From positions 11,214,886 through 11,278,885 of the forward strand of contig NC_088789.1 in the NCBI RefSeq assembly GCF_949628265.1: a DNA stretch of 64,000 nucleotides. The letters run 5' to 3'. The number at the start of each line of letters is the position of its first letter. Position 1 is the stretch's first letter. Below are positions 1-64,000 of this stretch, piece after piece. Origin of the DNA: Cloeon dipterum (taxonomy: Eukaryota; Arthropoda; Insecta; Ephemeroptera; Baetidae). The translations under genes were made by a program, and so were the position numbers. The notes beneath the pieces were generated by a model. The model saw nothing but the letters and a program-made list of their open reading frames with translations, was not told the DNA's origin and searched no databases.

Positions 1-1594
1 TTCGTCCCTCGTACACACAACTAGATCTCTGCACTATTGTACATGTATATATTTTCAAATGTACAAAAAACTGGGTGTTTTATTAACTAAAAAATGGCAC
101 TCACTGTATAAATACATGCACCACCATTCTCAATGTTTGTCGTTGTTTGATAAATGTTTAGATGCTTCCAGGATTGGATGGTTGTCAATGTCAATTTACC
201 GCCTGCTTAACCGTTCATTAATATAAATATGTTTTGTTTATTTGTATGTTTAAAAGATAAATTCAGCCGTGTATTGAAGCATTTGAAATCGTGTGACCAT
301 GTCATAGATTCACCCCTCAATACAGAGTAACTTACACTATTAAATTTGAGTTTGAAAAGTAACGCGTCAATTTAAAATTTTTATATAGATATAACATTCT
401 TTGGATGTAAAAAAGTGTGAGGCGCTCTGAATATTATTATGTGTTAGTTAATGAGAGCATTTTGTGTACACACATAGTCAAAAATTTAGTGGCACGATTT
501 AAACTGCGCATTTGAGTGTTATTTTTACCCCCGCCGCTCAGCAACATTTCCGCATAGCTGCTTGTGTGTGCAGCATTTATTTTTATATATTTCATCCTCT
601 TCAATATCTGTACTTATACCTCCCTTTTGAAGGTTTCTGCCAGAGTTGCAAAATAGCGGTAAACTTATTTTCTGCTTTGAATAAATCCGCACTCTGGCTT
701 TGCTAAAGAGAAAAAATAAACTAAATGCCCGATCCAGATTATTCGCAGTAAACACACAAGTCAACAAACACGAGAGGGTTAGCCAATGAATTAAGTATGC
801 GAAAAAGCGCTTAATAATTTGGTTGAAGTGGGGAAAATTGCAGAGCTCAGTGTAGCATCCGTCTGCGAAAAGAATTAGAGGCAAAATGTGTTGCCGCGAC
901 ACAATGCATAATTCGTGGCACGCTAATTAAAGTTGTAAAATTTAGATGAGGATGTTCATGGCAAACTAGAACCAACTTGCGCTTTCACCTTCGAAGTTTG
1001 TGTTTGTTAGAGTAGTTAGTAGTGGAACGCGCGCGCTGCTGACACGGGCCTGTTCAGTTTAATATTCTAAATAAAATTAGCTCACATCAACGTACTAGTG
1101 CAGCATATATAATAATAAAAACAATCATTTTTAAAACAATAGTGGCGTTGGAATACATTATTTATGTGCACGTCCCAGTTAAAAATAAATTATTCAAATT
1201 TGTATGGTTGGCACAGTTTAAATGCTTAAATTTATGCTTAAGAAAGCAAAGTTTTATTCCAGCCACTGTATTTCAACCATATTTTCAAGTCCTGTTAATG
1301 ACTCAACGTTTGGGTTCTAAAATGACATCTGAAATATTTATAAATTGAAAGTCATTTTTACATGAAAAATTTCAAACCGCGTGGTTAATGGTTTTGCACT
1401 CGCGCAATTAGAAACTGTCCAGTCTAGTTCTCACTTTTGTGTCAGCATCTAAATTTTAGACAAGTTTTGCCTCTAATGAAATCCCAATAACCCAACAACA
1501 GATAAAAGAAAGTGCATTTCAAGGAGCATTGTATGCTTCTTGAATTTGCGCCGGCCGATGCTTCTCGATATGGCAACTTGAAATGTGATTGCAG
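1..1594 (+). other. Intron of eag (5' part cut by window edge)
   Basis: AT-rich sequence with no convincing coding exon on either strand. It ends in an acceptor (gattgcag) just before the 1595 exon, so it is read as intron of the eag gene. The earlier exons that would encode the start of the PAS domain are not seen here and must lie upstream. Confidence 0.75.
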
Positions 1595-4500
1595 AGACAC
1601 CACTATGGCTACTCCTGCAAATCGCGCCGATCAAGAACGAGCGCGACCTGGTGGTGTTGTTCCTGCTCACCTTCAGGGACATCACGGCGCTCAAGCAGCC
1701 AATCGAGCAGGACGAAAACAAAGGAGGTGCGTATCATTTCAAATTTAGGAGTCAAACCATCGCACACCGTTCCCAAAAAAGCTATCTGCATTATTTAAAA
1801 TTGTTTCTCGCTACAGGAATTGCTTAACTTTGTTTAGGTCTTTCTATAATTTTTCTTCATTTTGACATAAAATCTTATAGGGGAAACAAAAAATATTTTC
1901 TACTAATTTTAGATCGATTTCGGAGTAATATAATTAAGCCTTTAGCTTCTATTGGTCAAAAACAATATTTTTTTAAAAAAATAGAAACCATAGAAACCTA
2001 AATCATTGTGTTAGCGTTATCTGCAGCTTTGAGAATACTATGGGGCTCCTTGTCCACCCCCCTCCCATATAGTTAAAGTGAACGCTGTTCCTTTTGCTAA
2101 ATCAAGTTGTTTCAGCAATGGGGTTGAGCAAATTCGCGAAGCTGGCCAGGTCAGTCACCAGAAGCCGGTCGGTGCTTGTGTCACAGTTTTCCTCGCACTT
2201 GCCCACACTCAAGGACACGGGAAAGCAGTCCAACCTGGCACATGTGAGTCGTTCATTATTCCTTATTAGGTTTGATTTTGACCTATTGACCAAGCAGAAA
2301 ATTCCATTTAAAAAATATGCCATGCCTAAATTGCTAAAAGTCGCGACTTGTGCAGATGATGAGCCTGAGCGCCGACATACTGCCCCAATACCGGCAGGAG
2401 GCGCCGAAGACGCCGCCGCACATCCTGCTGCACTACTGCGCTTTCAAGGCTATCTGGGACTGGGTTATTTTGTGCCTGACTTTCTACACGGCCATCATGG
2501 TACCGTATAATGTGGCCTTCAAAAACAAGACCTCCGAGGACGTGTCGCTGCTGGTGGTGGACTCAATAGTGGATGTGATATTCTTTATTGATATTGTGCT
2601 CAACTTTCACACGACTTTCGTGGGCCCGGGGGGCGAGGTGGTCTCCGACCCCCGGGTCATTCGCATGAACTACCTAAAATCGTGGTTTGTCATCGACCTT
2701 CTCTCCTGTCTGCCTTACGACGTTTTCAACGCCTTTGACCATGACGAGGATGTAAGTAATTGTTCAACCTCCGGCGACTACGATGACAATGTAAGTAAAT
2801 TCTGCCTTCCACTTTTCGGCCACGACAACTTATTTATATTTCCTAATAGTTAACTGCAAATACTCGTAAATTGTACTCTGTTTTGTTTCATAATATAACT
2901 GGTCATTATGCCGCCTCCACTAATGTAATTGTCACTTCTACGTTTTTATTTTCGTTTTTCTCTGTCTGATTTTTAATCTTCGAACAAACCACCTGGTGAA
3001 ATTGGAGCTTTTCAGAAACTGGCAAAAACGCTACATTGTCGATGAAAGACATTCTGATAACTTAATGCTTTACCTTTTCCAAATTAAATTTTATGCCAAC
3101 CCTATCTCCTCGTAAAACGATTTTTTTTAGACAATGCATGTGTGCGAAACCATTACCTCAAATTCATTTCAATTCCATTTCAAACAATCAACACAGTTGA
3201 TACACTAGACCTCCCAAAGTGTTTTCTCACTCAATTCCTTACAGCAAGATTCTCAAAGTTTCCGGGAACTAGATTTCAATGGAATACCATACAAATCCAA
3301 AGTTGTATTTTTGTTTCACATGCACTCAGTTATTTTTTGAGACAAGTTTTTTCCATTCGCAACGATTCAGCCACCTCCTTCCTTTACTGGTTGGTTTAGA
3401 TACAGAAAGTTGCTAGCAACAGCCTTGCTATATCATGAGTTTTTAAACGCACGATGTGGTGTTTGGTATCATAGTTGAAAACAACGCTCGATCACCATGT
3501 GCGGGTCAGCGCACACGCGCATAACTTAACTGTTAAATACGATCATAAAACCGCCACCTATAGAAGAGTACTTGAGTCCCTTTTCCCACATTTTCCTCAA
3601 AAGCTCGCACGGTATTGATTTTAGGTATTTAGACAGCCACTTTCCGAGTAGCTAACCGATTGATAGAGGTGCGAAATATTACCCTGTAGCATATAATTAA
3701 GCTCCATTTCGTTTCGCTCACCAACCCTTTATTTAAAACTGCCATAGCCGCCGCGTGTATTTTGAACTAATTTTAACTATGTAGCTGCAGCACTTTGTAT
3801 TTTGCTAGTGATAAGCATAGAGTCAATTAGATTTGACTCGTTTCAAGATCAAGGAAAAATAAGATAAAAATGGTTTGTCTTAATATTTTGACTGGACCTA
3901 TTTCTCTAAAGAGCTAATAGGAAATCTTTTAGCTAGTTATACTTTAAAACATTTCTCAATCGGTCTCGGCAGAAATAAGTATTCAGACCGACATACCAAC
4001 TTTAGGGTTTAATTCTGTTTCCACGTCTCGTCATTAAAACTGCTCGGTTGTGAGCACATGAGCAGCTCGTTCAAACAAATTGAGCTGCGCTTTCCATATT
4101 TGTGACGCAAGAACAATCGTGACTTGATTTGATTGAGGGGCTGCATCAAGCGGTGATTTTCGAGTGGATTATTCGCCAATCAGCCTGTACACTCAATATT
4201 TGGGTCGCGCGTTGTAATTTTAACCGCATGCTGTACATAAAAGCGGAGCCCTTGCAGCGGCTGCGTCGGACTCTAGAATATGTGTTTTTGAGGATGGTGT
4301 ATGCACGAAAGGTAAGTTTTTGTCTCTCCAAACTTAACTAAACCAGCGTTAAACGATCAAGTTGGCATGTAAAGCAAGATAAATCAAGGAGATTAAAAAA
4401 TGAGTTTCGCAAAGTGGAACACTCAGCCCTTTTCCTCTTATGTGTTCTAAAACTACTGTGTCATCCTAATTTCATTTTAAACAGAGCAAACCGCTTCTAC

Positions 4501-7500
4501 TACTTTCGGTTAATTTAAATGAACTGACTACTGGAGTTTCTTAGAACGTCCCACTTCACTCTGGTTTAGTTCTAGGCAGAGAAATACTTCGCAAAGCATA
4601 TGTTCGGGAACTACGCCAATTTGCTATGCTAACTTTAGGGAATCTTTATTTCCTTTTTCGTTTTTCAATTTGAAGTGACAAAAAAGTTGACAAGTCGTGA
4701 GTGCCGATTTTGTTTTAAATCATAAAAATGGCAACAAATTTACCTACATTGTTGTTTAGGTCGCCAGGGTCTACGATAAAACTACCAAAACTATTTCTAC
4801 TCAAAACATAAATTTCTTTAAAAAATAATATGCAACCGTGCAAATCCCTGGCAAGTCGCAAAATATAAGTAGAAATTCAAATTTACTTAATTTTGCGTAC
4901 TGTCTTAAATGAATTAACTGCGAAATGCCTGCTTGTACATATTACTAAAACTCGAAGAGATTGATGCTAGTGCCGCGGTGGCTTGGCTCTATTGTTACTC
5001 TTAGATTAGCATGCTAAGACTGACTGATTGGCATGATTTTATATTATGTAAGTGCTATGCCTCTCTTTCCCCTAACTGGTTCGGCTTTATGCATTTTTGA
5101 TCTCTTCGCATACCATTCATTTCACTGTCTCTTTTCGATTTGGACTGTTTGTGCATGATGAACTCTTAGCTCCATGAACACTTCTTTCTCGCTTCCTTTT
5201 TTCTACGATACGTTTTTTATACAATTCATCGCCTCTGTTTCCTCGATTGATTCCTTTCTCTTACTGATTCTATCAAGATCGATCAATTTCCCCTTGAGGA
5301 TTGGCATATTATTACAGCGGTATTTTCGAGCCCGTGGCGTTGCAGAAGGCTGATTGAATGAGCTCTGCTACGTCACGGCCCGTTAAATATCAATCACTTT
5401 TCAGTCCTTATAATTAATTTTTTTTAGCTTTTTCAAATTAAAAGTTTGTTCGATTTTGCCTTTTATTATAATAATAGATATAAGGGCAGTACGATTTAAT
5501 CGCAAGTTCAATGTTTCAGAGAGACCTACTAATCTAAATAGCAATTTCAAATTGTCATGAGAAAAGTAATTTTCAACAAGGTTTTAGCGTCGTATTCCGC
5601 ATTTGACTAACAGGCTTTGCTAAAGCGATGGCCGGTACCGCGAATTTCCTGGTGTGCTGGCGGATTCCTTAGCGGAATCCGCCGCCCTGAACGAAATTCG
5701 TCGTTCCGACCATCTGTAACAGTCGAAGTTCGGATAAAGTCTAATGATATCGCACAAAACATTTGAGTTATTCTCTTTATCTCTCTTAATCTTGATTGTT
5801 TCGCGACAACATTCTCACCCCATCCCTCGCCTCTGATCCTAACTTTTTACGAAGGCGATTTTGCACAGCAACAAAGCCAGCCGGCGCCCGAAATCGGCGC
5901 CGACCGAGTTGTTTGCGATGCTCGTCTATTCTTTTGGAACTTATTTATACCATTTCCCCTCCTAACTCTAACTAAGCCTGCATTATCGGGCCCTTGTTTC
6001 GAGGTGTAGCTGAGACAGATTGTGTTTGCAGTGCCTGCGTAAGCACCACGACACACACATACACCATTTGGTTCATTTTGAAGTCTCTATATGAAAGTAG
6101 ATTTCTTACATGATCGGTAAAGTCAATCGCACTCACACATACTCTCGTACCATAGAGATTGGCTCACTTTTCGTGTTAGTAAATTAAATATCTGGCGTCG
6201 TTCCGTCAACGTATTAAAATATCTAAATTACTAAAATAAGAACAACTACTGCATCTTATTTTGTTACTAATCGCGTCTTGCCCTTTATGACTCGCATTAT
6301 TTCCACTCTCCTCGGATAAGTGTTATTCACTTGTATTATGTGTGGGTGTTTCTGTTTTATATTATATACTCTACGTAATCAACCTTTTTACCCACCCTGG
6401 CCGATTTAAATTAAGTTCGAAACCAACGGAATAAATGTGTTGCTCTTTTCAATGTTGCCTGCTGAATGTTTTATTTTATTTTGAAAATATTATATACTAT
6501 CAGCAATCAGAACTATTGATTTAGCCTTTATACATATTACTGTACCAACAACCTTCAGTATTATTCAAGTAATTAATGTTATTGATGTTGGTTTGGTACT
6601 CTTAAAACCTCACACATATTTTGGCGTTACACCTCGGGAGATGTGGTTCAATGGTGTAAGGCGGAGTTTAGTCACAAATAATAACTAGAAAATATGATAA
6701 AATGTATTTTAACCGTTTATCCAATGATAAATAAATAAATTGACTCTTTTAAAACTAAATACTAATTCTGGACTAAATAAACAAAGCACAGTTTAATCAA
6801 ATCCACAAATTAATAAATTTTAAACTCTATAACATTAATGCTATAATAAATTCTTTTCAAGGTCATTCAACGTTCTGCTTCATTTTAAGTTTTGTTACTT
6901 CGTTTTCCTGTGCTTCGTCCATACAAGTGAAACACTATGCGCAATGCGTTCAAAAAGCAGCGTTGTCTTCTTCCCGACTCACCTTGGCAAGACAAAATCG
7001 ATATTCCAGGCGAACGAGTCCGTATAATAGTCTGAGTGTGTTTATTCCCTGGCCAAACGGCCTCTCCTCCTCTCCCGCTCGCGTTTAGTCTTTTCTCGGA
7101 TCAGGATTCCTTTTGATGTGACTAAACTCTAAATTATTCCTCCACCTCCTCACTGTTAGAATAACTTAAATGTTTTGCTCGCGCTAATGAAACGGAATGC
7201 GTTTAATGTATCAAATATATTTAACTTTCCTGCATTTTGCAAATATAAAAAAAACACACACGAGTGTTTATTTTTCGAATCGCAATGACTGCTCCGGTCA
7301 TTTGGCTTGTTTTAACTAAGCGAGTCATGCCAAAAATCGGAGCAGTCTGCCGATTGAAGACAAAATGTATGCATATTAAGACCCCAATTTGTCAAGCTAC
7401 TGTTGTGCATACGAGAAACAACCACACGGTGTTCGCATCGACTGTTTCAGGGAATTGGAAGCCTTTTCAGTGCGTTGAAAGTGGTTCGACTCTTACGACT

Positions 7501-10500
7501 GGGACGAGTCGTAAGAAAGCTGGACCGATATCTCGAATACGGCGCTGCCATGTTGATATTGCTATTATGTTTTTACATGCTGGTTGCACACTGGCTAGCG
7601 TGCATCTGGTACTCAATAGGGCGGTCGGACGCCGATAACGGTATACAATACAGCTGGCTATGGAAGCTGGCTAACGTCACACAGAGCCCCTACTCGTACA
7701 TCTGGTCCAACGATTCAAATGCTCCAGAGCTGGTCAATGGGCCGACGCGCAAGACCATGTACGTGACGGCCCTCTACTTCACTATGACCTGCATGACCAG
7801 TGTCGGCTTCGGCAACGTAGCCGCCGAAACCGATAACGAGAAAATCTTCACCATCTGTATGATGATCATCGCTGGTAAGAACCGAATTTTTATTCTGTCT
7901 GCTATATATTAGAAATCTCTATGACAACTCTACTGAACATTTTTCGAATAAATTCAAACTGTAAAAGAATTATCGATGCTCTAGTGCTGTTTTTAGAGAA
8001 ATTAATTTATCTAGTTGCAGAACATCTTCAAAATTTATTTTGTGACAACCGATATGTAAATTGTGGTTTTTTGCTAATGATTAACGCTGAGATCCTCCTG
8101 TTTAGCCTTACTCTACGCCACAATCTTCGGTCACGTGACCACCATCATTCAGCAAATGACATCAGCCACTGCCAAGTACCACGATATGTTGAACAACGTG
8201 CGCGAGTTCATGAAGCTGCACGAGGTGCCGAAGGCGCTATCAGAACGGGTTATGGACTACGTCGTCTCCACGTGGGCCATGACCAAGGGCTTGGACACGG
8301 ATAAGGTAAATCAGGTCGGTCAAATTTGGGGCGCTCCTCCGGCTCCGATTCTACCTCCCCGACTAAAGATCACCTATTTTTGGTCTCACTCTTTCTCGGA
8401 CAAGATTCTCTTTCTTACTTGCCTTCCTGTCGACCCTTCCCGTCTTTCACAGCCACACACTATCCCGGAACAAAATAAAAACATGATACAGACACCATAT
8501 ATGTCACGAACAGCTTCCTGGAAAATCACTGGCAAACGCAAAAGTTGAGACGATTGTTGTTGCTAGCGCTGTTCTTCCTTGATACATCCATTGCAACTCG
8601 AATACATTTTAGACCCGGCCCATAGATATATTATTTCACCACTTTTAAAACAAATTATACTATATATGTCTGTTGTGTGACACGTTATTCGTGTTGGAGA
8701 TTCCAAACAATCATCCAGCGCTGCTGTTTTGCATGTTTTGGGAGGTTGAGACGTGTTGCTCGATTTGTGTGCTACACATTTCAGGCCCGAAGCTTCAAGG
8801 CGAATGGCAGCCTTAGCGGGGACGGTGGCGGAAATGTGCCTGAGATGCTTGAGTCGACGGAATTGACGGAGGTAGCTGGAAAATTATTCTACTAACGAAT
8901 CCTTGATTTGTATTTTGATTGCCTACTCTCAGATTTTATTTCAGTGTTTGCTATATATCTGAATCTCCTATTTACTTATTTATATACCAAACCTATTTTA
9001 TCGTTATATCACATGTTTCTTTAATCTAGTGTGACTTAAAAAACTAGAAATTTTACCGCAGACACCTCTCGACAATAGACTGCAAATTATATTATTCCAT
9101 AAGAGGCGGTTGGCGGTACAATCGATTTGCGCTTCGCCACGTCTCTCCTTTTCAGTAGTTTTGAAATTTGCGATTTCCATAGAAATGCTAAGCGCCTATT
9201 TTCATTTTTGCTCGATTGTAACATAAGCAATCAAAATCCAGTAGGCATGTGACGTTCTAGTCCGGCAATCACACGCTAATAGACTGGCAAATTGTTATAT
9301 TATTCCAATGACTCACCTGCCTCCGTCACTTCCGTAAATACAATTCCATACATACTTTTTATTTTGACTTGTTTTGCCAAACACGGCTTACCAAAACTTG
9401 TTTGTTCGTGACGACCAGCTCAGTTTTTTTGTACAAAATTTTATAGTCAATAAACATAAAAGTCTTGCTGCAGTGACCAACTTGTATAAATTTTGCAGAA
9501 ATTTGCAGCATCCGAAACACGCCACGCATATCACTATACGACACCCACGCAACAGAACACATTATAATGCTGTTAAATACACACCAAATCCCTGCATGCA
9601 TCTGCATTTGTATCCCCCATTGCAATGGATGTTGAACTCTTGTGACATACATGATATACAACTGTCCCTTTGAACGGCAACTCTAGAAAGTAGAACGAAG
9701 CGATCATTGGGAATTTAAAATTCACTTGCTGTTGAGGTCGTTTTGTTCGAGTTGAAATTTCCAATGGTTGAAGATCGGATGCATGACCTCGAACGTATTA
9801 TCCCCTCTCAGAAAATTCTCCCATTTGCAAATACATGCACACACTCCCCTAAGCATGTTCCTGGCAAAGTGACACCCTGATAGTTGTAGCAAATCTTGCA
9901 TTTGTGCTTCTCTCTGTGTTTCAATAAATAACTGTTCCCTACGTAATATGTGTGTGTTTGTAAACGAAATTTACGTGTACACTCGGAAGATGCCTTCATG
10001 TGACTATCTTAAACCATTGCTGCTTTTCGTATCAACCTATGACCTAAGATTTTTTTAAAAAAGGTCTAGACTCAAAAAGGTGGTCTTTTGGGGAAGTGAA
10101 AGCACTCTCGGTCCGAAAAATCGGTTCAAACTTAGTACAACGGACCGCACGAGTGGTGGAGTCGGTGTGTTAGAAAACAAAGAACAGGCTCGTTGTGTGC
10201 GCCTTAGCCATCTAATTAAAAGTATAAATAGCCTCTGGCTAATTTGGTTTGATGGATGCGAAAGAGAGAGTGCCGCGTGGTTATTAATCGGAGCTCATTT
10301 ATCCATCCATCTATCTGTGCGCATTTTGCTTTCCATTTAACTAATTCGGGGCGAGCGCTGGCCGATGCAGAGCGCAAGAACGGAACGAGTGATTTATTGC
10401 TAGCCCATCTCATGCACTCTCAGCATGATTTGCATGAGACTCGAGAGTTCTCCGCTAATTAACTGACCGAGGCACAGATACTCTCTTTATCACTCTCGCT

Positions 10501-13500
10501 CCCTTTTCTCTGCTCTTCCTAATTTAATGCATATTCGATCACTTCCTCTCGCCGCAATGACTCTGCCTCTCTGATTGGATTTCATTGTTGTCTGTTATTG
10601 CCTCGTCGCTGCCCAGGTGCTCAACTACTGTCCCAAAGACATGAAGGCCGACATCTGCGTGCACTTGAATCGCAAAGTGTTCAACGAGCACCCCGCCTTC
10701 AGGCTGGCCAGCGACGGCTGCCTGCGGGCCCTCGCCATGCACTTTTCCATGAGCCACTCAGCGCCTGGTGATCTTTTGTATCACACGGGCGAGAGCATAG
10801 ACAGCCTCTGTTTCATCGTCACCGGCTCCCTCGAGGTCATCCAGGATGATGAAGTTGTTGCCATCCTCGGTATGTATTTCAGCGCGCCTGCGGTCACAAC
10901 GGATTATGCAACCTGCTCGCCGCAACTGTCGGCAATGGTTGCATAACTCGAATTTAGGCCTTGAGTAATGATTGTCCGACATTCCTCTTCTCTTTTTCCT
11001 CTCTCTAGTTTGTTTGCACAGGGTTGTTGTGTAAAAAACCTAGCAGTGCGAATATACTCCACAATCGAGGTTTAAAATTTCATTTTATCTCACAATCCAG
11101 ATTTTACTATTTAATTTGTTTTGTTCGATCCTCTAGCCGTATATTCTAAAAAAGTGAACTTGCTGAGTTAGAACATAAATTAAGTTAAGAGGTATTTTCA
11201 GCTAAATACGGCTTCAATTAATTATCAAACCAAATTTGCTAAAATTATGAAAAAAATCATGAATCTTAGGAAAGGGTGACGTATTCGGCGACGCATTCTG
11301 GAAGGATGGCGGGGTTGGCCAGTCTGCCGCGAATGTTCGCGCTCTTACTTACTGTGATCTCCACACAATCAAACGAGACAAACTGCTAGAGGTGCTAGAC
11401 TTCTATCAAGCGTTTGCCAACTCATTTGCCCGCAACCTTCTTTTGACCTACAATCTAAGGCATCGGGTGAGGAACTGAATTCCATTATAAATTTTTACTG
11501 CCAAACAGATAATTTATTTCTAGTGGCACACTGTGCAAATCTTTTTCCGTTAAATCAATTTGTATGTCTCGTCCTATTTCAGCTGATCTTCCGCAAAGTA
11601 GCCGACGTGCGGCGAGAAAGGGAGCTCGCCGAGCGCCGGAAAAACGAGCCCCAGCTGGACCACAACCAGGACCACTTAGTACGTAAAATTTTCTCCAAGT
11701 TCCGCCGTGGCACGGCCGGCGCCAGCACGGCGGGCAGCAACCACGCGGGGACCATGACCCCGGTGGCCACCCCCGACGTCGAGAGGGGAGGCGGGGGTGG
11801 TGCCAGCGACTCGGAAAGCGCGTGCAGCACGCGGCTCGGCTCGGCCCAGGAGGAGCAGTGCCTCGTGGTGGCGACGACCACATCGGTGGCGCCCGCGGCG
11901 CCGTCGCGGGCCGCCACCCGCTGGGGCCGGCTGCTGGGCAGCGCCAGCAGCGGAGCCGAATCCTCCGACAAGGAGGGCCGCGCCCCCAGTGCCAAGGAGC
12001 GGCCGGCGCCCACGCCGCCCACCGGCGGATCCGGCAACAAGGTGTTTCCTAAGCAGACGACGCCGCCGCAGCGAGCCACCACCTCTGCCGCACGACAGGA
12101 CACGATCGACGAGATTGTCGAGGTGAAAAAAACGCTATTAATGGGTTATTACTCCAATTGGACTGAGACGGAATTAAAAGAAAAGGAATATTTAAAATAT
12201 CAAACTAAAAAAGTGCTTTTTATGATAAATTTAATTTTATGTCTTTTTTATCGTGTGTAAATTTTGAAAGCCTGGTTGGCAAGTGGCATGATTTTGATAA
12301 AAAAAAATAATTGTACGTGTAAAATACTTGAAGTAAATAAATGCTTCGGTCTCCTATTTAATTCAAACAATAGCACTGCGTTGTTTTATCTTTCGAAAGG
12401 AAATAAAACGTAGCCTTTTGCGCCTTACCTATATGATTTAAACTGTCAAACCCAACATAATTTTCCTTTTGGGCTAAAACTGAGTTTACCAGACCATGCC
12501 CTTTTGCAGTAAAGAAGCATTGCCCTTAACAATACATTTTAATTTAGAAAAATATCTTTAATGAAATTTTAAATTAAAATTCTTTTGAATGTGCTTTTAA
12601 ACGTTATATTTCCAGGGATCTTTACAGTTTTCTTCTATTTTTATACATCCAAAATATATAAGCATAATTTGAGCATCTCACATATTGATGCAGGTGGAAG
12701 AGCGTCGAGCAGCGGCGCGAAGCGCCCTGCGCAAGGCCGAGAGCAACGACAGTGGCATTCTGCGGTCCAGCGAACAGAAGCTCTCGGAGGCGTCAACAAC
12801 GACAGCCAGCTTTGCGCCCAGCGCCGTCGCTGCGGCACCAACAACTGTCGTGGCCCCAATCGTGGCACCGCTTCCCGCTCCTGAGCTCCAACTTCTTTTG
12901 ACTTCCATAGCTGAATTTAAGGTTCGCGTGATTTGGAGCCTTTAAAATTTTCGTTGTTGGTAGTTGGTTTAGAGCTTTGCAACGCTCCAGTTAAAAAAGG
13001 AAAGTGCATAATATTATAATATTCAAATAAGCATTCACTGGACTGTTCTCATTTCTTTTGACTTCAACTAATTGGAGACAAACACAGGAATAACATTTAT
13101 GGAAACTTTTATTGGTGCCATACTGGGTCATTATTTTATTCAATAAAATTTTATTCAGTTAAAAGCTATATTATTACAGCCAATTCAATGCTAAATTTGT
13201 TTGCTAACACTTGGTATTAGAAAATTTTAACTTTCAGAATTTACAAACTATAAAAAATAGCGAAACCGGTTAATTTATGCTTTGTTTCTTCAACCAGTCA
13301 TTTTTGCTACAGTACAAAAGAACAGTAGGATTTAATTTTACATAGAACAGATCTTAAAAATTAAGTTCCCAAACTATAACAATTATGGTTTGTTAATATT
13401 TGGTGCTGCGTTACATGTCAAATTCTTTTACATTTCTCGCTTTTGAAAAAAAAACAATCGCTTTTGCTTCCTTGGTCTGTATTTGACCTCAAATTTAATC

Positions 13501-13917
13501 ATTTATTTCAAGGTGGACGTGCGACTGGAGCTGCAGCGGTTAGGACAGCGGGCGGCGCGGCTCGAGGAAATGCTGGGCAACGTGTCTGAACGGCTAGGCT
13601 CGATTAACGGAAGCAGCACGGCCACCACACCAGCCGTGTCTGAAGACGATAACCCACGGTCGACTCGGTCGAACCGCAGCGGCGGCGGCGACTCGTCAAG
13701 CACGACGACGACGGCGCCGTCATCAGCCGTGGTGCCAGCCATCCGCAAGCGGCGCAGCAAGTCGCGAGTGGAGGCAAAGCAGACGCCGGTGGCGTCGGAC
13801 GTGTCGGTCAAGTCGGACGAAGACGACTCAACGACTGTGAGCACGTCGGCCTCGGTAGCGGTGCGGCCGCCGGCCGCCCGCCACAGGACTAGAGAGACCA
13901 GAGAGGAGTTCCTCTAG
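1595..13917 (+). CDS. eag: Ether-a-go-go voltage-gated potassium channel (partial, 5' end outside window)
   Basis: Voltage-gated K+ channel of the KCNH/EAG family, acting in neuronal and muscle plasma membranes. Exons: 1595-1726, 2116-2243, 2356-2751 (or 2790), 7451-7874, 8106-8305, optional 8785-8871, 10617-10869, 11270-11466, 11583-12122, 12694-12921, 13513-13917; all junctions are in phase. The 966 visible residues begin in the last PAS strands ([20 protein letters not shown]). Then come S1 (about 119-140), S2, S3, the arginine-rich S4 ([15 protein letters not shown]), S5, and the selectivity filter SVGFGN (about 335-340). After S6 follow the C-linker and a cyclic-nucleotide-binding homology domain (GKGDVFGD). 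RQDTIDE matches the conserved CaMK-target region of insect Eag, as I recall it. The end is Ser/Thr/Ala-rich with a C-terminal coiled coil ([20 protein letters not shown]). The N-terminal exons of the eag/PAS domain are not in the window. Identity is near certain; the exact C-terminus (TAG at 13915) is the least conserved part. Confidence 0.97.
2752..2790 (+). CDS. eag: Optional 13-codon extension of an eag exon (tandem 5' splice site)
   Basis: The S3-containing exon can end at 2751 (GAT, then gtaagta) or at 2790 (AAT, then gtaagta). Both donors are strong and both leave phase 0, joining the same next exon at 7451. The 39 nt between them stay open and encode [13 protein letters not shown]. This would lengthen the extracellular S3-S4 linker and add an N-C-S glycosylation sequon. 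It is a candidate alternative splice form; use of either site cannot be proved from sequence. Confidence 0.55.
2791..7450 (+). other. Large eag intron
   Basis: About 4.7 kb of AT-rich intron between the S3 and S4 exons. It holds short runs of open frame only. Two things stand out: a nested hairpin at 5641-5700 and a TATA-like/donor cluster near 4220-4310. Both are given separately as findings. Confidence 0.7.
5641..5700. repeat. Nested inverted repeat (hairpin) in eag intron
   Basis: A perfect 10-bp inverted repeat (GGCGGATTCC at 5659-5668 and GGAATCCGCC at 5674-5683) has a 5-nt loop. It is flanked by an outer matching pair, CGAATTTC (5641-5648) and GAAATTCG (5693-5700). It is GC-rich against an AT-rich background. 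It could be an RNA structure in the pre-mRNA or a remnant of a small palindromic element; no function is assigned. Confidence 0.6.
8785..8871 (+). CDS. eag: Candidate 29-codon cassette exon of eag
   Basis: An open 87-nt block lies between a good acceptor (ctacacatttcag) and a donor (GAG, then gtagct). It is a multiple of three and phase 0 on both sides, exactly like the flanking junction (8305 to 10617). Inclusion would put about 29 residues (starts [10 protein letters not shown], ends MLESTELTE) into the C-linker between GLDTDK and VLNYCPKDM. Its base composition and codon use look coding compared with the surrounding AT-rich intron. No constitutive Eag that I know has this insertion, so it is probably alternative or rarely used. 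Confidence 0.5.
8872..10616 (+). other. eag intron sequence
   Basis: About 1.7 kb between the candidate cassette exon and the exon that opens the cyclic-nucleotide-binding homology domain. No coding exon, RNA gene or clear repeat was recognised. A pyrimidine-rich tract precedes the acceptor at 10615-10616. Confidence 0.6.
12123..13512 (+). other. Two eag introns flanking exon 12694-12921
   Basis: AT-rich introns of about 570 and 590 nt. The first starts at gtgaaaaaaacg. If retained, the frame runs on about 45 codons to a stop at 12258-12260 and would give a channel lacking the C-terminal coiled coil. Nothing else is recognised. Confidence 0.6.
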
Positions 13918-16900
13918 GACAAGGGGCAGCCATCGCAACCAGTGAGTGACGACGAGTCAACGCACCTGTGAACACCTTTGAGTGCCCCAGAGTGTGCGTG
14001 CGTACGTGCGTTGTCGGTTGGACGATGGCGGCAGCCCCTTCTCCAAAAATCGGTTTATGCGCTCCAAATTTTCTCGCTCCGTTTCTCTACGTGTTGCTGC
14101 CTTCGCTATTTTAATCGAAAGATTTTCAGTGTGAATGCTTTCAAGCAGAATTAAGATGGGCTGTGCTGGAACAATTTCCACCTCTTCAAATAAATAATGC
14201 CAGTTTTCTGATTTTTTGATTTGTCTGTTTTTCACAGAATTAAATCAAACTAATCAGTATCATGAGCTTTGTAGTAAAATTTAAATTGGAAAACTTTGTA
14301 AATATAGCGCGTTGCACAAAATTTCCGATTTAATAATTGGGTTTGCTGAAAATCATACCTTTTACTTTGTTAGTATAATAAATCCGAATATTTGCTCCTT
14401 ATGTAATGTTGCCAGCAGCCTGCTTCTCATGGAAGGTGACAAAACGTAGAGAAATCTTTCCCTCTCGTTGCTCTTTAACTTTGAATAAGCATCGCTGGGC
14501 GATTGATTTATCGACGTCGATTCGACTTGTCAACTCGCTAGCTCGACCAAATTGTTATAAATCCTTATATATTAAAATAAATTGCAGACTTTTTATCCGC
14601 GGTGTGGTAAGGTTATAAGCAATATATTAACTTAAAAATAGAGTTTCGTCTTCTACAAGCAATTTGATTGTGAACCATTTCTATACGCTGCACTCGTCTT
14701 GGTGCAAAATAAGCGAAATGTATTTATGCATATTTATGTACGCGCTGATTGAATTTTTGTGCTTAAACAAAGGTAAAGAGAATTTGAAATTTCGGACGGA
14801 TTTTGTTGCGCAATGAATTTTATCCAAATGCGATTCTAGAAATTTTACGCGCTTGCTATGCACGCTTGTTCAAAGTCGAAAATTCCAAAAATTCAACACG
14901 CGCTATGATGATGATTTTACTCAGAAAATCGTTTCCTGTTATCCAACACACCCACACACACGATATTTAAAAGGAATCAACTATAAAGATGTAAATTAAA
15001 TTTTTGGTGATACGGGAAAACTTTTTTAAGTCAATAACATATCAAAACATCGACAAGGCTCGATCTTCCACTAGTCTACGAAAAGCAATGACGAGAAGGC
15101 AACCAACAAAACGATTAAGTTAGTTGAGTGGATGCAACCCTTGCACTATACTTATCGCCCATTTGGTTGAGTCTAATAATTTTCACACTTGTATTACATA
15201 CTCTTTGCAATTTATTATGAACATAATTCTAATGTGCTCTGTAGAAAAAAGGACATGGCGAGCGCTCGCTAAGAGAATAATTGAAATTGGACATTAATAT
15301 AAAATTCTCAGTTTCACGCGAATTTAGTGATACTAAATAATATTGATTAGAAGGCTCAATTTGAATTTATCAAGCCCTTTATACGAATTGCATTTATAAT
15401 TCCATAATCATCTCCACACAGCAATTTTCTACATTGACTAAAAACGTCCTCAAAGGATGACTTGACAGATTAAAAATTTCCAGGTGTCCGACGAGGAAAT
15501 AACAAACCTTTTTGAAAATGCAACAATGTTGTTGTTATAAAGACTATCATTTCAAAAGAATTTTCCCTATTGGCTCTCGTTTCAAATCTTCAGCCTTCAG
15601 TTTCTATATCTTTATGTATTGTTTTATCGGTTTAGTTTGTCGGGAATGATTTATTGGACAAGTCCAACAAATACCAACCAAAATTAATGTAATATCGCGT
15701 AGAATTTTGCAATGAGTTGGTATATTGAAAGACTCGTTTAAACTAAATTATAACTGTACCCTGTTATAATTGCAATTAGCAATAAATTATTCCATAATAA
15801 AATGCGCAGGGTAGATTTACTGTCAAAAGTTGCGACATTTTGCCAGTTACAGTATATAACATTAGCCTCTCGACTTGAATGGTTTTCCTTGTGCCTTCCT
15901 CGCCCGATTTACTTTACGTTAATTAGACTCATAATCGCACACAACTTCGCTGTATTTTTCATTTCTTCGAAACGAATCGTTGACTAAATCTTGTTTTGTT
16001 AATATAAATTTACTTGCGAAAAGTGGTGTAAAATGGCTAAAAATCACAGTGAAAATATTGTACCAAAAATACACACATTCGTTATTACCTGAAGAACGAG
16101 AAGATTAAAATGTAATCAAGGTGAAGAGATCGCTACGAAATAAGATGTTCTTGAGCAAAACGAACATAGAGCAATGTAAATAATTTGCACCATGTAAAAA
16201 GTTTACCAAAGTAATAAAGTCTAAACTATTTCTTCTTAAATACTTTCTCATTTTAAAATCCGTACACCCTATTCACAATAATTTTGTCGACTATGTTATT
16301 TAAAGACCAACAGTTTTATAAAAACTACAGCAATTCTTAAATGTATATCAAAAATTTTACTTTCCGCAGCTTCTCCAGAAATTGCGCAATATAAATATCA
16401 TAAATTAAAATTTGTAAACGCGCGTGCTCCTGGGTACTGTGTAAATCTACGACTGTGTCCTGACTTTATTTCAAGTTTCAGAAGTTTCACAATTATAGGA
16501 AAATTTTCTTTAAATCGATGATTGATTAGTGGGGGGGGGGCGTGTAAAATTAATAAAAAAAATTATTCAACAATCATGTGTTTTTGCTTATCCTTACTTA
16601 TATGTATGTATGTATTATAGTTCAGCTTCAGCGAATGGAAAATTTAACGATCCCAATTTTTGTTAGTTTAGCCTTAGAATCCTCCAAATTAAATAATATT
16701 TTATGTTTTGGTTGAGAAAACTGCGATCTATAATGAGGGTCAGGTGCATATTAATTATTAATAGTATATATCCTTATATAATAGAATGACATTTTATCAT
16801 TCCTGAATGAAAGGTTAAAATTTAGATTGATTTAGATTTAGATCATAGCAGAGAATTTTTTCGCAATGTTTCTCTAATGTTTTTTTTTAATTGGAAAATT

Positions 16901-17195
16901 ATATACGTAGTTCAACCACCTTGTAACAAAACAACGAAATGCTGAAAAAAAAACAAAAAAATGCGAGCAACACTGTAGGGGTGGTTGGGGGTGATGAGGA
17001 CGAGACGACGAAAAATGCCCCTGCACTGCCATCTGTGAGTGTGAGTTGCTATCAAAATCAATGTGGGCGTGCCATTCTCATGCGGAAAACGAACATGTTT
17101 TGAGAAGTCTCTGTTTCACTGAAAGTTCACCGTTTTGCTTTTTTTGCCTACTACTATTTTGAAGTAACAGAAAACTGCTTTTTTGGCAACTAGAG
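13918..17195. other. eag 3' UTR and intergenic region
   Basis: Begins with the 3' UTR of eag; candidate AATAAA signals lie near 14189 and 14378. Beyond that the sequence is AT-rich with no recognised gene. An acceptor-bounded 19-codon open stretch at 15484-15540 is the only exon-like signal and is treated as a weak finding. A G10 run lies at about 16530. Confidence 0.55.
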
Positions 17196-18436
17196 ATGTT
17201 GCTTACAAACGTCCTATGCAAAAAGGTTAAAGCCAAGTAAGTGATAAGAGTCAGTAAGAGTGGAGCGGAGTGGAGTTCGAAGAGTAAACAATTACGATTG
17301 ATACATTATAAAATATCTACGTTTATTGTGTCACGTCTTTTTGAGTTTTTGAAAAAAATATGTAATAGATAGGGTGACACAACATACCAATATTGTAAAA
17401 TACCAGGAACACAATAATGGAATTTATTAATCCGAATTTTTCTTGCAGGACCATTATGGTTATGATGGAATCTATAGTAAGCGGCCATAGATTTGTTTCT
17501 TTAAGAGAAAGACTAGGTGATAAATTAGAAGTCATCAGGTTTGATCCTAGAAGTAAGTATATATGTATGCGAACTACATACTGTTTTTGTCTCCTGATTC
17601 TGCAATAATTCCAAATTCGAGCACTTTCTTAAATATGTTGGATAGAAACAAGAATACATAATATCTGTAATTTAATAGTGATTTAGAGAGCGCATTAAAA
17701 CGCAGGCCAAATCCAAAATGTGTTCAAATATGAAAACTCTTCTTTGTTTTCCTCTTTTGGTTTCAATTTGGTGTCACGTAACGTGTAGAGCTCTTGAATA
17801 GCAAGCTGTAGAATGAATATTAATAAAGAAAATCGTCGGGCCCTTAAAGCGGATATATGATTTTTTCAATTTAAATAAATTATTTAGACTGAATAAGCTA
17901 TGTTCTCCTTTGAGACTCATAAAATATTAAATATTATCTTGATCTATAACTATATGGTTGAACTCGCAAGAAACGACTTCAGCGTTTTTTTAAATCTTTA
18001 GATTGATCTTTCCGACATTTGCCAAAATCGTTATGTATTTAAATTATAGAGATAATTTTTGTATCAATGTGCGTAATATTGGGTGGGTCTGAGAAAGGCA
18101 TTTTGTCACCTCATGTGTGATCTCAATTTTAAAGTGGAAAATGTTATGAGAGTTTGGAAACTCATTAGAGGACACACGAGTTGACAATCCTATCTCAGAC
18201 CCACCCATTGTCCCTTTGAATATTTAATTTAGGAAAAATGTTTTTTGTTTTAATCAATATTAAATTTTAGTGCAAAGGTTGTTTGTGGTTGAAATAAAAA
18301 AATGATTTAATATATTTAAAAATTAATCACACGCAACTATTTTGAATATTCCATGTATTCTAATACAAGTTCCATAATTTCAGTACAAGCTGAATGTGTC
18401 TACAAAGAGAAAAGGAAGATTAGAAGCATGAAGTAA
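17196..18436 (+). CDS. mRpL33: Mitochondrial large-subunit ribosomal protein bL33m
   Basis: Structural protein of the mitochondrial 39S ribosomal subunit. Three short exons, 17196-17236, 17449-17552 and 18384-18436, join in phase to give 65 residues, normal length for this family. Exon 1 encodes MLLTNVLCKKVKAK. Exon 2 gives TIMVMMESIVSGHRF followed by LRERLGDKLEVIRFDP, the core signature of animal bL33m. Exon 3 gives IQAECVYKEKRKIRSMK, ending in the basic KKIRS-type tail before TAA. Splice sites are canonical (AA/gtaagt, ttgcag/GA, AGAA/gtaagt, tttcag/TA). The gene lies only about 340 nt upstream of the Rpn12 start on the same strand. It is too fragmented to show as one open frame; the call rests on the match of all three exons to one small family. 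Confidence 0.9.
18081..18206. mobile_element. Small palindromic MITE in mRpL33 intron 2
   Basis: The ends are inverted repeats: GGGTGGGTCTGAGA at the left, and on the right TCTCAGACCCACCC. The match continues imperfectly inward for about 50 bp on each side (TTGTCACCTCATGTGTG versus CACACGAGTTGACAA), so the 126-bp segment is nearly a full palindrome. ATT flanks both ends and may be a 3-bp target duplication. It carries no coding capacity, as expected for a non-autonomous miniature DNA transposon. Family not identified. Confidence 0.6.
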
Positions 18437-18775
18437 TAGTGTCTTTGCATTTACCACAACGTCATTTAATTCATTTGTTGACTGGCTGTAGCAATTAATT
18501 TGTTAATAAATTAAAATTACTTCTAAAAGTGAATTTAATTTAATTTCGATGATCCACACACATACGATGCCCGGTAAATAATTAAAACATGAGCTCGCCT
18601 TTTCCTGCCTTTCTTACTCTGGAAAAATTCGAAGATGGTGTGAACGTCCACTCCCCAACAAGAAAAAACAAAGTTGAAGAAGTGGGAGGATTCATATTAT
18701 TTCGATTTTGAGTTTCGCGCCCAACTAACGACAACGCCGACATCTTTACTTCTATTTAGACACTATTGGCCATTG

Positions 18776-20747
18776 ATGAGTAAACAGAATTTACCGACAG
18801 TGAGCAAGCAGCAAGCAATGGAGTCCACCGCATACAAACAGGCGGCGATCTCTTTTAAAAACCTAAATGACGAGTGGAAAGTGAAACCGAGGAATCTGGA
18901 CAAGATAGGGCAGATTTTGTCAAGGTTAAAGGTATGTTCAAAGCTAAACCAATTCCATTTTGGGTCGTTCTTAATTTTGAAACTTGAAACTAGGGCTGCG
19001 GCTTGCGTAGCGTGTTGTATGTTGTCAAGTCATTGCTTTCATTACATTATTTGAAGGCTTAGTGTCTTAGTTCATTTTTGTTTATTTCATTTACATATTA
19101 CTTTCTCTCTACAATACTCTGTTCAATTAATGTACATACTGCAAAATATGAAATTTGTCATGATACACTTTTCTTGCAGGTGGAATTGACTCAACTCGTC
19201 TTCCTTCCCACTGATCAGACTACTGCCTCCGAGAAATGTCTCCTCCTCGCTCGTAAGTTTCCTTATTCCAGCCTGTTCAATGCATTTTAAAAATTTTTAA
19301 ATCTGTGGGTTGCCAACGACTCTTTTAAAATTCTGTTGTGGTGAACTCCTCTCATTTGACGCTCACTTTTCAATCCTTGGTCTGTTGGGAATAATCAATG
19401 TTGTATAATTTTGTCCTATATCCTACCGAAAAGTGTGAGTTGGTCGAGAAGTTTTCCATGCACACCAAAAATTCAATAAAATTAAGTTTTTACTTTTCTA
19501 ATACAGGGGATACCTTGGAAATTGGAGCACAATGGAGTATTGCCAAGAAAGACATCCCTGCCTTCGAGAGATACATTGCCCAGCTTAAACCATATTATTT
19601 GGACTATGGCAAGCACGGAGATGAGAAGTAAGACAAACATTTTCACTGATTGTCTTGGGTTTTTCATGGGCTTGTTTCTATTAGCACTGGTCTTCTGGAG
19701 TCCCCGTACAAGTATCAGCTTCTGGGGTTGAACCTTCTGTACCTGCTCTCGCAGAACCGAGTGGCTGAGTTCCATACTGAGTTGGAGCTGCTTCCACCAG
19801 ACCAAATCCATAATGCATACATTAAACATCCGCTTTCCATTGAGCAGTACTTAATGGAAGGCCGTTACAATAGGGTAAGATTCAATTCAATAACAAAATA
19901 TACAATATTTAATTAAAAAACTTATTGTTAGCTTTATTTCTGACATATTTGCAAATAATTAGCCTGATATTTAAGTTTAAAATTCAACTTTTGTATCGGT
20001 CAGACCAAGACTGAGTCTTTTGGTATGTGTCTTTACCTTGACTCACAGTGCTAAAGTCACTGTCCAATTTTTTTAGGTTAGTAAATTGTTAATAACTTTA
20101 TTCATTTTACAGATTTTCTTGGCCAGGGATAATGTTCCACACCCTGACTACTCCTTCTTTATGGAGATTTTGCTCTCAACTGTCAGAGATGAAATTGCTG
20201 CATGCATGGAGAAGGCTTATGAGCGAATCTCAATGCCTGAGGCAGCAAAAATGCTTTACCTCTCTTCATTGGAAGACGCCAAGACTTATGGCAGACAGGT
20301 AATATTTTGCTTATAACTAATACTGGAAAATATGCATCAAATAATACCACGTGTAGTGCATAATGTAGAAATGAACGGGTCTATTAATTATTCTGTTCAT
20401 GCCTGGGATTAGAATAATGGGAAAGAAGATTTCAGAAGTATCATTTTTGCTGATACATTCAACTTAAGCTCTGGCTTGTGCAGATTTTATTTCATTTTTA
20501 TCTTAACTTGTTCACATTGCCTGCATTGATTATAACCAAGCATATTAAAATACACCTAAATTACATTTTTTTTAGCTGAAATTGAGTTTTTTTGTTTTTA
20601 TTTCAGCGAAACTGGAATTTGAAATTGGACAACTTCTACTACTTTGATGCAATTGAAGAGAAGAAAACAGAGGACCACCATATGCCATCTAAGGAGCTGT
20701 CTGAGCAGTTCATTGAGTACGCACGCGAGCTGGAAACAATTGTCTAA
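18776..20747 (+). CDS. Rpn12: 26S proteasome non-ATPase regulatory subunit 8 (Rpn12)
   Basis: Subunit of the lid of the 26S proteasome 19S particle, needed for degradation of ubiquitinated proteins. Exons 18776-18931, 19180-19252, 19507-19627, 19685-19874, 20113-20298 and 20607-20747 give 288 residues ending ELETIV. Diagnostic blocks are [38 protein letters not shown] followed by [29 protein letters not shown] and [15 protein letters not shown], all typical of the PCI-type PSMD8 family. The start at 18776 ([12 protein letters not shown]) is chosen by position; an upstream in-frame ATG at 18674 or an internal Met 15 codons downstream (MEST) cannot be excluded. A possible polyadenylation signal ATTAAA lies at 20833. 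Confidence 0.96.
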
Positions 20748-21780
20748 CCTTAACATTAAGCTATATACTTTGTATTTAAAGTCAACTCTTTGAAACAAGT
20801 TCTTTGGGTTTAGAATTTAATATGACGTTTTTATTAAACTAAAACCCAAATGTGACTCACTCTTTATATTTCAACTACTGCTACCATTGAATATACTGAT
20901 TTGGATGAATGATTTCTCCATGGGCACTTCAGAGCACAACTTCATTAACGCTCATTCACTGTGCCTAGCACTATATCAAATACTGAAAGTTTAAAGCATC
21001 CTCAACAAGAGATCTTTCTGGAAACCTATTGGAGTCGTTCTTTTTTAGTCAATAAAGTCAAGAGAGCATCAAATAATATCACTTCTTGAGGAATTAGACT
21101 TGGAAAATTATACATGTTGACGCTGTTATCACCTTGACCGTCACCATCGTTAAGAGACAAAATGCGTTTCATAAAAATAATACGTGAAAGTTCAGATATA
21201 CTTAATATAAAATAAATTGACTGCTTTGCCGCCATTAGTGCACTCTATAAATGAATTTCCATAATTCTAAAAAAATGAAGCCTCAAAGTTAAGGTAAGAA
21301 ATCGTATAAAATATTTCATGTTTCGCTTTTAAGCAGGGTTTGCAAAAACCGCTGTCCCAAATATATTCACTATTGCAAATTATAAGTCTTTTTTAATGAT
21401 TTTGAGCACTTGCGAGGAATATGCATATTTTAGAATATATTTTGCGTTGGATGATAAAATTATGATTAAAAATTACTCTAGTTACGCCGATTATTTCATA
21501 ATTCATGAATACATACAATCATTATTTCAGTTCAGTTGCTTCTATCACCAATTTAGTATCGCGCGCAATTTGTTTAAAGATAGCAGGTACTGGCCAATCG
21601 GGGAGCGCAACTTGGATATAAACAAGAACAGATGATTGGCCTGTGAACAAGACGGGAGGCCGGCTGCGTGTTCCGTGTGTTGTCAAACCTACGTCAAAAG
21701 TAAAGTAAAAGACGCGAAAAAAATATTTAACTTCCTGGATGAAATGATCGGCACTCGGCTTTGAGAAAAGCGAAAGAAGA

Positions 21781-24700
21781 ATGATGGACAGTGATTTGAT
21801 TTCTAACATCAAGTCGGCCATCGAGCAAGGCAGGTCGGACATAGTCCGGACTCTGCTTGAGGCCTGCGACAAAGGTTTGAAAAATATTAGATAACGTTTA
21901 TTATTTGTGCTTGCTTGTCAAATTCTGGCTCTCTACATAAACGTTGATAAAAATTATAGGGCAGGAAGGTTTAACGAAGGACAAGGTTTTGAACTCGCCG
22001 CTCATTGACGGAGGAACGCTTCTTCTTTACGCCACTAAAGTGCGTCTTTATCTAATTCGTTGTTTACATTGCACTGATGTAAATTGTGTTTACAGCTCGA
22101 CCAAGGCGATGTAGTGCGTACTCTGCTCTCTGCTGGAGCCGACCCCGGTATTCAAAACTCAGCTGGTGAAAATGCCCTGGATACAGCTGGCACTATCCAT
22201 ATGAAGCAGATTTATGTGGATGAACTTCTCAGGGCTACTGGAACATCTGAGTATTTCTTTGTCAAACATTTTTAGTTTGAAATGTATTAAAAAGAACTTG
22301 TTCTTATTTTTACAGCGTTGGTCGTGTTTGTCAATTGATTGCTGCGGGCTTGAGTGTGAATTCGTATGATAGCGAGGAGAGCAGAAACACCCCTTTGCAC
22401 TGGGCTGCTTCATACGGAAACCGGGACATTGTCTCTTGCCTTATTCGTAGGCCACTTTTTCATTCACAAATTTATGTGTTTTATAATCTTTCCATTTAGA
22501 TCGTGGAGCAAATGTCAATGCCATGAATTCGTGTGGTGCCACTCCACTCCATGATGCAGTGTCTCAAAACAATGTAGAAATTGCCGAAGAGCTCCTACAG
22601 GGGGGTGCCAATCCCCTTATTCAAGCTGTGCGGGGGTGAGTGAAAGTCCAGTTAAAGAGAAGAATATTTTTGTCTAAAAGCAAAAATTTTCCTTTAGGAA
22701 GTTTTCTGGTCAGACGTCTTTGGATTTGGCTTGCAACAAAATGGAACTTGCCTCTCTGCTAGACCGATACACCACTTTCAACACAAAACCAAACATGCCT
22801 CTCGACATGAATGGTGGTCTTTCAGTTGAAGCCAGTGGCAGGCTTCGGGCTGCTTCTGTCCGCTCCCTCTCAAGTGAAATGTTTGAGAGCTTCGACAGTA
22901 CAAGAAAAATTTCCTACGCCCCATTTTCACCAACCAGCCCTCTTAGCAAAGGCACCCTCAGCCCTCAGTTTGAACATGTATGCAACACCCATCAAAATCC
23001 AGCCCAATTTCATGTTTTTCCTTTAAGGTTGCGGAAAAACTGGCCAGCTGCAATTTAAAATCTCCAGTCACGCCCATTGTGACAAGGACTAGTTTGCAAC
23101 TGCTGTGGCCGCAGCCACAGAGGATTCAGGAGCTGTCTGGTCCTAGTTTTGTGCCTGATGGAAAGGTGCATGTGATGGTTCACCCAAGCACAGAACCTAT
23201 TTTAAAGTATGTTTTAACGGCTTTTGCTAACAAATGTACTTCTTAAAGATTGATACTTAGAATTTTGGACATTTGGGAAGCCAGCAGAGCCGCCCTGCAA
23301 GCGGTGAAATTTTCCGTGATGGTTGGAGGAGTACATCCTCCAGGAGGAGGGTTGTCTAATAAGGAAATTAATTCCATTGAATGCTGTGTTAGTGATAAAA
23401 TTTTCTCGTCAGTCAACATGTACCAGCTTCACATCACATCCAATATTGTAAGATTCTACAGTTTCTATCAGGAATTTTCCATTTACTTCTTTATCTTTGC
23501 AGATAAAAATAAGTGCTGGAAGCTTGTGTGCCTTGCACTATGCCTTGGTCACTCTGACGCAACTAATTCGTCTGAGCAGTGATGAAGATGGTCTGGCTCC
23601 AGTGATCATCCAGGACCACCCCGCGCTTAGTCATCGTGGCGCTCTCATTGACATTTCACCGCTCAGCCGCATTCCATCTTTGGTGAGAATGTATACTCAT
23701 ATTGAATTTGGTTCACAGTGGGCAAAAATGAACTGCTAAATTCAATTTAACCACTTTAAAACAGATCACGCGTTAATAGTTTTATTAAATTTTTTTGCCA
23801 ACGGACTATTTCGTCCTGGTGGCGTAAAAATCGCGCATGTGTTCTTGGTGTACCCGTAAAAAGCGCGCACGTGTTCTTGGTGTAACCGTAAAAAGCGCGC
23901 ATGTATTCTTGGTGTACCCGTAAAAGTTGCGCATAGCTCCAAATCTCAATTTTACAGGAGAGAGAAAAAACTGTTTCCCCACTACAATGCATGGAGCACA
24001 TCGAAGCTGTTGCTGTATTTGAATGCTGTTATTAGATGCACAAATGGTGGCTTACAATTTTTATCAAAAATTCACGAAGCAAAGCCCAAGTTCCCACTTT
24101 TCAAATAGGCTTTCTTCCGAGACCTGCATGTTTTAATAAGAAATTTCATGATTTTTCTTCAAACCTAGTGCCTAATTATATACTTTCCAACATTAGCTTG
24201 TACTTTAATCATGAGCGATTAATTTTTAGTTTTCGGAGATTTTGCATTTCAAAAAAACATGACATTTTTTAGGTCAAATGTCGTTGTCATTAAAATAGAT
24301 TTTTTAATCTAAACTCAAATTTGAGAATGAATATGTCGACATTTTTAATTTTTTTCATATCCATTTTGTAGAGCACAAAAATTTAAGTTAAAAACGTAAA
24401 AATTTAAAATGGCATTTTGTATCATTTTTTTTATTAAAAAATGAGAACTTCGAAAAAACTTGTTTTTCAAGGTTAGTAAAAAACGATGATCGACCAAATC
24501 TCGACTTCTAATCATCCGAATTTCAAAAACCACATACCGTTAGACTCGTCTTGACATCCCTAAGTGCAATAAAGTGGTATGATTCCCACCAACCCCCAAC
24601 CCCCATTTAACCCCCTTAATAACGTGAAATTTAGCATTTTTTCGGCCTTTTCAACACCTTAGCACAACGTTGACGAGTAATTGTCTTCTTCAAACCAATT

Positions 24701-27700
24701 TAGTTACTTAGTTCACTTCAATACGAGTCAAACGATACTTAATTTTTGAAATTAGGACCACTACAACCTGATATTTGGGTGACACAAAGTTTTTTATTAA
24801 GACGCGGATGCATTAAAATGCTCGATGAGCACCAAATCTCGAACTAAACACAAAAAGGTGGTCCTATTTACAAAAATTAAGTACCGTTTGACTCGTATTG
24901 AAGTGAACTAAGTAACTAAATTGGTTTGAAGAAGACAATTACAAGTCAACGTCGTGCTAAGGTGTTGAAACGGACGAATAATGCTAAATTTCAGGTAATT
25001 AAGGGGTTAAAAGGGGGTTGGGGGTTGGTGGGTACTATACCCCTTTAGTGCACTTGGGGCCGTTAAAACAAGTCTAACGGTATTCGGTTTTTTCAAAATC
25101 GGATGATTGCAAGTCGAGATTTAATCGATCATCGATTTTTAGCAACCTCGGAAAACAAGATTTTTCGAAATTTTCATTTTTTATTAAAAAAATGAGGAAA
25201 AACGCCATTCCAAATTTTGACGTTTGTAGCTTAATTTTTTGTGCTCTACAAAATGGCTATGAAAAAAAAATTTCAATATATTATTCATTTTAAAATTTGA
25301 GTTTAAAATCCAAAAGTTAATTTTTATGACCTTGATCTTTGACCTACCACTTTGAGGTCAACATAAAAGCTGTTTGCCATGTTGAAACGAGTTAAACGTT
25401 TATTAAATTTTTGTTATAGTACACCCCTGAGCAAAAAGCTTTGAAGTATGCTCAAATAATTCCCAGATTGTGACCTTTGAACATCCGCGTCGAGTTTTTG
25501 GATTGATTATACCCCCAAATCTCAGGTTCGAACCAACAGAATTAAAAAATAACCACCGCTAAATTCCAACGGTGGTTAGTTTTTTCAATTCTAATGGTTA
25601 AAACCCGAGATTTGGAGTTGCAAAACTATCTCAGTATTGTCATCATGCGCGTGTATGTGGGCATTCTGCAAGAAGTAGTTTTCCTTTCTTTGTTTCTCAT
25701 CATCCTTACAAGCTGCTCTAACAGAAGTATTGGTATTGCATTTTATTTTACTAGTTTTCATGTATTATACCTTTAACATACTTCATTCACATTACCAACG
25801 AAATTATAAACAAAATGAATATTATGAGAGGTGCATGAGGTATGCATGTTTACGCGGCTGCCGGCTACTATCCTTACTTATTGGCGTTGTCACTAGATGA
25901 TGTTCCTGCTGTCAGAGGAGCATAATATTTGGATGGGGCATGTAATAGGCGCCAAAAATTTAAAATTTAAAAAAAAATGTGTTTGGTAACCCACTGTTAC
26001 TTACGCACTTTTTCAGATGCGCAACTTTACACATGCGCGCTTTTTACGGGTACACCAAAAACACATGCGCGCTTTTTACGGGTACACCAAGAACACATGC
26101 GCGATTTTTACGGCACCAAGACGATTTGCACATATTTTTGCTGCAGATAATAATTGTTTATTTTCCATAAAACCTTAAATATTTTTTCTGAAGAAATTAC
26201 ATTATGAAAATTTTCCTCTCAAAGCGACAGAAATAACTTTATTGTACTGTCCAACAATAGTTTTGGCTTCAGCCTAAAGTCCCGTATCACAAACCAAAGG
26301 AAAAATATTGGTGATTATTGAGATATTCCCCCAGTCAAAATTTTAATTTTTGGCGACGCTTGTAGTTAAGAATGACTCAATTTAGTATGAATCAACTCTA
26401 CCTCATTTTCAGGAGTGCCTTTTTAACAAAATAGAGACCTGGTCGCAGTTGAAAATGAACTACCTCCACCTGTACACCAGGCTTCGGCCTAGTTCTGATT
26501 GGCAGCTCAGCTATTCAAAAAGGTCTGTGGGAAGTTCAGGGATCAAATTAAATATTAATTTGGCGGTGTAGTGAACTGATGAGCGTTGCTCGTTACTGCC
26601 AAGATCGCTTCCTCACGTTGGTGCCTGTTTTGGATGTCGAAGACTGCGTGGAAGAGTCACAGCTCTCACTCATGTGGCCAGTGTTTCAGCAACTAGTTGC
26701 TAGTTTCCCTAACGTTGAGTAAGTGTTAAATAAACATTTAGAAGTAAGTTACTGATCTTGCTAAGATCTCGCACATTATTTTTGGGGGAAATTCTCTAAT
26801 GTTAAAACAGCCATTAGGGTAATTAGGAATCAAAAGTTTGAAACGAGGGCTGTAATTTAATTAAATTAACTTTTTCTTATTCAAATCCATTGTTCTCAAC
26901 GTTTTTATTTATCTTTTAGTTAGTGTTTCATACATTAAAAATGCTTTCTTGTTCTTGCAGGCTAATTCACATAGGGCCTCGCTTGAGCAGCCTGCTACTA
27001 CCGCAACAAACACCAAATGGTTTTATCAATGGTGATAGTTACCATGCGTACACTAATTCGCTAGGTATTTCAAAAGTTTGGCATCTCCTCACTCTTCCAA
27101 CACATGTGACACTCATGCTGTGCTGCAACAATCTAGCGCAGAGTTATGATTTGCCACCAAATGTCATCTTGATGGAGTATGGATTCCAGGTTAATGAATT
27201 TTCTTGATCCTTTAAAACTCTCTGTGTATGCCTTAGATTTTATATTTTTGATTGCTTACTCAAAAATTTCTTAGATAATTCAACAAAATTAGAATTTCCG
27301 CCTTTGATGATCTTACTCTTGCATTGTTAAATTTGCAATGTAATCCAGAGGCTATAACAATTTTGAGAGCTACACGGGAAGTGCTAACTCTAAAAGCTTT
27401 TGGTTAACACTTTGGATGCTCTCATACAAACGACATTTTAGAATAAATCAAACAGACTTTTACTTGCATTTCAAAACATGTTAATAGGAGCAATAATTAT
27501 TATTGGATGTAACCTATTTATCTACTCTGACTTCAAAGGCTTTTTAATCTATCTTCGGTGTAATTGATTTCAGGCTGATTATGATTTCTTGGGGAAAGTG
27601 AGACCTCATCTTGATGAAGGCAGGGCCATATGCTTGTGTCCTGGAACAGCAAGTTGGAACAGGTATAGGATTTTTATTTGGCAATCATTTTAACCTATCA

Positions 27701-29159
27701 GCTATCTCCATCTAGTCTTGCTGGATGTCCTGAGGCAGCCCTTTGCAATATCATGACGTCAGTGCAGGTTGCTGTTCAGTCAGGCACTCTGGGAATTGTG
27801 GCTGCTAATTGGTCAGGCCCTCATCATCTGACTCCATATCCATTTTCTTGGCCTGGATTTGTCGTTGCTGCGGGGCTCTCTTGGAACTCCAGTGCCCACT
27901 GGGTGAGGAAAGCTCAATTTTATAAATTCTTGGTGAAGTCTGATATTAATTCAAACATTTGGCCTTAAAAAATTAATCCTGCAATTAATTATGGATTCAA
28001 TCTTTACTGTTACAGTTTATTGTTTTTCACACTATCAGAAAATAATTTTTTTAAGCTACAAAATACATATTTTTTATTCTAGGAGTTTGTGCATTCATCA
28101 TTGGCGCCTTTACTTGATGCACATGTGTTTTTGGACACGCAAGGCCACATTGGACAAGCAATTCTAGAGTTGGGACACGCAGACACTTTGGCTCTGAGGG
28201 CTTCCAGAGGACAAGCGACTTCTGACCAATCCGATCTTCCTGCACCAACTTGTTCGCTTTTACATTGCCTGCTCACAGAACCTAACAACGTTAGCCTGGA
28301 GTTCCTTACGCCAGAACTATTTGCTGTAAAATTTACAAACAAAATTAATTAATATCTTCAACTAATTTATTTACACTTGCAGAGAGTTACCAAGCATGTG
28401 AAACGATGCCAGGCTAGCCTGCTGAGGGCTCATCTACATTGCCATTATTCAGAAATGGTGCTTCAAGAGTTGCAACTCACAGCAGACTTGATGATCACTG
28501 CTTGCAGGTAAGGTTTTCATAAAATGGAACAAAAACTCATTAGAATAATTCGCCAAGCCGTGTGGAAAATTAGTTGATGCGCGTAGTATCTATTCTATAG
28601 TCATCATTTGAGATCTGTGAAGACTGCATCTACTCTTTGTTGCTTTTGAAGTGCAAGGAGGCCATACTGAATTGTAAAAGGTGGTAAACTAAAGTCAGCA
28701 AACTTCATTGCTTGCTAGCTACCACATTGCTATCAGGAGTCAGCAGGGTTCCTTTTCTTGACGATTTTCTTTCAATAAAGCTTTTCTTATCTACTGAAAG
28801 TAGTTTCAAACCAGTTTTGAACTAGCTTAGCATTAGGGCGTCCTATGACAAATTTATTAAAATGATTACATGAACTATATCTCAATGGAGACTCTAAAAT
28901 ATATTGCAGGATTGGCCGTGCCTTGCTCAGCGTGGGCATGAACCCCAACAGCAACATGGGTCTCTCTGTGATAAACCTGGGAGTGACAAATCTGCCTCCA
29001 ACCTTCCGAACCGACATTGCTAACAAGTTGCTGGCGCTGATTGAACAGTACCGGGGCACTTGGTTGCAGCGCCATTTGCCTGCAGGGCTGCAGACCTCTC
29101 TTGTAGCGCTGACCCAAGTGCTCAACAGCTTTGTCCCAGACGACAATGTCAATTCCTAA
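21781..29159 (+). CDS. Ankyrin-repeat protein fused to a GH20-like (beta-hexosaminidase-like) region
   Basis: Seventeen in-phase exons give 933 residues: 21781-21874, 21960-22039, 22096-22250, 22316-22446, 22500-22635, 22698-22977, 23028-23206, 23261-23447, 23503-23682, 26413-26522, 26572-26718, 26961-27189, 27574-27662, 27716-27902, 28083-28325, 28383-28507, 28910-29159. Residues about 40-220 are ankyrin repeats (NTPLHWAASYGNRDIVSCL, GATPLHDAVSQNNVEIAEEL). A Ser-rich linker follows. Residues about 350-730 resemble glycoside hydrolase family 20: a GH20b-like pre-domain (SAGSLCALHYALVTLTQLI), IIQDHPALSHRGALIDISPL at the barrel start, and CPGTASWNSLAGCPEAALCN near its end. The usual HxGGDE catalytic motif is replaced by HIGPRLSS (about 563-570), so enzyme activity is doubtful. 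No signal peptide is seen, so it is inferred cytosolic. About 200 C-terminal residues are helical-looking. Function unknown. Confidence 0.85.
23824..23940. repeat. 32-bp subterminal tandem repeats, left arm
   Basis: Three full 32-bp units (23824-23855, 23856-23887, 23888-23919) and a partial fourth unit. Each begins GTAAAAA and contains CGCGCATGTGTTCTTGGTGT with few substitutions. Such arrays are typical transposase-binding or foldback-forming modules. Confidence 0.85.
25513..25617. repeat. Nested palindrome in the right arm of the foldback element
   Basis: About 105 bp that folds on itself: TAACCACCG and CGGTGGTTA surround a short loop (CTAAATTCCAA), and the pairing extends outward through AGAATT/AATTCT and CAAATCTC/GAGATTTG. 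It lacks an equivalent in the left arm, so it is probably a later, smaller insertion. Confidence 0.6.
26017..26111. repeat. 32-bp subterminal tandem repeats, right arm (inverted)
   Basis: Inverted counterparts of the left-arm array: two full units (26048-26079 and 26080-26111), a 17-nt truncated unit (26031-26047) and a degenerate end (26017-26030). Copy number differs from the left arm, suggesting unequal slippage within the array. Confidence 0.85.
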
Positions 29160-29964
29160 TTATTCCAACATTCATTCTGCTGGTGCTTTATTTGCATTCC
29201 TGGATTTCCTAATAGGCACAGTTTTCATTTAGGATGTGCTGTGATTAGTCTCAACACAAAAAAGAATCAAAATTTGAGTATTTAAGTTTGCATTTTGCGT
29301 GGCGGTTGTTATACAGTCATTTGTTAAAACATCAGGTCAGTTGGTCGATAATTAAAGCATTTTTGAATTTGTATATCCAATCGTTTATTCTTGACGTGTA
29401 TTATCATTCGCATATTATGGTATTATTTATGCACTTGAGCACACGGTGTTATTATTTTATTCAATTAAAAAATTAGTAATCAGAGAAAATTAGTATTTTA
29501 TTTCATTCCTGATGAATGGTCACATATTATATTAAATATCTCTTTCTATATTATCACAGAGATATCTTCAAAATAAATAATTCTTGTGAGTATTTTTAAA
29601 TACAGATTAATTTAGATATTACAAAATGCCAGTAAAAAAATCAAATTTTTAATAAAGGCTTGATACTAATTTGTGATTTGCGTGTGCGAGGTCGCTAGCA
29701 TGCCTTGCTGGCCATGGGCAAAAGCGATCCTGGCACAGGTAAGTGCGACACACGCGCCAGCGCCGTGCGCGGACCGTTGATGTACTGTTTGCAGGCGGCG
29801 AGGGCTCGGCCGGTCATCAGTTCTGCGCCGAGGCCGAGTTTAGTTCTACTCGTCTGCATTGGAGTCGACGAAGACGAGCACTGCAGTGTGAACGGGCGCC
29901 GCACATTTCGGAACTACTGCTTCTGAAACGCACACAAGATCGAGTGACCCTGCGGAGGCTCACC
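29160..29964 (+). other. 3' UTR of the ankyrin/GH20-like gene, intergenic, Appl 5' UTR
   Basis: AT-rich 3' sequence with AATAAA-type signals near 29572 and 29652, then a sharp shift to GC-rich sequence from about 29690. The GC-rich part leads into the Appl start and is probably its promoter and 5' UTR. It contains TCAGTT (29817-29822), an insect initiator match, at a plausible distance (about 145 nt) from the Appl ATG. A CAG/gtaagt donor at about 29739 could also mark an upstream UTR exon. Confidence 0.45.
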
Positions 29965-32900
29965 ATGTTGGGACTGAGCAACCGGGCTCTAGTGCTCTGC
30001 TGCCTCGTGCTGGCCGTCCGAGGGCCTTCGGTCCAGGTGAGTGTCCCTTTTCCAGCTCTTTCCGCGGCTAGCCGCGCTGAGAGCGCAGAGATCGATAGGG
30101 GCCGCACTTCATGCGCTTCTCGCCGCGGCCGTCCGCCCGCCCATCGATCCTCTCAGCTTCTTTTCCGAACGCCTGCTGTCAGCCTTTTCCGAGGAAAAGC
30201 TCTTCCTCGCCCCCTCTTCGGCCCGACTGGCTACTCATTTAGCCGGATCAGCCAAGCAAATTCGCGTTTTTGCAGCGCAATGTGACAGGTGCACCGCGCG
30301 CCGTGTGGGTGGCAGACCAAAGAACAAGTGGTCCTTTTAGAGAAACAAAACTCAAAACAATAATTAACTTTAGATTTTTAGCGTCTACACCAGGTTCATT
30401 TTTATTTATATAAAATTTTAATATGTTGGGTCCATTCTGTGAGATAAAATATTATATGAACGGGAAAAAGAGCAAAAATTTAGAACGCAGCAGTATTTTG
30501 ATAAAAAAAATTATGCGGTGACAGTAGCAGCCACTAATTTGACAAATTCAAGAATGCGATTTTCAAGATTTGTAAGATGCCTTACAAGCTATCTAAATAA
30601 ATTTGACAGACTCGTACTTTACAGTTAGTGATCTTAAAAATTAAAGTAGCAGACCGTTAATGGTTCTTTTCGAGCACGCACTGTGTAAAGAAATGTGCAA
30701 TTCTAAGAAATCCAAGTCGTTGCAAACAATGCCGACCCCACACCTTGAAAATGTTCTTTTCTTGGAAAAGTCGACAACTACAATTAAAAATAATTGTCCG
30801 GAAAATGTCGTGGGTCAATTTTAACCCGAGTAATGTTATGAAAATGTGTGCAACCCGTTTGAATAACTAAATCTAAATTTGGAACTAAACCTTTGTCTTT
30901 GATCCGCGTTTTATGTATTTTACAAACATGGCAGTACCAAAATTCCGTATCAACTCAACTGCAGGTATTGAGTGGATGCTGAAAAGCGCCGACACTTTTC
31001 ACTTTCAACCCCCCAGTACTTTGTGCATGGCTCTACCTTTGACATGAAATTATTGCATTGAAAAGACTGGTGTTGAATTTGCGCCGCTTTTCTTTGCTTG
31101 TGCAGCCATGAGCCAGTCATCCGTCGTTTCTACTCTTTCACACGCTCAGCCAGGTTAAAAGGGAGAAAAGGCAGGTTTGCAGCTCTGCAGGTTCTGCGGT
31201 CTGCGCCTAGAATATCACTGAAACCGCAGATTTGCGCCCTCTACTCTCGAAGCTTGTTGTTTGTACAGCCCAATCCTCACCGCAAGCAGCAAATCACAAC
31301 ATTATCCGATTATTAATATGCGCGGCACGCCCTTTGCGTAATTCGGCGTCACGCAGAAACGAACAAGGCCCTTTTAGCTTCGCAAGACGTCTCCGGATGG
31401 AAAAAAGGTTCGCAACATTCAGCTGACGATTGCACACTTCTATGACTTCCCTGGTGGGTTCAAAGTCAATAATGGAGTAACCGACAGCCAAATCACTTGC
31501 GGCGATTGCAGCATCACGAACAATATTTAGTTCTTAGAATCTCGCGCACTGGGTCTGCACATTGATTCCAATTTCGCCGCTTCTATCCTTGATGATTATA
31601 ATATAAACCGAGGGCTCTTTAAACTCATTTGTTTCAAATAATTCTAAAGCGGAAAATCGACCGTGTTCGGGTTTTTTTGCGAAATTTACTTAAATATATG
31701 ATCACGATCAGAAAAAATATATCATTTGGATAATATATCAGCGATTGTACAGAAAAATAGGCATTTTCGTAAGCCAAACAACAACTTAAAAACCTATTTC
31801 AATTTTGCTTATGGGGGAACACAATACAAAAGGAAACAAAAACGAAAAGTCTGCTGCGCAGAATCTTGAAACGTGAGAGCCGAGTTGGCAAATGATTTCT
31901 ATTCGCGAGTGCTGAGTTAAAGGCGCTGGTTGTTGTAACTTCAACTTCGCAGTCATGGATAATTACATATTAATCTCGCAAGTAAAATTAGTCGCTTTAT
32001 ACCGAGCGACAGAGCAATTAGGCCAAACTCGAGCTAGCTCTGATCGATTGAGCTTACAAAGTCGAGCGGAGAGTGTCGTGAATTGAAGAAAAGTGTCAAG
32101 GGAACCGCGCCAGATCCTCCGCGTTCAAGAAATTGATCGCCTTTTCTTTGCTTTGCTGTGACGAAAAAGGAATCATCATATCGACAAGTTCACTTGGTGT
32201 CACAGTGTGGTGAAATGCTCCTTCAAACCACAGACGGGGGCCCAAATCTCTTGAATTATATATTAATATTCTTGATTAAATTCGAATCGAAAGAAAAAAA
32301 AATTCAAAAGCTTACCGCATGATGTGTTTCTATAATTTTAAAATCGTTAGATTTGAAATAACAGGATCATTTCTAAACCCTTTGAGCTTTGTGGAATACT
32401 AATCCACGTCGTGTATTGTTTTTTTAACTCAGGATTCTTTTCCACTGCACAATGGTAATGATTTACATCAAACGGTATTCAGCTGGGAACAAAAGTTGGA
32501 AGTTTTGAAATGAATAGGACATTATTCAAATTAAGATGATTTATGTATATAGCATCTGGAAATAAAGGAGGAGGTATAATTGATAAGGGAATCAAGTTCG
32601 GAGGGCGAGGTGCGCGCATGGGAAACTAAACGCAGAGATATGGAATATATGCTGACTGGCAATGTTTACCTGAGATAGTTTACGACTTGACTCTTTTCAT
32701 TCCGAGAGTTTAACAGATAAGGGGGAGCAAGTCGCTTAAAATAGCTCCACAGTTTTGAAAGCATTTCCTGTTGAGACTTGGAAAATGTTAATTCTTATTT
32801 TCTTTTTGGATTAGGCATTGTAGCTTTCAATGAACAATATAGAGGTGATAAATTGCTGCACACAGCATTCCGATTCCATTCAAACCGTTTGAAAGAAATG

Positions 32901-35900
32901 TTTTTGCCATAAGCATCCAGCTGCCGTTGCCGTAAAATTCGGGCATATTCTGAGTTTGAATCTTTTTCTAAAAACAAGATATTCAATGCGAAATGCGTAG
33001 CGCAGTCCGGCTCCAGCAGCAAATAAGCCAGCAAACGTAATGGCTATGCGGGGAAATAAAGTTTAAATTGAATTTACGACGCTTTTTGCAAACATTAAGG
33101 ATGGAAAACAAATTTCTAACTCTCCTGCCTCTCAGTGAGTCGGCCTCTCAACAATGCAATTAAGAAGGCTGCATCAAAGTTGCAAGGGTGGCGCTTAAAT
33201 TGAATTATTTACCGCCGCTTAGCACATTACTACGCCACGAAATTAACGACATTTTAAGCGCGCGGTAATTACATCGGCGCGCCAACAACGGCAACTCGTC
33301 GCTCGTTGCAGCCGCCTCATTAATTTTTGCAGTGCGGCACCAAAAAAATCATCCTCGAAATCCAAAGTGGCGCGAGATGGATTGGCGGACAAATTGCAGC
33401 TGACTCAGTCGGACGAGCCGGGGCGGAAAGTTCATTAACTCGGCTGGTGAGGCTATAGCTCGTCAGCAGGGCCGAAATCACGCCGGGTTTTAATAAGTTG
33501 GTCGGTGCAGCAGCCTCTCTCGCAGGCAGGCGTGTCCCACTCACTGCAGTGGTTTACAAAGGGTTGTTGTCGAGGTGGTGGTGCTATTGTGTGACGTCAC
33601 AAAAGCACTTATCTCCTATGTGCCCGCCGCGACCGACGAACAGCTTCTTCTTCTCATGCTTTCAAGATATACACTTTGCGCTGTGCAGCCTCACCCCAAC
33701 GTTCTAGCCGCTGCAGTATGGTAATTGCCCTTGTCTCTGCAATGGCGCCAATTTCTCAATCAATTGGAAAAATGCAACACGGCGGAATGTAGTGACACTC
33801 CTTTTGTGTGCGAAATTCGGTTGAAAATGGAGTCGTCACCACAGAGATATATAAATCGGGAGGTAACGCGCAGTTCAAATATTTGTAAATTAAGATCTAA
33901 ACGTGCAACTTAGATTCGCACACTCAATTTCGCCAGAGCAAATCTTTGTTCTGCTCGGAAATCAAATACATTTCCACGTCGCTTGCTCATGTTTGACGAA
34001 TGATATCAGGGAGGAAGGAAGGCTTGCTTTCTTGCGAGCCGAGATGAGCATTTCGAGTTTGGCTAGCTCCGCCCTGAGCCAGTTTAATGTTATTAATACG
34101 CACACTGTCGTGGCTGTTGTGATGTTGTTAGCTGAGGCTGCGATAGTGGAGGAAAAGTGTCTTTCATGTTTCCGCGAGCAGCATCCTTGATTACGACCGG
34201 CTCCAGGCGCTCTGCAGCCTATACGCACAGCAGGGGTTGGGATGCAGGTGAAATCATTATATTGCGATTATCGCTCGCCTGCCATGCGTGCGTTCATTCC
34301 TGTCGCGAAATTGCCTTTCAGCCGGGCGAAATTTAATTCAAAGGGTTGAAAGGGAGCCTCAATTCGACGACGAGAATGCTTTATCGAATGCGCACGTTCT
34401 CTCTGCCTGAGGCTCTTTTCCGACTACCAATAAATCAATTTAATCCCGTGTAGGCAAATAGTCGATCAGGAGAATTTAATGCTTTCCAAGAAGTGAGTGA
34501 CTAGCCTTGGGAGTCTTTGGTCTCCGCCAAAAACTCCAGAGGATATTGATCGTGAACTACTGCTTAATTTAAAAAGATTTTTGCAGTCATTTTTTTGCAA
34601 GTCAACTTCTTTTGTATATTGATATTCCATCACACAGACACTTGGTAAAAAGTTAAGAAAAATTGTATCGGCTTGAGCAGTTGAAGAATCGACTGGCGAA
34701 GGGCTGAATTGTTCCAAAATGATATAATACCATCCTGTATGAATTGAAGGAATCATTTTTTTGCAAAATTGCGGATTTGTGCTTACATGACAAACACGTC
34801 AAAGAAAATAATTGTTTAATATTTTTGCCAAAAAATCTGAGTGACGGAGTGGTTTTTAGAATTTTTTATTCGGCCCCTTCGTTAGGGGGCAAGCGCTGGA
34901 GAGCATAAGTACTTTGCCAAATTTTCGATGTAAGTTAAGATTGCCATCACTAGGAAAATCCAACAATCAGCCACTGTAACAGTTGCTATCGTGAGCTCAG
35001 ATGACGTTAAAATGCGCTGGTCCAGCACTAGTCCACTAACACGACAGACAATTCCGAAAAATTCCAATTCCACTTTGGTTTTCTGAATTATCTGCAGTAA
35101 AAGTTAATTTACATTATTTTGCGAGCCTTAAAGTCATGCAAAGAAAAATAAATAGTCTGTTATGTTTTTGTGCCGAAAGTTTTCCTCGTCCTAATTCCGC
35201 GCTTTTTGTTTGCAAATTTTACGGTCCTGTGTTTGGCAGGAATTCAAGACGCGGTCCCCAAAGAGTAAAAAAGAGGGCCGACAGAAATTCTTCGCTCACC
35301 CCACTCATATCCTTTTACCCCGACAAAAGGATAAAAAGGAAAACACGCCTGCTTATAAATCAGGCCGTGTAAGTAAATAGCTCGCTTTCTCCGGGGGAGC
35401 ATCGCATTATCATCACTTTTCTTCTCGTCTTGCGCGCGCTCACATGCACAAAATGAGCCCATTTCGGTGGGGCAAAAATCTAGTGGCTGGATGTGACCGG
35501 AATGGCGAACCATGCTGCATTAGGGGCGCGCAGTCCGCGGGCAATTTATGTATTATTGAGGCGAAAGAGACGATGCAGAGGCCGGTGTGCACGTGCCCTC
35601 TGTCTGGCTTGGCACAAAATGTACAAATCTGCTCAGCTATTGGCAGCCGCCGACCCGCCCGATGCATTTTTAATGACCTACCTCGTCAAGAGGCAAGTTC
35701 TGATTGCGCTGCGGATGAAGTGCGAACATTTTGCTTTGTATCTTGATAACAAGATGATTTCCTCTCACTCAGAGCAGCTGCAGTACAGTTTGTCCGCAAC
35801 AGGATGACACGGGAAATGCATAAGTCCTCATACATATGTTCAATCTGAAATGCAAATCAATAATTTCGTTATAATAGAAACTACTTTGGACTGACACTAT

Positions 35901-38900
35901 TTAAAAAATAAATTATTTATGTAACAATAATAAAAAAATATGAGTTCACAGAGAGGCTTTGATAAAAATATCAGGACAGGGATAGAGTGACGAGAATTCT
36001 GGGTGCCCACTTTGTTGTCACAACACATGATATTGATTGTGCAAGCATATTAAGTCTGAAAATTTCGGCGCATCACGTCGCACAATGCGCATCTAAAAAT
36101 AAGTCAACTTGATATTAGCTTTCATTTTGAATCAAATGGTTCCGTCAGGAGGAGTTCAAAAAGGTCCGGCTGCGAAAGACAATACAATGAGCAATTAAGC
36201 CTCAAGTGAGGTCATAAGAGCTAAAATATTGGTCCTATAAGTGGCACTGAGCCTTGACGTTAAATACTGGACATAAACAAGCAAACAAGGCCGGGGGTGA
36301 TGGACAATGCAAACATAGTGAACGTCTGCACGCGTTTCCTGCGAGGGGACGGGACCTGGAATGGAGATGCGCGTCGCCCCAAGGTTTTTTGTTTGCTGCA
36401 CTTTGCTTGATATAGTGTGCGCTGGCCGCTTTCTGCTCTGGCTAATTAGATTTGTTCGCGTCTTGAAAGCTTGATCGCAGCAGCCCCTAGCGCCGGCCGG
36501 GGCTGAGTTCTCTGATAAAGAGAAACACAATGGCCGCGGGGGCGCCCTCATGACGGTGCCGCGCTGCATCCAACCGGAATTCAATTAACTCGCTCAGCGG
36601 CAAGCGAGACCGGAATTTTTCCAATGTGGAAGGCAAGCAGCGCCCACCAAATAATTCCGCTTGCACGAGAAATTAAGCCAAGACAAAGCTTTTTTTGCCG
36701 CACAATGATCTTCACCGCGTAGCCTTTTTCTGGCTGGTGTGCGTACCTTTTTCCCAAGTCTCATCAACTCCTTTTTTTAGCTCAATTTTCTTCGCAGCCT
36801 TCCTCGAACAAAAAAAGAGAGTACAGTGTCAATTTATCTGCACAGTGTTCCTTTGGTAAATAATTGTTTCAATGAACGGCCTTTTTCTAAACGTTCAAAC
36901 CAGCATGTTGTTTCAATTTTCTATAGCGCCAAGAAGTTTTTGGTGCCATCTTAACTCCCCTTCATATAAAAAATTATTTGTTCTGCAGCGCTAACGTTCG
37001 CTCCTCAGAAAAAATAAAGTAGTAATTATAAAAGTATCTCTTCAGCACATTTTGAAGGGGCACTTTTGTGTGGCAGAGAAACGCAGTTAAACGGTTTCTT
37101 TTATTTTCAGAAGGTAGGAACACAGTTGCGGAACAGCGACTTGCCGTAGTGCGTTAACCCTGCAAAATGCGGCGCGTTGTTTTCCCCCAGAGCAGGAAGC
37201 ATAAGCGGCGCTTTTCCGCTGCAGTCCCGCTTTCCCGTTTGGCAAAAGGGTAAAGAATTAAATTACTGCGGCCTCGTTGCTGCCCCTACACCTCCTATCT
37301 TAAACCAGCGTCACAAACAATTGGATTTTAGGCTTTAATTTTTGTTTACTCTCACAATTATTCATTAATACATTAATGTATCCTAGTCAAAGTCAAAATA
37401 AAAAGCATATAAGAAAGGGCGACGCATCAAGCAAACAAGTTATCTAATACCCTTGTCCAGGAGGACAAAGCTGAATATCGGACTGGAATATTTTAATATT
37501 CTGCTCATTTACATATATCAAAAAGAGTAAAAAGGCACATGTACAAAGTGATCAGGTCACTGAAACGTCGGCAATCAAAGAATCGTCGAGTCGTACACAG
37601 CCTAAGCTAAAAAAACACTCACAAACACGTTAAAACTCCCGCCACAAAAAATCTTTTAGCTCCGATGGGAAATGTGAAAATTGCCGGTCTTGAAGTGGCT
37701 GTTATTAGTGCACAGAAAAGGATGATTCATTGGACGTTGCAGATTAATATTCAGGATTAGATAGTTTGCTGCTGTTTTGCACACCTAAATTCGACCACTT
37801 CAATGATTTTTATTATGTCACAACAAAAATGCCCTATTGAATTTATTTCGCCTTCTCCTTTGTCATAGGGTTCAAAAAATATCCAATCCTATATGTCCGT
37901 TCCTGGTTTCCCTTGATAAAATTTGGAATTGAGAAATATGCTTGTTGTTGTTTATTGTCACTCGTTTTTTTACACTAGGGGGGCTGCAAATTCGAGAATT
38001 GAATTGGGCGTTTCACAATAAAGCGGAATTATAGCCTGGGTCAGAGAAACATGGGAATGATGCCGTCATAATCCGAATTTAAATTAGAGCAGCAGGCATG
38101 TGCGTGTGTCGTTTTGGCCGCTCATTTGTGATGTACAGGCGTATAATAAACTAATCTGCCCGTGTGTGAAATTGTCACAGCCGTGTTTGCTTGCAATGCA
38201 AAGCCCGAAAATTCCCTGGTGCGGCCGTTTTCTCTCGTCCCATTTCAACCTGCGTTTAAAATAATAACTCTCTCTGACTTTTCAGCTGTGAAATTTCTCT
38301 GCAAGGGATTAATTTAATCCTGCAAACTGTACCGTTAAAATACTGCAGTGCTGATTTACAGGTTTTCCAATCAAATATTGCTCTTCTCGTGGGACTTTTC
38401 TGCGGCTTTGTATCGCGTCATAATTCTCGATTTGCGCGTTCAATATACATACTGCATCAGTTTGTCTAATTCCGATCAAATTGTTGAAAAATGATCGTTA
38501 TCGGAGTTGGAAATTGCAATGGATTGTCTGCAGATGCTGCAAACCATCATTTTCACTCCAGTAAAAGATTATTTCGATAAACATAAAATATCGCTTGAAA
38601 TTTATTTTGCCATCTGCGTATCTTTCTGCATGCGAGGCAAGGAAATTAGATTTTAGGGAGCCAAAACAGAATTCTCTCTTGGTTAAAGTAATGACTTTTG
38701 TTCTCTGCCACCCAAAAAAGTTCCATCAAAATCCGGGAAAGAGATTCTGTTTTGAGAATTCTTTGTCACCGAGATGAAAATAAGTTCGCTCCCGGCCATT
38801 GTAAATTAAAGCCGCATGTAAAAGCCTTTTCTCATTTTTCCCTGGTGGCCTTTGTTTCAAAAGTGGGGCGTGTGGTTAAATTTGCAGACAATTTTCCAGC

Positions 38901-41900
38901 GCGACCCTCGGTGCTCCAAAACCGCAAAATATATACGCGCCTTGATAATCCCTGAACATAATTATGTGACAAAGTATTACAAGAGCGCGGCAAATTAAGC
39001 ATTAAATATGCACTGAGCGTAGAAAGCTTACAAGGCGTGAAAACTCGGCCACCATCAGAATGCTAATTCAAATCTACGCTTGGATTTGAATCGGTCCTAA
39101 AATCTATTCAAGGAAAACTATTCGATTTTTTAGTAGTTAACTTTAAAATACTAAAAATTTATAAGTGGATTCATATTTCAAAATTAAAATATATTCAATT
39201 ATGTTAGCTTTATTTGTTGTTGTGTGTTGCAGATGAATTATTTTATTAGTTGGATTTGAATCAATCACAATGGAAAATCATTGACATCTCTCTCTCCTTA
39301 TTTTTAGACATTCCTAATTGATTATAGGGACCGGTTTTTTGCACCTTTCATGATTTCTTTACAACAGTTTAACGGGCCCTCCGCCTCAGAGTTTGATTCC
39401 TCATCATCGATTTTAACGATTTCAGATTAATTTCTCTGGCAGTGACGCTTGCTGGTGACACTGATTCCGAATCAGATACCCGTCGTGCTAAAATCCATTA
39501 ATCACGCTTTTTCGGGAAACGCAGTCAAGAGCAACTTGTTGGAGCAATTTCTGCTCGCCGGGCAAACTTCGTGAACAAGCTGCCTGTCAAACTTATGAAC
39601 CAACGTCTTGCCGGCAATTCATTCTCGCCACTTTGTGCCGCCTCATTTGCATTTTCGCGACGGCGGAAGGAAAATTTCCTCTTGGTGCAGAGGCAGGTGC
39701 AAAGTCGCATTCCACGTGTACACACTATCTGCTGTGTGAAGATAGCCGTAAATCGAGCCAAGTTATTGTCCGGGAAATGCGCGTTTAATCACCCAAAATC
39801 GCGTTCTGCCAAGCCATCCATCTATCTGCCCGGCTGCTTAATGGCCGTCATCAATTTTCAAGCGAATTTTGTATGCAGCCGGCAATAAATTACTCGGGGA
39901 ACAATGCTTCGCTGTTTGCGATGGTGAAGTCGGGGGGAAGTCTATTTGAGCAAACAATATGGGATGAATTTTAATTAAAATGCGGCTGCCTTTAATCTAA
40001 AAAGATAAGAAAATTTTACATTAAAAATGTTTAGGCACCTCCCATTGCGGTTTTGAGCAGTTTAGTTTGTTGTAATCAGGATTTCAGCATCATTTACCCA
40101 CTAGACAAAAATTATCTGTTTAATGGTTTAGTGGCTTCTCTTTCGAGATAAAAAATCAAACCCCACGAGTTATTTTAGCTATTTAATCAATTGAATTCAA
40201 TGCACTTGTGACCGAAACAAATTTTTTCTTTGTGAGAGCTGATCATGGTGTGTTTTTTCCTCAACACCAAGTCAAATAGAGGTTTTCCCAAATTCCCATC
40301 ACGCAACTCGTCGACGGTCGCATGGTGTAAATTGTCACTATCGCTAATGAACGCGCGACTCGCCGGCAGTGCCAATTTGATCCAAATTTGCATCGATAGG
40401 CAGAGGAAACGCGCGGTAATTCCCGTCTCTCTGTGTGTGAGTTTATATGCGCACGGCCGACCCACACAGCGCGAGTTTGCCACCGGAAAATCAATAGAAT
40501 TTTCGCCGCTGCCGGTGTGTTAGTGCAGAGAGGGAAAATGACGCGCGCATGCCGCCGGAGCCCGACGATGAGTCATTCCTGGCCCTCAAATACTCACGCC
40601 ATACGCACCCAGAATGAAAATAAAATGCGAATGCGCTCTCAAGTGCACAACTTGCTGGGGGGAGCATGTAACCTGAAGTGAGACGGAGAGTCGTTTGTTC
40701 CTTCTTCTGCTGTTGATGCCAAGGCCTGAAATGAAAGTACCGGCTGCTGATAATATTTTATGCCGCAATTCCTTTCCTATTCCTATTTTACAAATCAACA
40801 ACAATTAAAATCCTAAATTTGTAAAAGGAAAACGGGTTAAAGTCAATTATGTCTATTTTTGGTACATTGAAGTATGTGAGAACCATGTATTATTATCATT
40901 GTTTTAATTTTATGAGTGTTGGAGGGTAAAACCCATGCGATTGAAATCTCACTTTTTGAAATAAAGATAAAAAAATCGACGCAAAAATACGAAAAGCACT
41001 GTTTGCAATCATAAATGCACTTTTATTTGTCAAGCAATTAACACCGGCAGACTCACAAAGAAGCAGCGGCAGAAATCTAAAGAAACGTTTGAATTGGCAA
41101 ACAGTGTTTTTGCTGGCTCAGTGCAAAGCCATCGAATCGGAAAGGGTCGAGCGTCGTCTCATTTGGTTGCCGTCGCGCGCATTTGAAATTCATCGTCTCT
41201 CTGGGACAATTGAACGAGCCGCTCCCCGCGGACCCGGCTCATCGCTTGACATGCTGACGCAATCCAGCAGCCTGCCCTCTCGCCTCATACTGCTGACTAA
41301 TTCGCCTTTTGCGTAGATGGCGCCAGATGCGAAATTTTGCCCATGAGAATGATTTTTCCTTTATTTCACTTCTGTCTAGCGAACAGAATCTTTCGAGATC
41401 TTCACTTGATTACAATTTTATTCTTTTGAAAAAAAAAATGTCAATAAAAATATGAAAATTATATTTTTGATTCCGTTGAACACATCGTTAAATATGTTAT
41501 TTGAGTAAACAAATCTGACAGCAGACCAACATTTTAGTGATTCCATGAGCAACGCTTTTTCCCGTCGGGCTCAATGAAAAACGTGCTTCAATTTTGCGTG
41601 GTTGGATTTTATTCGTTTGCGGCTCCGGGTGTCAATAAATCGAGGTGATTTATTCGGGCTTGGAACAAAGCGAGAGCGAGCGGCCGATTCCCGTTTATGA
41701 ATTGTGAGCGTTGCAAGTGCAGGCCGACCGCGCCAATATATATATATGTTGTGTGCTAGTGCGTGGGCCTGCTGGAAGGCCGTAAAATAAATTCAAAGAT
41801 AAAGCCTGGCTTCGATGGGAAATACGTTTGAAATGAAAAGCATATATCTCAGTCGGTTTAGAGGATTCAAATAGGTTCAACGCAACTTTATTTTCTCGCG

Positions 41901-44499
41901 GTTAGAGGCCATTTATTAAGTAATAAAAATAGATTGCCATAATATCTGGACGCAATATCTAGCATCAAACTTGATTCTTTTGTTTTCAAATGGTCATTGT
42001 GAATTTTAGTTTCAATATTTTGAGCCCTGCACTTTTTCCCTACGGTAGATGGAAGACCTAGTTGCTGATACGATGTGATTTAGTGTTTTTCCATGCAAGA
42101 AACAGCGGAAAAACGCTGAGTCACCCATCACACGAAACAGCGCTTGGGCTGAGTTCACGCCCTCGTTTTTCATTTTCGTGCCAATTTGTCTCCTCAACCG
42201 GCTGGAACAAGAAATTGGCTCCGAATGCCAATTTTCGTCTCCAGCACACAAGACCCCCCATATTTGGCTGGAATATTAAATAGTGGAGGCGAGAGGCAAA
42301 TAGGGAGCTATACCCTTCAAGATTGAGCCTTCGTTTGTCCGCTCTCCGTGCGCACTATAGAATTTGGCGAGCCTGATTAACTCGAAGCGCGCCTCTCCTC
42401 TCTGACGGCCGTTTATCCGTAGCGTGCGAACATTATTCTCTGCGTAAGCTCCACACCCGCCCGTCATCAGCCATGGAAAATTTGGAGAGCGTTAAGGCGG
42501 CCTGCTGTCGCTGCGAAAAAGTGGTTTTGACAGTTCTTTCAGCCGCACGTTCTCAATATTTCAGCTTTAGTGAATCATGCCTCTGTAATACGAAATCTGC
42601 AGGGAATCCGCGCTTTCTTTGGTTCAATATAATTCACCTACACATGGGGTCCAAAGTTTAAACCAAATTGTGGCACCCGTTGATGATGTGGGGACAGAGC
42701 TAATTAAGCTGCGGGACCTCTTTTTACGCGTAAAAAGCGCCAGAGGCTGGCTTTGTTAGACAACATAAAATTTAGACAGGGCTCTTTTGCCTCGAATATG
42801 TTTTTACCCACAGGGTTGCATGTTAGCTCTCTTGTTGTCATCCTTAATTAACAAAAGCTAGAGAAGCAGAGCAAAAAGTCATACCAGCTCTAGATTGAGA
42901 TAAAATATATTGCGGAGAAACATTTTAATGAAAATCTAGATTATTTTGATTTATTCTGCTGTACGCACTGATATTTCAAAGAAAAGGTCTTGGCAATCAA
43001 CCGGTAAATTTTGAACTCGCCGGGGACTACCAGAAATATTTCCATTTTTTCTAATATTCGTGAAGTACACGTTTCCAATAGAATTTTGGATGGAAGTGGA
43101 ATTTCGAAAGTTAAGTTTAGTCTAGCACTTTTAGTGGCGATGTGTTTCGAAACAATTCTCGTTCTCAGACTTGGGTAGCTCCCCACGAAGAACTCTTAAA
43201 TCTGCTCAACTTTAGCTTCCTCCGCCATAGGGGTTGGAGGGGGAGAAGAGCGAAAAAACCACAATCGCTAGGAGTAAATGTGTGTACAACAGTATCGCAT
43301 TGCAGTATCACGTAGCGCCATAAAGTAAAACAATCGGACAGAAATGCTGCAAAGATCCCTTGTGATTTGCATTAAGAGGCATTTTGCGCGTTTCGTGAAT
43401 ATTAAACCGAGTCGCGCCGGAGGTGAGCTCTCTCCCATCGTCGTGTCCCATTTCTGTTTAATTCTATCGGCTTGATTACGATTCACTGTACGCAAGCATC
43501 CAGTGTCTAATGAGCGGCCATTGTTGCGGAAGTTTGACTCGTCTTATCGGTCCAACCCCCTCGTTACAAACTGCAATTCACGATTCAATTTGACGATAAA
43601 CTTATACTGCTCGTCGCGCAACTTTAATTGTGAGACGAAGCGCGCCCAAGATAATTATTAGTCACGCACAACTCGGTTATGAGCTGCAGCAGCTGGCGAA
43701 AATTGGTTGAGGCGGAGAAGCTTTCAAAATGATTATATACATGATTTAAATTAAGACTTTCCGTTTTATGCTTTTTCGGATTGCTGTGGATGCTATTGGA
43801 TTTTTCATCATTTCCTCCAGATTTTTGAACGATAGAGATAGAAATAAAATACATGCGTCAGCTGCCAGCCATGGATAGGTTCTTTTGCTCTTTTTTCCAG
43901 AAGACCTACAAGATGCGACTTTCTTGTCAGTCGGCGGCGGAGGAATTGAATCGCAAATGTACGGATTTGCCCAGAGGGGCGGGCAGGTGTTTTCGTCCTG
44001 GAGTGTTAGATGGAGCGTGTAAAAAGTTCGCAAGATATACACATTCGTTTTTCTTCTCACGGACTCTCGCCAACGTCATTTCGTTTTCACCGACCGGCTG
44101 AGGAAAAGTCTCTTGCCTCCGCACTCATTTCAAGTGAATGTCCGCTCGTCTGGTGAGATAAAACGATGGTGCTTATTGCCGCTTCTCTTTCGGTGGCCTT
44201 TTCAGGACAAGAACTTCTTATTTTTCAAAATTCTGACTGCTGCATTCATGCCACAGAGCTGCGTACTCTAAATGTGAATACAAAAAGCAAAGTGCTTATT
44301 CGCGTCGCAGCCGCAGCAAGAGACGTCAACAGGGTGCCGCTATTTTACAAGCAAAAGGAAACTGGTGTATATCTGAAATTTATTACCCGATAATAACGAG
44401 TCAAATATTCGCGGTTGTAAAATCAATAATCGTGTGCCCGGCCTATCTACGTGACCAGATTGCAGCAGGTAGAGATGCTGAGGCAGCAGGTGTCCACTC

Positions 44500-44546
<47 letters not shown>

Positions 44547-47500
44547 TCTCTTCTGGATGCAGCTGCCTAACGAGCGCTTTTTCAAAGAGGCGAGGGTTGG
44601 CAAGGCACGACTCTTGCTTTCGACACTACCTGCTAAATAGTTGCCCGAGACCCTAGTGCTCGGCCCCACCGACCTAACCGTCTCCCAGCCAAAGTTCTTG
44701 GCATTCCCTTACCACTATAGATCGAGCCAAGAGTCCGTCAGATTAAATACGGAAGCAAATTCCTTCGTCACTCTCATATATACCCTCCGTCAGTGCTCCG
44801 GAAGTACCTCAAGCGCCAAAAATGGTTGATAATTAAAAAAAGATGGTTCGAACTTTGGTGGATGCAGATGCCGATGAAGGCACACGAGATAGTCATAATA
44901 ACACGTGTTAGTTGAAATTAAATGCTGCTTCCTCAGTTGTATGGAAATTTACTAACAAACTCTAATTGTAACTCATGTTCCATTGTAACTCATTAATTAC
45001 ATAGTGCTGCAACCAGCAGCCGAAACTAGCTGAACATGATATTTGTGTATAAATATGGAATAATATAAAGCTATATTCATTTCATTTTAAAAGAAAAAAT
45101 GTTCCATACCCCATCACTTAAAGGGCTAAAAAACGGGCATTATCAGCACAGGGTTTACACGTGATCTGTGAACAACCGTGACTCGTATAAATTCTGGATG
45201 GGAAAAATGAAATTCTACATTAATGTCCGAGCTTTGGAATTCAATTAAATCGTTCATCTAACTGACAATGGAACCAATTCGGGTCGTTGCATCCTGTGTG
45301 TGGAATCTGATTATTGTGCGTCGGCAAAGCTAGGAGCAGCCAGCCGGCCGTTTGGGCGTTATGTATTGCGCCACAACAACGGTGGGTGTAAATAGGAAAT
45401 CGCTCAGCGATACAAGCCGTCCGTCCGACCATATCGCTCTTTTGTTCCCTTCGCTGTTATAGCGTAATGTACCAAACGACTCGCAATCGCAAAAAAATAT
45501 TGTCATCTCCATTTTATTTTACGCGGGCAACACCGATACTCAATTCCGCACTGTCACATAGCTTATCCCTTCGACAAAGGAAGCTCTCAAACCCCAAAAT
45601 ATTTGTCTTTTTTCCTGTTGATCGAAATTCGTTCGTTTTGACGCAACATTCCGCTCTTTGTTTCAGGCTGGAAATGTCGGTCCATCGTCGACGTCAGAGG
45701 TGCCCGCCGCCCATTTCGAGCCGCAGGTCGCCGTCATGTGCGAGCCGAGGGCCACCTACCACAACCAGTATATGACCGAGACGGGTCATTGGGTCTCCGA
45801 CCCTGAGACCAAAGCCATCTGTCCGCGCGACAAGATGGCTGTCCTCGACTACTGCAAAAAGGTGAGCTGCGCCTCTTTCCCAACTTGCGCCGAATAGTCT
45901 TTGAATTATTAAACAATGGGTCGCAATCGGTGTGCGAGGGCGGCCTCTACATGAATGTCCTTTTTGTAGCTCGCTCTAACGTGGGCTGCGGCAAATAGCA
46001 ACATGGGCGCACAAACGCGCAGTTTCAATCCAAATTTATTACTAAGAGATCCTGATATGGTTGGGCAGTTGTAGTTGTTGCTGTTCCTTTTTTGCTTACG
46101 AAAATGTATGAAATTAAATTATCACATTTAAAACAAAAATTTATCTTATTGATTTGACTACAAATTCAGTGATTTCCTATAATGGGCAGTGCGTGAATAA
46201 TTTCATATATCCACATATTATGACAAAGAGACCAAAACTCACTGTAAAATAATAATCAATTGTTTTTATTACGTTGGAGGTTTGTATTTTGCGTTGCACC
46301 GCCACAGTAAAGAATAAAATTAAACACTTGAGCGATGCTTTGGAAGAACTAGTCAATTCTCTTGTCAAATTAATCATAATTTTTTTTCTCAACAAAAGAT
46401 GGCTTATTAAAATATTGTGGAGGATTTTTTTTGATCAAATTTATAAGTTTCATGTCTTTGCTTTTAGGTGTATCCAAAGAGGGACATCACCAACATTGTG
46501 GAGGCGAGCCACTACCTTAAAGTGCCCAACTGGTGCAAAGTAGGCCAGAGGAAATGCAAAATCTCCCGTTGGGTCAAGCCCTACCGCTGCTTAGGTAAGC
46601 TCACCACCGATTGGCAAATAGCTTTATCGACACAATAGAAGTAGTTACGAAACTCGCATCAATTGATTGACAATGCAGACCGGCATATTCAGCGTCAGTC
46701 GTATCAGTGGTGAAAATATAATATAGGATTAGAAATATTTAGTATTATTTTCCCACACTCGAGTGAGCAGATAGCTTCTTGGAAGTTAATCACAAACAAA
46801 AATATGATACGAACTGTGCTGCGAAAATTGTTGCTTTCCGTTCCTAACCATTATCTTTGAGTATCATCAAATGGAGCTATTAAACCGTAAAATCTAATTT
46901 TACTCATTTAGGAAAAAATATATGGATTGGGGTTTGGTTCAAATAAAACCCAAGAAAATATTTTATTGCAAAGTAGTATCACTTTTTCCTTTTTCGCCCT
47001 CCATAAAGAATCTCATCCGTAACGATGGCCAAATAAAAAAGAGAGAAAAGCACCCGAGAAAATCGCAAGGCAGGAGTACATATAACGATTGGAAAGGTGC
47101 AATTTTCCCCCGAGCGGAAAGCTAATGTTATTTTCCCGGTCTTGATTTTGAAAGCTTTTGTTTGGGGATAGCTTGTAGCGAGTGCAGAGGCAGAGGCAAA
47201 AGCACACGCTAGCTGCGTGGAAAGGCAATCGATAGCGCGGGCTGCGGCGCAGAAAAGTCAGGCCGATCGATATTCCCTCGTCGGCGCCCCCACCCGCTCG
47301 CCGCGGCCCTGGCCCCCGTTTCCATACACACCGACGGGCAAACACTCGCGCACGCACACAAGGCAGCCGCGGATGGAAAGGGGCGGATGAAATAAAGCCC
47401 TCCTTTTGCACGCGGAGAACGCGTGTTGCTCTCTGTTATTACGCCCGGCGCGTATTTCACCAGCTCGCTATCAATTAGCCGCGAAACTTGACTTTACCAT

Positions 47501-50500
47501 CCCGAGAGCGTCTTGCTCAATGATATGACTCTTATCCGTGTTGAGAGGGGCGGTAGTCGGTGTGGAGACATTTTTCCGGGGCAACCAGATGATACCATGG
47601 CAGCTTTAAAAGATCTCGTGTTTAGTTTTCTTGGGAATAAAAAATCATCGTTTAAACACAATTCTCTCATTAAATTCGTGACTTAATTCGATCTCATTCA
47701 AATGCGGAAAGGAATGCTTTCAAAATTAAAAAAGGTGCCTTATATTGCGATTGAAAATTGCATATTCACTCTTTAAGCAAAAGTTCCATTTCAATTAACT
47801 GAAAATCACAGATAACTGTAAATTATTTGTTGTGTTTTGGTGGGAATGATATCACTAAACAAGAAAAATGTCTAGGGTGTAGCATGTTGGACACACGTTA
47901 GATCATTGAAGTTAAGCAACAATGCGTGCTGTCGGTAGATGGATGGAAGGGTGACCGCCTGGAAAGCCTCCCTGCCAACTGCATAGCCCTAGGCCGACTA
48001 GCAACTTGCTGGTTTGCACCTTTCCAGCATGCGTGATTTGGCATCACGGGACGAATGTCTATAGCGTTTCAAAAAAGTCTTCGGTGCGGAGGCATGTGGC
48101 TCTTCAGTGAGCTGGGTTCTTGTGCGGCCTGGTACGCCCATGTTATATGCTCGCGGTGTTATTGAGACCCGGGTTTCAGCATTCGTGCTAGTACCTTTCC
48201 CGGTTCCTGGACATGGGTAAAAAGAAAAAATGTATGGTTAAAATACCAATAATAATTTTATTAGTGCTTAGCGCTGCTTAGTAATACTTTATATAAAGTA
48301 TGCAACCGGCGTGCATGCCGGACGGGCGGGTTGTATGGTTTGCGATTTCGCAGGCGCTTGCTGCGTGCTAATCTAGCAAAACACATTTTAATTTGCTGCT
48401 GCTCTTACCTTGTTAATAAGTTTTATTTACCAGCTCCCAATCTTAAATACACCCTATTTAACGACGGTCGGTATCTCAAATGAAATTAAGAATATTTTCA
48501 GATATGAATATATTTTTCATCAAATGGCAAAAAAATCGAATAATGTCCTTTGAATCCCAGCTTCCTGTCATCGCCCCCACTTTGTGTTAAGTACAAATGC
48601 ACTGCTCACGACCGACTCACGCATGTTATTCATTATATTTTGCGCGGATGACCCCACCCGCACTTTTTTGTAATGGTTGAAAATTTTGTTTCTGATGTGT
48701 GACCTGTTGGTTTATTTCAGAGGGTCCATTCCAATCCGATGCCCTTCTCGTACCTGAGACCTGCCTCTTTGACCACATCCACAACCAGACCAAATGCTGG
48801 GAATTTGCCTTGTGGAACCAGACGGCCGCCCTGGCCTGTCAGAGTCGCGACATGATTCTGCGGAGCTTTGCCATGCTGCTGCCTTGCGGAATTTCCCTCT
48901 TCAATGGGGTGGAATTTGTGTGCTGTCCAAAGCATGCCAAGGGTGAGAGACCGAAAGTCGTTGTTGTCGCTCTAAATTTATTTACGCACAAACTGCTAAA
49001 CGCCCCGGAGCATCCTTTCCCTTCTTTTGCTATTCTACCTTCGTTTTATTTGCGTGCTTTCATCACTTCCTGGCGCAATGCGTACTTTCAAAGTTTCTGT
49101 GCAGAAGGGATTGAAACTTTTATTCGGATTGCATTTTATTAGGAGAACTTTTACTACGTTTCTTTTCTTTTTCAAACACACAGATAAATTACAGATCTTA
49201 AGCAAAATAAGTTATTGATTAGCTAATTTTTATAAACATCTTTGCGACAGATTAGCTGGACTGTTAAATTTGCCTTGTCAAAACAGGAGTCTGTATTTAC
49301 CAAAAACGGTAAATTTTATTTGCAGATAACATGAAGCCAAAGAAGCCGATTGACCTGACTCTCTCAGTCGATCCTGAGGGTCAGATGGCTGATGTGCTGT
49401 CCAGCGACAAGTTGGGCCTCGAGGGAACGGCCAGCACGACCTCTGACGAGGACGACGCTGACAACAGCGACGAGGATGCAGACGACGCTTTGAATCGCGA
49501 TGACGCTGATGACGAAGAAGACGACGACTACGGTGAGGGAGAGGACGGCGACGACGATGTCGACGACATGCAGGGCTTTGGCGCTAGCTCGACGGCCGCG
49601 CCTGGTGCTCCGACGCCGACCAGCGCTTCACCAGTGGCCAACAGCCAGCCGGCGGCCGCGCAGCCCACCGGCCAGCAGGTGCCCACTCCCGACCCCTACT
49701 TCACCCACTTTGACCCCCGGGGCGAGCACCAGGCTTACAAAGAGGCACAGCAGCGGCTTGAGGAAATGCACAGGGAGAAGGTCACCAAGGTGCGCTGCCT
49801 TTGTGCTTTTTTACTTTATTTTTCGCGCATTGCTTTCAAATCATTGTTTGCTTTTTATTCAATTCAGTGCAACTTGATTTAATTAGCTGAATAAATTATT
49901 TAGGCTTTATAAACAGGGTCACTCATTTTGAGGAGTATTTTGAGAATTAAGTTTTTCGTAACTAAGTAATTTTTGAACATATATCTTTTAGAGGAATGTC
50001 ATTCACGCCTAGTTATTTTTTACTCTCTCTGGTTTGATAGCATATTTCTAGAAAAGAAAAGCAACAAAATAATAGCATTGCACGAAAAAAGGGATTCGTG
50101 AATCAAGTGTTAGTTAGATTGCTGCGCACGCGTCTCAATTTCAAGTTGCTCACTGTGCAGGTGATGAAGGACTGGTCGGACCTGGAGGAGCGCTACCAAG
50201 ACATGCGTCAGAATGACCCACGTGCGGCCGACGACTTCAAAAAGAAGATGACCCAGCGCTTCCAGAAGACGGTGCAGGCTTTGGAGGAGGAAGGTGACGC
50301 TGAGAAGCACCAGTTGACTGCAATGCACCAGCAGCGCGTCATGGCGCACATCAACGAGCGCAAGAAAGAGGCCATGGCTTGCTACACCGACGCCCTCAGC
50401 GAAAATCCACCAAATGTGAGTGCTCATTCCAGCTCCTCTGTGCTGATTTTTAAATTTTTGCCCTCCTCCCGCCAGACCCACCGAGTGCAGAAGTGCCTGC

Positions 50501-51669
50501 AGAAGCTGCTGCGATCCCTGCACAAGGACCGCCACCACAGCATCGCACACTACCGCCACCTGCTCGTCTCCAGCCCTGACCAGGCTGATCGAGAGCGTAG
50601 TCTCACCCTGGAGCACCTCGTCGACATCGACAAGATGGTCAACCAGTCCCTCCTGATGCTTGACCAGTGAGTTTTAGTTTTATTTCAATAATTTGGAATT
50701 ATTGCATCGCATTTTCGACGTTAAAATAATTTTTCTTAATTATTATTGCAGCTACCCTGAGTTGTCGGCAAAGATCCGAGTGCTGATGGAAGACTACCTG
50801 ACTGCTCTCAGAACTAAAGACGAGACCCCAGGCTCCCTCCTTTCCATGTCCAGGGACTCTGAAGCCGCCATTCTCGACAAATTCAGAGCAGAAGTGCAAG
50901 CACGACAAGAAGGTAATATAAAATATAATGGAAAATAAATAAGTACAAACGATTAATATTTAATTTTCAGAGAAAGATCGTCAGAAGATGATGGAACGTC
51001 AGCGCAAGGAGCAGCGCAAGGCTGAGCGACTACAGCAGAAGGAAATCCAGCGACACGGCGAAAGTCAAAAGATGGACACGCACTATGACTCGGACATTGT
51101 CGAGGAGGAGCGTGCCCTGCCCTCGTCGCTTCCATCTGCAGAGGCCCCAGCCACCTTGCACACCCAGCATGAGCCGCTGCCCAAGCCGGCTCATTCCCAG
51201 ACACACGACATCAGTCACGGAGAACCTGTGAGTCAACTTTCAAGTTTCTCCTATTAAAAACAATATCCTACTAAAGTCAACAATCTCAAACTATATGCAG
51301 TGTCAAGCAATTTTAAATTTACAGCATATTTATTATGATCAATTTTTCTAGACTTTCTCTGTCCGTCGTGAGGTGTATCACAGGGAGAGAAGGAGCGTCT
51401 ACTTCACTCTGATCTTCGCTGGAGTGGCCATCATGGCCGCTGGACTTGTCGGTGTTGCCGTTCTGCGAAGAAGGAACGCCCGTTCTCCTCAGAACCAGGT
51501 GCGAATTGAAGTGGCGAGGCGAGGCCCGTTTTTAACCATTTTAAACAAATTGTTTCAGGGCTTCATTGAAGTCGACCAGGCTGCAACACCAGAGGAACGC
51601 CACGTAGCCAACATGCAGATCAATGGATACGAGAATCCAACTTACAAATATTTTGAAGCTAAAGAGTAA
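29965..51669 (+). CDS. Appl: Amyloid precursor-like protein
   Basis: Type I membrane glycoprotein of neurons, the insect orthologue of APP. Exons 29965-30036, 45667-45861, 46468-46594, 48721-48942, 49326-49789, 50161-50415, 50476-50666, 50752-50912, 50971-51227, 51352-51498 and 51559-51669 give 733 residues. Exon 1 is a signal peptide ([20 protein letters not shown]) behind a good CACC-ATG context. E1 covers about 40-205: growth-factor-like part with LDYCKK and VPNWCK, then the copper-binding part with [13 protein letters not shown] and a C-terminal VEFVCC. A long Asp/Glu-rich stretch (about 225-275) precedes a Pro/Ala/Thr-rich segment. The helical E2 domain has [16 protein letters not shown] and [15 protein letters not shown]. 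One transmembrane helix lies at about 664-686. The cytoplasmic tail has [12 protein letters not shown], the adaptor and endocytosis signal. No Kunitz domain is present. Confidence 0.98.
30037..45666 (+). other. Giant first intron of Appl
   Basis: 15.6 kb between the signal-peptide exon and the first ectodomain exon. No nested gene, tRNA or convincing exon was recognised on either strand. Much of it is less AT-rich than other introns here and contains many short GC-rich islands, which fits a regulatory first intron. The only clear repeat is a CT microsatellite near 44500. Confidence 0.65.
44501..44552. repeat. (CT)n microsatellite
   Basis: About 50 nt of nearly pure CT dinucleotides with a few TT interruptions, in Appl intron 1. 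On the minus strand it is a GA tract, the type of sequence bound by GAGA-factor-like proteins in insects; binding here is inference. Confidence 0.9.
46595..48720 (+). other. Appl intron 3
   Basis: 2.1-kb intron within the E1-encoding part of Appl. It hosts the SINE at 47872-48221; the rest shows no recognised feature. Confidence 0.7.
47872..48221 (+). mobile_element. 5S rRNA-derived SINE
   Basis: The 5' part resembles 5S rRNA, including its internal promoter: GATCATTGAAGTTAAGCAAC (around 47902) and GATGGA followed by AGGGTGACCGCCTGG (47939-47963). In 5S genes these correspond to the A-box/intermediate element and the C-box. The remaining roughly 230 bp is unrelated to 5S and ends near GGACATGGGTAA. 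Near-identical A-rich direct repeats, AAGAAAAATGT (47861-47871) and AAGAAAAAATGT (48222-48233), look like the target duplication. This is the structure of a 5S-headed SINE mobilised by a LINE; the partner is not identified. Confidence 0.75.
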
Positions 51670-54357
51670 GCGATATCAAAAGCAACAGATGTGTAATCGA
51701 GACGCTCTCCTGGTAAACGTTCTAATTTCCTTGTGCATTGGGGAGTAAAAAGGGGAATTCTCTCACACAAACTCACTCACATGTATGAGCGCAGAGATCA
51801 CCTCTATGCAAACAATATAGCGCAGATTTTATGTTGGGTGTAAATTTTAAGGTTACGAATATATCAAACTCATTATGCACACAAGATACAATTAGATCAA
51901 ACTGGACATTTTGAAATTGCGTGCGCGAATAACAGTTTTGGGGGGTTTACAAGACAAAACAACACAGAGGAATAATAGGTAAGATCGCTTCACATCTATG
52001 ATTGTTCATAATAAGAAAGAAAACAAAAATAGTCCTGTATTTTTGCATGTTTAGAGATGATCTACTGATTTGTACTTATTGTGTCTCTCGTGTAACAACA
52101 TTTCATTGAACCAGCACATTTTGCTGCCACTTGGTTTCAAATTTGTCTCTATTTTTCAATCACGCTGCTTCTTCTTGGAAAGAGAGAAAAAGAGTTATCG
52201 TCGATTTGCATAAATGAATTTGTGCCATTTTTCTAAACAAATAATAAACATCAATTATTTCCACGTTTTAGCTAAAATGAGATAATATGTATAGAGGATA
52301 CTGTGCGAGGGCGCCACAACCACTCACAATAAGAAAGGGAAAGAAAATTTGCGAATTTATAGCTGCCACTTTTCATTCGGCTTGAGGGTTCGACGCATAA
52401 TTTAAAAGTGCTTCTATCACACAAAAACAGGATTTGCAACCTTACGAAGCGCGAAAATTATTAACTACTTTTAAGTGCGCGACGGGGGTACGTGCTTGCC
52501 ATAATAGGCTTAAATTGAGTGTCCATAAGGGAATAGTAGCAAATTCCAATTGTATATGTATAAACGCAAATTTAAAGAGTGAACACGAAAGCAGTATAAC
52601 TCGTAGCCGCAGTACGGATTATCATCATCCTGGAGCAAGGGCACACAGAGTCACGCATAACACTTTTGCCTCTCAAGATTTCCTCTACACTTTTGCACTT
52701 TGACCCAGAATTATTTCAGACAAAATAAAAAGTACGCGACTGGTATAAAAGCAGTTGAGTTTGTAAATATAATATCAAAAGAGTTTGGCCGAGCAGAGAC
52801 TTTTGACAGTAAACAGGAAAACGATGGGCACCAGCTTCACTTTTATGTATGTATAGATGTTGTGGCAATGACAACATTTGTTTGACAGGAGTATTAATTT
52901 CTCCGTTTTGTAATGTAGCGATCTCTGGTGCTCTTACTTATTGACTACTCGATCGAGACAAACATGAAAAACCTTAAACCCAGGTCGGCGCCCCAAGAGG
53001 TGGCAGTAAATGTTTAGACAGTTTTTACACCAATTTGAACTTCCTGGAAAGCAAACGTCACGGCGCGTGCCGAGGATTTGAGGTTTTTTCAAGCTGAATT
53101 CGGCAGCTTATATAATTATTCATTGTATATTTAAAAAGAGCAGAGGAGGAAACAAATTTTAAGAGTGATTATCAATACGCGATCGTTTTGTTTAAATCGG
53201 TAAAATCAATTATTTTGTATAATCAATAAAACCCGAAACATAAAATGCATTTCTTTCCTTGATTTTTAAAAAAATATATGCAGTAAAAAGAAAAATCTCG
53301 AATAAAAATGTTAGTCCTAATTGTCCTAACAAGTGTAAGAAGAAATGTCTGATGTAATTGATAGTCGAGCAAACAGAGCATTCCTTTTCATATTATAGAA
53401 AGATATAACTGGATGAAATCATGTTGAGAGGGCGATATGTGAATCTCTAGCTTGTAGCGTCAAAGTAATTCATGTATGTATAAATGGGCCCCTGAAATTA
53501 AATTACCGGAAATAACGAGATACGTGTGTGTTTTGGAAAAATCAAAAAATGCACTCACTATACACAAAAACACATACACTCAATATTAAAAAGAGAGAAC
53601 AAAATGCTATATCAAACGAAGTTTAATTGTTTTGCTTTCGAAAGTGCAGAGGTAGCTTAACACCCATCATGATTTTACAAAGACACGCAATTCGTTGATG
53701 TTGATTTGCCTAGAAAATCCGAACAACATGAGATCAGACACAACACACATATGCGTTCACAGGAAATTTTACATTAGACTTGATAGCATTAAGATCAGGA
53801 GTAACCAAGAACAGAGGAGCTTTGGCCATAATAAAGTGTAATTACTGAGACTCGTATTATTCCCTCCTACAAAGTGGCAAAACTACAATGGTCATACACT
53901 CGCGTTTTCAGTTCTATATATATATCAGCCGGTTCCTCTGTTCTTCTCGCATGGAGCAGACGGCTCTTCACGATGTACCAAAATATTTTAACATTTAGTC
54001 GACACGACGACTTGGGTCGCTGCTGGTTTCTTTCCTGTCCACGCTTTAATCAGTATGTTGATTCATTTTGATGTAATTTTCACGGTGATCTTGATGGCCA
54101 TTGTAATTTTCCCTTCAGCAGTAATAAATTGATGTAAGAGTTATATAACCAGAGCTTCTTACTTTAACCGAATCCCCTACTATTATTTTAAAATTAAAAG
54201 AGTTAGTTTTGCTTAAAAGGAAAAAAGGGAATATAAAGCAAGCAATTGTTTTCTTTTTATTTAATATACATTTCTATAATCTCTTTCAATAGCAAATCAA
54301 TTCAAGTTTAACAGTATTAGACTTCATAGTGGCAAGAAGTCGGCAAATTCGCTGATG
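51670..54357. other. Appl 3' UTR and tail-to-tail intergenic region
   Basis: No coding region recognised. It probably begins with a long Appl 3' UTR; candidate plus-strand AATAAA signals occur near 52245, 53226 and 53826. TTTATT at 54256-54261 is a polyadenylation signal for the minus-strand gene, about 97 nt past its stop codon. Confidence 0.55.
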
Positions 54358-57300
54358 TCAACACCAGTTCTCCCTGGCGTCGATCTCGGGGACGTGTTGG
54401 TTGTGGTACTGGGCCGACGCGGGCAGGACGTGCTCCTGCTTGGTCCAGTGGGGCTGCGGGTCTGGACGGATGGCCACCACGTTTTTGTGAGGCCGCTTGG
54501 ACGGTTTCCTCGGCGCAACCACCTCCGACGTGTCGATGCCCTGCTGCAGGCTGGTGGCCCGCAGCAGACTCAACCTCTGCGGCTTCTTCGGTGGCGCCGG
54601 CTTGTATTTGTTGACGTCCAGCGAGCGGGTGCTCCTACTGTCGCTGTACTCGGACTCCTCCTGCCACCGGCTCCGCGGGCCTGTCTTGTCCTGCTTGGCG
54701 TGCGACACGATCGCGGTGTGCGAGCCTTTCTGGAACACGTGCACCTCGCCTTTGGCCCGGTAGACTGGCTGCTGCTGCTGCTGGACCGACGGCGTTTTGA
54801 CCTGCTCGTCGGACGAGATCAGGTCGGCAACCTGCTCTTCCAGGTAGAAGATTCGGTGCGAGAGGCGAAGATTTTCTGCTTTCAAGTTCTCCAACTCCAG
54901 CAGTTTTGACCTGTCGCTGCCCGCCTTCTTTGTCTTCTCCAGGTACTCGGCGCTCTCGAACGAGTGCTCCTCTTGCTGTTTGTGCGAGATTGGGTACGAA
55001 CGAATAACCACCAACCGTAGCTGCGTGAGGTTGGTGGAGTTCAGCAAATTCTTCAGCGAGTCCTGCTTCATCCTTGACAGGAGCTGGCCATTAGCCTCAA
55101 TTATCCTGTTGAAAATTGCAATTTTATTTTAGTAGATATTTGATTAACAATTGAGTTCTCAGCCAGCCGCGCTTCGCCGCAAAAGTCGGCTAATGTTTGG
55201 TCACGTGGTTAGCCGCCAGCCACCGGTCAAAAAGTGCCGCAGATAAAAATGGTCATCATATTTTTCTAACCGTAATTAAGCACTATCAAACTTCACTTTA
55301 CCAGCTGCGCCAGCCGCCGGATAAAATGTTCACCAAACCAACCAAAAATGTGGCTTGAAATACGCGGCTGAGACCTCTTAATTACATTTTGAATTAATTT
55401 AAGAAAAAAAACTAATTCTTCAATAAAAACGGTGAAAAATTAGAGATGACAAGGAAGTTTGCATTTGGTGAAAAAACACCTCTAACAGTTCTGCTCTGCA
55501 AGAGTTTGGTTTAGACCATGGTGGGTTTTCACGACGTTCCGCAACTCTCGCAAATAGATAGTTATCGACAAATAGAACAGTCAATCGTTTCAACGACAAG
55601 TATTTGAAAATTTTCAGCAGCTTGTACTGCCGCGTGTATTTTTATTTACGCAGGTTAATAAGGAGCTGAAACATTGGCTAAAAGACGCCCATATAGTACG
55701 ACAGCGTGCGAGATAATGTCCTATCCAAAATTTCACACTCATCCATGCCGTTAATGAATCTACGCCGAGTATATATGGTAATTAATATTAGTTCTTTTCT
55801 TTGTTTCGCAAGTCATATCCTATCCGTTTATTTTCTTTGTTTAACGTCCTTTAATATTAATGACAAAAATATTTCGAGAAAAAATGCCGCATTGCGCAAT
55901 TTTACAATGGCGTTTCCAAAGCACTGAATGCGCTCAAGGCTTGATGCAAATGTGATTAATTTCTAATATGAACAAACAAAATTTCATCTGTGCTGCATGC
56001 TGAAGAAGATTGTCCTCGGTATTCCCTGCAGATTTGTGTGCAATATGTTTACCTGTCATTGGGCTTCAACCCACATTCCTCGTCCTTGGCCCATTCCACG
56101 GATGCAACTCCTGGCGGGATCAGTCGGTCTGATATTCCGAATACTGGATTGCATGGGTCGTAAAGCAGCGAGATTGGTAGCAGGACCGCGTGCATACTCA
56201 ACGGGTTGGGGATCGCAGCTGACACAATTCTGCAAGCGGAGAAAAAAAATTGGAAACACGTTTCGATTTCCCAGGGAAATTTTATTGAATTTGGTCCAGC
56301 ACCTTTTGCTCTTACCCGAATAATGTCATGTGGTGTGTGGTTTGCGGCGGTGAAACGGCAGGTTGCGAGTGAATAAGAGTTCCAATATCTAGTCTGGTCG
56401 TCAGGTTTCTCAGCTCTTCTGTCAGTGACAGCAAAGCAAGTTCCTCCCTGCCCAACTGGAACTCCACCTCAGCTTGACGAATCCTCACGTCAATGTTACT
56501 TTAAATGGTTTAGGATTTCAAGACTCGGTTTAAAAGTTTGAAATTAAATAATTACTCTGTAATATCAAGCTGGTCGAGTGTTGATTTGAGGTTTTTCACC
56601 GCAGTCCTTTTGCTCTCAATCTCTTGTTTTAACTTTGCTACCCTGTTTTCCAAAACTTTCCTCTCAGTAGGACTAACAGGAGTAACACATTTGCCCTCAA
56701 TTCTTAAGTTTATTCCCTTGCTAGGACTGCAGATACTGCTCGAATTAAGCTTACTTTTCAAGCTGAAATGCGTGCCAAGAGATTAAAATTATAACATAAC
56801 ATTCCTATTTTTCATTTAAAATTTACCTTTGAATCACATTTTCCTTGTCACTTATTACATTTCGGGGAGAATCACTTTCGCTGATCGGTGACGAAATAAT
56901 CTCAATTCTAGTTGGCTGCGCTGGCGTGGACCGCACGCTCAACGTTGAAACGGGAGACGGAGCACTGCGCGGGGTTGGTGACGGTGCCATTCGTTTAGTC
57001 CTCCGCACCCCTGTGGCTGTCGGGGATAGGCACGTGGAGCTCAAAGAAACCTCTATACTCGCCATCTGCACCAGGAAGAATTGTTTAGACTGTTCTAAAA
57101 TAGCTACGATAATATTTACGAAAAGCGAGAATCCTTGATTTTTTATTTTTATGATTTTTGTCTAAATGCTGCTAAACCACTAAGCAACTTACTTTAAACT
57201 TTTAAACTCTTAAACTTTAATTTTGCTAGAAAAATAATTCTGAAAAAATAATTTCGTGGATTCTTCAAGCAACTAAAACCAAATTTATATGATTATAAGA

Positions 57301-58953
57301 TTATCGTTATGTTATGAAGCAAAAAAAGTTCCATTTAAATACAACATTCTATCCGTGCACGAAATTAAGGAGCAAATAATGGCATTGCAACTCTCACTTG
57401 TCGATTTTTATTATCAATAAATAAAATCACCTTCGCCTCCAACGTCTCAAGCTGAGCCATTCGAGGCTGTAACAGGGCCGAGCTGCTCGCCGCTGTTAAC
57501 TGACCAAGCGAGTTGTTGAGCGTCGTCTATGGAAAGCAAGAAATCATACAAAAGGCTTTTGCACGTTTAGCTAATTTCGTACCAAGGACACGGAGCGCTG
57601 TTTAGTGAGACTGTTGTTTTGGAGCGAGGACCACTGGGGAGTGTCGGTCCGCTGTTTAGTGAGACTGTTGTTTTGGAGCGAGGACCACTGGGGAGTGTCG
57701 GTCGTGCTCTCTGCCCCATCGTCTGTATATTTGGAGTAATCGTGCACACTTCTTTTTTTGGAGAGTCTACAAATTTTATCAAATGGAGTTATTTGTAGAG
57801 AGTAGATAACTTTTCGAAAATTGTATCTCAATACTACTTTTCTCGTTTGCAGCAGCAATGATCATTTAATGTATGTATTTAATCAAATTTTGTGTGTGTA
57901 TATATATTGAGATGTTGGTACCACACACTATTCAACTGATCTTTGAATGAATTCAGTTGCAAAAGTAGCAGTTTTTACATGTCACCGAAATAAATACCAC
58001 ATTGAAAAAACTCTTGAAGTGCCGTTCAGTATTTGAATAAATTCTTCCGGGATACAACATAAATTTATTAATTTGAGTTGGGTTTCAAAATATTTTTTAT
58101 TTAGTCCAAAGAAAATGCGTACGTTTGCGTGCTTACGACTTGTTGAAGGTTCACCGATTGAACCTTTTCCACATCCCTCTAAAAGTTTTTATAAGCTGCG
58201 AAACTGCTATTTAAATTCCATTGCCGCTGGCCTGCTGCAGACACGCACGCGTTCCCTCTCTCTCATTATTTCAAAGCCCGGGCAAACTAGTCAGATTGCT
58301 CTCCGCTCGGGACTTGCTTTACGTGAGTTCTGTTAATCTTTTCTGCAAAATGGAAACGGGCAAACTCTGCGTGTTTTCCTTTTATTAGCCTTTGGAGCGA
58401 TCATGAAAATTTTAATTTGTAAAATCAAAATAAGGAGCTCGGTTTAATCTCAGATACTATAAATTATAGAATAAAATAAAGCACTTTAAGATACGACTAA
58501 ATGACCTGCTAATCAGCCCAGCATCTAGAATAATTACACTGGTGACATCTTCGGTTGGAGTAAAGGCTAATCGCTAAACTTAATGAAATAGCCGAAAAAG
58601 TGTTAAAATCTTAATTGTGAAATAAATTCCGAAAAAGTACCATGTCAAACGCAGCATGTTTTCCAATCCAGTTTAATATACTATGAGGAAATCATACTGG
58701 AATTCTAAAAAAATGTGAAATATAGCATTGAATTGTGAAATAAAAGCTGTATACTCGGTACTAACAGGAATCAAGATTTTCCTTTTTTGTTTCGAAAGCC
58801 TGGGAAAAAAATAAATTTCTGTACCTGTGGGTCTTGTAACGTCTTCTCATGTGTCCTCCTTCGCTGAGTTTTGTTGGACTGGGCGCACTTAAAATTTCCA
58901 TGTCGCTTAAGTAGTGTTGTGAGGGTAGCGGCGCGTCTTCACTTGTTGGCATC
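54358..58953 (-). CDS. Coiled-coil, PDZ-like, proline-rich scaffold-type protein (unnamed)
   Basis: Not recognised as a named family. Minus-strand exons in order, 58953-58825, 57751-57583, 57526-57431, 57065-56827, 56762-56556, 56498-56316, 56229-56053 and 55105-54358, join in phase to 648 residues from the ATG at 58952. That ATG directly follows an acceptor, so an upstream exon exists (UTR or more N-terminus). Visible parts: basic MRRRYKTHR; an 18-residue unit repeated twice (about 60-95); heptad-like coiled coil (VENRVAKLKQEIESKRTAV-type segment, about 215-290). A PDZ-like segment spans about 360-435 (GLKPNDRIIEANGQLLSRM). A second coiled coil follows (LLELENLKAENLRLSHRIFY). The tail is basic and Pro-rich, with KPAPPKKPQRLSLLRATSLQ as a likely SH3 ligand. 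No signal peptide or membrane helix. It is inferred to be a cytoskeletal or junctional adaptor. Confidence 0.8.
57596..57703 (-). repeat. Exact 54-bp in-frame tandem duplication in coding exon
   Basis: Two identical 54-bp units (57596-57649 and 57650-57703) lie head to tail within the second coding exon of the PDZ-like gene. Each encodes 18 residues with the core DTPQWSSLQNNSLTKQR. No substitution separates the copies, so the duplication is recent, polymorphic or possibly an assembly error. Confidence 0.95.
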
Positions 58954-61900
58954 CTGAAACATAAATTGGAATTATTTCGCTACCGCAGCTCTTGGATTCC
59001 AGGTATACACTTGAATTAAAAATAAATACAAGGCTTGAGCCTAACGCGTAAAAATATGTATCTCCCTACACCCAAACCCCATAAATTAGGCTTTTCCCTG
59101 GACAACGTGGTAAAAAACCTCCCCTTTTAATCAAACCTAAAGTACCTGCTGAGCAACATATATAATACAGGGGTTAAGACAGTAATTTTCATAGACTATA
59201 CAAATTCATTCCAACAAAACAATAAATCGGTCGATTGCTCCGCATGAAAAATACGTTTAACAAATAATTCAATACAGCTAAAATTCTAACCCGCCAGATA
59301 CCTTTCACCTTTTGACAGGTCATTTATTGTGTTATAATTGACAAACACGTTATGTATTGTACATGATATTTTAGTGAGAATAAACAAATATATATAGAAA
59401 GGATTTTCAGAATTAATTTCTGAAAAGTCATTTTCTTAACCTGAAATAAGACCAAAACTGTTAAATTAAGTAAATTTAATATCGTGGTTTTGAAGCGAAA
59501 ACCTTCACAGATGCGCAGTGAAACAATGCTATTCTGACAAAAAATTATTCTGCAAGCTTGATTTATTAAAGAGTTAATGTGTCGCTAAAAATAAATAAAT
59601 TTAAAACACTACTGACGCAACGAAAGGAACAGGATTCGTCAACTTTCCAATGCGCAATAATGCATCACTGATTTAATGCGCAAAAGACGGTAGAAAAACT
59701 ACCAATTTTGTTTTCCCGCATTTTTACGAAGTTGCAACCCCAAAAAGATCTTGTGCCGAAAAAGAAAGACAGGAAGTATTAAATTTTATATTATATTTAA
59801 ATGTTCTGGATATTTTGTAAAATCACTGGCACTAAGAATAAACTTTTTAAAATAATTTTCTACAGTTCATTTTTTTTGCGAAAAAAAACACGCTGGAATT
59901 AATCATGTTAATTAAAAAATAGCATAGCGCATATTCAATTGTCAAATTCTCACGAACGCTACAATTAGAGAGACTTTTCTTCGACTTCACTAGCTACCCA
60001 GGAAAAGCTTAATATTCTGCGAAAAAATTACATACAACGACCTGACGCCAAGTTTTGAAAAATAAAAATCATTTGAAAAGCAAACTGTCTTTTGTTTGAA
60101 CATGAGAATTTTCGGTTGTAATTATATTGAATTGTTCGCTGGCACATTTCTCCGCAACGCGATATCTAATACTCAAACAAATACCCACGGCTTCAATTAC
60201 TCGCTCCAGTTTCGAAGACACACACACTGCTCTCGCGACGAACTTATTAAAATTCCAGCATTACACCTTGACGCGTTTTTAAGTGGCGAATAATATGCTG
60301 GGCGCGCGCGATAAAAAACACACTTTATTTATTTCTCCTCTCGAGTGCCGCCGCCTCCTCTAATTGGAGCGGCCAAATATTTGGAGACTGCGCCACTCGC
60401 AATAATTATTGTCTCTTTCGCACGCACGGGTGTCAACAGTGAGCGTTTACCTGATCTCAGCCGGCGTCCAAATTGGCAATCGAGACTTCCCAAGCGCTGA
60501 ATTTTAATTGCGCTTGCCGCTACGTGCCAGGAATAAGCAAATTCCGTCCATTTCCGTGCAGCGAAGTAACTGACTTGCTCAGCTAAACACACTCAGTTAC
60601 GGCGGAGTGTCAAAAGTACAAGTGCGAGAGAGGAGAAGAGAGCAAAAGGAACCTTTCCCCTCCTTCTGATCCCTGGCCTGTGCCTGAGAGAGTCGGGCCA
60701 TCTGACCTTGCCACCTCGTCCGCTCGGCCCCCACTCGACGTTAATAATTCCTGAACCTTTTGCTACACTGGCTGAACGTCGGAATTTATTAGGGTTGCCT
60801 GCAGCACGCAGACACCGAGAGGAGAAACAGAAAGAACAGACCCCGCTGCGCGCGCGCGTCTATCGCTTTTTGTTGCGTTGCGCGTCTCAAAAACGTTTGA
60901 TTAAAAAATAAATGTAGAGGGGTTTTCCATTAAATCTCAATCAACTAACAATTTACTTTTGACGTGATTAATATTGCGCAGTAACTTTACCTGAAATTTA
61001 TAGATATACACCACAATCTGTCAACGTGACTCATACATTATGTTTCCTATATAGAGCTTTATATATCATGCAAGGAATAACAAGCATAATGACTTGTGAC
61101 TCATTGTGAAGTCAGCATTGCTCACTATTGTACATTTTCCAGACGAACAAATACGCAATAATAGTAATCTGGTTTTTGATTGAATTTCAGCTGATTGACA
61201 ACAAACGCGTTAATAGTGCGTAGTTTCATTTTCACTTAATTTCTTAAATTTTTAGAAAGAAATTTCTCTTGTTGTATATTTTCTAGTTATTGATTGGGAT
61301 ATGAGTGATGGGAAACCCCGTCAGAGTCAAGAATGAGCAGCACAAAGCGGTGCGATCCCAATTATACCAATTATGCCAATTATATAATCAAGCGCACTGC
61401 TCTCCTTCACGTCAGATGCGCAAACAAGAGCCCTGCGTGTTTCCAACAAGTTATTAAGTATAATAATTTTTAGTGCAACTGCAGGGTTAACAACAGCTAA
61501 AATAACTTAACTGGACCTATAGAGCCGATTTACCATTTTCTCATATTTCTTTGCGGCACACGTAGACAATGTTTGAGTCAATTTCATCAACTATATATAT
61601 ACTGCCATTGCTTAATGCATCTATTTTAAATACATTTTTATAATTATATATTATTTCATTACTATCCATAAGCAGACCACAAAAGCCGGACGCATATATC
61701 TAATAAAAAGAGAGTGAAATTTATGCTAAAGCTGAGGAGTTAGTGTTTTAAATAAATCTATTACATAATTAGAGAATAATAATTTCTATATTACGCACCA
61801 AAACATTGATTGTTAATGAAAGTTTATTGTTAAAATTATCATTGCAAAATTTAAAAAAAAACTTAGATTTGATTAAGAATAAATATGACAAAATGGGCAA

Positions 61901-62471
61901 AATAAAAGTTTTGTTAATTTTTAGTGCGTCGTCTCGTCAGTAGTTGTATTGATATACAGCAACAGCACCATGATAATTTAGGATAATAGGTGATCGTTCT
62001 TTTGTTCACTTCATTGTGCTTCCTGTGTCCTGTGGTTAACCTGGCTAAGACTCTCATTACTAGATTTGCTCAATGTCATCCCCTACAGTCCTTGCCGGTT
62101 GCCGCTAATATATTTCACGATCTTTTCCTCCTTCCTACTCACAGCTAAAGTAGCGTCACCTATCGAAACAGGTCAAAGTATAAAGCAGCAACGAAACAAA
62201 AATTTTACTGCCAGTCTGATTCAGTCACTCCTTCCCTACTCCTTCCCGCTCGTTCTCAATGCCACGCCCCCTGAGTTATCATGCTTACCATGAGGCATGC
62301 CATTTGAATCTAAAATCTAAAACACAAAACACATATATACATAAACACAACAAAGCGGTCTTCATCCTTCATCTTCATGTTCATGCCAACCTGTGCCAAC
62401 ATGATGCCGACGTCTGATTAGCTTCGAAGTTAAATTTTTTGGTTTGACAGTCACGTCACACACATTCGAGG
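58954..62471. other. 5' flank of the PDZ-like gene and TDP2 promoter region
   Basis: 3.5 kb with no certain gene. The part from 58954 to about 60450 is probably the first intron of the minus-strand gene. The rest, up to 62471, is shared upstream sequence between it and TDP2, which diverge here. A weak open frame at 62066-62293 has no recognisable domain and is not called. Confidence 0.5.
60451..60572 (-). promoter_or_regulatory. Candidate first (untranslated) exon and initiator of the PDZ-like gene
   Basis: On the minus strand, TCAGTT (insect initiator consensus) lies at about 60573-60568. It is followed about 26 nt downstream by GGACGG, near the usual position of a downstream promoter element. 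A CAG/gtaaac donor ends the block at 60451. The ATG inside it opens a frame of 16 codons only, so the exon would be a leader. Position and orientation fit the gene starting at 58952; evidence is motif-level only. Confidence 0.35.
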
Positions 62472-64000
62472 ATGGACACAGTTAAGAGGAAGGCTGAAGA
62501 CGACGTGATAGAGACGGTAGAACTTAGCGACAGTTCGGAAGAGGAGGCTCAGCCAGTCGGGCCAAAGAAGAGGGACTTAAAAAAGACGGCTTCAGGCGAC
62601 TCGGGCGAGAATGTCGTTTTTCTTGACTCAGATTGTGAGAGTGATGGTAAAGAAACTGGAAAGGATGAACCAGGGGTCTTGAAAGTTGATACAATGAACA
62701 AACTATTGAAAGAATTTATTCTTATCACCAAGAGCGACAGCAACATAGCACAATTTTTCCTTAGCCAGCATGATTGGAAGCTAGAAGTAAAAAAAGCTTT
62801 ATGTTGAGGTTCCGATGTAAAAATTCCAATTTCAGGTCGCAGTTAACGATTTCATGAGCCTTAGTGGAGAGATCCTAAATGATAAGAATAATTCTCAGCT
62901 AGCAAACTCCATGAAAAATGAGCCTTGGTTATAAATAAAAATATTATCTAATGATAATTTTGTAACAACTTTCTAATTTACAGGGCCAAAAACCTTCAGT
63001 CAAGTTCAGAAGTCTTAGGAGCATTTAGTTTTATTTCCTGGAATATTGATGGCCTGGACAAACGAAATTTGGGCCCTCGAACGGCAAATCTCACAAGAAT
63101 TTTGAAAGAGTATGTCTCTTTGATTAGAGATTCAATTGTGAACTAAGTTTTCAAACAGGGAATCACCAGACGTAGTATTTCTGCAGGAAGTGGTGCCAGA
63201 GACCATTGATGAGCTCAAGTCAAACCTTCAAGATTACAAGTTCTTAGTCCAGGACTATGAGAAAAACATGTCTGAAGCCTATTTTGTTGCAACCTTGCTG
63301 AAGAAAAACACTGTCAAAGTACTGGAGCACATCGATCGTCCCTTTAACAATACAGTGATGATGAGAGGACTGTTGAGTACAGAGGTAAAATAAAAAGTAT
63401 AAAATAGGTGTCTACTGCTATTTATATAAATTCAAATGAATAGCTTATGAGAAATGCACTTGGTTTGCTATTTTTCGCTTCATGTTTACGTGTCATTGCA
63501 ATGCGATGATGCTAAATAAATGTATTTTCGACATTGTTCCCAGATTGAAATTGCAGGCATCAAAATGTGGCTCCTTAACACACACTTGGAAAGCACGGCG
63601 AATTACAAACAGGCTCGTGTTGCTCAGCTTCAGATGGCATTCAAGGAAATGAAGGACAAATGTCAAACGCACCATGTCCTATTTGCTGGAGATCTTAACC
63701 TACGTGACGCTGAGGCACGTTGCCTTCGTGATTTTGTTTGATTGTATATTGAATTAATATTTGCATGATACACAGGTTGGCTTAGCAGGAGACATTCCCT
63801 CTGGTGCAGTGGACCTATGGGAGGCGTGCGACAAACGTGACACCTGCAAATACACTTGGGACTCGTCGCGCAACTCCAACATCCAGCTGGGCAGTTTCAG
63901 CCAGGGCAGCTCCTCAAGGCAGCCGTACAAGCCTCGGCTTCGCTTTGACCGCGCCTACCTGGGTACCTGCAAGGGCAACTCTAACAGACCGCTTGCTGTC
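62472..64000 (+). CDS. TDP2: Tyrosyl-DNA phosphodiesterase 2 (3' end outside window)
   Basis: DNA-repair enzyme that removes 5'-phosphotyrosyl adducts left by topoisomerase II, acting mainly in the nucleus. Exons 62472-62786, 62836-62927, 62984-63109, 63159-63384, 63544-63714 and 63776 onward give 385 residues before the window ends. An acidic N-terminus is followed by a UBA-like helical region (IAQFFLSQHDWKLEVAVNDF). Then come the endonuclease/exonuclease/phosphatase motifs: ISWNIDGLD (metal-binding Asn), VVFLQEVV (catalytic Glu), WLLNTHLEST and FAGDLNLRD (Asp/Asn). YTWDSSRNSNI and RLRFDRAYL follow. The final SDH catalytic motif must lie beyond 64000. Introns are very short (49, 56, 49, 159 and 61 nt). 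The fifth intron is probably GC-AG. Confidence 0.95.

Follow-up and report, generated by a model that had tools for sequence, protein, structure and literature searches.

An ankyrin-repeat protein of Cloeon dipterum with a GH20-like body that lacks the catalytic Asp-Glu pair: a candidate intracellular scaffold

A single open gene of Cloeon dipterum encodes ankyrin repeats followed by a region that is homologous from end to end to prokaryotic family GH20 proteins, and this region has lost the catalytic Asp-Glu pair together with most of the sugar contacts that could be mapped. The gene occupies positions 21781-29159 on the forward strand of the window (the whole 64,000-nucleotide stretch that was analysed), where splice reconstruction and translation give 17 exons and 933 aa. 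Judged from its residues, the product is, with high probability, a pseudoenzyme that lacks a signal peptide. Inactive enzyme relatives often turn into regulators, and we consider it rather probable, if by a modest degree, that this one serves inside the cell as a scaffold derived from a dead enzyme. Its N-terminal ankyrin repeats would engage a partner protein; the ~610 residues on the C-terminal side would retain, as a body that no longer cuts, the three parts of a prokaryotic-type GH20 (20b domain, barrel and helical C-terminal domain); and the retained surface and helical domain would bind another protein or dimerise. We infer the scaffold role, the location in cytosol or nucleus and the existence of partners from the sequence of one genome. 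It would be unusual among glycosidases for a hexosaminidase body to be complete yet dismantled and to sit on ankyrin repeats, and the case raises a directly testable question, namely when and how a sugar-cutting enzyme would have become a scaffold.

The exons lie on the forward strand at 21781-21874, 21960-22039, 22096-22250, 22316-22446, 22500-22635 and 22698-22977 (exons 1-6), at 23028-23206, 23261-23447, 23503-23682, 26413-26522, 26572-26718 and 26961-27189 (exons 7-12) and at 27574-27662, 27716-27902, 28083-28325, 28383-28507 and 28910-29159 (exons 13-17). When joined they yield a frame of 2802 nt, 933 codons plus TAA, in which the phases close and no internal stop occurs, bearing out the initial annotation, which had proposed an in-phase exon chain of 933 codons linking ankyrin repeats to a GH20-like region. 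All 16 introns read GT...AG. An in-frame TGA is found at 21745, and no ATG occurs from there to the start ATG at 21781. The ankyrin and GH20 sides are parted by a single 50-bp intron (22978-23027), which, as far as sequence can tell, argues against separate transcripts. Intron 9 (23683-26412, forward strand) contains a 2.3-kb inverted-repeat mobile element at 23811-26124, and the coding frame is open on either side of this recently moved element. The exon joins were themselves read from sequence, which could point to an artefact of the gene model or to a decaying gene; this is hardly credible, however, given 17 exons with consensus splice sites throughout and no stop, 55 stops in each of the other two frames of the spliced sequence, and well-kept domains on either side of the lost catalytic site. 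A hidden conserved catalytic exon was sought in all frames of 21001-30000 with profile positions 217-357, and no match was found in this search, which detects only a well-conserved exon and also misses real diverged exons of that segment.

The ankyrin-repeat region comprises aa 1-226 (exons 1-6; 21781-22779, forward strand). Pfam Ank matches it with E 1.5e-25 in the whole protein and 5.5e-29 for the region alone, and Ank_2 with 5.3e-22; PF00023 scores 88.3 bits against a cut-off of 21.1 in three stretches, and the product thus counts as an ankyrin-repeat protein. It resembles other such proteins in its clear repeats and differs from them in that the repeats are fused to a GH20 body; literature searches yielded no paper on an ankyrin-GH20 fusion among the matches listed. 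The start codon is the first ATG past the in-frame stop, and the N-terminus that follows resembles, by eye, an ankyrin helix. Inspection by eye revealed no hydrophobic run there, in keeping with the earlier statement that a signal peptide is lacking. A Ser/Thr/Pro-rich linker (aa ~227-317; 22780-23102, forward strand), crossed by the 50-bp intron, leads to the second half.

Residues ~317-926 align end to end with a group of ~620-aa prokaryotic GH20s. The 83 aligned relatives, which are those nearest to one archaeal protein (the best 80 of 291, plus three), were all matched by blastp (best E 2.8e-43), with identities of 20.6-26.3% over the 71 alignments of at least 480 columns; because they were chosen in this way, inactive prokaryotic relatives may exist beyond the 83. 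The best matches were prokaryotic within the collections compared, a set without animal relatives of this kind. The initial annotation had called for a profile search against the ankyrin and GH20 families. Its ankyrin side was answered strongly, whereas Glyco_hydro_20b stayed below threshold (E 0.0044 for the entire protein; 7.9e-5 for the piece alone, whose 23.8 bits fall short of the 26.1 cut-off), just one weaker related model accompanied it on the GH20 part, and PF00728 had no match in the Pfam search of the protein. With hhalign, on the other hand, the prokaryotic GH20 group was matched at a probability of 100%, with E 3e-45 and 1.6e-44 over 577 and 566 columns. Automatic annotation may hide such genes, since Pfam recovers no more of the GH20 part than a piece below threshold.

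Three domains can be delimited on the forward strand. GH20 domain 2 (Glyco_hydro_20b; aa 318-452, 23103-23616), located by Pfam, keeps 7 of 9 near-invariant positions. The GH20-type barrel region (aa 453-728, exons 9-14; 23617-27902, introns included) was recognised by blastp and hhalign, its strands being taken from the model of a relative, L012. It contains the HRGALIDIS block of strand 1 (aa 458-466, 23632-23658), after which the Arg of the relatives is Pro467 here, and the CPGTASWNSLAG block of strand 7 (aa 658-669, 27637-27725), which spans exons 13-14. By sequence, then, a 20b domain is followed by a GH20-type barrel, as in the GH20 fold family. The helical C-terminal domain (aa 729-933, 28083-29159) is homologous to the prokaryotic C-terminal domain and keeps 10 of 15 near-invariant residues; a type VI amidase match to this part (E no better than 0.01) was put down to chance. 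Halomontanus rarus WP_276256663.1 and 80 relatives from Bacillota, Chloroflexota and others have the same three domains and a CPGTSSWNSLAG-like block. Unlike the Cloeon protein, the prokaryotic ~620-aa GH20s possess the catalytic Asp-Glu and the pocket residues, and within the aligned ~620-aa stretches, to which the comparison was confined, they have no ankyrin part.

The protein as query gave 10 matches in the 190-Mb genome, all within this gene, and hence no second copy; the archaeal relative as query gave two, of which one lies in this gene and the other at the C5 GH20 gene. Searches with a few exact peptides, which reach close relatives only, gave no pattern match in viral contigs and, with animal-protein patterns, nine matches in genome contigs, none of them a relative. 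An origin from a lysosomal hexosaminidase was rejected, as the match to the prokaryotic group runs over the full length and, with the protein as query, the genome's other GH20 genes are absent at E <= 1. Lysosomal hexosaminidases, with which the protein had at first been compared, were off target as a yardstick, the closest relatives found being the prokaryotic full-length group.

The catalytic site itself was placed with the aid of the genome's own HEXD-like gene, which reads HIGADEV. A 31-residue stretch of that gene aligns without gaps to aa 539-569 (score 33, next best 4; equalled by 1 of 1000 shuffles), and in this register HIGPRLSS (aa 563-570; 26968-26991, forward strand) represents strand 4 and the former catalytic loop, with Arg567-Leu568 (26980-26985) in place of Asp-Glu. 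The suggestion that HIGPRLSS stands at the HxGGDE position thus gains support from within the genome. The prokaryotic profile alone gave no register for strand 4 (five segments, with 59-485 of 500 shuffles as good), two prokaryotic stretches favour no such register, and MAFFT and hhalign place the block otherwise; the catalytic pair is still absent in these placements, which put a gap or other residues there. Strand 4 of a GH20 enzyme ends in adjacent Asp-Glu, and this pair is missing here; all 83 of the 83 aligned relatives from prokaryotes (the best 80 of 291, plus three) have it, and the genome also contains other GH20 genes with the motif. We would expect no hydrolysis: where a GH20 enzyme has the polarising Asp and the acid/base Glu, this protein has Arg and Leu, and most of the pocket positions at the ends of strands 1-6 differ as well. 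An acidic stretch, DVEDCVEES (aa 532-540), directly follows strand 3 and could in principle do chemistry, so that the protein might still be an enzyme with relocated catalytic residues and a new substrate; with the standard pair in the 83 relatives and the pocket residues of strands 3-6 broadly changed, we regard this as very improbable.

The sugar pocket has been lost unevenly. Contact positions of Streptococcus pneumoniae GH20C, as named in PMC11308363, were transferred by spacing and alignment, and eight positions of the -1 subsite were tested (Arg94, Asp222, Glu223, Trp266, Trp306, Tyr308, Trp373 and Asp375; Tyr309 and Trp339 lie outside the eight). One of them is kept, as Trp698, and seven are changed, which is not the pattern of an enzyme; in two of them one aromatic residue has given way to another (Trp to Tyr633 and Tyr to Phe635). 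The same source has Asp222, Tyr308, Trp266 and Trp306 surrounding the acetamido group and Arg94 and Asp375 holding ring hydroxyls, and describes HEX-2 as being without GH20C's Tyr309 and Trp339. Overall, 57 of 136 near-invariant residues are kept. At the ends of strands 1-6 the figure is 9 of 36, versus 42 of 87 away from strand ends (p 0.026, in a comparison devised after the alignment had been viewed; the p values for strand ends were 0.026 and 0.049). Strands 7-8 keep 6 of 13, and their wall is partly left (Pro659, Gly660, Thr661, Trp664, Trp698 and His703); with the aromatic replacements, this remnant could possibly be a left-over sugar platform.

Inactive glycoside hydrolases can act as binding proteins, and the partly kept wall and the aromatic Tyr633 and Phe635 would suit a barrel that still binds, but no longer cuts, an aminosugar or glycan, while the ankyrin part connects it to a partner. 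We think this unlikely, as all four positions surrounding the acetamido group, and those of Arg94 and Asp375, are among the seven changed contacts. Of the initial proposal of a cytosolic pseudoenzyme or glycan reader, the pseudoenzyme part stands, with the pair replaced and seven of eight contacts changed. Reading of O-GlcNAc or glycan fragments finds no support, the pocket ends of strands 1-6 being mostly changed, though the part of the strand 7-8 wall that is left gives it a small probability. With so much of the pocket replaced, a scaffold that binds protein is likelier than one that reads GlcNAc.

Among known systems, GH20C (5a69) matches the prokaryotic-group profile over positions 80-610 of 619 and Paenibacillus Hex1 (2epk) over positions 99-605; other GH20s outscore both, but over shorter stretches. 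GH20C and Hex1 are described as enzymes, whereas the mapped contact residues are mostly changed in the Cloeon protein. With hexosaminidase D, or GH20 subfamily 1 (human HEXD, nematode HEX-2 to -5), the protein shares that no signal peptide is seen, and its strand 4 block aligns with the genome's own HEXD-like gene. PMC11308363 describes HEXD as nucleocytoplasmic and HEXD and HEX-2 as active, and makes no mention of an ankyrin part, which the Cloeon protein has.

Other pseudoenzymes control or position active paralogues, and the Cloeon protein might in the same way pair with a hexosaminidase that is active in the same cell, such as the product of the HEXD-like gene with its HIGADEV motif. The retained helical C-terminal domain would fit such pairing, as would the dimers reported for GH20s, murine HexD among them (PMC11308363). 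Against this, no 20b domain was seen in the HEXD-like part as assembled, which is partial, and the pairing is a prediction; we hold it to be as doubtful as glycan binding.

In a quick tree, five other prokaryotic GH20s fell outside a grouping of the protein, the HEXD-like stretch and the prokaryotic group (SH-aLRT 99); the set had 37 of the 83 rows from prokaryotes and none from animal subfamily 2, the end branches measured 5.1 and 10, and the tool warned of long branches meeting. A second tree, from which the genome's own HEXD-like stretch, L111 and L011 were dropped, left 36 prokaryotic rows; holding these as one clade was not rejected (p-AU 0.41), in a tree without animal relatives of this kind. 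A bolder reading, which we hold to be rather unlikely, is that an animal lineage captured a complete prokaryotic-type GH20 hexosaminidase, fused it to ankyrin repeats of its own and dismantled the active site, giving an intracellular signalling scaffold. Surveys that discard ankyrin repeats may hide such chimeras: that of PMC13389597 took them out as a confounder and could therefore have overlooked such a gene. The arthropod chimeras of that survey have a horizontally acquired domain, whereas the origin of the Cloeon GH20 part is unproven; like the Cloeon protein, they join an animal-type to a prokaryote-like domain.

The ankyrin-GH20 gene lies on the forward strand of the window (G000:C4:11214886-11278885, in a genome of 190 Mb in 10 contigs). 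Consensus-site splicing reproduced the exon chain of the initial annotation, which closes over 933 codons: 17 exons between 21781 and 29159 (+), 2802 nt including the stop, with GT...AG at all 16 introns. The remaining two frames of the spliced sequence contain 55 stops each, and an in-frame TGA at 21745 is followed by no ATG before the start at 21781. GC content by codon position is 0.55/0.43/0.49 in the gene and 0.33 in the introns, 11 of which (of 16) measure 49-85 bases. The intron between exon 6, on the ankyrin side, and exon 7, on the GH20 side, is 50 bases long, probably too short to hold a boundary between two genes, which argues that both sides belong to one gene; we give next to no credence to the idea that the fusion is an artefact. 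By eye, the linker between the two sides (window 22780-23102) is Ser-rich, with several basic and Ser/Thr-Pro motifs, and its phosphorylation could be regulatory.

The ankyrin repeats were recovered by Pfam (Ank 1.5e-25, Ank_2 5.3e-22). For GH20, Pfam offered only a weak Glyco_hydro_20b (20b) match covering residues 318-452: its E value was 0.0044 with the full protein as query and 7.9e-5 with the piece searched by itself, where the score of 23.8 bits stayed under the 26.1-bit cut-off. The Pfam GH20 barrel model had no match in the protein. NCBIfam gave a single weak match, far below its cut-off. Among solved structures, GH20 hexosaminidases were the top matches of the animal protein, at E 2e-4 and weaker. 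When the barrel was used as a tblastn query against plasmids, 15 records matched, three with query coverage of at least 80%, and a GH20 gene of the archaeon Halomontanus rarus aligned with 95% of the query (E 3e-22). Relatives of the Halomontanus protein are encoded in 291 prokaryotic genome stretches; the best 80 of these and three plasmid genes made a set of 83, which gathers the nearest relatives of one archaeal protein rather than a full survey. The animal protein matches all 83 (best E 2.8e-43, locus L042; weakest 1.0e-17, locus L011), with identities of 20.6-26.3% in the 71 alignments of at least 480 columns, and hhalign gave a probability of 100 against profiles of 83 (E 3e-45) and 39 relatives (1.6e-44). 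At its widest usual span the homology runs from about residue 317 to 926, covering, beyond the 20b domain and the barrel, a helical domain at the C-terminus. The same three parts are displayed by the secondary structure of a model of one relative, L012 (mean pLDDT 94.5), for which 54 loci out of the 80 were aligned. Against solved structures, most of the profile of 39 was covered by matches to Streptococcus GH20C and to 2epk; other solved GH20s outscored these two, but over shorter stretches.

The catalytic Asp-Glu pair is present in 83/83 relatives. In the animal protein, the placement of strand 4 differs between profile-based alignments, and the prokaryotic profile, scanned without gaps, did not place it. 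However, a 31-residue stretch from the HEXD-like gene of the same genome (L100, motif HIGADEV) scored 33 at residues 539-569 and 4 at the next place, a result equalled by 1 of 1000 shuffles. This fixes the register, so that Asp corresponds to Arg567 and Glu to Leu568; the catalytic pair is replaced, as had been proposed from the sequence. Two more GH20 stretches of this genome weakly pick the same register (P 0.086 and 0.075), and the two prokaryotic stretches tried did not. The profile-based alignments likewise place a gap or other residues, not Asp-Glu, at this position. From the 20b domain to the C-terminal domain, adjacent acidic pairs occur only at 534, 538 and 650. An enzyme with a relocated site seems highly improbable. 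In our judgement, which is not a computed value, the protein is almost certainly not a normal hexosaminidase.

Next, we considered the sugar contacts. The excerpts of PMC11308363, on the nematode enzyme HEX-2 of Trichuris, list Arg94, Asp222, Glu223, Trp266, Trp306, Tyr308, Trp373 and Asp375 as the sugar contacts of GH20C, and add that Tyr309 and Trp339 shape its pocket and that HEX-2 is without both. Mapped by spacing and alignment, Arg94 becomes Pro467, Asp222 Arg567, Glu223 Leu568, Trp266 Cys614 and Asp375 Gly700; Trp306 and Tyr308 are exchanged aromatic for aromatic (Tyr633 and Phe635), and Trp373 is kept as Trp698. Thus one of the eight contacts is kept and another two are aromatic for aromatic, Tyr309 and Trp339 falling outside the eight. 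Near-invariant positions are kept at 57/136 overall: 9/36 at the ends of strands 1-6, 6/13 at strands 7-8 and 42/87 elsewhere. In comparisons chosen post hoc, the ends of strands 1-6 differ from elsewhere with a Fisher p of 0.026, and all strand ends with a p of 0.049. In the uncorrected alignment, the 20b domain keeps 7/9 and the C-terminal domain 10/15 of these positions, against 5/17 and 3/17 for the stretch between helix 3 and strand 6, taken as two blocks. On this sequence comparison, the pocket is dismantled and the body retained.

Ankyrin repeats are protein binders. Here they would bind a partner protein, while the enzyme body, with its catalytic residues and most mapped sugar contacts gone, would offer a protein-binding or dimerising surface; such a surface is more likely than a sugar reader. 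The likeliest reading, somewhat more probable than not, is that the protein is an intracellular scaffold. We consider a role as glycan reader unlikely, and equally so that of a pseudo-subunit of an active hexosaminidase. Other GH20 genes of the genome account for 21 exon-level Pfam matches, and both the HEXD-like locus and four further fetched regions (L101-L104) carry the Asp-Glu motif in frame. The HEXD-like gene itself spans several exons at about 3978-6200 of L100 (G000:C3) in a partial assembly.

Searched against its own genome at E <= 1, the GH20 part gave 10 matches, all its own exons, and no second locus. The ankyrin part gave at least 147 (150 of 789 candidates scored; best outside the gene, E 7.5e-13) and matched ordinary ankyrins among solved structures, and therefore reveals no special parent. 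Many ankyrin stretches also occur in long open frames on G000:C4 (about 28.6-36.0 Mb), C1 (42.2 Mb) and C5 (29.1 Mb), with a longest stop-free run of 2699 codons; the pattern suggests that giant ankyrin genes, perhaps without introns, have expanded here. In a quick tree (44 rows), five prokaryotic GH20s from outside the group were split off (SH-aLRT 99) from the prokaryotic relatives, which lay with the animal protein and the HEXD-like stretch. The animal rows are very long, the tool warned of long branches meeting, and any place of these rows within the group is tentative. In a second, careful tree (41 rows), the constraint that the 36 prokaryotic relatives form one clade comes at a cost of 1.9 log units (p-AU 0.41). 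On these trees, the GH20 part may or may not have been acquired from prokaryotes. Among the openly licensed papers listed by full-text searches, no title or abstract start describes an ankyrin-GH20 fusion, nor does any from the inactive-glycosidase, HEXD and GH20C literature, and PMC11308363 contains the word ankyrin 0 times. According to the excerpts of a 2026 survey of arthropod chimeras (PMC13389597), ankyrin repeats were taken out as a confounder, so its silence on such a gene would mean little.

A 2.3-kb element lies within intron 9, at window 23811-26124. Its inverted arms are 94 nt long and 95% complementary; it also carries a 32-nt subterminal repeat in threefold form as well as nested inverted repeats, and has no obvious long frame. 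At least 23 genome copies of its first 250 bases, this one included, align over 249-250 bases with an identity of 99-100%, from 40 scored candidates out of 59; contig C8 carries six of these copies. These features point to a recently moving element of fold-back type. Elsewhere in the window, an ion channel, perhaps of the eag/erg type, is encoded by exons at 2338-2850, 7358-7909 and 10575-10943 (Ion_trans 9.2e-15 and 1.8e-15), where a cyclic-nucleotide-binding-like piece scored below its cut-off. Exons at 18644-20747 may encode the proteasome subunit Rpn12/PSMD8; the one piece scanned had no Pfam match at E 0.01. Exons at 49313-50667 encode an amyloid-precursor-like protein (APP_E2 2.9e-11 and 7.6e-60), whose gene may start at a candidate signal-peptide exon near 29970, and a gene start with a UBA-like domain lies at 62448-62804 (UBA_4 1.5e-5).
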